Assembly: GCA_031835245.1 (NCBI GenBank)
Contig: JAVKOQ010000174.1
Span: 1 to 64,000, forward strand
Direction: 5' to 3'
DNA from: Balamuthia mandrillaris
Taxonomy: Eukaryota; Discosea; Longamoebia; Balamuthiidae
Length of the DNA stretch: 64,000 nucleotides
Shown here piece by piece: positions 1 to 64,000 of this stretch. Each line of letters starts with the position of its first letter. Within the stretch, counting starts at the first letter, position 1. The notes beneath the pieces are model-generated. The model made no database searches. It saw nothing but the letters and a program-made list of their open reading frames with translations, and was not told the origin of the DNA. Both the position numbers and the translations under genes were made by a program.

Positions 1-1
1 T

Positions 2-292
2 TTGGTGGGCACCAAGAGGGACTTACGCGACTCCCAAACCGAAGACCCCCACACTGAAAAGTGCGAACCTATCACCAAAGAAGAAGGCAAGGCTATGGCC
101 AAAGCCATTGAAGCTGACAGTTACCTTGAGGTCTCTGCAAAGACGCGAGAGGGCTTGGACAAGGTCTTTGAAGCCGCTGTTGACCTCGTTCTAGAACGAA
201 GTGGAAAGGGTAAAGAAGAAGGAGAAACTGCGGGTGCCGAAAGTGCCGCCAAGAAGGACAAGAAGAACCGCAAGGGCTGCGTCCTCATGTAA
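2..292 (+). CDS. Rho-family small GTPase, C-terminal part
   Basis: This is the 3' end of a gene cut by the left edge; the frame is open to the edge and ends in TAA at 290-292. The 96 visible residues begin at the G4 region (VGTKRDLRD, the TKxD base-recognition motif) and include the G5 motif (SAKT). They continue through the last helix to a lysine-rich hypervariable region and a C-terminal CAAX box, CVLM. The order PITKEEGKAMAKAI-x-YLEVSAKT is typical of the Rho/Rac branch rather than Ras or Rab. The CAAX box predicts prenylation and membrane attachment; the final Met favours farnesyl, which is inference. The segment between G4 and PIT is short for a Rho insert helix. P-loop and switches lie outside the window, so the subfamily cannot be fixed. 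Confidence 0.9.
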   Translation: MVGTKRDLRDSQTEDPHTEKCEPITKEEGKAMAKAIEADSYLEVSAKTREGLDKVFEAAVDLVLERSGKGKEEGETAGAESAAKKDKKNRKGCVLM

Positions 293-347
293 TCTTTTCT
301 TCCCTTCGACCTTTCGTGTTTGTACCTTTCAACCTTGTGTTTGTTCT

Positions 348-350
<3 letters not shown>

Positions 351-388
<38 letters not shown>
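351..388. repeat. (CT)n microsatellite in the 3' UTR of the Rho gene
   Basis: There are 38 bases of uninterrupted CT dinucleotide about 60 bases after the stop codon of the Rho gene. It is pyrimidine-rich on the sense strand of that gene, like most simple repeats in this window. Confidence 0.95.
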
Positions 389-390
<2 letters not shown>

Positions 391-403
391 ACACCGCTGC
401 TGT

Positions 404-409
404 AATAAA
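404..409 (+). terminator. AATAAA polyadenylation signal of the Rho gene
   Basis: A canonical AATAAA lies about 110 bases after the Rho stop codon. The stretch from here to 711 separates the convergent Rho and DYRK genes. It holds one non-ATG open frame (487-708) with no recognisable protein, and I see nothing else in it. Confidence 0.6.
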
Positions 410-711
410 AATGTCAAAAAAAAACCCTTAGTTTGTCGGGAATACTTTTTTTTCTCTGCTTTCAACTTGAGTGACAAAACACAAATTTGAACGGAAAACT
501 TGATCCGGCGCATAACGCCATGTGGCTCCATCCCTTCCACGCTGGTGTTACTGTGGGTGCAGGAACTTGTGCAAGTTTAGCTTGGCTTGTAGTGTTTTGT
601 TTTTGTTTAATAATAGGAGTTGGTCACTTCTTGGCTTTCATGTTTATTGACAACCCTGGCCAATTCCTTCTCATGATAAAGAAAGTATGGGCCAAGCAAC
701 CTTCCTAAGAA

Positions 712-2841
<2,130 letters not shown>

Positions 2842-3170
2842 GTCAACAGTCGGGCTGGTGGCTAGGGGTACACATGAGAGAAAAGAAAGACTTCAATACA
2901 CAGGCCAAGTCGAAACAGAAGAGAGGAACAGTACCTTCAACTTCCATGAGGGCAGAACGATCGAGGTTAGTCACCACCGCATTAGGACAGTATGCCACAA
3001 CAAGAACCACCCACCACAGGGAGAAAAGAAGGCGGAGAGGAGGTTTGCTGTTGTTGTTGTTTTATTTGTTATGATTATTGTTTGCACAATTTTGGGGGGG
3101 AGGGATTGTTGTCGACAAAGAACGGACCATCGGTGCAGCACCCATAATGCCAAGGTGGGAGGGGGACCTT

Positions 3171-3194
3171 GGGGGGGGGGGGGCCCCCCCCCCC
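3171..3194. repeat. G13-C11 palindromic homopolymer run
   Basis: Thirteen G are followed at once by eleven C, flanked by CCTT on the left and AAAGG on the right. The whole is a near-perfect palindrome in the space between DYRK and eIF4B. Apart from purine-rich tracts I see no gene in 2842-3358. Confidence 0.9.
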
Positions 3195-3358
3195 AAAGGC
3201 GCAGAGGGCCGCTCACCCGTTTTATTTTTCTATTTTTCCTTCTTCTTCTTCTTCTTTAATTTTCCAACACTACCGCCTCACAGCAGTCAGTTGCAGCTTG
3301 TAGTCGCGAGCAGCCCTTTTTGTTGCTTCCCCCCCCCCCCGTTTTTCTTACTTTCGAA

Positions 3359-3725
3359 ATGAGTTCCAACATGGAGTCGGAGTCTGGTATGTTGTTGTAA
3401 CCGCTACCCTTTTTTTTTTCCCTCACTCCCTGCAAGAAGGGGCTAACAGTAGGAGCGTCGTTGGGTGCCGTTTCTCGATAGGCGCTGCTACCTTGAATTG
3501 GGCAGATGAGAGCACTGGTTCTTGGGCAGATGAAGCGGAGACCGAAGAAGAAGGTTTCGTCTTTTCTACTAAAAAATAAGTAGGTCATAGATTTGACACT
3601 GACCCAAGATTTTTTAACCAATTTCGAATCACAGAGGAGCGGGTGCAACCTCGATCGGTGTGGGGAAAACCTGTTGCCTACGGTGCGTGTTTCGCGTTTG
3701 AGCCTCTCTCTCTCTCTTCGCTCCA

Positions 3726-3759
<34 letters not shown>

Positions 3760-5580
3760 TTGCTCTTTCTCTTTCTCTCTCCTTTTCTCTTTCTCACCAC
3801 ACTCCTTGCTTGCATGCAGCAACAGCACAGGATGAAGAGTCACCTTTCCTGGATAGGGAGGAATTCCCCGCTCCAGGAGCTCAGCCTACCCGTCGCCCCC
3901 TGCGCTCAGACCACGAGATGCGCCCTGGAGAGACTCACAAGAGCGGCGCACCTCGCCCATCAAACAATCGCGAGACTTACCCTGGACGAGAGAGAAGGGA
4001 ATTCCCTTCCCACGACCGAGAATTTGATGCCGGGCGGAGGGGCAGGCCTCATCCCTCCCGTGAAGAGAGAGATGTTTATTCCACCAGAGACCAAGACAGA
4101 GGAGATCGCCCCTTCAGGCGAGAAAGAGAACACGGTGAGAGGGAAGGTTTCGCAGGAAGAGATAGAGACAGTTACAGGGAAAGAGACAGGGACAGAGATG
4201 GAGAAAGGGGCAAGGGGGACCGTTATCGCGATACCGGACGCGCACCTCGGGAAAAGACGCCATTCCCAACTTCAGCTCCCTGGACGGCCTTTTTGGGAAA
4301 CCTTTCCTACGATCTTTACGAGCAGGATTTAGATGACTTCTTTTCTGGAGCTGGTTGCAAGGTTTGTTGTTTGTTGTTTTATTTGTTATACCTTGAACTT
4401 AACAAGGTCTTCTTCGACAGATTGTCAGTATTAGATTGATGCGGGATGCCGGTGGCCGAACAAAGGGCTTTGGCTACGTCGAGTTTGAGGATGCAGAGTC
4501 GCTGAAGAAAGCACTCGAGAAGGATGACCAGGTTTTAAACTTGCTCAAATATTTATGGTTGTGTGTTACTTGTCGCCCACTCACTTTGACAAACTACTCG
4601 CGTTATGCGTTGGTCTCATATTGAAGGATTTGTTACAAAGAAGAATTCGTGTGGATGTTGCGGAAACAAAACGTAAGTCACTTTTTTACTCGTGCACGTG
4701 TACGCTTGATATATTTTGACATTGTTATGCAGGCAACGAGAAAAGCGAAGAAGATAACCTGTCTTGGAGGGAAAGGGCACAAAGAGCCCCACCTGCTGGA
4801 TTTGCCCGTCGTGTGGATAGTGAGCCCCAACAAAGCAACTTCAGAGAGAGGCGAGCAGACCGCTCACAACAACAACACAAGCACCCGGAGGAGCCCAACG
4901 AGATGAATGAAGTAAACGAGTCATCACCGTCCGCCTCTGCTGCCGCACCTAAAAAGAAGGGCTCCAATCCATTCGGAGAAGCTAAGCCGCGCGACGAACT
5001 TGCTGTTCAAAAACAAATCGAGGAAACAAGGAAGGCCCTCCTCCAGCACCAGAAAAAGGACGAGGAAGTGAAGGAAGCTCCACAGCAACGTCAACAATCA
5101 CACCCAGAAGAGACAAAAGAAGAGAAGACTGACGAAGCGCAGTCCAACAAGCCACAGCCAGAAAATTCTCGCAGCAGCGAAGTTTCATGGAGAAAAGAGA
5201 AACAGAGCACCACAAGCAACAACAATTGGACCGCTCGCAGAAAGGTCGCAAGTGGCGGTAGTAGTGGAGATTCCAGACCCCGCAAAGATAATGTTGGTCG
5301 GCGTGAGGGAGGCAGGCCCCCTCGGACAGGAGGAGGAGATACCAAGTCCAACCATAGCCGCGAAGCTCCTCATCACAAAACGGATACCCACAAATGGGAC
5401 TCCAGGCAGCAGCAGTCGCAGCCAGAAGCAAAGGCGGCTTCTGCTCCGCGAAAGGAACCCGTCCGGAAAGAAAAACAGCCCCCCAAGGATAAGAACAACG
5501 TTGGTACTGTCAACCGTGCCCCTCCGGTTGTTGGTGTTGTTAACGCCTTTTCTCTCCTCACCGAGGAGGAAGAGTGCTAG
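3359..5580 (+). CDS. eukaryotic initiation factor 4B (eIF4B)
   Basis: Six exons (3359-3386, 3506-3553, 3820-4361, 4421-4531, 4627-4672, 4733-5580) close in frame to 540 residues ending in TAG. The N-terminus is acidic and has a repeated SWADE-type motif, as in other eIF4B proteins. An Arg/Asp/Glu-rich segment (about 60-175) precedes a single RRM that starts near residue 181 with RNP2 (AFLGNL) and continues across an intron to RNP1 (KGFGYVEF). After the RRM comes the eIF4B/4H hallmark SNPFGEAKPR (about 335-345). A long Lys/Glu/Gln-rich disordered tail ends in a Leu-rich patch. eIF4B assists eIF4A in unwinding mRNA 5' leaders. In animal eIF4B the RD-rich repeats follow the RRM; here they come before it. 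The second intron holds a CT repeat (about 3729-3757). Confidence 0.9.
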
Positions 5581-5665
5581 TCTGCTGCTGCTTTGCTCTT
5601 TTCTTTGGGTCCTTGTTGAGGGGCCATATTCACGCACACACACAGAAAAAAATGCAATATATTCC

Positions 5666-5671
5666 AATAAA
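5666..5671 (+). terminator. AATAAA polyadenylation signal after eIF4B
   Basis: The hexamer lies 86 bases after the eIF4B stop codon; a second possible AATAAA lies about 50 bases further on. The rest of the gap to 6055 is presumably 3' UTR of eIF4B plus the promoter of the next gene. Confidence 0.55.
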
Positions 5672-6055
5672 TGCCAATACTTTGCAATATTTGTCAAAAA
5701 CGGGTTGTCAATTTTGTAAATAAATTAAAAAAGCAAAGTTTTTGTCGGTTACGTTTGGCCCTCTCGCTGCGGAGCCACCCCTCACACACCCTGGCTAGGA
5801 CCCCTGCTGCTGCCTGTGTAACAGCAACCGGGAAAAAAAAAAAGAAAGAAAAGAACAACTGAAGAGCAAATAACGGAAGCAGCAGGGAATATTCCCTTCT
5901 CATCTCCGATCTTGAGAACGCACGCAGCGAATAGTGGCGACATACAGTTGAACAAAGCTGCAAGCAAAAACCCCTGACGGAGTCTGGTAGGCTGGCAGCG
6001 GAACGTTTGTGTGGGGATACCTCTTGCGGCAAGGAGGCACGCTACACACTCGAAA

Positions 6056-9000
6056 ATGAAGGACGAAGAGGGGGAGGGCCACTCAAGCCCCAAGAGGAAA
6101 AAACTGTTTCACAAGAAGGTATCACGAGCGTGTTTGCTGTGCAAGAAGGCGCATGCGGCCTGTGACATACAGAGGCCTTGCGCCCGTTGTGTGTGCTTGG
6201 GAAAGGCTAACGAGTGCACCGATGCCCTTCCCAAAAAGAGGGGCAGGAAGCCCAAGTTGCTGCCTCACCACAATTCCAGCTTCTACAACGTCATAACAGC
6301 CTCCAACCCTCAGAGCACTACCGCCACCACCAACCACCACCTGGACGACTTGGTTGTCCACAGTGACGGTGGAGAAGATTTCGGCCACCAACCCCCCACC
6401 ACCAAACCTTCTGCTGGAGAAGAGGCCTCCCCCTACTCTTCCAGCTCCTCTCCTCTCTCCCTGTCTTCTTTCTCTTCCTCTGCCACTCACCTGCTGTCCT
6501 CTTCGCAAACAGCACCGCCGACCCTACCTCCACACCAACAACAGCCCTCCCTCCCCTCTTCCTCTGTTGGTATACCTCGCCAGCAATCCTCCTATTCTAC
6601 CTCTTCTCCCTCCTTCGTCAATAGTACCACTCCTCTCAACGGCAACAACAGAAGCTCTTCCCCTCAACATTTTGGCGGTGGCGGTGAGGAGGACGAGGAG
6701 GAAGAAGACGATCTACCCCCAAAGAAGTCCCGCAAAACTTTGCAGCGCAATCGCAGCCGCAGCAGTGGCAAGTCTAAACTTAAGCCTACAAATGTAGCCC
6801 GCCAGGACTCGGGTGGAGAGCCTGTTGCTGTTCTATCCCAACACGCTGCCTCCCAACATAGCTTCCCACAAAGTCTTTCTTCCTCCGGCCCCCAACGTAC
6901 CTCCCCTCCTCCTTCCTCTAACTATCAAGGTCTCTTCTCTCCCTCTCTTTATAGTTAGTGCCCTTTTCATTGTCATTCTCCCTTGCTTTTAAAGAGAAGG
7001 CCAAACTAATGTTTTGTGCCCTTGTTCATACAGTCTATGCTAGCGGCGCACCCGTTGACCGATCTTATTCACCATCTGGTGACTCTCTTTCTCCTCCTCC
7101 TTCTGCCCACCGTCAATACTACCGCCATCAACAGCGCCCTTCAGACCACTCATTGTTGGATTTAGAATCTGACTCTGCGTTTCACACATCTTCAATGCCA
7201 CAACCATCCGCATCGATTAGTGGAAGTGAATACGGAGCCACCGACCACAGCGCCACCTCCCCTCTCACACCATTTTCCTTTCCAACGAGCCATCCTCCCC
7301 CTCCCCCTCAGCCTCAACACCAACACCGTCACCAGCAGCATCACCAACATTATGCCTATCAGCAACAGCAGCAGAGAGGCGGTGGCGAACAGAACTTTCT
7401 GATGAAAAAAGAACGGACGGGAAGTCCTCCGCCCCATGCCATGGTAGCAGGAATGCCATCTATCGGCTCTGCCTCTGCTGGTCAAGCCTCTTCCACGTCA
7501 GCTGGTGCAATCGCCATAGCTGCCTCAGATACCTCAGTGGACTCTCTTCCCTTCTCGGCCACTCCTTCGCCTGCTGCCATACTGAGTCGCCACAATCTAT
7601 CAACCACCACTGGTAGCGGCATTGAGGAGCTGCCCAATAGCCACAAGTCAGACCTGTTGTCCAGTCTCCTCCGGGAAATAAGACACTTTAAGAACACCAA
7701 CCGAGAACTCACCGAATTGGTCGCGCAATTGCGCAGCTCCCATCTATCTCTCAAGCTTGCTTTTGAAGAACTCCAGAGGGAGCAGCGAAGGTGTCAGTGG
7801 GAGCTTGAAAACATGCGCAAAGAGCAACTAATCGCCAACGAACGGTTTAGCATTCAAAGTCGGCACTACCAACCCTCATCTTCTCCTTCCACTTCTTCCT
7901 CCATGGCCACTCCCTCTGCCCCTTCTGCTTTGCCCGCACCTTCTCAGGCAGCCCAAACCACACCTACTGAGTACGCTCTCTCTTCTGCAGCTGGATCGCT
8001 TTTGGATACGCCACTTTCCTTTTCTTCTACGTCTTCCTTTACCTCTTCATCCTCACCTTCTTCGGTGATCGACGCAGAACTTCGTTTTCCCTTTTCCTAT
8101 GCCCAACACCACAATGACTTACCAGCCCCTAGCAATTCCTCCGAGCACCGCGTTACCCCAAGCACTACCTCCTCTGTCCCTATCTTCTCTGTCTCCGACT
8201 CCAACAAACCCTTTGGAATTTTTAAAAAAGGCCGAAATGATGGGGTGCTCATTGCCGCAAACGATGCTTTCTGTAAATTGTTTCATTTTACTCTGGTAAG
8301 CTTGCCCTTTCTGTCTGTCTGCATATATTTCGCTCTCCTTCTCCTTGCACGAGCTTACGACATAATGCGATAGTCTGAGATATTAGGTTTATCGTGGAAG
8401 ACGTTCGTGGCGCCACAAAGTTTCGAACTTTGCAAGCAGCTGATCACACCGATACTTTCCTCCAAATATAGTGGTAGCAGTCCCATTATCACAAAAACAG
8501 TGACATATAAGACCAAAGATGGACTATACTTTGACGCACTCACCAACCATCAATTGTACTATGACGATAGCGGGATGGCCTCTTGGAGCGTTATGTCCTT
8601 TGAGCGAGTGTTGGAGCAACACGGTACAGTGCCAACAAAGCACTCATCTCAGCAACAGCAACAAATTCCTTATTCTGAATCCGAGTTGGATGCAGGAGGG
8701 TCACAGCATCAACGGGAGGCACTCAGCCCTACTACGTTTTTGTGCGCGTTTGAACGGGGGTCTTCTCCTCCATCGCCACAAGCCTTGGACCTTTACCCCA
8801 ATCACAGCTCACCTCTGATGATTGACACTGATGTTATTACAACTTCTTCCTCCACTTCCACTGAAAGCAGCGTGCTACGGCAAGCAGCGTTATCATCCCA
8901 ATCTCAAAGCCTACAAATGCACCCTCTTTTGCATGGTAGCGGCTCTGCTCCTCAAATGCGACTGCGCAACCCATCTCTTCACTCTGCCCAAACGGCCCTG

Positions 9001-9264
9001 TCGGAGGAGCTCTTTGGAGGAATGGCCACCATGAGCAATAGTGGTAGCAGCCCTGCCATGCTTGGTCTCTCATCTAGTGAAACTGCCGTAGGCCCAGTCA
9101 ACCATGTCAGCATTGCCTCTTCTAGCGGCAACAACGCTCTTCTCTCTGTGCGAGAGCAGCAGCGCTTTACTCAAGACGAATCAGTGCCTTCGAGAGGTCG
9201 GAGAGGGGATGGCGGCGAGGAGCTATCCCAGTCCACAGGGCGCTCTTCTGGTTTTCGCCCTTAG
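6056..9264 (+). CDS. Zn2Cys6 zinc-cluster transcription factor with C-terminal PAS domain
   Basis: Three exons (6056-6929, 7034-8295, 8374-9264) join in phase to 1,008 residues. A complete binuclear zinc cluster, C-x2-C-x6-C-x5-C-x2-C-x8-C, occupies residues 26-54 and is flanked by basic KRKK and KKRGRKPK stretches. A very long Ser/Pro/Gln/His-rich linker follows. A predicted coiled coil (about 525-590) comes next, then a PAS-like domain that begins near residue 685 (GIFKKG, AANDAFCKLF) and spans the last intron. The tail is again low complexity. Zn2Cys6 plus PAS is the architecture of fungal AcuK/ERT1/RDS2-type regulators of carbon metabolism; an equivalent role here is only inference. The start is the ATG at 6056, because the open frame before it lacks another ATG. 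Confidence 0.85.
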
Positions 9265-9728
9265 GCCTTCCTTCATTCTCTTTGGGGGATGACTCTCTGC
9301 AACGCAGCCCACTTCCCAACCCCACCCAATGCAACAATGGCCAATTTTGATGCACGTTTTTATTGTGTGCATGTGGGGTGTGTTATTATTATTATTTTTT
9401 TTTTTGCAGCAAGCCCGAACGGGGGGTTAGGTTTTGGGGGCAACCGCCACCCGATTACCCTCTTGATCTTTTGACACATTGTTAAAAATTATTGTTATCG
9501 ACAAAAATATTTGTAAATGGCGAAAAAAAATTGGCAAACCGAAAAAAACAAAAAAAAACAAAGAGAAAAAAAAAGGGAGGGGGAGGACCGCAGGTGAATA
9601 GCCACCCCACACGAAATTTCTGTGTGCGCTAAACGAACGTTAGAACAAACAACCGGGGTGTCCATCCATCCGCCACTACTGCTTGCTGCAGCACAACGAC
9701 ACCAGCCCAACCGCCAACAGCAGCACCC

Positions 9729-12444
9729 ATGGAAGCAGAGGTGAGCAAAGGAGCGGAAGGCGTACCAGCCTTGACCCCCAAGTGGATAGACTTCACAGTG
9801 GCTAGCACTCAAGTAACCTACTCCCTCCGTTATGTTGACTACGACAACGGTCTGAGGGAGTGGTTCGCGGGAGACTTGTATGCACTGCTTTTGGGGGTGA
9901 GGGAGGAAGGCGAAAAGAGAAACGAGATCCTGGACAGGCTGCAGAGCCTCCCTCCCGAACACAGGCACGTGGCATGGGTGTTGGAGCACACTGCCCCACC
10001 ACGGAAGGTCAAGGTTGTTACCATCCGTCACTCCACCCTCTATCAAATACTGGTTCAACACATCGACACCACTCAAGGAGCGGAGGCCCAAGGGCTAATG
10101 TCTTACCTTTGTCAGTCCAGCTACTTTGCGCCAACCCCTCCCCAGCAGTACGTTGTTCTGTCCTCCCCCTTTCCTCTTCCTCCTCCTCTGCCTCCTTCCC
10201 CATAGTGACGGTGACCGTTGGGAAGTTAAACTTTGTTTGGGGTTTGGGGGGCCAACAACAACAACAACAAACAAGCGGAAATTTCTTGTGGAGGAGTTTG
10301 CTGCCTTAAAATCATTCCCCCCTCCCCCTCCCCCTCCACACTCTTTCCGTTTCGTTGCATTCATGCTTTCTGTTGTCCCACTGTTTCTTTGCAACTCTTT
10401 TCTCACTTCATTGCGTGTTCAACAACAAAATGGCAGTTTGCAGGACTTCCATTTGGTGCAACATCCGGAAACAGCGACAGAAATCGGGGAATTCTTGAAA
10501 CCCCCACCGGTACTAAAGGTTAATGCCAAGTTTAAGGAGCTATACTCGGACAACAAGCTGGTCTGCTCTGTATCGCTGTTGAAGTTTTGTGAGGCCACTT
10601 CAACTATCTTGCGAGCAGACCAGGAATTGGAGGGCGTTCTTTCGGCCACGGTTGATTCCAATGGAGAAGCCAAGTTCCCCTCTTTGAAGATTACGGGAAC
10701 AAACATACCGGGCGAAGCTGGTATACCCTCTCTCCAAAGAGCCGAGGGTCCGCAATATGGCATCTACTGCCTAGAATTCCAGCTGAAGACAGAAGGAGAG
10801 GCCGATTCTGCCGCCTCTCTTTCCGACCCTAAAACAACAGCAGAAAATGTGGTGAGCAAAGAGATTGTTCGCACCCTTGATATATACATCCGTAAATGGC
10901 CAAAAAAACGAAAGAGAGAAGATGAAGAGCCTGCTCTGCAACCCACCGAAAACCCCACTCTACTCGGTACCTCCTTGCCTTTTGTGCCCGTTCTACGATA
11001 TCATAGCTGACCATCACAATTGGTGTTGTCTTTCTTTCACCTCTTAATTGCTCTTGTTTGATTTGGTTCAATGTTTTCTGGCAGCTGACAAGGGCATTGC
11101 TACCGCAAAGAAGATAAAGGAGGAATATCCTTCCTTCCCCTCCTCTTCCTCGTTGGACACGCATTCACAACAAGAAGCCATAAATTATTTTTCGGAACAA
11201 CACCAGCAACAGGTATCCTATGCCATTCCTGGGCAGGTAACCTTTCAAAACCAGTTCTACGAATTAACTATTATTATTATTTTATTTGACCCACTTTATC
11301 CCTTTCATTATGCGACAAAAGAGAGGGGCAGAGGCGCCTGGTATTGTGTTGGGAAGAGCTGTTGTGCAGCAAAGCAATGACGGCTTCTCACAAATGCAAA
11401 ACGCTCCCACCTCCACCTCCTCCGCTACTTCCACTACTCCCTCTCCTATAATCTATCCTCAAACCGATACAGCCTCTGCATCAGGTAGCTTTACACTGCG
11501 GCTGCTCATTCTGTAAAAGTATGCAAACTGACCATTGATCTCACCAACAGGGCAACCACCCGCAGAGGAACTTGTTGGTGAGCAAACGCAGCTAGCATGG
11601 CAACAATTAACTCCTCAACAACAACAGATGCATACCTCTCAATTTGTAAGTCGCTTTTCGGAGCAATATCTCAATCCTCCAATGGGACAAGCACCAGCGT
11701 CATTGTCATCACTGTCATCAGCCCCTATTACTAGCGCACAGCGCCCAAGTCTTGGGGTAGGAAGTACCGCTAAAGAAGAAACAGCGTCAGCTGATAATGG
11801 TAGCCAAACCCCTGCTAGCCTTCTTCCAGAGTTACCACCGTCACAACAGACAGCAACCCGCAAGCGCGCCCAGAAAGATAGCGCAACCGATCCCGAAGGT
11901 TAGTGGATGTTTTGTATTTCTTTTGTGTATTTTATTGTTTTTTTAATTCATTTTTTGTTTGGTTTGTTTTTTTGTTATTGGAGCTCTTGTTGTGCTAAAA
12001 GTAATTTATCGCTTCATTGTTACTTTGCAGCTTCGGCTGAAGAGCCAACATCAGATGAAGCTGCCGGACTTGCTCCTGGGCACGAAGGCCGAATTGATAT
12101 CACAAAACTTCTTACCCTCCCTCAAAACGAAGCAGCGGCCAAACTCAAAATGTCTAACGCCACCTTCAGCAAACGTTTTCGTCAGGCAAATGACAACAAA
12201 CGGTGGCCTTATAGAGCCGTACGTCCCTCTTCTCTGTCTCTTCTCGTTCTCTCTCCTTTTCAAACTACTTTTTTTGATCTCGGTAATTAACCACTCTACG
12301 TATCAACGTGCTTTATCTTAGCTGCAAGTAATTGAGAAGCAACTAAAAGAAGCAAAAGCAAAGGAACAGAAAGCCACCATTCAAACGCTGGAAGAAAAGA
12401 AAAGAGCTTTGCTAGTGCCCGCCTATATCTTTGTACGAAAATAA
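9729..12444 (+). CDS. RWP-RK domain transcription factor
   Basis: Seven exons (9729-10147, 10437-10966, 11085-11236, 11322-11484, 11551-11898, 12031-12218, 12322-12444) close in frame to 640 residues. The RWP-RK domain is near the C-terminus (about 560-612): an ITKLLTLP start, an EAAAKLKMS helix, then FSKRFRQ and the signature RWPYR at about 595-599. It is followed by a basic, glutamine-rich helix. The middle (about 160-310) alternates hydrophobic residues and looks like a beta-sandwich, ending in a basic KKRKRE nuclear-signal candidate. Between these are Gln/Ser/Thr-rich linkers. RWP-RK proteins regulate nitrogen response and sexual differentiation in plants and algae and also occur in amoebae. 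The stop codon overlaps an AATAAA. I do not recognise the N-terminal 140 residues. Confidence 0.85.
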
Positions 12445-12669
12445 ATGCACAAAAATTTTAATCAAACAATTGGTGATACTCAATGGGTAGTGCTGCTGTG
12501 CCCTTATCTGCAACAAGCAACCGCAGCACCAAAGGAAGCTTCTCACGAGTACTCTCCTCTCCTGTTCTTGCGCGCCTTTCCTTGTAACTTTTTTTTTTTG
12601 TTTTCGGTTGGGAGGGCAATATCAGGCCGATCAAAAGCGCAACGAAAACAAACACAAAAATAAAGCCGA

Positions 12670-12692
12670 TTTCCCGCCAAAAATAATGGCGG
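12670..12692. promoter_or_regulatory. candidate E2F-type site pair upstream of the Kid kinesin
   Basis: TTTCCCGCC at 12670-12678 matches the E2F/DP consensus TTTSSCGC. The adjoining CCGCCA (12674-12679) is mirrored as TGGCGG (12687-12692), giving a small inverted repeat. It lies about 190-210 bases before the kinesin start codon. A GC-rich inverted repeat with GGCGGGG and CCCCGCC arms follows at about 12719-12737. Binding is inferred from sequence only. Confidence 0.45.
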
Positions 12693-12882
12693 TAAGAAAA
12701 TAGTGAGAGGCGGCGGGGAAGGCGGGGCCCCTCCCCGCCCTCTCTCGGCTTGTTTTTATGCTCAAATAATAGTTGTTGTTATTATTATGGTGGGCTGTAG
12801 TAACAGCTATCCCCTCCTCCTCCTACGCCAGCCAGTAGCACCAGCAGCAGCGGTTCCTTGAACAAGCAGCCCCTCCAGCAAA

Positions 12883-15800
12883 ATGCAACAACAAGGGGAG
12901 GAGCAAGCGGCAGAAGGGCTTAAAAAAGTCAGAGTGGTAGTGAGGGTGCGCCCATTTGTGAGCAAGGAGGTGCAAAAGCGTTGTGTGGAAGTAAGGCAGG
13001 ACTTGCGCTGTGTGGAACTAAGGCAGGGCAAGAGCGCTGACTCGCTTAGATACGCGTAACCTATTAACGCCCCTTTCTTTTTTTGATTTGATGATTTCCT
13101 CACAAAAACTTGACTCATCAACTTGCGTTCAGGTTTGATGGTGCGTACGACTGCAATGCGGGCCAGGAAGAGTTATTTCGTAATGAGATAGAGCCTTTCA
13201 TTGACACCGTATTTTGCGGCCTTAACACGACCATCTTTGCTTATGGAATGACAGGGGCGGGTTCGTGGGGCTTTGTTCCTTTCTGCGTTTCTTCCTCGCT
13301 AACCACCACAACCTCCCTCCAACAAACAGGAAAAACGTTCACGATGCAAGGCACCGTTGAGGAACGGGGTATCATCCCGCGTGTAGCAGAAAAGGTTATC
13401 GGCCTTGCGCAGCAACGCGCCGCTGCCTCCTCTTTGGACAAGTACTCCATTACCGTTTCCTATCTCGAGATATACAACGAGAAGGTGTATGACCTCTTGC
13501 GCACCACACCACAAGATCTTCCCATTCGTGAAGACTCTCACAAAAATATATTTATCCCCGACCTTACCGAAGTTTGTTCTCTCTCTCTCCCTCCCTCCCT
13601 CCCTCCCTCCCCCTCCCCTCCCTCCCTCCCTCCCTCCCTTCCTCCCTCCCTCCCTCCCCCTCCCTCTCCTCTCCTCTCCTCTCCTCTCCTCTCCTCTCCT
13701 CTCCTCTCCTCTCCTCTCCTCTCCTCTCCTCTCCTCTCTCTCCTCTCCTCTCCCTCTCCTCTCCTCTCCTCTCCTCTCCTCTCCTCTCCTCTCCCTCTCC
13801 CTCTCCTCTCTCCTCTCTCCTCTCCTCTCCTCTCCTCTCCTCTCCTCCTCTTCCCTCTCCTCTCCCTCTCCTCTCTCCCTCTCCTCTCCCTCTCCTCTCC
13901 TCTCCTCTCCTCTCCTCTCCTCTACCGTCCTTCTGCTGTGCTTTCATTCTCGCTGACGTTCACGCATATCATAAATCAGGTTCGAGTAAGTACATTGCAG
14001 CAGTTTGAGGAGACTTATTTGGAAGGTTGCAGAAATAGGACCACGGCAGCCACCAGCCTCAATGCCAACTCGAGTCGCAGCCATGCTGTTCTTATCCTAA
14101 AAGTAAAGCACAAGCAACTGCAGAGCCAACTACAATCGCGGTGCACCTTTGTTGGAAAGCTTCACCTGATAGACTTAGCAGGTAGCGAGGACAACCGCAG
14201 GACTGATAACACTGGCTTGCGTCTCACAGAAAGCAGCAACATTAACCGATCCCTGTTCGTGCTGGGCAAAGTTGTCAATGCCCTTAATGACGGCTTGGTA
14301 CTCCTCTTAAGATTTCTCGTTCCCTTGAAACAATCACTGATCTCTCTCTCTCTCTCTCATCTTGTTGCCTTGTTATTTCTTTTGTAAACATATCATGATA
14401 CTGTCTTGGGTTCTCCACTGTGTGTCCACGCAACACTGTAGAGACGAATTCCATACCGCGACAGCAAACTGACGCGATTACTGCAGGATTCTTTGGGTGG
14501 CAGAAGCCATGGTGTTATGATAGCAAACATCTCTCCAGCGCAAACCCACTTTCATGACACCATGAATACTCTCAACTTTGCATCAAAATCCCGCATGATT
14601 GTTAACAAGCCTGTTGCTCACAGTGTTGCTGGTTCATCTTCTCCCTTCTCTCTTCTCTTTCCACTCGTTGTACTCATCACAACCGAACCCAACAGATATT
14701 ACACGAAACACAACCGAAGGAGATCGGCGGCTACAACTAGCAGAATGGAGAAATTCGAAAAAGGGTAATAATAGCAAGTTTGGACGAAACCAAGATCCCA
14801 ACAAAGAAAATGTGGAGAATGGTAGGCGGAGGGTTCGTAGACAAGGCAGTAATGGGTTGGATGATGACCCAGAGCGCATGTTGTTGGACATGAAGACTGC
14901 TCTTCGCTTAGCCAAAACTTTGGAACAAAAAATGTTGGCTCGTATCGAGAACGTGGATGCCAAAGTTGAAGCCATGAGGCAAAGGAGCACTCATGGAGAA
15001 TTGATGAGTCCCTTTTTACGGCAGAAGAAGCTCTTTGACGAATCCACACAAACCAAGTTGGAACTTCTGGAAAGAAACATGTTAAAGAACGTTAATGTAA
15101 CAGCAGCACAACTATTGAGTACAATCTCTGAGCAGAGCGAACAACATAACTTTGAACAGATACAACCTGCAAAGCAACAGGCTGCAATTGCTACTCCTTC
15201 ATCAGACATACAGTCTTCTCAAGTAGATACAGCGGTGATAGGCCTACTTACACCCTTATCCAGACTCGAAACGGCCAAAGAAATGATATCCAGAGCGAAG
15301 CTGCTGGAGCGGATGGGAAGGATTAACGAAGCAATTAGCTTCTATAAGAAAGGTATGTAGCAGGCTAGTACCGTGGTCCTTTGGTCGTTACTAATTATCT
15401 ATCATATTCCATCGGTTTATTCACAGCACAACCCCTGTTACCTCCTACCAATTCCAAACTCATCCTGGAAAAGGTCGCCAAGTTGGAGAAAATGCTTTCT
15501 AGCCATCCATCGTCCCGTGAGAATATTTCCTCTCCTTATGAAGATGAACACGATGATCAGGGACCCATTCATCCTGCGAAACTTCGCTTTGAAGATAGTT
15601 CTAGTGTCAAGGAAGACGAGAACCATAACGAAACCTTGCCACAACTACGAAAGGCGAGGAGGACCCGCCTTTCCCCGCCCACCACTGAAGCTCACCAACC
15701 AGAACCGGTGGTTTCAAGAAAACTGGGGGAGAAAACATCAAGTCCGGAAACCGATCAGATATTGCATATTCTAAATCATGGCACGCTTAAAGAGCTCCTT

Positions 15801-16048
15801 CAGTTGCATTGCATTGGGAAAAAGCGAGCACAGATGATAATTGAGTACCGCACGGAGAGGCCATTCCTCTCGGTAAAATTCATGCTCCTCTTTTTCCCTG
15901 CTGAATGAAACATACTTTGCTAACTTCAGTTTTGTCCTGCATGCAGTTGAGTGATTTGAGTGATATTGGCTTTGGTGATAAGCTCTTTTGTAGCTTTTTG
16001 CAGCGTAACGTGGGTTGCCTCTCTGCTTCTACAACAAGCGATAATTAG
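12883..16048 (+). CDS. kinesin-10 family chromokinesin (KIF22/Kid-like)
   Basis: Eight exons (12883-13055, 13133-13260, 13330-13571, 13980-14297, 14442-14631, 14696-15352, 15427-15872, 15947-16048) close in frame to 751 residues. The motor is N-terminal: [10 protein letters not shown]-loop GMTGAGKT (about 96-103), switch I NANSSRSH (about 210-217), switch [10 protein letters not shown], then RNINRSL-like and [16 protein letters not shown] motifs. The stretch [20 protein letters not shown] followed by [14 protein letters not shown] is closest to Kid. The C-terminal tail contains a helix-hairpin-helix ([19 protein letters not shown], about 690-710), also a Kid feature that binds DNA. Known Kid proteins push chromosome arms along spindle microtubules in mitosis. 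The motor is split by a 408-base intron made almost entirely of TCTCC repeats. Confidence 0.93.
13573..13925. repeat. (TCTCC)n / (CCCT)n satellite filling a kinesin intron
   Basis: About 350 bases of nearly pure TCTCC, CCCT and CT repeats begin right after the 5' splice site at 13572. They end about 50 bases before the 3' splice site at 13979. No purines occur for long stretches on the sense strand, so the long open frames on both strands here are artefacts. Confidence 0.95.
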
Positions 16049-16104
16049 TCTCATTTGTAGTTTCAGTTCTAAGGCGGGCAAAGATCGGTTTGCCTCTTAA
16101 ATAT

Positions 16105-19100
16105 TTATTGCATTATACATTTTTCCTTCTTGGCTTCCTTCCTCCTTTTATCTTCACTGAGAGTGATAGGGACATGCATTTGCGGGAGGGCGTAGTCCCC
16201 CACTCGTTCTTCTTCTGAAGAATCCGAGGAGGCAGCAAGCGCACCTGAGAAGCCTCCGCCAGAAGACGAAAAATGTCCACTTGTAGTGGCTGGGGCATCG
16301 CTTGACCTAAGTGCAGAGGAAAACGATGGCAGTGCCTCATAGTCTGAAAAATCTGCGATGTTGATGACCCCAGAGGAAGACCCACTTGCCAACAGATGGT
16401 CTTGAAAGTGGAGGCACGACACAGAACCAGTGCTTTCTTGCCACTCATGTGTTCTATGAAAGTCCAAGTTGTTGCGGTCCCATATCTTTTAATTTTTGTT
16501 TATGTTTGAAACGTTAACAACAGTAATAAATGGCCAAAGAAAGCATTGCATACCTCAAGAGTTACCTCTTTGCCCCCAGTTAATATTTTGCTCTCATCAA
16601 ACTGTGTTACAGCAAGTCGATTTTAGTGATTTTTTTTCTTCCAATAACGTAAAGTAATGTGGTACCTGTAGACACCATATCATATTTCTGCCTTTTAATG
16701 TGGCGAACTCCGTGAAAGTATTCATGTCCCATAACTTCACCGTGTAATCATTGCTGAGATGTTTGGCAAGATAGCACAAGGTCAGAAAAACAGTGTGATT
16801 GTTAGAGTGCCGCTCAAATAAAATGAACCTAAGAATGTTATTACAAACCTCCCAGTTGCCAGCATTTGACTATCGAACTGTAAAGCACGAACGCCTTGTT
16901 GGTGTCCATGGAGTGTCGCAATTAACGCCTCCATTCGCAAATCCCTTAAGTAATCATTACACTCAGACCAAGAAAACAAACAAACAAAAAAACAAAAAGC
17001 TGACTGGATAAAGGAATTACAAACCAAACGCCAACTTCAGCATTTTCGTAACCAGCAACTACCTTCTGAGTATGACTGTCGTATTGAAGGCACCATACGC
17101 CAGCTGTACTACTACCCTCTTCAAAAATTTGGCCGTTGCTCTTCAAAACCCGCGTTGTTTGTCCTCCCAATGATGTCATGGCAAGACCCGTCCTAAAGTC
17201 CCACACTGTTATGGTTTAAATGTCAATTGAAGAGGGAGGAGGGCAAAACAAGGAGAAAAAACAACAAAACCAACATAAGGCAACAGCAAAGATATGAATA
17301 AGAACAGGGTAGAACGAGACCTTTAATAGTTTGATCGCGAGAGCCAGTGACGCAGACATTTTCGTCGCACTCAAGACAAAAGATGGCGTTTGAGTGACCT
17401 CTCAAAGTAGCTATACACTTTTCAAGATCTAAATCCCAAACTTTAAGAGTATTATCGGCGGTGCCTCCACCTGTAAACAACATATTTTCCTCCATTTGCA
17501 AAGACATAACCGAACCGCAATGGTCTTCCAAGCGAGTTAGACATTCCCCAGACGTTATATCAAACAAACAAACTAGAGCGTTAGATAGAGCGGTTGTGGG
17601 TGTTAGCAAGGAAAGAGGAGGAAAAAAGGGGACAAAACCGCACCACTGCGGTCAGAAGACCCAGAAGCCAAAAATCGGTTATGTTTATCAATTGCAAGAC
17701 TGTAAACAGACCCTTCGTGGCGACGAAGTTTGGTGTGTTTGTGGCGACCCTTCATCCAACAGCTTTCCACTTTCTTCCTTTGCCAATATTTCAGTTTCCA
17801 CTCCTGTGTTGCAATGGTTTCCTTCTTCGCATCGAGCCCAGTCTCCTCGCTCATTCCGTCTCCTTCAAGTGCTTCGTTGTCTTGAAAAAACAGAATGGGT
17901 TTGTTCATGCCTCTTTTTCATTGGGTGAGGTGGCGTACCTTCTCTATTGTACTTTTTCTCGTTTGATTGGACGGACCGGGCCGTAAGAAATGATGTTGTT
18001 GCTGGTTGGGTTGTAGCACTCTCATTAGTTTCAGAAGATCGCGAAGTTGATGAAGAAGGAAGGCCCCGCAATTGATCCTTCCACCACTCAGCTTCGGAGC
18101 GGTGTGGCTTTACGCCCTGCCGCAGCATTCGCTCTCTCTCTATGCTAAGTTGCTTTTCTGGCGTAGTTACTGGTACGCCTTCATCAGAAGGAACGAATTT
18201 GTCGTACGGCAAGTAAGCAGCAGATTGTTCTCTGTGGCCCTCTAAAATATCAGTGTTGCCATTGGCTTGCAACGTGTCTCCTTTTCGTTTTCCTGCCACT
18301 CGTTCTCCTCCCTCTTTTTCTGATGCCACGCTATTGTTTCCATCGCCGTCATCATAGCACTGGGTGCCCGAAGTGACAGCACGCAACCCTAACAAGTTGC
18401 TTCTTAGTATTTGGGCATCTACATGTTTCCTCTGGTTCATTGGAAAAGATTTCTTATATTCGTTTTTCCTGTATGCGCCATGTGAGACAACAACCGAACA
18501 CGGCCAAACAAACCAACAAAGAGAAGGAAAAGATACCAAAGAGAGCTATCTCTGGAGAGGCGGTTAACTTGCCAGTTGATGAGGGAGAGGTTAAGCAGTT
18601 CGTCTGATTCACAAAATGACAGTATGTGAATGGCAACCTCCTCGGGCAGCATGCTGAAATACCAAAACTCTTCTTCCTCCATCACTCCACGATGCACTGA
18701 TGCTTCCTCTTTCTCTTCAGCCACCAGATCTTCTTCCTCTTCTTCTTCCTCTTCTCTCTCTTCCTCCTTCTCCTGTTGCTTGCGTTCCTCCATTACCTGC
18801 AGCGCAGGTTGCTCTTCGGACAAGTCGGTTGAAGTCAGGAGCGCCCGCTTTTGCCTCTTTCTTACTTCTTGCCTTTCTCTCTCTTCCTTTTCGTCAGCTT
18901 CTTGAGCTTTTTGTCCGGTCACAACATCAACTGACGACAAGGAGTCTGCTGGTGTTGTTGCGGTGTTAGCAAGCTGTTGTTGCTGTAGCCCTTCCAAGCG
19001 GGCGACCCTTTGCTCCCAGGACCGGTCCCTCTCCTCCATTTGCTGTCTCAAGCGCTGCTGCTCGACCTTCCACTCCAGTTCCATATGCTCCATTTTTCGT

Positions 19101-19360
19101 GAGAGCTCACAAAGTTGGTGTTGCAGCTGCTTTATCTGCTGCTCCTGTTTGTGTGGTTCTCTCTCCTCCTCCTCCTCCTCCTCAACAAGCTCAAAGTGCT
19201 GGACAACCTCTAATTTGCCTTTTGTTGTTGTTGCGGGTGATACGGCTGTGGTCGCTGCCGCGAGGGTTGGGTTGTTGTTGTTGTTGTTGTTGTTGTTGTT
19301 GGGGTATGCAGAGGGGGTTACTGTTGCTGGTCGTTGTGTTTCTTCCCCACTGCTTTGCAT
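16105..19360 (-). CDS. F-box and WD40-repeat protein
   Basis: The first exon (18537-19360) starts at an ATG and encodes an Asn run from a GTT repeat. A Glu/Gln-rich coiled-coil region follows (LQHQLCELSRKMEHMELEW and on), then acidic blocks and an F-box: FSMLPEEVAIHILSF followed by LLNLSLINWQVNRLS and SLW. Further exons down to 16105 encode WD40 repeats, recognised by ASGSSDRS, LKVWDLDLEKCIATLRGHSN, CVTGSRDQTI, VWDFRTG, ATLHGHQQGVRALQFD and NDYTVKLWDMN. At least six blades are visible. Such proteins are substrate receptors of SCF ubiquitin ligases: the F-box binds Skp1 and the propeller binds the substrate. The substrate here is unknown. The acidic C-terminus follows the last blade. Internal exon borders were not all fixed. 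Confidence 0.85.
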
Positions 19361-19739
19361 CTCTCCCTCCCCCCTTTTTTTTTCCAAATCAAAAAAAATT
19401 GTTTTTTATGGACCCTTCTCTCTCTCTCTCCCGATTTTTTTTTCTTTGCCTCACTGTGCTGCTGCTGGGTGGTGGTGGTGGTAGTGGTTGGTATGTGGTG
19501 TGTGCGGCTCACACTTCGAAAGAAGAGGAGATCATCATGCTGCTGGGTAACTTGGCTTTTTATTTTCCTAAAAGCCTACCAGCTAACCGTAGGTGGTGTC
19601 CTCCGTTAAAACAAAATCAAACGTAAATAAATAGTTGGGGCAAAAAGGAAGCAAATAACAGCAGTAGTGTGCAACTGAGGTGACACCATTCCCTGCTTTG
19701 CCGTCGTCATCCGAGAGAGAGAGAGTATGAGGAAAGGGA

Positions 19740-20845
19740 TTAATGAAGAGGAGGGAGAAGAATTGGGTCGGTGGAGGAACAGCTATCTTGGCCATGTCCC
19801 TCCATGTTATGAGGGCAACTTATGATGGCACCCTCCTTGTCAAGACACATGGTCAGCTCCACAAGAATCTGGCCAGCGGAATGTTTCTCAGAGCGGCAGT
19901 GGAGGAGAGGTGCCTCTCCGTAGGCCGACTTGATGGCTCCCTTAATCTGTGCAGCGGTGTATGTGTTGTGCGAAGATGGCTCTATTGCTGTTTCGGTTTA
20001 AAAGAGACACGATGTTAAATGAAAACTCATAAGAGAAGGAGGCAGGGGGTAGTACAGCGAGCATCCAAAGCGGGCTTAATATCGTACAAGGCCCTGTAGT
20101 TGAGGGCTTCGTTGAAGAACTTGTATTGGGTATCGTAGGTCTTGTCACTCTGAGCGCAGGTGCCATGCTTGTCCCATTCGTGCCCCCAGAAGGTGAACTG
20201 CTCGCTGCCGCCACTGTAAAGGTCGGCCCAATACTTGGTGAGGTTGGGGATGAGGCCCATGATGGCGCCCTTGTTGAAGGGGTCCGACTTGTTGCAGAAT
20301 TCCGGCCAACTTTTTTTTTAAGTTCCATAGTGGCAGGAGGGAGATTGGAGTTGATCAAAGAGAAAAGAAGGTTAGGGAAGACGACTACGCCTATTCGTCC
20401 ATTGAAGTTGTTCTTCCTCCTCTTTTTTTTGTTTTCGTGTTTGGGTGTTTGGTTTTCTTTTCCCCTCATCTCTCCCCTTCTTTTAAAAGAGAAGAAGGAA
20501 GGACAAACCCTCCCTCAAGCCGCTGGGGCCACAGGCCGTGGAGAGTCCAGTAGTCCAAGCTCGGGTTAACTTTGCAAGAGTGCATAGAGCATACACTGCC
20601 AGCCCATTGCTGCACCAGCAACAAAAAGTTCCAGCTATGATCGTTACCCCCAGGGAGCCTCGCAGAGGGAACTCGTGGTTCCACTACGTTTACCTTTGTT
20701 TTTGTGTGAGCTTCCACTTCACCGTCCATCGGAAGGGGAGGGAGGGAGAGAGAAAGACCTTGACGGCAGTGCAAAACTGCAAGAAGGAGACCATCAAAAC
20801 GGCCGAAACGACCACACGGAAGAAGTTGCCAGCAAAAGCTCCCAT
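19740..20845 (-). CDS. secreted T2-family ribonuclease
   Basis: Four exons (20759-20845, 20509-20693, 20056-20309, 19740-19987) join in phase to 257 residues. The first exon is a signal peptide (hydrophobic core VVVSAVLMVSFLQFC). The second holds active-site segment CAS I (WTLHGLWPQ) and the third CAS II (FWGHEWDKHGTCA); the catalytic histidines and the Glu/Lys of this family are all present. Cysteines in NHSWNFLLLVQQWAGSVC, FCNKSDPF and near the C-terminus fit the usual disulphides. T2 enzymes cut single-stranded RNA in acidic compartments or outside the cell, fitting lysosomal digestion in a phagotrophic cell (inference). Confidence 0.93.
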
Positions 20846-21125
20846 TTCGTCTCTGCATCGGTAAAAACAATGAGAGTGGTTAACTCCGGTGAGAGCGATT
20901 TGGTGGTGAAACTCATTCTTGCTTTTTCTCCCACAAGAGGCCTTTCGGGCCAAAATCTCTTTCCTTGCCAAAACCCCATTCGTGTAGCAAACACAAATCA
21001 TGAAAACAAAAACAAAAACAGCAAACAAAAATAAAAATCCTGTTTGTTTTGCTCTGCTTAGTTTCTACGAGTGTGTGATTCGGCTGATGATCGATTTGGA
21101 TTGGTTTTCTTCTTCTGCTCGTTGT

Positions 21126-21160
21126 TTTTGTGGTTGTGTGGGGGGCACACAACCACAAAA
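21126..21160. repeat. perfect 15-bp hairpin with G5 loop
   Basis: TTTTGTGGTTGTGTG at 21126-21140 is exactly reverse-complemented at 21146-21160, with five G between. It lies about 300 bases upstream of the RNase T2 start codon. Confidence 0.9.
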
Positions 21161-21460
21161 GAGGGGGAAGGGCCAAGGTTTTACACCCGAGAAAACGAAA
21201 ATTTGATAGAAACAAAGTCGAAAGAGGGCAGAGAACACAAATAGGAAAAACACGCACCACCCGACCTGACAAACGTGACGCCACCCAACCAAACACAAGC
21301 CCCACCCCCCCAAAAAAAAAAAAAGACACACACCACTGCAAAAAATAACGGTCGAAAAAAAACAAAGGTAGGGGAGGAGGAGGAGGAAAGGGGGTGCGTA
21401 CCGGTGGTACTTGCCTTAACGCTATCGGCAGAAATAAAATAAAAAGGAGGTGTCACTGTT

Positions 21461-21480
21461 GGGGGGGGGGGGGGGGGGGG
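21461..21480. repeat. G20 homopolymer
   Basis: Twenty consecutive G occur in the gap between RNase T2 and the aminopeptidase. It could form a G-quadruplex on this strand. The gap 20846-21979 is otherwise rich in A/G tracts and holds no gene I recognise. Confidence 0.9.
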
Positions 21481-21660
21481 AAAGTAGAGAGAGAACCACC
21501 AAAAAAAAAAAAAAAAAGCCGGAGCGCAAGAGAGAACCCGTTTAATGCGAGACCCTGTGTTAATTGTTTAGTTGTTTTGTGCGGTGAGGAAAGAAAAAGA
21601 AAAAGAAAAAAAAAAAGAAAAAAAAAAAGGAGAGAGAAAAATAAATAGAAGAAACAGAGA

Positions 21661-21892
21661 GAAGAATTTGCTTTCCTTTTTGTGAGAAGCGAGGTTGAGT
21701 AATCGTACGTCGGCACGACATTTCCACCAATCAGACGTCCGCTGAATCAGAGAGACTTTGGTAATTGTACGATAAAGAAAGAAAAAGAAAAGAAAAAAAG
21801 AGAAACGAAAGAATAACGTGCTTTCCTTCTTGTTGTGTTTAGTAATCGTACATCAGCACGACAATCCCACCAATCAGATAGACGTTGGTAAT
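21661..21892. repeat. tandemly duplicated module with CCAAT boxes
   Basis: Two diverged copies lie at about 21661-21762 and 21811-21892. Both share GCTTTCCTT, then GTAATCGTAC, a GCACGACA block, CCACCAATCAGA and a final TTGGTAAT. Each copy carries a CCAAT box (about 21728 and 21871). They sit just after the aminopeptidase stop and about 0.8-1 kb upstream of RNase T2. Confidence 0.75.
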
Positions 21893-21979
21893 CTCCCTAT
21901 TATTGTGATGTGCGTAATGCCAGAAAGGGGCTAAACACAAGGGTTGTTATATCGAAAGAAACGGCGCAGCCTTTTTGTT

Positions 21980-22141
21980 TTACTTCTCGTGCTCCGTTTT
22001 GGTCCATCTCTTCAACCAGCCAGAAATATGGTGGTGCTCTCTCTTCAACCACTCACTGTTAGCTTTAATCTTCTCCAACGATTGAGTAACCGCACGTTTC
22101 GCTTTAGATTATCAGAATATCAAATGTTGGTGAGCCAACAT

Positions 22142-22197
<56 letters not shown>

Positions 22198-25100
22198 CCA
22201 GCAGCCACTTCGCGCTTCTCAAAGAAGGATTTGATCTCCTCGGCTTTTTCGTCGCTGCTGAAGACGGAAATGGTCGATGATACCAGACGTGACAGCAAGA
22301 AACCTCCAGAGAAGCGAGAGTAAAGCTCATCCCAATGCTCTTGCACAAACTCCCAAGCCTGCTCACACACGTTATAATGAAAGAAGAAGTAAAGCAGAGG
22401 AAAAAAAAAAACAAGAGGAAAAAGGAAAGTACCATATCTCTGCCGGCAGGGTTAGCCGCCACACCACCGATAACAAAGACAGTATCTTGAGACTTGACCT
22501 CGTTGGAGATAGCAAATTCCAAGGTCTTCTTTAACAGATAAGGATCAGAGGCGCTGCCCAAAGAACGCATGCACCTTTCCTTCTCCTCATGCAGATCGGT
22601 CTCGCGGTATATCTTCAAGAGGGCCTCATAGGGAGTAGCATCACCATGCGGCGCATTGCTCAAAACGATTTTGTAGACGGCAGAGCGGAGGTCAGGGGAG
22701 AGCGATGACGGGTCATTCAAGTAAACATCAAAGCGTTTTCTGGCTTCTTCGATGGTAGCTTCATCGCCTATTAATCAGATTAGGATAATAAGATGATACA
22801 GAAACGAGAGAGACAAATAAATGAGATCAAATATCAACAGAAAGTGAAGTGTTTACCGTAGCAGCCATACTTGGCAAGAGCAAGACCTCGCAAAAGAGAA
22901 TCACCGTGGCTCTCCTCTGCTTTGCGGTCCCAACCAACAAGCTTGGTAACCTTTATACAACAACCAACAGCCACGTCGAGGGCAATGAGTAAATGAACAA
23001 AGAAGTTAAGAGTAAAGAAAGGCCAACAACAAACCTGGGAATACATGTGCTTGCAAAACTCTTTGAATAGAGGATAGTCTTCAGTGGCAGAGAGGATAGT
23101 GTCAAGCTCAGAAAGGTTGGTGGACAGGTCGGACCACACAGTGTAATCGTTCTCATAAAGGTAGGCGCTCAACAAAGTAAGGAAATGGGTAGTAGGTACA
23201 ACGCCAGCCTTTGCTAGAGCCATGGTGTCGCCCTGAATACTCAGTCGGTCTGCAGCAGATAGCTGACGATCTTGGATTGGGGCGCGCAGGTCTTCCAGCA
23301 GCTTCAGAGAGTATTGCACTGATGTAGTGTAAGCAAATGAAGAAGAAGAAGAAGAACAAGAAGAACAAGAAGGAGAAGGAGAAGAAGGAGAAGAACAACA
23401 GCAGCAACAACACCAACAAGAAATCAACAAGGAGAAGGAAACATTTTGATGAATAACAAACGAGTAATAATGAAGAGACTACAGTTGGCGCAGGACACAA
23501 ACCTCGATAGAATCCAGAGACGTTTGGATTTACTTTAATCCATTCGTGGGTACCTACAGCTGGAAGAGACAGAGTCGTTTCTTTTTGCTTGACAATATCG
23601 GCAAACGCAAAGGTATCACCGCCTGAGCTTTCGGTGCTTATGGTCAGAGGTATCCACCAAGTGGTTGTATCCTTGGGATCCAACCCCGTTGATAAGAATC
23701 TCTGTTGCTTGAGAACAAAAGTGCGTTTTCCCTTTTCCTCACTCTTCTTTTCTACGATGGAAACAACAGGATAGCCATCCTACAAAAAAGTTTACATTAT
23801 TGTACTGTTTTAAGAAAAGTTGGGCAACGTTAACGCACCTGTTTTGTCCAGTGGTCCATCAGTTCTTTAACGGGCTTACCAGAAGCCTCTGAAAGAGCAG
23901 CCCACAGGTCTTCCGTCAAGGCATTAGCGTACTTGTGCCTGTTAAGGTAAATGTTCAGGCCTTTCTTGAAGGCCTCTTCTCCAAGGAAGTTGGCTAACAT
24001 TCTTACGATGGAAGAGCCTTTGCTGTATGAGATAATGTCAAAGATCTCATCAATGTCAGCGGCATCAGACACCTCCACTTCCACAGGGTGAGTGCTTTTC
24101 AACGCATCCAGGTTGAATGCACGCCCTAAGTCGGAAAATACGAATTGAGTCCAAATCTGCAGAGCATCATCAGGGTTAAAGGCTACGGACATTAATTTCA
24201 AAGAGACGGTAAACAAATGGTACATACGTTCCACTCGGGGAAGCTAGGATAAAAATATAGCCAGGATCATAAGATTGATTAGTTCCCACAATGGAGAAAA
24301 ACAAAAACTAAGAACAGAGGAAAGAAGCACCAATAATCTACGCAAAGGTATTCAATCCAAGTTGCAAAACCTTCATTGAGCCACAGATGGGTCCACCAGT
24401 CCTATTCCAAATACAGAACATGAGACACCAAAATATCATAACTTTGTGTAACGTTATGCATACCATTGTCACTATATTTCCAAACCATTGGTGAGCAAGT
24501 TCATGGCCTACCACAAGCGCCACCTTACGCAAAAATCAAAAAAAAAAAAAACACATACATCAGGAGAAGTGAGAATGATAAAAGCAATCAGAGCACAGCC
24601 GTTGATGGAAACAGGAAGCAAACGTACCCATTGGCGAGTATGCGCGGAGGAACTTTCAGGGTCAACAAGCAAGGCAGTCTCGCGATAGGTTATAAGGCCC
24701 CAGTTCTCCATAGCTCCAGCCGCAAAGTCTTTAAAAAATGAAATAAAAGAGAAGGGCGTTACAATAAAGTACTGGTTTAATCGTGCAGCGTAAGCAACTC
24801 AAGCAAACCTGGAATGGCGATCAGATCACACTTGGGCAAAGGATACGATATCTTGAAGTAATCTTTACGGATAGAGAGCCGAAACTATCAATAAAAAAAA
24901 TTAAAAAAAATAGGGTAGGAGAGCGTGTACCCTCATAGAAAGGCAAAGTCTTGACAGCAACGTCAAGACCAAAGCGGCCTTGCTCTTTCTTACCCTTTGG
25001 TGTGTATACACGCACAACCACGCCACTACATTACAGTATTATTAACACTCGAGTTTGCTCCTCTCCCTCTCAGTGCTCTCTCCTTCTCCCTCCTCGCACT

Positions 25101-26058
25101 CTCCTCTCTCTCTCCCCCCCCCTCTCTCTTGCTTGCTCTCTCGTTTAAAACGTACTTTGTAGTTGTGTCCTCGAGGTAGTCAAACTCGCCAACTACAAAG
25201 GCCAAAAGGTAAGTTGACATAATGGGCGTGGTTGCGAATTTGACTGTCTTGAATTCGCCTTCCTGTACTTTATCAATGAGAGGCATGTTCGACAACACAT
25301 CAAAGTGGTTAAGAGCCGTGATGGTCACATCAAACGTCGCTTTCAAAGCAGGCTCGTCCCAACAAGGGAACGCTCGTCTAGCATCGGTTGCCTTCATTTA
25401 CAAAAAACCAATAAGTTGAACAACAAGATGGAGAACAGAGAGAAGGGGAGAATCCACAAACCTCGAATTGGGTGACAGCCATGAAGGCCTCTTCACCTTT
25501 GGCGTTGGTATACTTGCTGCGATAGAATCTGCAGAAGAGGAGAGGTAAGCCATGGCAAGGATGAGAGGGTAAGAGAAGATGAAACCAAACCCTTTCATCT
25601 TGTCGTTAAGAATGCCAGTGAAACGCATGGTGAGGAGGCCCTCTCCAACTTGGAGCGCTTTCTCGAAGGAAAGTGTGGCGATTTCCTTCTTCTCGTCGTA
25701 GGCGATGTGCTTGGCGCTAAGCGGGTCTCTTCCCTGTTCAGTGCTAAAGGAGGCAGACTGGATGACCAGCTCAGCAGCGTTAACGGTAATCACGTCCGTG
25801 TCCTCCACGACTTGCAGCTTCACGGTCACTGAGCCACTGATGTGGAAAAAAGAAGAGCCAGCGTCCGTTTGCAAGCAAAGAGTAGAGCAAAACATTCGAA
25901 TGAGTTGAGCTGTGTATTTTTTTTGCAAAATAGCAATTGAACGAAAACACAAACCTAAAAGTGTGCAGAGCAAGATCAGGTTTGAGCTTCAGGTCGTAGT
26001 GGGAGGGCCTCACATTCTTGGGCAAGACCACCCTCGTTTGCAGCAGCAGCAGCAGCAG
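21980..26058 (-). CDS. M1-family zinc aminopeptidase (puromycin-sensitive type)
   Basis: About a dozen exons encode a full M1 peptidase. The exopeptidase motif GAMENWG is near 24700-24725. Zinc motif [10 protein letters not shown] lies near 24480-24510, and the downstream zinc glutamate is in WLNEGFATW near 24350-24385. The N-terminal domain reads [31 protein letters not shown] and [16 protein letters not shown], and the C-terminal helical ERAP1-like domain runs to the TAA at 21980-21982. Order and motifs match puromycin-sensitive aminopeptidase, a cytosolic enzyme trimming peptides from the proteasome. No signal peptide or membrane anchor is visible. The last intron consists largely of a CT repeat (GA on +, 22145-22195). 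The start is odd: the conserved frame is open back to a stop near 26074 without an ATG, and a nearby ATG at about 26073 is out of frame by one. The end coordinate given is the first in-frame CTG of a CTG run. Confidence 0.88.
22145..22195. repeat. (GA)n microsatellite in the aminopeptidase's last intron
   Basis: About 50 bases of pure GA on + (CT on the sense strand) start a few bases after the 5' splice site of the last intron of the aminopeptidase. Confidence 0.95.
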
Positions 26059-26308
26059 CGTTTCCTTCCATCGTTACTTTTTGTCTTTGTGGTTTTTGGG
26101 CGGCACCCCCCCCCCCCCGCCAATCTGAAAAAAAAAATGATGGCCCGAAGAAAAAGCCAGGGCCCCCTGATGACGTGGCCGAGGACCCCCGCACGGCTGC
26201 TGCAATCCCGCTGGTCCTTTATCTGCAGCTAAAACGCGTTTTGCAGCGGCCAAAGCCTCTTTCTTCGGCCAGAAGTTATGCCCTGCCTCCCGCCGCCAAC
26301 AAAGGTTT

Positions 26309-26310
26309 GG

Positions 26311-26357
<47 letters not shown>

Positions 26358-26376
26358 TCCCTATGCTCTCCTGCCG
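26309..26376. repeat. (CT)n tract between divergent aminopeptidase and SET genes
   Basis: CT repeats with one interruption lie in the 390-base space between the divergent aminopeptidase (-) and SET/MYND (+) starts. The same space holds a run of fourteen C near 26107-26120. This region must contain both promoters. Confidence 0.9.
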
Positions 26377-26447
26377 CCCCCTCTCATGCACACCGAAACA
26401 AAAGAAGAGTAAGATGATTAACGTGATGGAGGCGGGAAAAAAAAAGG

Positions 26448-28018
26448 ATGGAAGAGAGTAGCACGCGCAGCAGGCGGTTGGAAGAGTATTTCAGGGACAC
26501 GCCCATGCTCCCCAGAATGGAAGAAGGAAGAGGGCGCTTTCTTGTCAGCAGGCGCTTGATCAGGAAGGGTGAGGTGCTGCTTGTAGCGCAACCATACGCC
26601 ATCGCTTGCAAGCAGGTTAGTAGTAGAAACACAAATGGCAACCAAGCGTCACTCACCGCAGCGAAAAGGTCCAAACAACCTGTGCCTACTGCTTGCGCCA
26701 TTGCGACAACTTGGACGGAAGTGCTGCTCCGATGAGAGCCAATTGCGCGGGGTGCAAGGCGGTTTGGTATTGCAATGCTACTGAGAAGGCAATGGACTGG
26801 GAGGAAGGACATCACCTCGAGTGCCAATGGTTCAAACGCATCCGTGAATACACACGTACACTACCTCTCTGTATTGTAGTCCACGAGTTGGTGATGATTG
26901 TTAACCTCTGCTCTAGATGGTAACAAAAGCGCTCACGTTGGCAACAAACAGGCTCAAGCGCTTAGTTCCTTCGAAGAGGCGGAACTCCGCCTGTTGGTGA
27001 AATGCTTGCGGCAGCGTTTTTTTGAGACCATGGAAACCAAACAAAAACACCATGAGCAACGCTGCTTCTCACGGTGTCATAGTACTTTGAGAAGTGACGG
27101 GGACAGTCAGGATGGAGATCATTCCTCCGTTCTTGACTTACGTTTTGCTGATTTGCAGATGCTATGGTCCAACTCGGATAGCATCAGCAAGGAGGACGCC
27201 GAGAGGTGGACTACCATCCTTCAGCACGTTTTTGGCACTCAAGCATCCACAAACCAACAGAGGATGAGTAAGGCTAGAAGACGGAATAATCACTATGGAG
27301 GCTCCTCCGTTTTGTCTTTGGAGCACCATGACCTTCTTGAATTGTTATCGAAGGACTTTTGCAACGGTTTTGCTCTTCGGAATAGGGAAGGCGGTGCCTA
27401 TGCGTTTGGCAGCTATCCCTCTGCCTCTTACTTTAATCATTCCTGGTTGGATCCTTTTCTCTCCTTTCTCCCCTTTCTCCTCTCCCTCTTTGCTCTGGTT
27501 AGCTTATCTTGTTTGATGACCATCAACAAAGCAATGCCAATGTCTGTCGGATACAAGGGCATATATACGACAAAAGCGACGAAATCCTACCCTATGCATA
27601 CGCATGGTATTGCTCCTTTCCTTCTTATGCAGTTCTTTGTTTTTGGGGTTTTAGAACTCTCATATTAATGACCAAACAAAGCCTTCGATTTGTAGCATTA
27701 AGAGATATCCAACCAGAAGAAGAGATCACGATAAGCTATCTGAATCCCACGTTACCGTTGGAAGCTCGACGCTCCTATCTGTCCACTCTCTACTTCTTCA
27801 AGTGCGATTGCGAGCTTTGCCGCTACCAACAACACCAACAGCTGGGAGGGAAGGAAAAGGAGGAGATCAGCAACAAGAGCGAGTTCTTTTATGCCTCCAT
27901 GGCTTGCGGACAATGCCACGGGAGGGGTGTGCTTTACCCCAAGCCTTTGCAACAACCGTCCAGTTCGATAAAACAAGAATGGTGTTACACTTGCAATATT
28001 TGTGGCCGTGAAACCTGA
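26448..28018 (+). CDS. SMYD-type SET and MYND domain lysine methyltransferase
   Basis: The gene starts at ATG 26448; exons 26448-26615, 26669-26843, 26917-27445 and 27532-28018 keep one frame. The first exon holds the N-terminal part of the SET domain (GRGRFLVSRRLIRKGEVLL). The second is a MYND zinc finger (TCAYCLRHC, CAGCKAVWYCN, a final H-x3-C). A helical insert follows, then the SET core: SASYFNHSCNANV (the NHSC motif of the AdoMet site), RFVALRDIQPEEEITISYL and the post-SET cysteines CDCELC. Two more Cys pairs (CGQCHG, CYTCNICG) follow. SMYD proteins methylate lysines on histones and other proteins. The segment 27600-27660 inside the SET core is an in-frame insertion that may be an unspliced intron. 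The usual C-terminal TPR-like domain is missing unless exons near 28260-28390 belong here. Confidence 0.87.
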
Positions 28019-28259
28019 TATTCGATAACGTGGTTGGAGAACGTTGTGGTAGGATTATATCCACTGACATAAGAAAAAGCAAAGAAAAACAAATCGGCAC
28101 TAGTTATTGGTTTAGGCACAACACGGTGGACATACCGCGAACATTCACAGGGGTGCCACTGAAGGATGAAACCTCAAGTCAGAAGTGTTTCCCTTTGGTT
28201 ACTCCTCGGAGCCTCTGCAGCGACGCCGTCAAGGAAACTTTCTCCTTGTTCCTTCTTCA

Positions 28260-28390
28260 GGCCTACGCTCCTCAACAAGGCAGGGAATCCCGGTTCTGTT
28301 AGGTCTGCCTCTGCGATCCTCCAAGGGCTCCAACATGACCTAGGGCAAGTTAGAGACGAAATCTACTCAAGTATTTGTTGTGGCACATAA
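28260..28390 (+). other. possible additional 3' exon of the SET/MYND gene
   Basis: A frame with helical, protein-like composition (PTLLNKAGNPGSVRSASAIL) begins after a good acceptor (TTCTTCAG) and ends in TAA at 28388-28390. If the donor at 28010 (GGCC|GTGAAA) were used with a further small exon, the SMYD protein would continue into a helical C-terminal part. The joining exon was not found, so this stays a suggestion. Confidence 0.3.
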
Positions 28391-28690
28391 ATAACCTCAT
28401 TTTAAATTGTTATAGCCTACACAGCTGTTCTTTGCCAGTGGTCGCGTGCTGGTGATGGAGTTGAGGAAGAGCTGTGTTAACATTGCTGCTGCCGGGTGCG
28501 GATGTAGTAAGGGATAGTAGGCGGCTGTCGGCGGTACCGTTGGTAGTGGACAGTGGAGGGAGTTGGTGTTGTTGGCCCCTTGTAGTGCAGTTAAAGTGAG
28601 GAGAAAAAGTGAGGCCAGGCCTGGAGAAGCGAAACTGCACGCTTCTGTTTTATTGTACAATAAGTATGAATGGCGCCAGAGGAGTAAGAT

Positions 28691-31600
28691 TCAGGAGGGA
28701 AGGGCAGGCCTATTTCGTTTGCCAATGCGCCTGTTCCATTGGGGTGAGGGGCACTCTTCCAGCTCCGCTTCTTCCCGTAAAGTTGTCGCCACAAAGTAAC
28801 TCCATCCGGTGTGCCCTAGTATTGTTTTGTTTAATATTTTGTTAAAGGTGAATAAATGAGAAAAGGAAGAAGGGAGGAGTGTAAAGGCATCAACCTGATA
28901 TAACATCTTTGACGGCATCTTCATTGTGTGCGACTTTAACGATAACGCGAGCTAACGTAACAATAGCTGCCATATTGGGACTTCGTGCGCCTCTTCCTTT
29001 GCTTTGGCTAGTAAAACGCAGATAAGAGAAATGAAGGACGAAGCCAAAGAGAGAGAGAAAAATCCACAGATTAAAAGTGAATACAACAGTTAACATCTGC
29101 GCATAATGATTCGTAATGAAAGGATGAATACCATAGAAGATTGTTTTCTCTGTTAGCTGCCACTATCCGGTCCAACAATTTATGTTCTTTGAGGATCTGC
29201 AAATAGCGAAACAAAAAAAACCAGAAAAAACAAGAAAAAGAAAAAGAAAAAGAAAAAGAAAAAGAAAAAGATAAAGAAAAAGATAAAGAAAAAGAAAAAG
29301 AAAAAGAAAAAAAAAGGTATAGACCGAGTTAGTTAGTTGACAATCTGAAGGAAAAAAAGTCAAAGGCCACGAACGCTGCATTTTAGAGTAACCAACTCCT
29401 TGTGGAAAAAAACGCTTCGAAAGAGTGTAGTAACAGCATTATGAAGTACGTTGTTGTTGTGGTTGTTGAATAGGAGATCCATGACCACTTCCCAGAAATT
29501 GCATTGAGACAAACAGGTGAAGAAACGTTGGCGAATGGCACCGGGAACAAAGGAAGAGAGTAAGTGGTTAAACACCAACCCCATAAAGCGGGTAGCCTTA
29601 TATCGGGCGAGACCGCTCTGGCTTGACGAAGAGCTGCCAGAGATTATGCTGAGTAATAAGTGCAGATTCTCGGTCAGGGCGCTGAACAAGCGATCAGTTA
29701 ACTGAGTGCTATCTTCTCCACCTTGTTTTTTTCGTACAGCTCTGGCTTTTTCTAACCGCTCCTTCCCAGTGAGGAGGGGAGGTACCGCTAGACTATTTGC
29801 ATCATTCTTTCGCCGCAACCTGGAACTTTGTTGCTGGTGTGGTGTCGCTAACTTTTCCTCCTCCTTTTGTTTTTCCTTAGCTACCGGCTGTTTTTCGCCA
29901 TTTGCCTCGTCTTCATCCCTCTCTGTCACTTCTTTATACTCGCTTTCTCTTTGCTCGATTTCCTGTAGTACGACTGTAGTCTTCTCTGCCACGGCGTTGG
30001 GTTGCTCCTTCAATTTGGCCATGACCGTGGCCTCTACTTGAGCATCTTCCTGCCGTTGCTCTGTGACCAACGCCTTTACCTTGTTAGTTTTACGGCTGCT
30101 GCTGTTGCTTGCAGACCCTTCATCTCCTCCATCCTCATCTTCATCTTCTTCAGCTCCTGGTTTGTGGCGCGGAGTGTGCACAACGATATTGAGCCCACCT
30201 CCCTCTTGTTGTTCTACTAACACGCCGCCACCGTTGCCACTGCCCGTCGAGTTGAGGGGTGGAACTGGAGTCGCATTGTGCTGCTGTCGTTCCCAGTCGT
30301 AGAGTAACAATTCCTCCATTATCTCAAGGCCTTCACAGACGACAACGCTGTTCTAATGTTTTGCAAGCCCATATTTAAAAAAAAAACACACACCACACAC
30401 ATGCAGATAAGAGCAGGACCCACCTTATGTGATAAAACTGCCGAGATAAAAGGCTTCAATCTTTCAGTGCTAACTAACTCAAGAAACAACGAAGGAGAGG
30501 GCATTCTTTTCTTGATGTGTCGCTTGGCAAAAATAATGATCTCTTTGTAAATAGCAGCAGCATGCTCAGTCACAACATCGTGCTGTCGTGCGTCGAGCTC
30601 TTCCTCCATTTCCACAATTTCTCTAGGCGTGTTGTTGGCTGGTTTTCTGGGTTCCTGCAAAATGCGATCCAGCAACCCGCTCACAAAATTTCCTTCTATT
30701 AACCACTTGAAGAGAGTTAGAAGAAAAAGTTCCCAGAAAAAAGAAGAGAAAATGGTGAGGAAGAAGAAATGTTGGTTTGAGAGGAAGGCACAGGGATCAA
30801 AAGCAAACCAGGTTGAACAGTTCAGCCTTTTCTGGCCGAATGCCAAACAACACGGAGCCTTTGATGACACCAAACTTGAGTTGATTTGAAGGTTGGGCAG
30901 CAATAGGCCTACACGGAGAGATCATTGATATTGACGTTACGAGAAGATTAAATACAGACAAGTGTTGCAGATGGCAAAGCATAGATAAGGTAAAGTCTAC
31001 AGGATCAGTTCTCACTAAATAATGGATTACCTACGGAGATAATAGTTGAAAGGTGAGATAGAGCGAGCGAGGGAGCGAGAGAACGAGAAAGAGAAAAGAA
31101 CGGCGAAGAGAACAGAAGCAGCGAAAGAGGAAAGGGAAGAAAGAGCTTTTTAACTCATATGGTACTTTTTCTTTGGTGTGAGGCCGAAAGGCTAATATCT
31201 GGGCAAGGTTGGATATTTGAGGAGGAGGTGGTACGTAAGGGCTTCCCTCACAAAAGAGGCGGTGGGCTTGCTTGAAACGCGAGAAAAAGAAGGCAATCAT
31301 GCCCTTCACATTGTCTGGTGTAAAAATGCCGCCGTTGCTCACTTCGTTTCCCAAAAGCTCCACACAAACACTTGTGTAACTGTCATGTTTGGTACAAATA
31401 AAGGAGTGAGCAAGGACCCTATTCTCTCTCTCTCTCTCTCTCTCTCGTCAACAAAGCAAAGATGAAAGGTTTACGGTAATGGTTCGTCGTGATGAAAAGC
31501 AACTTGTAGAGATTGGCTGCAATAAGAGAGCGCATGTGAAGAAGGAAAGGGTCTTCCTTCGTTAACTGCTTGCCATAAGATCTCCCCAAATACAGATGGC

Positions 31601-31984
31601 TCGTTCAGACTGAAATGCCAAAAAGAAAATGTGAGGGAAGGGAAAGCAGAGGCAGCAGCAGAGGAGCGAGTTACGCAGTCAGAAGATGTTGGTTGCCCAG
31701 TCGTGCTTCCCAGAGCAAATGCTCCGGTTCTACTTCCATGAAAAGGTCTTCAAAGCAAGGCCCTCCAGTTTTCTCCTGAACTTTTAGCCATTCGGTAACG
31801 TACTGGTAACCAATGCCATCTGGAGCAATCGATGATGAATAACCCTCATTGTTTGGGGGGGAAAGAATTGCTTGCAAAAAGAAGGAGAGACTTTACCAAC
31901 ACGAGCGGGTGGTCTTTCCGGGATGAACTTCAAGCCGCTTGGTGTTATGATAGGATCTAACGTAAATTTGTACGAGGCCTCCAT
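28691..31984 (-). CDS. SAPS-family regulatory subunit of PP6 / Sit4-type phosphatase
   Basis: A multi-exon minus-strand gene. The starting exon (ATG at 31984) leads to PCFEDLFMEVEPEHLLWEAR, resembling the LEELLDEEDxLQECK start of SAPS domains. Further exons are alpha-helical. The large exon at about 29380-30319 has a disordered Glu/Ser/Thr-rich insert followed by FWEVVMDLLFNNHNNNVLHN, which matches the SAPS motif LDLFFKYxWNNFLH. Later exons give LKEHKLLDRIVAANRENN, RSPNMAAIVTLARVIV and GWSYFVATTLREEAELEE, matching the RGNMGHLTRIAN and WESFVEETL ends of the domain. The last intron is needed to reach the stop at 28691-28693. SAPS proteins hold the PP6 catalytic subunit and steer it in cell-cycle and DNA-damage signalling. 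The disordered insert inside the domain is unusual. The start is uncertain. Confidence 0.7.
29227..29317. repeat. (AAAAAG)n tract in an intron of the SAPS gene
   Basis: About fifteen copies of AAAAAG or close variants lie on + (CTTTTT on the sense strand) in an intron of the SAPS-family gene, near its 3' splice side. Confidence 0.85.
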
Positions 31985-32461
31985 CTTTTCCCTCCTCCTG
32001 CCAAGAGCTTAAGCAGTCATGTGCTATTCCCACTGAGACCAAGGGGGGGAAACTGTAATCTTGGTTTTGCCTAGTAGCACTCCTACGGCGTTGCAACAGA
32101 ACAGCGAGAGAGGGGGGAAAGGGCTTGGGAGGTTGTCTGTAGCGTAGTCGGACTTTTGCATCTTTATTTATTGTCGACAACACCTCTCCTGAGTCGAGAT
32201 GAGATAATTATCGCATGAGGGAAGCGCGCGTGTTTGGAGGGTGAGCCCACGCTTTCGTGTTAAAATATCTTCAAGCACTGCAGATGGACTTGTCAAGCGG
32301 GATCTTCGGAACACTGCCAACTTCACGAAGCAGCCGCTAGGCAACAACCTCGTACGCGTCCAGCCTCGTGGTCTACGCCCACTGCCAAAAGTTTCCTCTT
32401 TTAAAACGCTGGAAAAAAAAAAACAACAAAACACAAAGCAAGTTTATTCATTTTTTAAAGC
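31985..32461. other. intergenic gap with an unassigned open stretch
   Basis: This gap lies upstream of the SAPS gene and downstream of the armadillo gene. From 32241 to 32420 both strands are open and codon-like on +, but no ATG, splice sites or recognisable domain supports a gene. An AAACAACAAAACAC-type A-rich stretch follows. I make no gene call. Confidence 0.3.
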
Positions 32462-35400
32462 TTAAAGTTTGGTTATTAATGTTTTACAAATGTCAAGACA
32501 TTCGTGAGAAGAAATATGTTGATTTGCTATAGTAGATTGAATCAATGATTTCAACCCAGAATGGGACAGTATGTTCTGGCAGTGTTCTAAGCCAACAACC
32601 AAAAATAAACAGTCAACACAAAGCCAACCCAGAAAAAGAAAAATAGCAAGGAAACAAAAGAAAAGGGAAAAAGAAAGGAAAAGAGCAAAGGGAAAAGAGA
32701 AGATCTTCTGAAAGGAAAGAAAAAGAAAAAGAAAAACAAACCATAAGTAGTAAAATTAATAAAAGTTGTTAAAACAACTTTTTGTACTGTTTCACTTTTT
32801 GCCAGAGTGATAAGTCGCAATAAAAGCTCCAATATATCACTCTCTGCTATCATTTTACAATGTTGTTCATTGTTCATGGATAAGTTGTTAACGGCTTGTA
32901 CTCCTTCTAACTGTAAAATATCAAAAGAAGATTCTAAAAGAAACTTCAATAAATTTAATCCTTCTTTGTCCATTATTTCTTCTTTTATAGTTCCTATATT
33001 TTGAAGTGATAGTGTTTGCTTGAGAACAAAAGTACAGGAAGAAAATAACATCGACAAAGAAAAGTGACAATATTGACAATAATTAACAAAATGGTAAAAG
33101 AAAAGAAGAAAATAAAACCATTTTCCGCTGTAAGGATAGCTAGGAGTCTGCCTGCTTCTAACTGAATTCTTAAATCCTTTTCTTCTTCTCTATTTTCTTG
33201 CTTATCTCTTGCATCGATAATAATAGCATCCTTAATTTCAATAAGAGGGGCAAGCCCCCCTGCTTCTACGAATTTGGTTCTATTTTCCACTAACAAAAGG
33301 CAAACATTAAAAAAAATTTCATCAAAGCCAATATCAAAATCAACACTTAGGTACCTAAACGCATAAGACTGCTGAGGGTAAGGATGGCTGTGAATTTAAC
33401 ATGAGCATTGGTTGAAGGAAGTAACTCAATTAATGGCTTAAGGACTCCTTCTTCTACCATTATTTTCTTATTTTCCACTATCAAGAAACAGCAGAAATTA
33501 TGGTAAGCAACAAGCTTGATAATAATTAAAAAAAGCTTGTAGAGAGAGGGAGAGAGAGAGCGAGAGAGAGAATAACTGAGAATAGCAAGGTTGCGAATGG
33601 CCCCAGTAGCAAGGTGTTGAACACGTCCATCCTGAGAGGACAAGAGTTGGATTAAAGGGGGCAATGCTCCTCTTTTTACGAGTTGCCTACAATGCTCATC
33701 TATTATAGTTACTTTATTACTTTTAAAGATATCAAAAGAATAAAAGCAGAGAGATAGAGAAAACAGCAAATGAATGTAGAGAAAAGCAAACCGTTTCGCG
33801 CCAGGTTACCAACTATCATGGCAGCATTAAGCTGAATGTCAACATCATCAGAACTCAAAAAGTTGAGAAAAGTCTCCAAGTGTTGCAAAAAGTTGATCAT
33901 GATTTCATCTTTTGGTATAAATTAAGGAAAATTGAATAAAATGTTTGAAATGAAGGTGACGGACCATGCAGCACTAGTTGTGATACGCAATTCAAGGATG
34001 CCTTTTGCACTAGGCGGTTGGTAGTGTGAGCCGCCTCCATTAATAGTTGCAAGTGTTTCTGTCTGTTAAATAACGGCTTTGTCTCCTCTTTTGGAAAGAC
34101 TTGCTTGTGAAAAATAGATCGGAGAGACAGATAGATGAAGAGAGAGAAGGAAAGCTAAGAGCAATAGCATGATAAAAGGTGAAATATACCATTTGTAGCT
34201 AACGTCAAAAGCAATTCAGCAGCTGCTTTTGTTACATCTTCATCTTCACATTTCGAGATAACGGATAATGCAATATCAAGTCCTCCTTCCAATAAAAATG
34301 TTTCTGCATTTTGTACTGTTGTTACAGCCGAAAAAATAAAGAAAAAAACACCATTAAATGTTGCGCAAACTACCTATTAAAAAGTCAAAGTTACCAAGGT
34401 TACCATTCTCAAGTAAAGTACTTAAAGCACTCAAAGCCTCATCCAGAACAGCATCGTCTTGTGACTCCTTGAGAAGAAAAATGAGGGAAGGCAAGCAGCC
34501 TGCTTTCACCATTTCCTCATGTACCTCCTCTGCAACCAAAGTATAAAAAGTTATATCAAAAGATTAGGACACACGCAATTTTGCTTGACACCTACCATTG
34601 TCACCAACATTAGTCAGAACCCGGCAGGCCATACAAAGCGTTTGGGGGTTCTCTTCATCCTTCAACAGTTTGACCAGAGAAGGCAGAACTCCTTCTTGAA
34701 CAATCAGTCTTTTGTGTTGCTCTGCATGAAAAAACATCAGAGGAGAGACAGAACGAGAAAGAGAGAGAGAGAGACCGAGACAGGCTACCTTTTCGTGAAG
34801 CTAAATTAGCCAGCGCACCACAACTGTTTCGCTTAACTTCAACCACAGGAACGGAAAGGAATGAAACTAAGGAGTGCACTGCCCCCAACTCCACAATTCT
34901 GTTAATATGCTCCTCTGACAAAGTTCCTAATCAGTCTTTTGGAGCGATTGATCCAAGAGAGCAAAGAGACCAGAACGAGAAGAGCTGAAGAGGGGAAAAG
35001 GGAAGAACAGAAAGCAAACCGTGCTCATAAGAAAGATTGCCCAACGCTCTGGCAGCCCATTTGATCAGTTCCAGGTCGTCAGCTTTGTTCTTTACAAAGT
35101 ATACCATACGCTCAAGGACGCTCTCCCCCATCTTATTGCGGTTGTTATCTGCAATTGCCAGTGAGCGGGTGTCAAGGGAAATGAGAAAGTGAAAGACAGT
35201 ACCAACACGGGCGAGATCTCCAACCAATTCAACAAGATTATGGAGGGTGGTGGGCTCCAGATCTTCCCGCATCAACCAAGCGGAGAGTTGGAGAAGGCAC
35301 TCGTTCGTGATCTCTTGCTGTTTGCTGGTTTCTGGCACAGGGTCAGCGGAAAAAAAAACAAGGAAACAACACCAAGAGCGTTGAGGAGGAGGGAACGATA

Positions 35401-35473
35401 AAGAGGGCGTGAGCAATACAATACCATCCGAGAACAAAGAAGCGAGTTCTGCGGGCAATTTTTCGGTGGACAT
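32462..35473 (-). CDS. armadillo-repeat protein, smgGDS (RAP1GDS1)/Darlin-like
   Basis: The gene starts at ATG 35473 (MSTEKLPAELASLFSDG) and ends at TAA 32462-32464 after at least thirteen short exons, many holding one armadillo repeat. Visible repeat cores include AARALGNLSYEH, GALANLASRK, ACRVLTNVGDN, LQLNAAMIVGNLARN, VQHLATGAIRNLAI and VKFTAILTLSSLMRLG. The last four match in order the smgGDS repeats (LQLAGALAIANFARN, VQHAALSALRNLAIP, VQFKLLGTL), and the end of the protein also follows smgGDS. smgGDS binds small GTPases with polybasic tails (Rho, Rap) and acts as chaperone and exchange factor; Dictyostelium Darlin is the known amoebozoan member. The DNA is much more AT-rich than the genes to the left. 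Several introns carry short CT repeats on the sense strand. Confidence 0.78.
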
Positions 35474-35630
35474 TGGGTATGCTGCTGCGTGTGTCGTGCG
35501 GCGCAAAGGGCTCTTTTTCTTTTTGTTTTTGTTTTGCAGGGAAAGACGCGCACCAGTATTTTTTTTTTTTTCGCGGAAGTAAACGAGCGAAAGAGGGGAA
35601 AAAAAACCGCTCAACCTTTTACTTCCATCC

Positions 35631-35666
35631 GCGCTGCGGCTGCAACCTCTTGGTTTTCCGCAGCGC
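35631..35666. repeat. GC-rich 9-bp inverted repeat upstream of the armadillo gene
   Basis: GCGCTGCGG at 35631-35639 is reverse-complemented at 35658-35666, about 160-190 bases before the armadillo start codon. It stands out as GC-rich in an A/T-rich gap. The remainder of 35474-36202 has no recognisable gene. Confidence 0.6.
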
Positions 35667-36202
35667 AGAAGTGTGAAATGCGGTGGTGGTTTGTTGAGCT
35701 TTGTGTAGCTGCACGACGGGTTCAAGAAATGGAAAAAGAAAACCAGTAGTTGAAAAAAAAAGTGTTACTGCTGATGATGACAAGCAACCAAAGTTTATTC
35801 CTTCCCTTCGCTTCCCTTCTCTTCCCTTCTCTTTCATCCTCAACCTCTCCGCCTGTGCATTTACACGAATAGCACAATAATAATAACAGACGCCGCAGTA
35901 TCGGGGGTACTGCAACAAGTGAGAATTGTTGGCTTGTTTTGTCTCAACTGTTGCTACCCACAACTGGCCACATAGAGTGCAATCATTCCCTAGCTCATCA
36001 CCAACCTTTACCCTCAAGCCTTGTTTTGCTTTGCTGTCACGGTGCAAGACCTATCTCCCTCTTTTGTTTTCGTGCACCTAAATTTAGTGGGGAACGAAGT
36101 CCTAAACTACTTGCAATCCTAAAACAAGGCCAAAGGATGCTTTTACCTTAGAAGGTTATCCTCCTTTTTACTTTATTTCTTTTGCTAGTTTTGCAAACAA
36201 CA

Positions 36203-39200
36203 ATGACAACGGGGCCGCTAGTGCAGCTTTTATGTGCTTCTTTGATATGTAAGTTTTTTTGTGTTATTGTTTCATTATTATCTTCTTAAAAAAAGTTCCT
36301 TGAGCCAGTTAATGCATTGTTTGTGCTTGCATCAAACAACTATATCACATCATGTGAAATAAAGGTGCCTTTTTTCTGTTGATGGATGTTTTATCTTTTT
36401 AATGGATGATAATCAAATGATCTTTTAGGACTATTTTGAAGCCAATACCACAACTCTTGGAGGCTCTGCTTTTGAGATGAGCACAGCCAACCTTTTTTTT
36501 GAATCTGGGTTGCAATTGTTAAAACCCGATAATTTTTGTCCTTATGTGAACTGTTCAAACCTCAATGTTGCTCCTGGTTGTGTGTGCCCTGATAACTGTG
36601 ATTTTGTAACGGAGTGTGAAGACCTTGATTGGGAAATGTTAGTTGTGGATGATGTACAAGGAAAGAAGGTGTATCATGTAACACCAGATGTTAAACTTTC
36701 TTTTAAGTTTTTCTTTAATATCACAAGTACCTGTCAAGGAATTGTTGTTCGCCTAAAAGCATTGAGTGGGTTCCCTCGTTTAACTATTGATGAATCCAGA
36801 TTTCTCAATAGTGAACACTCACGAACCTATGAAAACTATTTTACAAATGAGATTTATTTATGTCCTTCAACTCATAACACAGGTTGGAAGTTTCTTCAAG
36901 TTTCAGCACAAAAGTATGCTCCTGCTGTGTTTAAATTATCTCTTCATTCATTAGGTAGGTTAATTTTATTTGAGTTGCAATGTTTCTAGTCTCTTTATTA
37001 TTTCAAGACAAATGCACTAACTCTAAGAATAAATCAAGCTCATCTTTCTCCTGTTGACACTTGGCATCACCCAATAGTAACAAGAGATTTTTCTAAAAGG
37101 AGTTTAATAGATAGTAGTGATGTTACCTGCAATGATTCAGAAGTTTTGAAAACATTAAAAGATGAAATTACAACTTTGTTTGCAACCACAACAATAGAAC
37201 CAGGAGTGATGCACACTCTCAACTTTCAAAATGATGAAATTCATCAATTCTTATTTACAATTCCAGATAATATTTCCTGTCCCACAATTTTTTCAATACG
37301 TGCAGAGGCAAGTAAAGGCAATATAGCATTATGGTTAACACGAGATATATCAAACTTTATCAATACTACATACTGTCCATACTTAGAACAAACTGACCCA
37401 GGCTTTCGCAAACCATGGACCACTTTTTTCCCTTTTAGACCTTATCGGTCTCCTGGTAAACCTGAATGGGAAGCTAGAAATAATTTTATTGTCTATGCTG
37501 AATCTTATCAAGAAATGGCAGCAGCATTTTGTGCCCATAATGATGGCCTAGGAAATAACATTTATGGAGCAATATGGGCTGAAAAGCATAATGAAGAACA
37601 AGTTCGTATTATTATGGATTATAATTCAGGTACATTATTTTTTTTTATGTTAAATACAATTCTAATATATAGATAATTCATCTTTAGAACGAGTAAAACT
37701 TGTCCCAATGAATAATATTACACCTTTTGCAGACACCGACTTATTAATTGGTACACATTTATGATAATGACTAGTTACATTATTAACATTGTTTTTTATA
37801 GGTTCATCTGAATTGCAATGTTCTGATTCAGACAACACTGATTATAATTTTCATTGTTTTCATTATAATGATGCTAGACAAAATCCATCTGATACTAATT
37901 GTTTATCATGGAATCCTCGTTTTCCAAACAAAAACAACATTTATCTTGCCTGGCCTATGCCAGCTGAAGTTCTTCGACGAAGCTTTAGTTCACCTGATAG
38001 GCTCCTTTCACGCCAATGGATAGGTTCACATGAAGTAGAAAATAACCTTTACTCAGCAATATGGTTGCAAAAATTTGCATTACCATTTTCACAGTTCACT
38101 TATGAGAATTATGCAGCATCACGGTATTTTAATTTTACACAATGCTCAGTTCACTTTCAAGTAGGAGGATTTTCTAAAATGCTGACATCTAACAATGAGG
38201 TAAGTAGAAAATTGTATTTTTAAAACTAATAATATATTCATTTACTAATATTTTTATCAGATAATTGTTCAATCATTTAGTTTAGCATCTTGTTCTACTC
38301 CAATGACAAATTGTGATTCTAATCACTTAAGTCAAGTAACTACAGAAATGAAATCACTTATAAATGCAATTGAAAATTCAGATTTGTCAATAATAACAAA
38401 TTTACAAGATTATGTATTTTTGGATATGTATAATTTTATTCAAGACTTAACTTTAAAGGTTTGTATTTATCTATTCATTTTATTATTGTATTAACTTTTG
38501 AATATAGGTAGAAATGTTATCTTACTCAACCATATGGCAACAATGTGAACAATATATGGACAACTTTTTTTCTTATTCAACAAATAGTACAATACTTCCT
38601 GAGGAGGTTTATTGTCCATTACAATGGATAACTACTATATTTTCCCCAGACCCAAGGATTGATGATGTCTTAGATCTTGGAATTACATTTAATAATGAGC
38701 TTTCCTTAGTAAACTATATAAGTAATTTTAGTATGGACTTAAGTGATGAACCTTGCTGTTCTTTACGTAAAACTTGGACATCTCATTGTGACTCACAAAT
38801 AATTTACCAGCATGAAGTTTATGAAAAAATAGGCTACTTTGATAACTTGGTAGCTGAAAATTGTTATGAAAAGGTATGTTTTTGTTAAAAAATTTCTATT
38901 AAATAACCAATTTTTATTTGATACAGGGTTGTACATCCTTTTGGTTAAACACTTATAAAGAAAGAAGTGAGGACAGGATTAATTCAAATAATGGTTGTCT
39001 TTTCTTTAATAACACTCAAAATGTACGTAAAATTATTGAAATTTATATAAAAAATTAACTTTCAATTCTAGACTCTTGACTTTTATTATCAAGTAATTGA
39101 ATCATGGAGAAACTGTGAAAACTTAATTTTTGGCAAGTTATATAAAGGTCATAAATGTATAAATGATGAAGATTGTAAACACTTTTGTATCAACAATAGT

Positions 39201-42200
39201 ACTTGTACTTCAAAATGCAATATTGCCACTTTTCAATGTGAAAGTTTAACAGAAAATGCAATAGAACAGTGGATACAATGCTTTATTTCAACTACTCCTG
39301 CATTTGTACAAGGTTTTATTGGTCAATCTCTTAATTTAACAGAAATAACTTTAGAAAACCTTATGGATAAAATATTAAACTCAGCATACTTTAAACAACA
39401 AACATGTTTCACTTATTTGTTTGACTCAGATAAATCTGATTCATTATTTTCCTTAGGTTCTTATTACTCTTTCTCATCTAATTCAAAAAATTGTGTTGAT
39501 GATTGCAATCATTCTACAATAAGATGTACAAGTACTTTTTGTGAAATTCCATTGGAATGTTCAGTACCAAATGAAGAAGATAATGTACAAGGATTTCCAT
39601 CATTATGTGAAAGAACTTGGAATTCAAAAGTGATTCAAACAGATGAATCATGTATTAATTCATCAACAGTTAATTCCTTTTGTAATTGGAACTCCGCTTT
39701 AACAACAGAAACTGCATGTTTACAAGATTGTAATCAAAATGATTGTACCTTTTGTGGTTATTGTTTATCCAATTCTTCAAAATGTTTAGTATATCCAGAT
39801 GCATGGTGCTCAAGCCAAGATTCACATCTGTTTAATATTTGCCTTAACCCATTTGATTATAGTTTACTGTCTCCCACTGAAAAAACAAATTGTGAAGCAT
39901 TAAAACTTTATTCAAATAATGTTGATGAATTATTTTTTACTGAGGATGGAATTACAAAACAAGGCTTATGTATGTTTGACCCACCTCACTATTCAAGGTT
40001 TTCTTGTGAACAATGGAATTGGTTGTTATATAGTAGTTTTAGATGCCATAAATGTAAGGACTGGATAAGATACTATGAAGGTAGAGCACCAGGTACATTG
40101 TTAGCCATTTGTAATGTTAATATAGAACCAGAGAAGGAAGTATGCTTGAATAACTGGCTTTTGGAACAAAAACCAGTAGACACTACTATCCAAAGAGAAT
40201 TTGATCCATTTATCTTTACAAACCAGTCTATATTTCATGTTGAAGAAAGAGACTTTGCAAATTATGCTGAGTGGGAAATCTCTTTTCTATCAAATATCTC
40301 AACACCTTTTGTCTTTGTGAAGACTCCCTTGGGGTGTGTTGTTACGCACCGAGATAAATCTGTTTCAGAAGACTTATGCATGTTAGTACGGCGGGGTATA
40401 ACCAACACAAAACTCGATTCTTATGCAGATGTGCAAATAGAAAGATATTTTGATAGTCTTTCGACAGTTATACCAAATCCTGGTGTTGCCTATCAAATAG
40501 CAGTTGAGGCTGCAGTTCATGAAATCAACACAATGGTGTTAAACACTACATGGGCAATAAACCCTGGTGTGTATTGGGCCTCGAAGTCAATCATAGACCA
40601 GCAAAGTGTTTTAAGAGTTTGTGAATCAAAGACACAGTCCTATACACTGTTTGAGTGGCCAAACATCTACTCTGCAAACATTCGTGTAACTGTTCCAATT
40701 ATACCAAACCAAAGTGAACTAGTTCGGTTTGGAATGTATGCCTCTGACTGTGAAAGCATCAAAATATGGCCTGAAGTTCGGCAGGGATTATGGTTTGATG
40801 ATGCCAGGCCTACTCCGCGAAGAGAATTGAAACGGTGGGTTAATCCTTATACATATGGAGATGTCTTTGACTTTGCCAAGTTCGCACAAACAGTTAAGGA
40901 GTCTATAGCAGAATACCAAAGTTTGGTTTCATCATCACGCTTGATGTGCGAATTTAACCCCTTGATCCGATCTATGGAACGTGTATCATGCCTTTGTAAC
41001 ACAAATGATAAGGACTCCTGCTTCCAGCAAGATGATGGCAGTTTGCCCTTCTTTGTGGACCGACTGTGTCCCAAAGATATCAAAGGCCACTTCAACTCTT
41101 TTTTTGATATTAATTTGGAAGCACCAGAAAACTTTGAATGTGTAGCAACCACTGGGTTCTATTACTATGAAAACCAAATCATGAATTCTGACCCTCCGCT
41201 GGCCACTTTCTTTAATTTAGTAAAGGAACCACATTCTCTTGAAGTGGTCAGAAATAGCAAAGGAGCTATAGTGGGAGAGGTTTTAGGAACTGGCTTCAGG
41301 TTAAACGTGCAAAACAGTCTTGCAACTGAATTGCAGCTTAAGAGTCTTTGCTTTAGCAAATTTGCAAGCTCTCCAGTTAACTCAGAGTATAATATCTTTG
41401 ATATCGGATGGTTAAGTGGAGACACAGTAGTTCCTTTTGGATTGCAACACAATATTTCTTTTAATGCCAATAGTTTGTGCATCAAAGACCATACCATAAG
41501 AATTGAAGCTGGTGCCTTTGATTCTAACCACATTTACTTCCCAATAATACGTTTAGAAAACTACGAAGATACAAGTGATGAACTGTCTTCATTGGAATTA
41601 AGCATGTTTGTTATTACATCCATTGCATTTTTTCTTGTGTTCAGCTACGCCATTTTTCTGGAACTATCCCAATTGTTCACCAAAGCCGCCAGCATTGTTG
41701 CGGTGATTGCAGTTTCGCTTCTTGTGGTTATGGCGTTAGGTTTGACTAAACCCTTTTCTAAGATTTTCCTTTGTGCTAACTTGACAACAAAGCTCGCGGA
41801 TTGTATTTTGCTCTTTTGGCTGGTGAAGTGATCACCGAAGCAGATATTCAAGACTATTTTCTGGTGACACTGCCGTTACTGTTATTCCTGTTTGGTTTTT
41901 CTTTAGTGGCTGCAATGTTGATGTAAGTATAGTCTCAACAAGTGATAGGTTGGTTCACGAATATTAACACCATTGGAAAATACAGCACTGTGTTTGTCTC
42001 TTCTATTGTGCGGGACGCCTGGCCCAACAAACTCATTTATGCTTTGTGGTTTACATTCTGCTTAGTTTTGTTGGTAGTCTTTTGTGTGACTATCATTCTG
42101 TTTGAAACGTTGACGGAGGAGGAAAGTCGCAGTTGTGGAGGCATTGGGGAAGATTCCTCTGATGATGATGCACAACAAGGTGTACAACTCGCCTTTTACA

Positions 42201-42733
42201 TATTGTTATTCATCGTTGCTATTGTGATAGCATTAAGTTTTGGAATTTTTGGAGGGAAGATCTACGTTAAAGTGACCGTCTTGAAACGAAAGACAAAGCG
42301 AAAGGGCCAAAATAAGGCACATAAACTCTTCATTGTGACGGCACTTGGTGTGGTTGTCTTCTTTGCGCAATCCTTATTGTTCTTGTACCTGGCAATTGAT
42401 GGAGACTCTATTGAATCCGACCAGAAGAGCCTTTTTTGCATTATACTATGGTTTATTGAGGTGCTTCCAATAGGAATTATGGCTCAACTATTGTTACCTT
42501 TGCCGTTTAAGAGAACTCTTCTAGGTTCTGCTTCTACTAAAGATACCAGCTCTGGTCCAACAACTTCCTCTCTCAAGAGTACATCACGTTCTTCAAGAAA
42601 TTCATCATCCACGACTTCATTAATGGCTTCTTCAACTACTCAATCTTCATCTTTGTCTCTCAGCCATAGTTCAAGTTTATCAGCAGATGAATCTTCAAGC
42701 TTATCTTCAACTTATTCTTCTAGCTTTGAATAA
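36203..42733 (+). CDS. giant cysteine-rich 7TM receptor-like protein (THH1/TOM1/TOM3-type membrane domain), paralogue A
   Basis: About twelve exons, some 5.8 kb of coding sequence, about 1,900 residues. Exon 1 (ATG 36203) plus a short second exon (about 36312-36365) give a signal peptide (LVQLLCASLIFNALFVLA). The ectodomain, about 1,700 residues, is rich in Cys and N-glycosylation sites and has no domain I recognise. Conserved landmarks shared with paralogue B are EPCC (about 38750), KTPLGCV (about 40320) and CLCN. Seven hydrophobic helices follow from 41600 to 42510. Helix 5, loop and helices 6-7 read GIFGGKIYVKV, a basic KRKTKRKGQ loop, then IEVLPIGIM and LPFKR. These match the GGRLF, ESKGRRKKL and VEVLPS..LPPKR motifs of plant THH1/TOM1/TOM3. 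A Ser/Thr-rich tail of about 75 residues ends at TAA 42731. A receptor role is inference. The 5' part is very AT-rich compared with the 3' part. Confidence 0.8.
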
Positions 42734-43429
42734 ATAAGTTTCTCAGGAGAACACGGGAAGGTTTCATGGCCTTAGCTTCATTATGTGAACATTCGGGGTG
42801 ATGGTTGCTGTTGCTTCCGCCTACAAACAAGGTTTCTCCGTGAAATGGAGGCAGCACTTCCAGCTCCCAGCGGTGAGGAGGTGAAGGTTTGTTGAGAGAA
42901 CCCCCATTAGGGTGGGGTTCTTGCTCTTGGAGGTGATATAAACTCTTTGTAGGTGGTTGTGGTCTCTCTCTCTTTTTTTTTTTGAACATAGCCACCACTG
43001 GTGGTGATTTTTTTCTTTGTGAAAGAACCAACAACCATGATCTTCTAGGGAAGGTTAAGGTTCCATAACCACAAAAGGGGTTTGTGTTTTCATCTTGGCC
43101 ATTGCCTTCTTGAATTATTCCATTATTCCAACTCCAATGGGCTCCTCAATGCATTGCTGCCCCTCCCTGACAGTAATTGCTACCCCTAGGCGTACTGTTG
43201 CTCCTCCTTGACGAGCCGCCGCCCCTCTATGACCTGGTGTTGCCCTACTCCCGTGGGATTGTCTGCACTTTGAAGACAGCGCAAGAGGCTGAAAGTGCCC
43301 AAGAACAACTCCAACTGACCTACAAAGCAGAGCTCCTCCGCCCACAGAAGTGCGAGAGATGGCAGGAATGCCAGTTTCTTTTTTTACAAAGATATAACAC
43401 GTTCTCAACTGCTGTAAGTCTGCCATGAT

Positions 43430-43505
43430 GCTAGCTTTGCACATCATCAGTCAGAAGCATGATCCATGATTTCCTGGCTTCTGGCTGATGATGTGCAAAG
43501 CTAGC
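43430..43505. repeat. 29-bp inverted repeat (stem-loop), possible MITE or fold-back remnant
   Basis: The arms 43430-43458 and 43477-43505 (GCTAGCTTTGCACATCATCA...) are reverse complements with a single mismatch, separated by 18 bases. The surrounding gap 42734-44275 has degenerate GAGCGTGGAA-type and GCTGCCCCTCC-type repeats and a GA run at about 43939-43962. I see no credible gene in it. Confidence 0.85.
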
Positions 43506-44275
43506 CAACATACAGTTTTCGCAACAACACACCACGATTTTTTTCGCTTCGGATTAAGGAGTCGTGCCTGTGTGAATGAAAAAAAAAAGAAAAAGCGTAG
43601 AAGAAGAGCGTGGAAAGTGAGCACGGAAGGTGAGAGTGAAAGATGAGCGTGGAAGTGGAAGATAAGCACAGAAGATGAGCAACGGTGGCGATGGTGGTGA
43701 CGACGTTGATGGTAACAGTGGTGGCGATGAGTGAGATTTGCCACACCCATTCCTCTTGAGTCCAAGGAACTGTCCAAACACCCCTTGCTTTCATCTACGT
43801 TTTCACAATTAACACAAGTGAAGAGAAGAGTACCTGTATTTTAATGGCGATGCAGAAGAGGGTGGATTGGCCATCAAACTTGGCGAGCTGCAGGGGGGAT
43901 ATCGCTGGCCAGCTGCCCCCGACTTTAAGCCCAAACGAAGAGAGAGAGAGAGAGAGAGAGAGAAGGAGAGAATCACGCGAGCAAAACCACCGTTCAAAGC
44001 CCCAGCTACAAACTCCCCTCTTACTGGGGCGTCTTTCTTTGCTACCCTTACCACGCTACCCTTCACTCCCTCTCTTTCCTTTTGTTTTTTTCGCGGAGAA
44101 AGACGAAAAAATCAAGCGCCGCCGGAAGACAAAAAAAAGCGCCCCTTCGAATCTCCGCCATGTCCAACCACCCGCCAGAGGAGGGCAAATCGATCGCTAA
44201 GGAAGAAGCAAAGGGGACGCGGCGTACCCAACTCGGTTCGGTCAAACTCGCTGCGACAGCGAGAAGAAAGGCCAA

Positions 44276-45871
44276 ATGGCAGGAGCGGGAGCCCCCTTCT
44301 CCGACACGACGCTGCTGACCCAGTGCTCCAGGCAGGGCTGCGCCGACCATGACGAGGAGGAGGAGGTGACCATGGACGAACGACCCAACAGGCTGGTCTT
44401 TGCTGTGACGGGCGTGTTGGGCCAGTTCGAGGTGCTTGGGCCGACCAACAAGCACGACCGACGGCTCTTTCAGCAGGGGCAACGAGAAGCCACCGCGCGC
44501 GTCTCGGCCTTTCCTTGCGTGGAGGATGAGCAAGCGCACGAAGGGGCTGTGGACGAGACGACGGGTCTTTTAGCGCCGACCGGCGCGGAGGAAGAGGTGC
44601 TACAGCTGCGGACGCTCAGCTTCAAGAAAAACGTGTTCAGCCATCGCGCTGTGGAGCTTACCCAGTACTTGGCTTACCTTTGCTTCTTCATTTGCGGGGT
44701 ACCTTTTTTTTCTTGCTGCTCTTTTTTTTGTCGGCGTTGTGGCTTCGCTGCCGCTCCATCTCCTCCTCCTTTCTTCTGACACACTGAGCTCTTTTATCGT
44801 CGGTATGAGTAGGTGGGTTACCAGATCCAGTTTTCTTCTATAACGTCGGCGGTGGTTTACTTTAAAGCTCTCTACGGCTCTTCCATTCTTCGTATATTTA
44901 TTGGGGGTATGCCCAAGTTTTCGTTCCCAAGAGTTTATTCTTTTGACTCACTCCTTTTATCTTATGGTGGCGGCCATTTCAGCCTTCAACGCTCCGCTGT
45001 TACCTATTCTTGTGGGACAAATATATTTCGACCACAAGATCGACCAACGGTTTGGTTCGTTGGTGAGTTTTTTCTCTCTTCTCTCTCTCTCTCCTCTCCT
45101 CTCCTCTCCTCTCCTCTCCTCTCCTCTCCCCTCTCCTCCTCTCTCCCTCTCCCTCTCCTCTCCTCTCCCCTCTCCCTCTCTCCTCTCCTCTCCTCTCCTC
45201 TCCTCTCCTCTCTCTTCTCTGCCATTCTTGTGCCATTCTCACGATTCGCATAAACATGCAAAAATGATCACAGAATACGTTTAGAATACGGTTATTGATA
45301 ACGTTAGTTATTTGTACTGCCATACTATTTGCCATTCCATGGGCGGCCACGCCCCTTGGTCTTGTTGTCAGGTACCCTCATGCCTCCTCTCCTTCTTGCT
45401 CTGCTCGTTCATGTTCTCCTTCTTCCTTCTCTTCGTCATCTCCTTGTTGGTCTTTTTGTCTGTCCAAATAACCTGCTATGCAGCCTTGTAGCAGTGATGG
45501 GTCTATTCAATGGCATTGCGAATGGAGCATATTTTGCTCTTGTTTCTGTATTTCCAACCAAGACTCCTGTATCTCTCCTCTCTCTTTCTTTATGCTGTAT
45601 CCTTCACTTGGCTGACAACACGCGCCCGCACATATTAGATTTTCTGGTCATTAGGCCAGCGAACGTGTACCGTCCTTATTTTAGGAACGCAGTTGTTTAT
45701 CGTGGACCCTTCTAGCACCGATCAGAAGGACAACGACATCTTTTTCATAATTTGTGCCTCCGTTTCCGCAGTTGGCATTCTCTCTTTCCTCATTCTCATT
45801 CACCTCACAGCCACTCGTTTTCTCCTAACGGCACGAGATCGGTGCGTGTTCCTTTATTTTTTCTTGTTCTT

Positions 45872-45908
<37 letters not shown>

Positions 45909-46933
45909 ACACACAATTGCAATACATACTGCTTATCTTGACTTAATAGTCGAACGTTACTCTGCAAGCAACGACAAGCACTGCAACACAAATCAGCCAA
46001 GATGATTCAACAGTCAGCCAACGTACAACGCGTCAATTCAGATGGAGCAAAGGACGCGGAGTCGCAGTCACCATTCTCCTCCCTCAAGCTCTCAGAAAAG
46101 GTGACCACTGTCAGCCTGTTGCGATCTGTTTGGCTGACAGTCTTGTCTGGCATGCTTATCCTCTTTAGCGACGTTGGTGTGATTACCGCTCTTACGTACA
46201 TGCCTTCATCTATGGGTTAGTACTTGTTCCTTTTTCTATATTTGTAATTCTTTCTTGCTCTTTGTCGTTCTCCTTTACCTCTTTTTAGCCTTATATCAAC
46301 TTGTTCTTTTTTTAAAAAAATAATAATTTGCTCGCTTTCTTTTTTACTTTGTAGGAAAGAAAGACATAGCGTTGATATTACTATACATCAACTACTTTGG
46401 TGACTTTATAGGCCGACAAGCAACCCTCATTCCCAAGCGCATCGTGTGGAACCAAATCTCGTTGTTGGTGGCATCTTGTATCCGCGTCTTGTTTGTGCCG
46501 TGGTCCGTCTTTTACATCATGACCGATTACTTTGTCAATGATTGGTTCTTGTTTGTGATGATGGCTCTCTATGCCATCATGGGTGGTTACATTAGGTTTG
46601 TTTTCTCCTCGCTTATCTTTTTCTCGTTCTCTCATCGTTCTATGCTTTCTCGTCTCGTCTCGTCTCGTCTCGTCTCTCTTCCTCTCTCTTTCGTTTGCCT
46701 CTTGCATTGTTTCTCCGTGTTAAAGGATAATCTTTTGGGTCACTATCTCTCTCTATGTTTTCTTACAAACAAAAACAAAACAAAAACCAAAAAGAACGTT
46801 GGTGTTCATCATTGGTCCACAAGTGGTATCTCTGGATAGACGGCCACAGGTCAGTCTGTGGTTAAACGTTGGCGTGGCGGCAGGAACATACCTCGGCATT
46901 GCTTATTCTTTCCTTGGCGGTTTGTTCCTGTAG
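44276..46933 (+). CDS. equilibrative nucleoside transporter (ENT/SLC29) family protein
   Basis: The gene begins at ATG 44276 and ends at TAG 46931-46933 with about nine exons. The first exon is a cytoplasmic N-terminus followed by TM1 (LTQYLAYLCFFICG). Next come GYQIQFSSITSAVVYFKALYG, SFYLMVAAISAFNAPLLP and a reconstructed TM exon near 45277-45371. VAVMGLFNGIANGAYFALVSVFP corresponds to the ENT TM5 region, and WSLGQRTCTVLILG follows. A cytoplasmic loop lies in 45950-46090. The later part has INYFGDFIGRQATL (the ENT TM8 D/R motif) and a final exon ending LNVGVAAGTYLGIAYSFLGG. ENTs carry nucleosides down or along proton gradients, fitting purine salvage. The small intron near 44890-44931 is doubtful. 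One intron is a TCTCC repeat. Confidence 0.82.
45083..45223. repeat. (TCTCC)n satellite in an ENT intron
   Basis: About 140 bases of TCTCC, CCCT and CT repeats start some 20 bases after the GTGAGT donor at 45064. It is the same repeat type as in the kinesin intron, again pyrimidine-only on the sense strand. Confidence 0.95.
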
Positions 46934-47033
46934 TTGTTTCCATTTCTCAACTACGTTTGTGGTTTGTTATTTCAGTTGTTGTTTTTCCCTATTCTGGTTT
47001 CCATTCACTCCACCTGTTTATTTGTAGCTGGCA

Positions 47034-48038
47034 TTAGAGTACGCAAGAGAGAACTCGAGAGAGACAGAGAGACAGAGAGAGAACGAGAGAGAGACAGAGA
47101 CAAAGAAAGGGAAAAAAAAAAGGAAAGAGGAAGGGAAGCTGATACCGAAGCGAGGAGGGCAGAGGAGGAGGTTCCAGGGAGGAAGTCATGTTTGTTTCCG
47201 ATGAGGGCTTTGCTGCAGCACCTGCCTGAAGAGGAGGGCTACCCAAAATAAGGTGTCGCGTTTGAAGGGAGAGCATGATGTTGGGGTCATCCCGTATGAG
47301 CCGCGCGATGATCTCAGGAACAGATTGACCGGGCGAGAGCGTCTGAAGGAGCGCTCTGGCCTGGGCCGCAAAGGACACGTCTGGCGGTTGCGTCCTGGCC
47401 ATCTGCGCGAGGGTGTGCCAAGGCAGGTTAGCCACTCTCTCCCGCAGCTGCTGCACCTCCTCCACCTTCTCCATCTCCAGCCGCCGCGCTCTCTCGATCT
47501 CCTCGTCCACTCTTCTGCGCTTGTCCCTGGCGTGCTTGGCTTTGCTGGCGTCCGCGCAGCGCTCGCAGCCCTCTTCGCAGCCGTGCTCCTCCCTGAGCTC
47601 GTGGTCGATCAGCCCCGTCTTTTGCGAGAAGCGACGCGAGCAGCCGTTGGCGTGGCGGCAGAGGTAGTCGGCGTTGGCCCCTTTGGCCGGTTTGCCTTTG
47701 CGCCGACCCTCCCAGCGCTTGCACGCGGCGCAGGAGGAGGGGCAGCAGTTTTCGTGGTGGCGCAGCCCTTGCTCGTGCCGCACCGTGGAGCGGGCGCTGT
47801 GGTAGCGCTTGCGTTTGCCCGTCGCGCTTTCCGTGTTGGTGCACCAGTCGTGCGTGCATGAGTGCAGCTGTTGTTGCGGTCCTCTTTTCTCTTCTGCCTC
47901 TGCCTCTTCTTCTCCTTCTTCTTCCGCCTCTTCTTCTCCTCTGCTTAACGCGGGGTGAAGAAGGTCGCCCGTCGCCCTCCTCGCCCTCCTCCTCGCCTCC
48001 GCCGCCTCCCCTTCGACGGCTCTTCTTCTTCTTTCCAT
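47034..48038 (-). CDS. putative Cys/His zinc-finger protein with coiled coil
   Basis: A single open frame of 334 residues starts at ATG 48038. It opens with an Arg/Glu-rich stretch. Then come clustered Cys and His residues, including a C2H2-like finger (CRHANGCSRRFSQKTGLIDH with a further H), CCPSSCAAC and CEEGCERC. A helical, charged region with coiled-coil character follows (KRRRVDEEIERARRLEMEKVEEV in outline). The last 40 residues turn into a hydrophobic Leu/Ser/Cys tail that is simply the translation of a GAGA microsatellite at about 47040-47110. That tail may be real or may lie in an unspliced intron or 3' UTR. The high GC content differs from its neighbours. I do not recognise the family; a DNA- or RNA-binding role is a guess. 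Confidence 0.5.
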   Translation of the reverse strand: MERRRRAVEGEAAEARRRARRATGDLLHPALSRGEEEAEEEGEEEAEAEEKRGPQQQLHSCTHDWCTNTESATGKRKRYHSARSTVRHEQGLRHHENCCPSSCAACKRWEGRRKGKPAKGANADYLCRHANGCSRRFSQKTGLIDHELREEHGCEEGCERCADASKAKHARDKRRRVDEEIERARRLEMEKVEEVQQLRERVANLPWHTLAQMARTQPPDVSFAAQARALLQTLSPGQSVPEIIARLIRDDPNIMLSLQTRHLILGSPPLQAGAAAKPSSETNMTSSLEPPPLPSSLRYQLPFLFPFFFPFLCLCLSLVLSLSLCLSRVLSCVL

Positions 48039-48281
48039 TTTCTTCTTTTCTGTTTTTTTCTTTTCTGTTTTTGTCGGTCGACATAAATGACGTCACCGGA
48101 AACTTCCCCCTTGTAAAACCCACAGAAAATTCACGTGCAGCAGGTTGAAAAAAGTGAGAAACGCATCAGGAAAAAAAAAAAACAAACAAACAAACAACGG
48201 ATAACGAACAAAGCAAAATCGAAACAGACTGCAAAACAGCGGAGTGGACACTAAGGCTTGCAAATATACGCACCTGCAAAG

Positions 48282-48861
48282 ATGACTGCTCCCCCTTCCT
48301 CATTGTTCGGCGTCACCAAGGCCTACGCCATTTCGATGGCGGTGCTTCCTCTGAGCGCCGTGCTTGCCTACTTGCCCGACGTCTACGGCAACGTGGTCTA
48401 CCTCACTGAGTGGGTCAACTACGACAGCCTTCAACCCAGGAACAACATGCTCCTTTTGGAAAGCTCCAACGCACCTGCTCCAGTTAAACAAGCTTATGGG
48501 TATGTGCTCTCTTTTCTCTTTCCGTTTGTTCTTCACTCATACGTGCTTCTTTCCTCTTTCTCCAACACAAAGGCGCTGCAAAGCATGCCACCAAAACAAC
48601 CTGGAGACCTTCCCTTTCTTTGCTTCAGGCCTTCTGGCCTCCCTCTTCTTAGGCGTGGACAGCAGGACGACCGACACGTTGTCGGCAGGGTGGTTGGTCT
48701 CCCGCCTTGTCTACACTTTGAGCTACGTAAAGGGCACCTCCACTACCGCTGCCACCGTGCGGAACCTAAGTTGGACGGCCAGCATGGGCTGCGCTGCTAC
48801 CCTTATGCTGTTGGCCTTGCGAAGCGCGCTAGCCGTGGTAGACAGGCCCTCTCGTTACTAA
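48282..48861 (+). CDS. MAPEG-family membrane protein
   Basis: Two exons (48282-48499, 48573-48861) join in phase to 168 residues. Helix 1 is AISMAVLPLSAVLAYLPDVYG. The second exon opens with RCKACHQNNLETFPFFASGLLASLF, matching the MAPEG motif RxxxAHxNxxExxPxFxxxxL. It continues with VDSRTTDTLSAGWLVSRLVYTLSYV and a last helix. The family (microsomal glutathione transferases, leukotriene C4 synthase and relatives) is embedded in the ER or other membranes and uses glutathione. The short length is normal for the family. The substrate cannot be told. The gene sits 243 bp from the zinc-finger ORF, in divergent orientation. Confidence 0.82.
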
Positions 48862-48906
48862 ACATTGTAACTGAAAATCCAGCCAGGGAACTTAAAATAT
48901 TTAGAG

Positions 48907-49009
48907 CTTGCCTCTCCTCTCTCTCCTCTCTCTCCTCTCTCTCTTCTCTCCTCTCTCTTCTCTCCTCTCTCTTCTCTCTCTCTCTCTCTCTCTCTCTATC
49001 TCCCTCTCT
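48907..49009. repeat. CT-rich microsatellite downstream of the MAPEG gene
   Basis: About 100 bases of CTCTC, CTCTT and pure CT repeats start 46 bases after the MAPEG stop codon, on its sense strand. An AATAAA follows at about 49027-49032. The rest of the gap to 49309 holds the promoter of the next gene and nothing I recognise. Confidence 0.9.
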
Positions 49010-49309
49010 CCTAAACGTCATGAACAAAATAAAAAGCGAAATAGAAAGGTTCACATACTGATACGCATTCAGTCCGAGAAGTCAAATATTAACGACTAAA
49101 TTGCTTTACCTTTATTGTTTTGAAGGAAAGGAACGAAAAAAAATATTCTGTTTGATGAACCAGAAGGCTGAGGAGAGAGGGAGGGGATAAACGGGTTGAA
49201 AAGGTGCGCCAGCTGTTTTTGGTAAATTAATTGATAAAATAGAAGTATGTGTTTGGTTTTCCCCAGGGCTTGCATTGTTCTTGTTGAGTAGTTAGCGTTG
49301 TTGCATGAA

Positions 49310-52300
49310 ATGAAACACATCTCTTTGTTATTTGCCGTTCTTTCGCTCTTTACTATAACCGGTCGGTACACCTTTTAAGATCTCTGCTCTCCGTTTTGTT
49401 GCTTTCTGTCCTTTGTGTCAAAGTCTTTTTGGGCTTCCTCTTCTTCTCTTGCTTTTATTCTTGTATGCTAAAACACCAGAATTTTTCGACCTAAAATAGC
49501 CCGACCACTTCCCGATGTTACATCTGTGACAGTTGAGGTGAGTTGCAACGTTTCTCTTCCTCTTGCATGACTAGCACGTGTAACTAACCTCATCGACAGA
49601 CATTCACAGCTGAGCTATTGAATATGTCATTTGCAGTCACCTCAGCCAGTGTAAACTTCGATGAAGAACTGCATTTGGTATCAGCAAAGCATTTCTGTCC
49701 AGACTTTGACTGTATGAAGACCCAAAGTTGGCCTTCAGAAGATATTGGATGTCTGTGTAATTATGCCAACCATGATCGATGTGGAACCCAGATCTCACCC
49801 TCCTGCGAAGAGTATTGTGGTTTAGCCCCTTGTGCAGATACTGAAGTATGGGAGGAGCTGGAACTTCCCCATATTCATGGAACTGGGAACGGAAAAGCGT
49901 CATATGCCGGTAGGGTTACACTAGGCGATAAGAAATATTATCGCTATTTTCATAACTCTTCGTGTGCAATCATACGGATCAGTCTTCAGGCTGTAAGTGG
50001 AAGACCTTTTCTTGTGGTTAGCGATCAACCAGATTTCTCTTGTCAAGAAAGATACTCGAGTCCTTACCTCAATAACTTTGAGCTATGTCCTCCTCTTCAC
50101 AGTCTCGGGACTTGGTACTTTTATGTGGCCGGCAACTTAAAGACTACCGCCTCTTTTGTTCTTGAAATTGAGGAGCTTGGTGAGAAACTGTTCGTTTGTA
50201 AAACTTATCTTCAAATTTCTCACTTTTGCTGTCTCAAAAGGTGCACCCGAAGTTCCTCGAAATTGGTCGTGGACCCCACATACTTTTGCCCACAGCAACT
50301 GTTTCTCAACAAAGTTGATGCCAACGAAGGAGAGTTCATCCCCACCCATTGAACAAATGCGACTGATTGCGCCTGGATTTCCTGAATCCTATACATTTAA
50401 CCTCGACTTCTACTCCAACTTTTCTTATCACTTTCAATATGTGGTCCCGGACGAAGATCAAACTTGCCCTACAATCATATCATTGAAGGTAGGACCAGTA
50501 CCAACTTCTTCTGTCAAAGTGTGGTTGTCAAGAAAACGGAAACACCCTCTTCCAGAGAGAACAACTTTCTTTGAAGATATACCTGAGGTTGCAGTTGATG
50601 CTCTACGAAATAGCCCATTCTGGAAAGTTGATGATAGTTTTCTTTTAATGGATGAATCCTACCAAGAGGTAACCCTTTCCTTCTGCAACAATGATGATAA
50701 CCTGGGTTATACGATCTTCGGTTCGCTTTGGGCCAGCCCAGATTCAACAGGTTCTATTACGGTGGTAATGGATTCCCGCAAAGGTACAGGCACTGTTTGT
50801 TATTAGTTTAGTCATTACGCTTACGAGTTTTTCTGCACAGAGAGATTCACAACAATCCCTTTTTCTTCTTTGGAACCCTACAAACACATGAGATTGCTGG
50901 AAGGTATGAAAACCTGGAGTAATATCAATATTATTTTTTAGTAAGTCTTTTGTTTCTTCATCCAGGAACCTCATACCTTCACTGTGAAAACTTCGATTTC
51001 CACTGTTTTAATTTTCACTGGGAATATTTTACAATTGAAGAGTCTGGTTGTCGAGTATGGAACCCCAGGATTCCCTCTGAAAATGACCGATATTTATTTT
51101 GGCCAGTTCCATCATATGCATTACAAACAGTCCTGTTTCCAACTGAAAGGCTGCTTAACCGACGAAATGTTGGTCCTCCCATTCCAATCCGAAATCAAAC
51201 CTTTTCATCAATCATTTTACACGGTTGGACAGCTCCAGTGTCTGCGTATCCATATAAGAGCTTGTTTCTTGAACAAGACAAACTGAACCAATGTTCAATT
51301 CATTTCAATATTGGTGGGTTTAGCAGAGTCGTTGATGTTGCCTTAAAGGTACTGTCTGTTCTATTGTTCTGTTTTTCTGTATTCATTCTAAGCATTTCCT
51401 GTAATCCCAAAGCCAATAACTAGGAGTGCAGTGCCTCTGCAAAACGCATTACTGCCTTCAATAAAATGCAATGGACATGAGTTTGCAAAGGTGCACAAGG
51501 AAATGCACAACCTGTTCAAGGAAATGGAATCAGCAACAGATGCTGGTTATTTAAATGACCTACGTTATCAAGTGGAGATGCTTGCCTTAACAGATATCTT
51601 CAGGGTATGTCAAACATGGGCAGATGGAATGCACTCAATCAAGGTGGTTAACCGAACAAGAGAATTTTTTTGTGGTGTTGATTATCCGCTAGAGAATATT
51701 TTACCCAGTGGCAATGGAGCCCACTTCAACAACTTTACTGCTTCTTTGAACAAATTGCAAAATGAACCTTGTTGCTATTTAGATGCTAACTGGCAGTACT
51801 GTTGCCAACCAAAAACGGTCATTTATCCTTATGAAGAACTGGGGATTGTTGATGATGCAGTTATCACAGCAGAATGTAGAACACCGGTACTATAAAGCTC
51901 ATAGTCACATAAAACTTCTCTTTTAACAGTCATCATAGGAATGTGCAAACATCATTGCTGAAGAATATGGTGACCTACGAAACCAAGCGTCAAACGAAGC
52001 TACTGGATGTGCAAATATTCTTGCAAATATCAATGATGTACATAAGTGCTGTTATATTCTTCTTAAACATATACTAACTAGTTAAAATAGGAAGCGATTT
52101 TCGAAGAAACAGTCAAAGATACACTTCGGATATGTGACAAAAAGGTGTATGGGGAGGATTATTCCGGGATATATTGCGTAGGTGATCATGACTGCCCACA
52201 AGATATCAGTTGTGGAACCAACCATAAGTGTGCGTTGAATTCAACACGGGCAGAATGGCACTGGATTGAATGTTTTTTGAGCATTACCGACTCGTTTGTG

Positions 52301-55300
52301 CTACATCACCTGAAGCAAAAGTTTCAGTTTGATGGAACTGTGGATGATTTCATGCAACTTGACTTCTTTTTCCGTGACGACTGCCGCTCTCCTGTTTCAG
52401 CACTTCCATCCACAGAACGTTCATATATTGGTGCCCATAGTTATTGGCAGTATAAGAAAGTTGATGAAAGCTGTGAAGATGATTGTGTGAGTGATCCGGT
52501 ATGTCTTTCTCCTGCGTGTGCTGCGGACATTGAGTGCTTGATACCAGGAGAAACGCAATCACCTGGTTGCATAAGGAATTGGATATTTGTGGATTCAACC
52601 CCCGATACATGTCAATCTATTGGATTTTGCAACAAAGCTTCTGGGATTAGAGATCCTGAGAGCTGTAAAGGACCCTTCTGTGGTGTCTGCGACGAGGAAG
52701 AGAATGTGTGTAGCGCAATAACCGGCCGCAATTTTATAACATGCGATGCAACTCCCGTTTGTATTCAGCCCAATGGCCATGTCTCTGCGGCACAGGTATC
52801 AATCCCTTTGTTTATTACCTTAACTTCAGGCGATGGTTTTTATTGTGCTGAAATAGGATGAGTGTGGTTTGTGTTTACATCCATGGACGTATGAAGAACT
52901 GCCACTACCGAAGGAAGCCTGTCTTGCAAGTGGTGCGCTATTATCATTTTGAATTCTCCTATTTACTACTAACGACGAAACTAGTCCACTGTAATGACGA
53001 ACAATGGTTTCCACCTGAATATTATGCTTCCAATGATGATTACTTGCAAACTGAGGGATTTTGTTATTATAACCTTCCTCCGTATTCAAAACTGTCTTGT
53101 TTTGCATCACGATCAAACAGTACCTTTACTACTACAGCTCTCCAATCCAGGGAGTTGGACTATGTGTTCACCAATTTTATCAAAACTCCCCTTGGATGTG
53201 TGATACTTGCGGAGGACAACACCGGTCAAAACACCTGTGGATGGGAATGCTGTGATGACATTGCGTCGGGAGGCTCAAGGTCAGGATATGAACTGGATGA
53301 CGTAAGATTAGGAGTGTTGCGCAGAGACGTGTCTGTGATGACCAAACGAGACCCTGCCGTACAGAGTTGTGCAAGTTTTTACAATCAGATTCCACAAGTG
53401 TGCGAAGAAAAGAGCAACTCGTTTTTTCTATTTGGGTGGCCCACTTCTCTAGGAAATGAACTCCTTGTTCAAACACCAAAAAATGAAGATGAATGCACCT
53501 GTTCGGGAGGAAGTATGAAACCTCTTTTCAAAGATAAACCAGGGTTATGGCGCAATGGATCCCTCAACACCCCTTCCATGACGAACAGTAAATGGGTTTC
53601 TTATTATTGGGGAAGATCTCTTGACTACACAAAAATAGAGCGAGAAGTCAGCGAGGCCACAACGTTGTTCCATAGTTTATTGAAACAATCACAGTTGCTT
53701 TGTCGCTTCAGTCGTCTTTCTAGCGCTATGCAAACACTTTCATGTGATTGTGCCTCCTCCGAGGATGGATGTTATATGAAGGACGATCTGGTGCTGCCTC
53801 TGGCTACCAGGCGATTGTGCACAGCAGTTCCACTTTCTGTAGCAGTTTACCCATTTACCGCATTTTTTCCAGAAAACACTTTGGATGGGGACAAAGGCCA
53901 GTGTGTGGATTTCAAAGTGCTGTTTAGAACGGCCTTTCAGTTCCGAGCACTAAAACAAAAAAAACTTTCCGCAACATTCTCATACCTAGAACCTGATGAT
54001 ACAAATGAATGGGAGGTTGTTTACAATGAGAACGGCTCAGTAATTGGGCAAATTGTTGGAGATGGCATAGAGCTTCAGGTGCCATTACTGTTCCATAATT
54101 TCGAGCTTTGTCTGGCCATGAAGGGAAATCTATATGGAAATGCGCCAGCTAAATACACACTGTTCTCAATAGCCAAAGTAATAGATAACAGATTGGTCCC
54201 TTTACAACAAGAAACGTTTCTGCGAGATATTGGCCAAAATCGCCACATATGCACTTTGATTACCTTGGATGAAGGTTCTCACGCGCTTTTGCCAATTGTA
54301 AGCGTGCCCGATTGGCAAACTGAGTCTGGTGACTCGTTGACGAACTCTGAAATTGGTGTGCTGGGTTTCGTAGGAGCAGCATACGTTTTCCTGTTCTTTT
54401 TCGCGTTGATTACTCTTATCACAAGGCTCCTTTTCAATGTTCACGTCACCCTTTCTATCAGAACGTTTGTCATCCTTATCGCGGTTTTCGCTTTATGTAA
54501 GTCTTACCATTTTTACTTACCTTCTTGGTACTAATGGCTATCTGTCAGTACGAGGACTTTACTTCATACTTCTTGCTGGTGAGATTGTTGATGACTCAGG
54601 GGTTGCTGACTACATTTTGGTTGAGCTCCCTACGTTGGTTTTTTTTATTGCATTTGCTCTTATCTGTGCCATTTTCATGTACATCAGCCCTCCAATTATA
54701 TTATAACTTTATTATTCTAATTAGAATGATGTTTATCTAAAACAGTTCCATAATTTCAGCGGCTGTGTTTGGAGACGTGGAAAAATCTTGTATTGTGTTT
54801 TATGGGTGGTTAATTCTTTGTGTGCTAGCATTATTCCTGTTCGTTTTTATTGTTCTTCTGTATGAACTTCTTCCTGAAGAAGATACTGAAAAATGTGGAG
54901 GAAGAGACTATGATGAACCTCCTGAGCATCAGCCACGAGATTATGTTAACATTTTCTATAAAGCCCTTTATATGACAACAGCAATTGCGGTTGCCATTGG
55001 CTTCTTATTGTTTGGAGGCAAAATCTATGCTAAAGTGGTAACTCTTAGAAGAAAAACCAGGAGGCAAGGGCAACGCAAAGGACTCAGAGTATTTATTGTG
55101 ACCATCATTGGCATCTACGCATTTTTAGGCCAATCTACTTTTCTGCTGGCCTTAGCAATAACTGAATGGACCCATGTTATTGCTGGCAGTTTAATATTAA
55201 TCATTATCGAAGTGATTCCAGCGGCTAGCATGGTGTTCATCTTAGTTCCTATATATCACAGACGCATTCAACCAAAGGTTTCAACTACCTCTTCTACTAG

Positions 55301-55406
55301 TTCTGCTGATCCTTCAACTAAAAGCTCCATATCAACGGCTTCTACTTCCACACAACCATCACAACGAACTATGTCTTTCAGTAGCAGTTCAAGTGGACAA
55401 ATGTAA
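49310..55406 (+). CDS. giant cysteine-rich 7TM receptor-like protein (THH1/TOM1/TOM3-type membrane domain), paralogue B
   Basis: Start ATG 49310 gives a signal peptide (MKHISLLFAVLSLFTITG). The donor at about 49353 joins in phase to a short exon ending in TVE at about 49537, then to 49601 onward. The ectodomain of well over 1,500 residues follows paralogue A exon by exon and shares Cys spacing: NEPCC (about 51770), CVGDHDC (about 52180), KTPLGCV (about 53190) and CDCASSEDGC (about 53740). The membrane region spans 54340-55255, with introns at matching places in both genes. VAIGFLLFGGKIY, the basic RRKTRRQGQRK loop and IEVIPAASM match THH1/TOM1/TOM3. A Ser/Thr-rich tail ends at TAA 55404. TOM1/3 proteins are plant tonoplast 7TM proteins; the fusion to a huge secreted ectodomain is not something I know. 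Ligand and function are unknown. Confidence 0.8.
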
Positions 55407-55478
55407 AAAAAATGTAGGTTTTAGTTTAGCTTTCTTCATTGTGCACTTCTCTTAGCTTCTCGCCTCTCCTTTCTTCTG

Positions 55479-55580
55479 CCTCTCCTCTCCTCTCCTCTCC
55501 TCTCCTCTCCTCTCCTCTCCTCTCCTCTCCTCTCCTCTCCTCTCCTCTCCTCTCCTCTCCTCTCCTCTCCTCTCCCTCTC
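55479..55580. repeat. (TCTCC)n satellite after paralogue B
   Basis: About 100 bases of uninterrupted TCTCC lie some 75 bases after the stop codon of paralogue B, pyrimidine-rich on its sense strand. Confidence 0.95.
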
Positions 55581-55940
55581 TCCTCTCCTCTGCCTCTCCA
55601 CTCCTCTGCCTCTCCTCCCACCACCCCCTCTCCTTGTCGGATGTGTTAAGGTAGGCAGTGAGAAACAGTGAGTTGAAGAAGAAAAAAAATTTGTCTTGGC
55701 AGAAGTTAAGAGCTTTCAGTTTTACAGAATAAATCTCTTAACTTTAGCATTGTAGAGAAATCTCAACACTTTTCACTTCTCCTCGCCATTCTGCTGCATT
55801 TCCTCCTGCCAATTGCAAGTGTTGCGTGGAGAGGAGTGCAAAACAAAAGCTGATTTTATTGAAAAGATAGCAGAACAATATCATATACAAACCACCTCAG
55901 GTATGCAAGGCCACACCCACACATTGAATTGGACCAAATT

Positions 55941-57239
55941 TTATCTGGCGTGTATCGGAATATTATGTGGAACAACATAGTCAAATACTAGTTTCATATC
56001 ACTAAAGCTGAAAATCCTTTCCCTGGGAAGAGTTTTCGTTTGTAATCGCACTCTGAAGACATCACTATTCTCTCCGCTGAACAAGCTTTGAATGTCATTT
56101 ACGTAGTTAGACATGTTCCAGGCATATTGACCCTTCGCTTCGGACAGTGGGAGCTGAATCCAGCTTGAATTACCTATGGCTCCAACGTAAATTTTCCAAG
56201 TAAATGGACCAACAAACGAAAAACAATTGATGTGCAGTTGCAGGTTCGTGATGCCTGCTGAACGCACATAAGCTGGGAGTTCGAAATTGATGTTTGAATG
56301 GTGGGTAAAGCCAGCAGCATCTGGAGTAGAAGGAGCCAAAGACACCCAATTATTCAAGGTTCCAAAACGATCGCCTACAACAGCTCTGATGCTGTTGGGA
56401 AAAACTGTCACAGATAAAGGAGCAATCTGGGTGTAGCGGACTGGAGAGTCGTAGTTATAGTAGGCGTAGTCCTCCCCATAATCCACGATCGCATGAGACT
56501 GGTTAATCGCTGCATATATATACTCAAACCCGTCGTCAATAACTCCATGACGGAATGTAACACCTGCAAAGTTACCATCCTCATCCATCTGCACCATGGG
56601 TCCACCGCTAGGCCAGTTGTTGTCTTGAGACATCACATAAGTGAATTCTCCATATGAAAAAATGAAGAAGAACATATCTCGATCCGGATTGGCCGTTATT
56701 TGCGCATTTGGCAACATAGAATCAAGGAAGAGCATCAAACTAGCTCCCCCGTCATCAGTACCATAGTGCGTGTCCCACTTGAGCTCATATTCAACAATTC
56801 CCCTAGGCTTGTAACTAACGGTAGCCGCAAAACTTGCTCCTCCATACGAATATGTTACAGTCTCCAGATCAAATTCGATGGAGCCAAGGCCTCCTGCAAA
56901 GGTGCCCTCGTATTCAATCCCAGCAAACTGACTCCTAAAGATACGAACGAGGGGGCTTGGACCAGTAGAGTCGTCTAAAGTTATCTCCTCGTCTCCTAAT
57001 TCTAAATGCAGCTCAACAAAACCAAAGTTTATGGCACCCGGGTCGGACTCCAACTCGAAGTCTCCTGCGCTTCCTGGAGAAGGAAGAGGCCAGTTTTCCG
57101 TTTCTAGTCGAACAAATCCGATGGCGCTGGTGGAAGGCACTGAGCAACCCACCTCAAACGAAAAGTCATATATTATCTCAAAAGATAGTACTAGTTGCGA
57201 TAAAGCCAGTATTGTACAGATAAGCGCCGCAGTTTTCAT
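55941..57239 (-). CDS. orphan secreted beta-rich protein
   Basis: One uninterrupted exon of 432 residues starts at ATG 57239 and ends at 55941. The start is a clear signal peptide (MKTAALICTILALSQLVLS). The mature protein begins FEIIYDFSFEVGC and shows alternating hydrophobic residues, many Gly, Asp, Tyr and Phe, N-glycosylation sites and only a few cysteines. This suggests a beta-sandwich or beta-propeller fold. I do not recognise a family. The frame stays open upstream to 57599, but the signal peptide decides the start. It contrasts with its neighbours by having no intron. Confidence 0.75.
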   Translation of the reverse strand: MKTAALICTILALSQLVLSFEIIYDFSFEVGCSVPSTSAIGFVRLETENWPLPSPGSAGDFELESDPGAINFGFVELHLELGDEEITLDDSTGPSPLVRIFRSQFAGIEYEGTFAGGLGSIEFDLETVTYSYGGASFAATVSYKPRGIVEYELKWDTHYGTDDGGASLMLFLDSMLPNAQITANPDRDMFFFIFSYGEFTYVMSQDNNWPSGGPMVQMDEDGNFAGVTFRHGVIDDGFEYIYAAINQSHAIVDYGEDYAYYNYDSPVRYTQIAPLSVTVFPNSIRAVVGDRFGTLNNWVSLAPSTPDAAGFTHHSNINFELPAYVRSAGITNLQLHINCFSFVGPFTWKIYVGAIGNSSWIQLPLSEAKGQYAWNMSNYVNDIQSLFSGENSDVFRVRLQTKTLPRERIFSFSDMKLVFDYVVPHNIPIHAR

Positions 57240-57744
57240 CTTTAGTGTTTGTTGTTGTTTTAAAATGATGTTGTTAACATGCCACCAACTATCTTCTTTT
57301 ATAGTGGGGCAATCGATATGAATAGGAAAGGACTCGGTGCGAAAATAGGAAAGACATTGAGGGATTATCAATGCATGTCCCTCAAAGGAAGAATGATTGA
57401 TTCGCAATGGACATTGATTGCCATGCCCACGAAGCGAAAAGGAAAGGAAATGATAGGAACCGCAAAGCCATTCAGTCAGAGACCCAGAAAAGGAGACCTT
57501 CTCTCCAAAGGCGCAAAGCAATTCAATCGCCAGCCTGAGCGAAAAAGGCAATTTCGTGAAGCGAGAGGAGAAAAAGAGTACAAAGGAAGAAAGAAGCAAA
57601 CAGAATGAAAAAAAATAAAGACCAATGACATGGCGCTGTGTTTTAAAAAAAAAACAACACCCTTCGGGGAGTTGTGAATCACTTTATTCATTAATGCTTT
57701 CCAACAGAAAACTCAGTAAAGAGAGATCGTTATAGATGAGCTAG

Positions 57745-58392
57745 TCACTGCGAAAGGTTGGATTCAGCGAACTTCCAGTTCACGAGGTTCCACCAGGCGT
57801 TGATGTAGTTGGGACGAGCGTTCCTGTAGTCGATGTAGTAAGCGTGCTCCCACACATCGCAGGTCAAGATAGGGCGCAAGTTATCTGTAAGAAGTAGAGT
57901 ATGTCCGTTAGTGTGATTAAAAGAAAAAAAATAAAAGAGACAAAAGTTACCAGTAATAGGATTGCCAGCGTCGTGAGTGCCGATTACCTTGAGCTTGCCC
58001 TCATCGTCCTGAACGAGCCAGGCCCAGCCAGATCCAAAGTGGCCACCAGCCACGTCGCTGAACTCCTTTTTGAAGGAGTTAAAGTCACCAAAGTTCTTGA
58101 CGATCGCTTCAGCGATGGCGCCAGTGGGCTCACCGCCTCCCTCAGGGCTCATGGAGTTCCAGTAGAAGGTGTGGTTCCAGATCTGGGCGGCGTTGTTGAA
58201 CAGGCCACCCTGCGAGCCCCTGATGAGCTCCTCCAAGGACTTGTCAGCGTTGGGGGTGTCCTTAACGAGGCCGTTGAGCTTGGCCACGTAGCCAGCGTGG
58301 TGCTTGCCGTAGTGGAACTCAAGGGTCTCCTCAGAGATGTGGGGCGCCAAAGCGTCCTTGGAGTAGGGCAATTCGGGGAGCGTGAAAGACAT
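57745..58392 (-). CDS. iron-type superoxide dismutase
   Basis: Two exons (57951-58392, 57745-57884) join in phase to 193 residues, the normal length. Metal ligands are His27, His74, Asp157 and His161 (DVWEHAYYIDY). Gln70 in FNNAAQIWNH sits where Fe-SODs place the active-site glutamine, and ALAPHIS and AWLVQ are further Fe-type features. No transit or signal peptide precedes MSFTLPELPYSK, so it is predicted cytosolic. It turns superoxide into hydrogen peroxide and oxygen. It faces the Tap42 gene, and the two starts are 218 bases apart. Confidence 0.95.
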   Translation of the reverse strand: MSFTLPELPYSKDALAPHISEETLEFHYGKHHAGYVAKLNGLVKDTPNADKSLEELIRGSQGGLFNNAAQIWNHTFYWNSMSPEGGGEPTGAIAEAIVKNFGDFNSFKKEFSDVAGGHFGSGWAWLVQDDEGKLKVIGTHDAGNPITGNFCLFYFFSFNHTNGHTLLLTDNLRPILTCDVWEHAYYIDYRNARPNYINAWWNLVNWKFAESNLSQ

Positions 58393-58610
58393 TGTGGTTG
58401 TTTGGTTCTTTCTATGTTGGACGGAAGAAAAAGGGGTGAAACGCTCGACCGATAACGAAAAAAAAGCGCTCCCTCGGTCAGCCCTTTTTTCTCCGATTGG
58501 TTATAAAATTCTCCGAGGACAACACATTTTTTTTTCCGCATGAGGGGCCGCCAAATTTCCTCAGAACGAAATTTCCAACACCAAGCGATAAAAGAGAGAA
58601 AAAGATCAAG
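58393..58610. promoter_or_regulatory. bidirectional promoter region between SOD and Tap42
   Basis: The 218 bases between the divergent start codons contain an inverted CCAAT box (GATTGG, 58495-58500) next to TATAAAA (58502-58508), about 105 bases before the Tap42 ATG and about the same distance from the SOD ATG. The elements are seen in the sequence; their use is inferred. Confidence 0.45.
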
Positions 58611-60089
58611 ATGGAACAAGCTGCGACGCTCGAACCGGACGATCTAGGCCAGGCCGTGCCTTTGTCACAACAATTCGAAGAAGCAAAACGCTTGGTGGAA
58701 CAAATAGAAGAAGGCGCTTTTGCTGGAGGGTCCAAGGAAGCGCAAGAAGCCATCAAAAGTGCCACCGAACGATTCAAAAATGTTTACCTCGGCCTCATGC
58801 GCCTCAGCATCTTTTCCACCAACGAAGAGGCTGACGACATACAGACCGGTCACTTGAAGTACGCTTTCTCTCTTACTGTTATGCTGGAGCGCTAAGACGT
58901 GGTTTCGTGGCAAAAAGGTACTTGCTTACCACGTTTTATTTGGGTCAACTGCATGGCAAGGTGGCAGGAGTGAAAGAACGGCTAGAGAACATACAACGCG
59001 CGCTAACTTATTACAAACACTTTTTGAACCACCTGGAGAATTACAACCTCCTCTCCGAAAAGGTTTTTCGTTGTTTGTGTTTCACCTTTTTTTAAAACAG
59101 CGATTCTCAACGTCTTACAAAAAAAAAGGATAAGGAGATATATAGACGGGACAGAGGGTTATCGGCGGAAGCTGCACGAGCAGAAAAGATATACCAAGCC
59201 CGCCGCGACAAAGAGCTGAAAGATAGCCTTAAAGTCTCTCTCTCTCTCTCTCTCCCTCTCCCTCTCCCTCTCTCTCTCTCTCTCTTCCCCTCTCTCCTTT
59301 CTCTGTTCTCTGTCTCCTTTTCTCGTACTTGTCTCATTCGAATTCTCCCGCTCTCCCTCCCCTCCCTCTCCTCCCTCCCCTCCCTCCCTCCCTCCTCCCT
59401 CTCCCTCCCTCCCTCTCCCTCCCTCCCTCTCCCTCCCTCCCTCCCTCTCTCTCTCTCCCCCCCTCTCTCTCTCTCTCACTCTCCCTCCTTTTTTATTTGC
59501 TCATTCTATTGAACACCAAAAGATTTTGGAAGAGAGAAAAAAAGCAGGAATAGAGGCAGATGAAGAGGTGGAAAGAGAGTACATGCTGCTCCTTATAGAG
59601 CGATGCGTAAAGAACGCACTGCAAGAAATGAACATTTTGCAACAAGAGCTGCCGTTGCTGCGGATGATGGCTCAAAGGGAAAAAGACGGCACCGCAGAAC
59701 TGGAGAGGCAATCTAGAGATCAACAGCGACGGAGCGAGCAGCGGAGCAGCGCTACTGCCAACAACTCGTATGTTCTCACCCTGGACCAACGGGGTCAAGT
59801 GCAAGCCAACGTGTTTCGTCCTGGATGGATACAGCCAGAGCTCACGGTAGAGCAGGCCGGGGAGATTGAGATGCAGTTGGCCCACAGGCGACAACACGAA
59901 CAACAACAAAGAGAGATGCAAAAGCGGAGAGAGAGGATCATGCGGGATGGAAGACCTGACTCGGACGCGGAGGAAGAGGAAGAAGGAGAAGATGAAGACA
60001 GCGACGAGGCCTTGCAGAAGGCTAGATACTGGGATGACTTTAAGGACAACAACAGGAGAGGCCATGGCAACACCATAAACCAAGGCTGA
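58611..60089 (+). CDS. Tap42/IGBP1 (alpha4) phosphatase-associated protein
   Basis: Four exons (58611-58859, 58919-59062, 59129-59233, 59523-60089) join in phase to 354 residues. The N-terminal helical part includes LKYLLTTFYLGQLHGKV, which matches the conserved KYLLxPYYLGEL of Tap42. This is followed by RDRGLSAEAARAEKIYQARRDKEL and a helix of LQEMNILQQELPLL type. The end ARYWDDFKDNNRRGHGNTINQG is the family's C-terminal signature. Tap42 binds the catalytic subunits of PP2A, PP4 and PP6 and acts in TOR signalling. The window also encodes a SAPS PP6 subunit, so two partners of the same phosphatase lie about 27 kb apart. The third intron is a CT/CCCT satellite (59234-59490). Confidence 0.93.
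59238..59490. repeat. CT / CCCT satellite filling a Tap42 intron
   Basis: About 250 bases of CT, CCCTCT and CCCT repeats begin directly at the GT of the donor at 59234 and end about 30 bases before the acceptor at 59522. Confidence 0.95.
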
Positions 60090-60237
60090 AACCGCAAGCT
60101 TGTTGGCTCATATTCCTTAAATTAATGAAATCCAATTTATTATGAATTATGGCGGAACCTGGCAAACGGAAGGGTGGAAGTCGAGAAGAGAATAAAGCAC
60201 AAACACAAGAAGAGAATAAAGCACGAGCACAAGAAGG

Positions 60238-61588
60238 ATGGCACTCTTTCGCTTCCGCCAACTCTTCTCCTTATGCCTCTTTATCTTTTTTGTGCTTTTA
60301 GTTTCGTTGGCCAACGGACAGATAGCCACAATCGAGTCCGACACATTTTATGCCGAATGGAACGACACCTTTCCCTCCTTCCATTTTTATGCTAAAGATC
60401 CCGTTACGGGCATAGTTCGGAGAGAGGACCACTTTAACTGGGAGTTCCTGGCCTTTCAGGAAAAGTCCTGGTGCACTTGTTGCAGAAAGACGACCTTCGG
60501 CCAGACCGTCATCAACTGCGACGACGTTTTTGGAACTAACACTCCCGTCGAGCTTACTTCAGAGGTGGCGTGGAGAGTGGAGGAGGTTGTTCCTGGAGAG
60601 GTCATTGCGTGGACGGCGGACAAGTTTGTTAACGCCAATAACGCTACTTTGCAGGTCATGTTTCAGGCCCTTAACTCGAACAGTTCCTTTGTTATGAGGT
60701 TTGTTACCGGGAGCTTTTCTATTTTTTGCCCCTCTTCTTTCTTCATTCTTTCTTTCTTGTCGTTTTCGTTCTTTCTTGCTTTTATGCTTGTTGTTTCTTT
60801 TGCCTTCCATAACCAACATGAGCTTTATCTATCAACAAGTAACGGGCAAACGGACAGAATATTAAAGTTTGGAAGTGGAGGATTGAAGTTCACTTTCAAC
60901 ATTACCAACTACGAACCAACGTTGTTTGACATCAACGAAGAGCCTGAACGTTACTTTGGCATGAGCTTCTACGTCCGCTTCTCCATGACTCGGCCTATGT
61001 ACGAGGACCCTCTTACTGGAATTGTCTATTTGGACGGAGCACCTCAACCGCATCAGCTTTCAGTCGCCATGCGAACTAGGGACGAACCCTTTCTCACGGT
61101 TTCCTCAACCCAAGTACTTATTTTCCTTTCTGTTGCAATTTCTTTTGTAGTTATTCTTAAGAACGTGCTCCCCTGTATAGACCACTTTTTCAGTGAATGA
61201 CCCGCCAAGCGTCTCCAAAGAATCCCTTCCCGAAGAAGAGTGGGGCTTCGAGAACGTGGACGGTCTCATGCGAGGCGTCTACATTGTAGACGGACAGATC
61301 CTCGGCCAGGTGGTCGAGTTCCTAATTGCCGGTTCGCGCTCCGTCTTCTACGATCCGGATCTTTCCATCACGTTTACAGGCGGAGAGACGAAAGGAGGCG
61401 AAGACGATGAGGAGGATGACGAATGGGTGATTCCTGTTATAGTGGGCGTCGTTGGAGGCGTTTTCCTTGTAACTTTGGTGGTCCTTGTGGTTGCTATGTT
61501 CTGGAGAAGAGTCTCTTTGGGACAATCCAAGAGACGAACGCAACTTCTCTCCCAGAAGATGCAAGCACTCAATGGAGAATGTAAATGA
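60238..61588 (+). CDS. orphan type I membrane glycoprotein
   Basis: Three exons (60238-60698, 60840-61113, 61181-61588) join in phase to 380 residues. A signal peptide (LFSLCLFIFFVLLVSLANG) is followed by an extracellular part of about 290 residues. That part has a WCTCC motif, several N-x-S/T sites and the tract NPxDPLTGIVYLDG in outline. An acidic linker EDDEEDDE leads to one membrane helix (VIPVIVGVVGGVFLVTLVVLVV) and a short basic cytoplasmic tail. I do not recognise the family. The architecture suggests a surface protein. Confidence 0.8.
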
Positions 61589-61662
61589 GAGAGAGAGAGA
61601 GAGAGAAATACTTTTTATTTTGGAGGGGTGATATTTGTTTACAAACAGAGTGCTTTTCCCTT

Positions 61663-62327
61663 TCAACAAGTCGTGTTTCTGAATAAACACCATGGGAGGG
61701 GTGTTGGGTTCAGGGGAAGCAAGGATGAACTGGTGTAGGCCAAACCACCGACAACCAACGCGGCCGCCTCTGCTTGTGTGGCCACAACTCGATCGGTGCT
61801 TGGCTCGTTGCATGACGGGACCATCCCATTGGCCTCCATGTTAGGTTCTGCCAACTGGTTACAACAGCAACAGGAGGAAGACGGGACTGCAGAAGCGGGA
61901 AGAGTAGAGCCATCTACGTGAGGCGGTAAATGTCCTGGTGCCCACTCGTTGTAGAGTGCATGATCGTCATCGATCGCAGGAGGTCGCTGCTCTGGAAGGT
62001 CGTCCAGGAGGAGGATGGAACAAGTGTCACCGTCAACATCCAAACCCTCATCGTTGTGTTCGAAAAACTCTTCCAACTCCTTTTGGTTGCAAACAAATAA
62101 AAAACAAACAAAAAACAAAACAAAAACAAAAGCAACTATCAAACGAAGTGCGCGACAACAGAGGTCACCTCAAATGTGAACACCCCTTTTGGTTTCCACA
62201 AGCTGGTGCAACTGACATAAGGAGGGCCCTGGAGGCCAGCTGCGGTGGGCAACGCCAGTTCGTCACAACAATAACCTACGGTGCTGGGGCACGGGGAAAC
62301 CACGGCGAATGCGCCAACGCCCAGCAT
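61663..62327 (-). CDS. uncharacterised protein, 3' part
   Basis: Two exons on the minus strand seem to join: an upstream block with GLQGPPYVSC and LWKPKGVFTFE (to about 62169), then ELEEFFEHNDEGLDVDGD through an acidic, then Cys-run (SSSCCCCNQL) tail ending at 61663. The reading can be followed back to an ATG at 62327. A further upstream exon near 62510-62560 (EVVLSGVAVLLKE) and 62400-62470 (FFLTYENTFCFVP) may also belong. Borders are uncertain and I recognise no family. Confidence 0.4.
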
Positions 62328-62606
62328 CCTCCTTCAACCTTTAAGTAGCTTGTGGATTGGAGGGGGTACGATAACCTACAGTTACGGTCGGCTTCAAAAT
62401 GCTGAACGGGAGAGGTGACATAGGCACGAAGCAGAAGGTGTTTTCATAGGTCAGAAAAAACTCTGCAAGTTGCTCGATCGCATGTAGCAACAGGTGGCAG
62501 CACAACAACAAACCTCTTTGAGGAGGACGGCAACGCCAGAGAGCACAACTTCATTGCGGGGGTAAAAAACGAATGACATTACCCAAGAAAAGGGCGACAT
62601 TGCTCG

Positions 62607-63707
62607 ATGGGGAACGAGTTCATCATGGTTACATCGACCTCCTCTTCACCAACCTCCTCTTCGCCGACCTCCTCTTCACCAACCTCCTCTTCGTCGCCTT
62701 CCTCTTCACCAAGCTCCTCATCAAGGCCTACACCAAAAATCAAGTTGAATGGGGACAGATTGATAGTAGATAGCAAGTGTTGGATAGAGGCGGTACAAAA
62801 GCGGTGTGAGGAGAAAGAAGGGAAGTGTAGTGGAACCCACACAGCCATAAAAGTAAAGCAAGTGGGGGAATATGTGATTATAATTACAGAATGTACAGTG
62901 TGTTCAAGCAAAACAACTTACTCGAATGTGGTCTGTAACTCTATTCGATCACCAGAGAAGCAACAAACAGGTCCTGGTATAAAGAGTATCAACCTGGAAG
63001 TAGTTGCATCAGTGGTGCTTTCTGGAGGTACATGGGGAAGTTATTCAAATGAAAGACGTACCCAAGGATTGACACACATGTGTTGGACAACTTGGAGCCG
63101 AGCAGAGAAGATGGTGTGGAATGTGGTCAAACATTTGGCCAAAGAAACATTTGATGAGCAGGCAACAAAGTATGTTGAAGTATCCAACGTACTGCTTACC
63201 TTGGCTGGTGATGGGGCGTGGAGTCATCGAAGGAATGCAAACCACGGAGTGTATTCAATCGTGGACACTAGCAACAACAAGGTGCTTTACCAGGTTGTCT
63301 TGTCAAAGGACAAAGCAAGGGTACTGCAGAGTGGGAAAGAGGTCACGGTGGTAGAAGGGAACTATGAGGGCACATCCAAAGGAATGGAGGCAGAGGGATT
63401 CCGACGAGCAATAGATTGGCTTGAGGAGAAGAAGCTACTGCCTCAGTTACGGACCTACGTATGCGACCAAGATTCATCAGTCTTGAAGATCTTGAATGAG
63501 GATGCCAGGATTACCAACGTGAAGATTGTGCATGATCCAGGGCATTTGAAAAACAACTTTCAAAAAGACCTACAGAAGATACTTGGGGAGAGCCAAAAAG
63601 GAAAGAAATATTCTGCAAAAATAGGAGCATGGTTAATGACAGCCATCAAAGAAAGTGAACGGTGGGCAAAGATGTTTATCAAAGCCTGTTTGTTGCTTCT
63701 CTGGTGA
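62607..63707 (+). CDS. Mutator-like DDE transposase, probably 3'-truncated
   Basis: An intronless frame of 366 residues starts at ATG 62607. Residues 10-40 are a TSSSP repeat from a 15-bp minisatellite. Cysteine pairs (CW, RCEEKEGKCSG, CTVC) may form a zinc-binding domain. The catalytic core shows LAGDGAW (first Asp), a NYEGTSKGMEAEGF block, YVCDQDSS (second Asp) and VKIVHDPGHLKNNF. These match the order D...(N)YxGSSxGME...DxDS...H of Mutator-type transposases. The third acidic residue, expected further on, is not seen: the frame runs into the right inverted repeat and stops at 63705-63707. This protein is therefore likely inactive, although the core is not interrupted. Confidence 0.7.
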   Translation: MGNEFIMVTSTSSSPTSSSPTSSSPTSSSSPSSSPSSSSRPTPKIKLNGDRLIVDSKCWIEAVQKRCEEKEGKCSGTHTAIKVKQVGEYVIIITECTVCSSKTTYSNVVCNSIRSPEKQQTGPGIKSINLEVVASVVLSGGTWGSYSNERRTQGLTHMCWTTWSRAEKMVWNVVKHLAKETFDEQATKYVEVSNVLLTLAGDGAWSHRRNANHGVYSIVDTSNNKVLYQVVLSKDKARVLQSGKEVTVVEGNYEGTSKGMEAEGFRRAIDWLEEKKLLPQLRTYVCDQDSSVLKILNEDARITNVKIVHDPGHLKNNFQKDLQKILGESQKGKKYSAKIGAWLMTAIKESERWAKMFIKACLLLLW

Positions 63708-64000
63708 TCGAATAGAGTTACAGACCACATTCGAGTAAGTTGTTTTGCTTGAACACACTGTACATTCTGTAATTATAATCACATATTCCCCCACTTGCTT
63801 TACTTTTATGGCTGTGTGGGTTCCACTACACTTCCCTTCTTTCTCCTCACATCTTTTGTACCGCCTCTATCCAACACTTGCTATCTACTATCAATCTGTT
63901 CCCATTCAACTTGATTTTTGGTGTAGGCCTTGATGAGGAGCTTGGTGAAGAGGAAGGCATCAGCAAAGAGGAGGTCAGCAAAGAGGAGATTGGCGAAGAG
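62616..64000. mobile_element. DNA transposon with long terminal inverted repeats, truncated by the window edge
   Basis: The left arm ends at 62971. Its reverse complement starts at 63685 and runs to the end of the window, pairing back to about 62656, so each arm is at least about 315 bp. The arms differ by scattered substitutions, a 2-base indel near the GGTGTGAGG/CCTCACATC point and repeat changes in the minisatellite. The unique middle (62972-63684) carries the transposase core. Target-site duplications cannot be seen because the right end lies beyond 64000. Confidence 0.8.
62633..62720. repeat. 15-bp minisatellite inside the left inverted repeat
   Basis: About six copies of ACCTCCTCTTCACCA-type units encode TSSSP on + and EEVGE on -. 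A diverged reverse-complement counterpart lies at about 63925-64000. Confidence 0.85.

Follow-up and report, generated by a model that had tools for sequence, protein, structure and literature searches.

Genes of Balamuthia mandrillaris with predicted giant cysteine-rich ectodomains and a THH1/TOM1/TOM3-type seven-helix domain

The known plant members of the THH1/TOM1/TOM3 family are short proteins without a large ectodomain, and GPR137 and TOM1 presumably belong to one superfamily. THH1/TOM1/TOM3 and GPR137 proteins are orphans, and since hardly any of their sequence lies outside the membrane, what they sense, if anything, is obscure. Two paralogous genes, A and B, in the window (the whole stretch of 64,000 nucleotides of contig JAVKOQ010000174.1 analyzed here) raise the question of whether a protein of this family can carry a very large ectodomain in the same polypeptide and, if so, what such a protein may do.

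Gene models and the joining of ectodomain and membrane part

The models of A and B were spliced by hand at GT-AG sites, and their parts are as follows.

36203..42733, forward strand: gene A, 11 exons with the stop included, 1,938 aa, kept in its copy on contig C1
36203-36248, 36442-36954, 37039-37629, 37688-37750, forward strand: gene A exons 1-4, GT-AG model
37802-38199, 38261-38458, 38508-38873, 38927-39022, forward strand: gene A exons 5-8, GT-AG model
39072-41739, 41793-41922, 41986-42733, forward strand: gene A exons 9-11, GT-AG model, stop in exon 11
36203..41597 (introns included), forward strand: gene A ectodomain, from residue 1 to about 1,599
39072..41739, forward strand: gene A exon 9, 889 codons, running without interruption from the final 842 residues of the ectodomain through TM1-TM2
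41598..42499, forward strand: gene A seven-helix domain, introns 41740-41792 (phase 1) and 41923-41985 (phase 2)
42500..42733, forward strand: gene A cytoplasmic tail, Ser/Thr-rich, 77 aa
49310..55406, forward strand: gene B, 12 exons with the stop included, 1,755 aa
49310-49361, 49610-50179, 50241-50783, 50841-50903, forward strand: gene B exons 1-4, GT-AG model
50966-51348, 51413-51886, 51939-52037, 52091-52795, forward strand: gene B exons 5-8, GT-AG model
52857-52932, 52985-54496, 54549-54678, 54746-55406, forward strand: gene B exons 9-12, GT-AG model, stop in exon 12
49840..50178, forward strand: gene B N-terminal domain, predicted beta-sandwich of PPC/collagen-binding/SID-1/GOLD type
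52985..54496, forward strand: gene B exon 10, a single exon holding the final 456 residues of the ectodomain together with TM1-TM2
54352..55250, forward strand: gene B seven-helix domain, PF06454 at 35.3 bits, introns 54497-54548 (phase 1) and 54679-54745 (phase 2)
55251..55406, forward strand: gene B cytoplasmic tail, Ser/Thr-rich, 51 aa

The least certain part of the gene A model is its first exon together with the acceptor of that exon. Gene B starts with exon 49310-49361 spliced to 49610; exon 49480-49537 was dropped as an alternative start, because the corresponding stretch of the contig C1 copy contains a one-base gap and stop codons. The GenBank entry QOT17_015212 is gene B in a truncated and partly misread version.

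Spliced in this manner, A and B give open reading frames whose proteins align with each other end to end, and two further Balamuthia paralogues were found, C (contigs C207/C7) and D (contig C14). Comparison with the copies on contig C1 gave a dN/dS of 0.182 for A (1,937 codons) and 0.153 for B (1,755 codons); GT/AG was retained throughout, at 10 of 10 introns in A and at 11 of 11 in B, and the gaps in exons amounted to three columns in each gene. A, B and C are under purifying selection, and the splice sites of C are preserved as well. The membrane part is more constrained than the ectodomain in A (dN/dS 0.047 vs 0.193), and it is not so in B (0.170 vs 0.146) or in C (0.159 vs 0.150).

An ectodomain gene and a neighboring membrane-protein gene might have been misread as one, and the GenBank models, which are truncated and disagree at TM1, would favor such an artefact. 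We reject it, leaving it hardly any probability, because in all four paralogues an uninterrupted exon carries both ectodomain sequence and TM1-TM2, the ectodomain residues in this exon numbering 842 in A, 456 in B, 170 in C and 80 in D; the reading frames of A, B and C are, moreover, conserved whole in their copies. Judging from these sequence comparisons, A and B are almost certainly single genes, each encoding an ectodomain and a seven-helix part in one polypeptide, and the fusion proposed in an earlier sequence-only reading of this locus is borne out.

The seven-helix domain and its family

Hydropathy exceeded 1.5 in 9-12 windows per protein; these windows overlap and were merged by hand into peaks, and both A and B showed seven distinct peaks at the C-terminal end. 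The third inner loop (ICL3) has 10 Lys plus Arg residues in A and 10 in B, and ECL2 has 9 Asp plus Glu residues in A and 10 in B, charges that fit a predicted location of the N-terminus outside. The seven hydrophobic helices claimed for both paralogues were thus supported, and so were their Ser/Thr-rich tails, which contain 57% Ser plus Thr over 77 residues in A and 51% over 51 residues in B. Such a tail is present in A, B and C; that of D has 171 residues with just 18% Ser/Thr. As also claimed, the membrane introns of A and B stand at matching columns, in phase 1 and phase 2, and this pair was found in the same place and phase in all four giant genes and in a short PF06454 gene of the same genome (C100), with an offset of one alignment column at the second intron in D and C100.

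The HMM check against PF06454, whose curated Pfam cut-off is 25 bits, gave 35.3 bits for B, 27.5 for C and 53.9 for D, and for short relatives in the same genome 62.9 bits (C100) and 30.6 bits (a piece of C46). The assignment of both paralogues to the THH1/TOM1/TOM3 family therefore held for B, together with C and D, and did not hold for A taken alone, whose helices were not matched by PF06454 in the Pfam scan. We place A in the same group because its helices have 33% identity to those of B and because an alignment with B, C and D extends along the length of the protein. On these grounds B, C and D very probably belong to PF06454, and A probably does so, with slightly less assurance.

D appears, by profile comparison, to link the giant group: the profile of A, B and C scored 177.5 bits against D over the juxtamembrane and seven-helix region and 32 bits in a cysteine-rich part, the best of 20 shuffled-D controls being 3.3 bits, and hhalign gave 97.3% for this pair. 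The same hhalign comparison with the short relative C100 failed (1.6%). The predicted ectodomains of A-D comprise approximately 1,300-1,600 residues (1,275-1,571 by count), unlike those of the short PF06454 members, and because of this length we regard A-D as a variant of the known THH1/TOM1/TOM3 family and not as typical members of it, a variant found so far only in Balamuthia by searches that reach close relatives only. One protein search returned two proteins, both from Balamuthia, and two others returned none; distant relatives would be missed by these searches, because they use at most 100 exact five-residue words. None of three weak protein-level leads (C27, C184 and C368) was matched by the profiles of A-D with an E limit of 0.1. 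The fusion of such an ectodomain with PF06454 looks undescribed, which is consistent with the open-licence literature searched.

The ectodomain and its possible function

The ectodomain of more than 1,500 residues claimed for both paralogues was found in A (about 1,571-1,599) and falls short in B (about 1,414). The signal peptide is weak in A, where no 19-residue window of the entire ectodomain part exceeds a hydropathy of 1.6. In the first 1,571 residues of the A ectodomain we counted approximately 71 Cys and 22 N-glycosylation sequons, and the cysteine-rich ectodomains are presumably disulphide-bonded. Pfam scans gave no family for the ectodomains of A and B (for gene A at E up to 1). The N-terminal part of B is modeled as a beta-sandwich of PPC/collagen-binding/SID-1/GOLD type, on the basis of residues 77-189 of the modeled exon with ten-residue pLDDT means of 47-85; this model has a mean pLDDT of 55 from a two-sequence alignment and matches several unrelated beta-sandwich families about equally. 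PPC (PF04151) was not reached by sequence, as a Pfam scan with E values as high as 10 found no family in the five rows of the N-terminal alignment, and the two N-terminal segments do not make a tandem repeat according to hhalign (0.1%). No fold was recognized in the remainder of the B ectodomain, and the AlphaFold model of its juxtamembrane exon 10 was unusable (mean pLDDT 29). Sequence searches of the PDB gave no match for the N-terminal profile, the B membrane part or the A+B+C membrane profile, and two weak ones (E 0.2 and 0.48) for the A+B+C ectodomain profile; NCBIfam gave sub-threshold scores only, for two of three pieces, and PADLOC found nothing on one piece of gene B.

We favor, with a probability of roughly 0.4 and by analogy, a reading in which the ectodomain is a sensor steering a small GTPase, because short relatives act together with small GTPases at the membranes of organelles: TOM1 forms a complex with ARL8 (available part of PMC3234234) and GPR137B binds Rag GTPases on lysosomes (available part of PMC7429791). 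The ectodomain would be exposed to the cell exterior or to a phagosome or lysosome lumen, where it would bind a ligand, matrix or the surface of prey. Through the seven helices its state would be relayed to a small GTPase on the membrane, of the ARL8 or Rag type, which would then set endolysosome traffic or nutrient signaling; the tail and the third inner loop, which is basic, may serve as contact and regulatory surfaces. The whole chain of architecture and mechanism has, in our estimate, somewhat short of an even chance. The short relatives in question have low identity to A-D.

The proteins might instead be adhesion or uptake receptors of phagocytosis, whose ectodomain grips prey, matrix or polymer while the helices act mainly as an anchor reaching the traffic machinery, and we judge this unlikely. 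More unlikely still is the view of the sequence-only reading, that of a true GPCR in which a surface ligand on the ectodomain lets the helices activate a heterotrimeric G protein and a phosphorylated Ser/Thr tail desensitizes it. The seven helices with the N-terminus outside and the tails of A, B and C are in keeping with it, as are weak scores of the A helices against 7tm_1 (20.2 and 20.8 of the 30.5 bits required) and Srv (20.9 of the 21 required), and one recent survey places among GPCRs both GPR137 and a family whose structural link to THH1/TOM1/TOM3 is weak (PMC12716839, in the part available). These scores are, however, all sub-threshold, no classical GPCR model was listed for B, C or D, and when A-D were scanned with Pfam, PF06454 was the sole GPCR family model, and the sole 7TM family, to exceed its own cut-off; the tail of D is not Ser/Thr-rich, and plant TOM1 alone of eight candidates did not bind the Galpha protein GPA1 according to the available text of PMC2530877. 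That A-D are transporter-like, combining an ectodomain of SID-1 type with a channel or carrier of seven helices, is very improbable.

Returning to the small-GTPase reading, it may be suggested, doubtfully for the present, that A-D are a separate class of large-ectodomain seven-helix receptors on a TOM1/GPR137 chassis in place of a classical GPCR one. With them an amoeba would report a ligand at its surface or in a lumen directly to the small GTPases that control lysosome position and growth. If this is true, the THH1/TOM1/TOM3 and GPR137 family began as, or can become, true ligand receptors. Relatives with huge ectodomains give a handle on the question of sensing, because an ectodomain produced by itself can serve as bait for a ligand, and even a plain annotation is useful, because the genes come from a human pathogen about whose surface proteins, in our judgement, little is known.

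Comparison with known systems

In the fold predicted for its N-terminal domain, B may be similar to SID-1/SIDT1 and to bacterial PPC/collagen-binding domains; sequence comparison gave no match, and beyond this domain B does not resemble them. Adhesion GPCRs, like A-D, have a very large ectodomain on seven helices, and they differ from A-D in that the helices of the latter are PF06454. The adhesion-GPCR reading was set aside, as neither A nor B has a GAIN/GPS match in Pfam and the pattern H-[LIMV]-[ST] is absent from the 90 residues before TM1 in all four of A-D, though a distantly related fold could have escaped these searches. In the GOST proteins (GPR107/108, TMEM87, TMEM145 and GPR180) a GOLD domain directly precedes the 7TM part, as described in the available part of PMC12716839, whereas more than 1,200 residues separate the N-terminal domain from the 7TM part here. 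The lysosomal GPR137/GPR137B of animals are GPCR-like multi-pass membrane proteins, as are A-D; unlike A-D, GPR137 consists of its 7TM part with no further domain, as far as the same portion of that survey describes it. The short THH1/TOM1/TOM3 proteins (C100 and C46) have the seven-helix domain in common with A-D, and C100 shares the intron pair as well; A-D differ from them by the large cysteine-rich ectodomain, in place of which C100, in our own model with an in-frame stop just 5' of the ATG, has 28 residues before TM1.

Gene models and the second copy of the region

Genes A (36203..42733, + strand) and B (49310..55406, + strand) were modelled by hand splicing at GT-AG sites, which gave proteins of 1,938 aa from 11 exons and 1,755 aa from 12 exons, respectively. 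The window corresponds to contig C173 in a eukaryotic genome of 64.8 Mb in 775 contigs, and its positions 30000-60000 are collinear with C1:234,894-265,699; identity was 91% and 88% in two 4-kb probes outside the genes and approximately 92% over gene stretches, some spacers being lower. This C1 copy represents the alternative haplotype or else a homeologue and, because two collinear copies approximately 10% apart are present in one assembly, gene counts in the Balamuthia genome need care. When each gene was compared with its C1 copy, three gap columns were found across the 11 exons of A (all within exon 9) and three across the 12 exons of B (all within exon 10), GT/AG was kept at 10/10 and 11/11 introns, whose lengths were unequal at 8/10 and 6/11, and dN/dS was 0.182 (1,937 codons) and 0.153 (1,755 codons). 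For ectodomain, membrane part (the seven-helix domain) and tail, dN/dS was 0.193, 0.047 and 0.171 in A and 0.146, 0.170 and 0.186 in B. The coding sequence of A is unusually AT-rich mid-way (window 37000-40200), GC3 falling to 0.12 in codons 801-1000; GC3 of B is 0.33-0.40 across nine 200-codon bins.

Protein searches assigned B to the GenBank entry QOT17_015212 ("hypothetical protein", 1,446 aa) and its C1 copy to QOT17_000101 (1,110 aa). In both entries the N-terminus is absent and membrane exons are misread: judged against hand-spliced B, the former is misread around exons 4-5 and the first two helices (TM1-TM2), and the latter skips several helices. QOT17_015212 links the same ectodomain exons (51413 onward) to the same membrane exons as our model.

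Four paralogues and their relation to PF06454

Two further paralogues were found: gene C on contigs C207 and C7 (1,712 aa, 12 exons; dN/dS between the two copies, 0.148) and gene D on C14 (1,736 aa, 17 exons), whose start position is uncertain. Identities over aligned columns were 29% for A-B, 31% for B-C, 25% for A-C, 18% for A-D, 22% for B-D and 20% for C-D, and 37 cysteine columns are common to all in the four-protein alignment. A profile built only from A, B and C scored 194 bits against D (20 shuffles of D, best 3.3 bits), of which the juxtamembrane and membrane parts gave 177.5 bits, a Cys-rich part 32 and elsewhere at most 3.6; with this profile, no counterpart of the N-terminal domains of A-C was found in D. 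The exon encoding TM1-TM2 also carries the ectodomain end (842 residues in A, 456 in B, 170 in C and 80 in D), and each of the four is one polypeptide with a large Cys-rich outer part, PF06454 (THH1/TOM1/TOM3) helices and a basic third inner loop; A, B and C have a Ser/Thr-rich tail. Seven hydropathy peaks in each protein (merged by hand), together with the loop charges, place the N-terminus outside.

The sequence-only reading had assigned the helices of both A and B to PF06454, and this held for B (35.3 bits, profile positions 19-265; curated cut-off 25 bits), while A alone had no PF06454 match, its best matches being 7tm_1 and Srv, each under its own cut-off. C and D scored 27.5 and 53.9 bits. 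A PF06454 search of the genome gave four exon-level matches, namely B, its C1 copy, a piece on contig C46 and a piece on contig C100. The short protein encoded on C100 scores 62.9 bits. The A+B+C profile matched D (97.3%) and did not match the single short protein C100 (1.6%). The matching place and phase of membrane introns in A and B, proposed earlier, were confirmed and extend to C, D and C100 when introns are mapped on the alignment: phase 1 right before the conserved Arg after TM2, and phase 2 after TM3, where D and C100 are one column off. Independently of model scores, this common place and phase supports descent of the giant genes and short C100 from a common ancestor.

Neighbouring genes and repeats

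The features beside the giant genes are as follows (L025 is the stretch around gene C).

L025:782-1861, - strand: Cys-rich secreted-looking gene, Frizzled CRD-like
L025:8348-8854, + strand: Cys-rich secreted-looking gene, Frizzled CRD-like
Window 44200-49060, + strand: apparent multi-exon membrane-protein gene between A and B
Window 45059-45220 and 55440-55620 (directly behind B): CTCTC-type tandem repeats
Window 55944-57683, - strand: 580-codon open frame; GH114_assoc 15 bits, sub-threshold (cut-off 22), no other match
Window 57748-58500, - strand: Fe/Mn superoxide dismutase gene; PF02777 122 bits, PF00081 108.6 bits

The two genes flanking C scored 14.5 and 23.7 bits against Frizzled CRD PF01392, both below the 32.1 cut-off, and similar ORFs flank the C7 copy. 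For three open frames in 44200-49060, no Pfam family was found at E up to 0.1.

Possible function and described systems

We suppose that the outer part would sense or bind and that the membrane part would signal to a small GTPase. GPR137 has been linked to PF06454. In one study, TOM1 was the sole failure among eight candidates in Galpha binding (PMC2530877). The helices are more constrained than the ectodomain in A only, which speaks against any special role for them. One rival reading is a G-protein receptor, another an uptake or adhesion receptor; a transporter is much less likely.

Protein searches, whose reach we judge to end at roughly half identity, found no relatives in other species, and none of the literature searched, which was open-licence, describes a large ectodomain on a PF06454 protein. 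Judged by titles, the 10 papers in that literature naming PF06454, DUF1084 or IPR009457 are plant papers. The main text of an amoebozoan GPCR survey has no word starting with TOM or GPR137, and a choanoflagellate GPCR survey presents GPR137 without a domain beyond the 7TM part. RLPredictiOme, which groups receptor-like kinases according to their ectodomain, includes two "DUF1084-RLK"; these differ in architecture from the giant proteins A-D.
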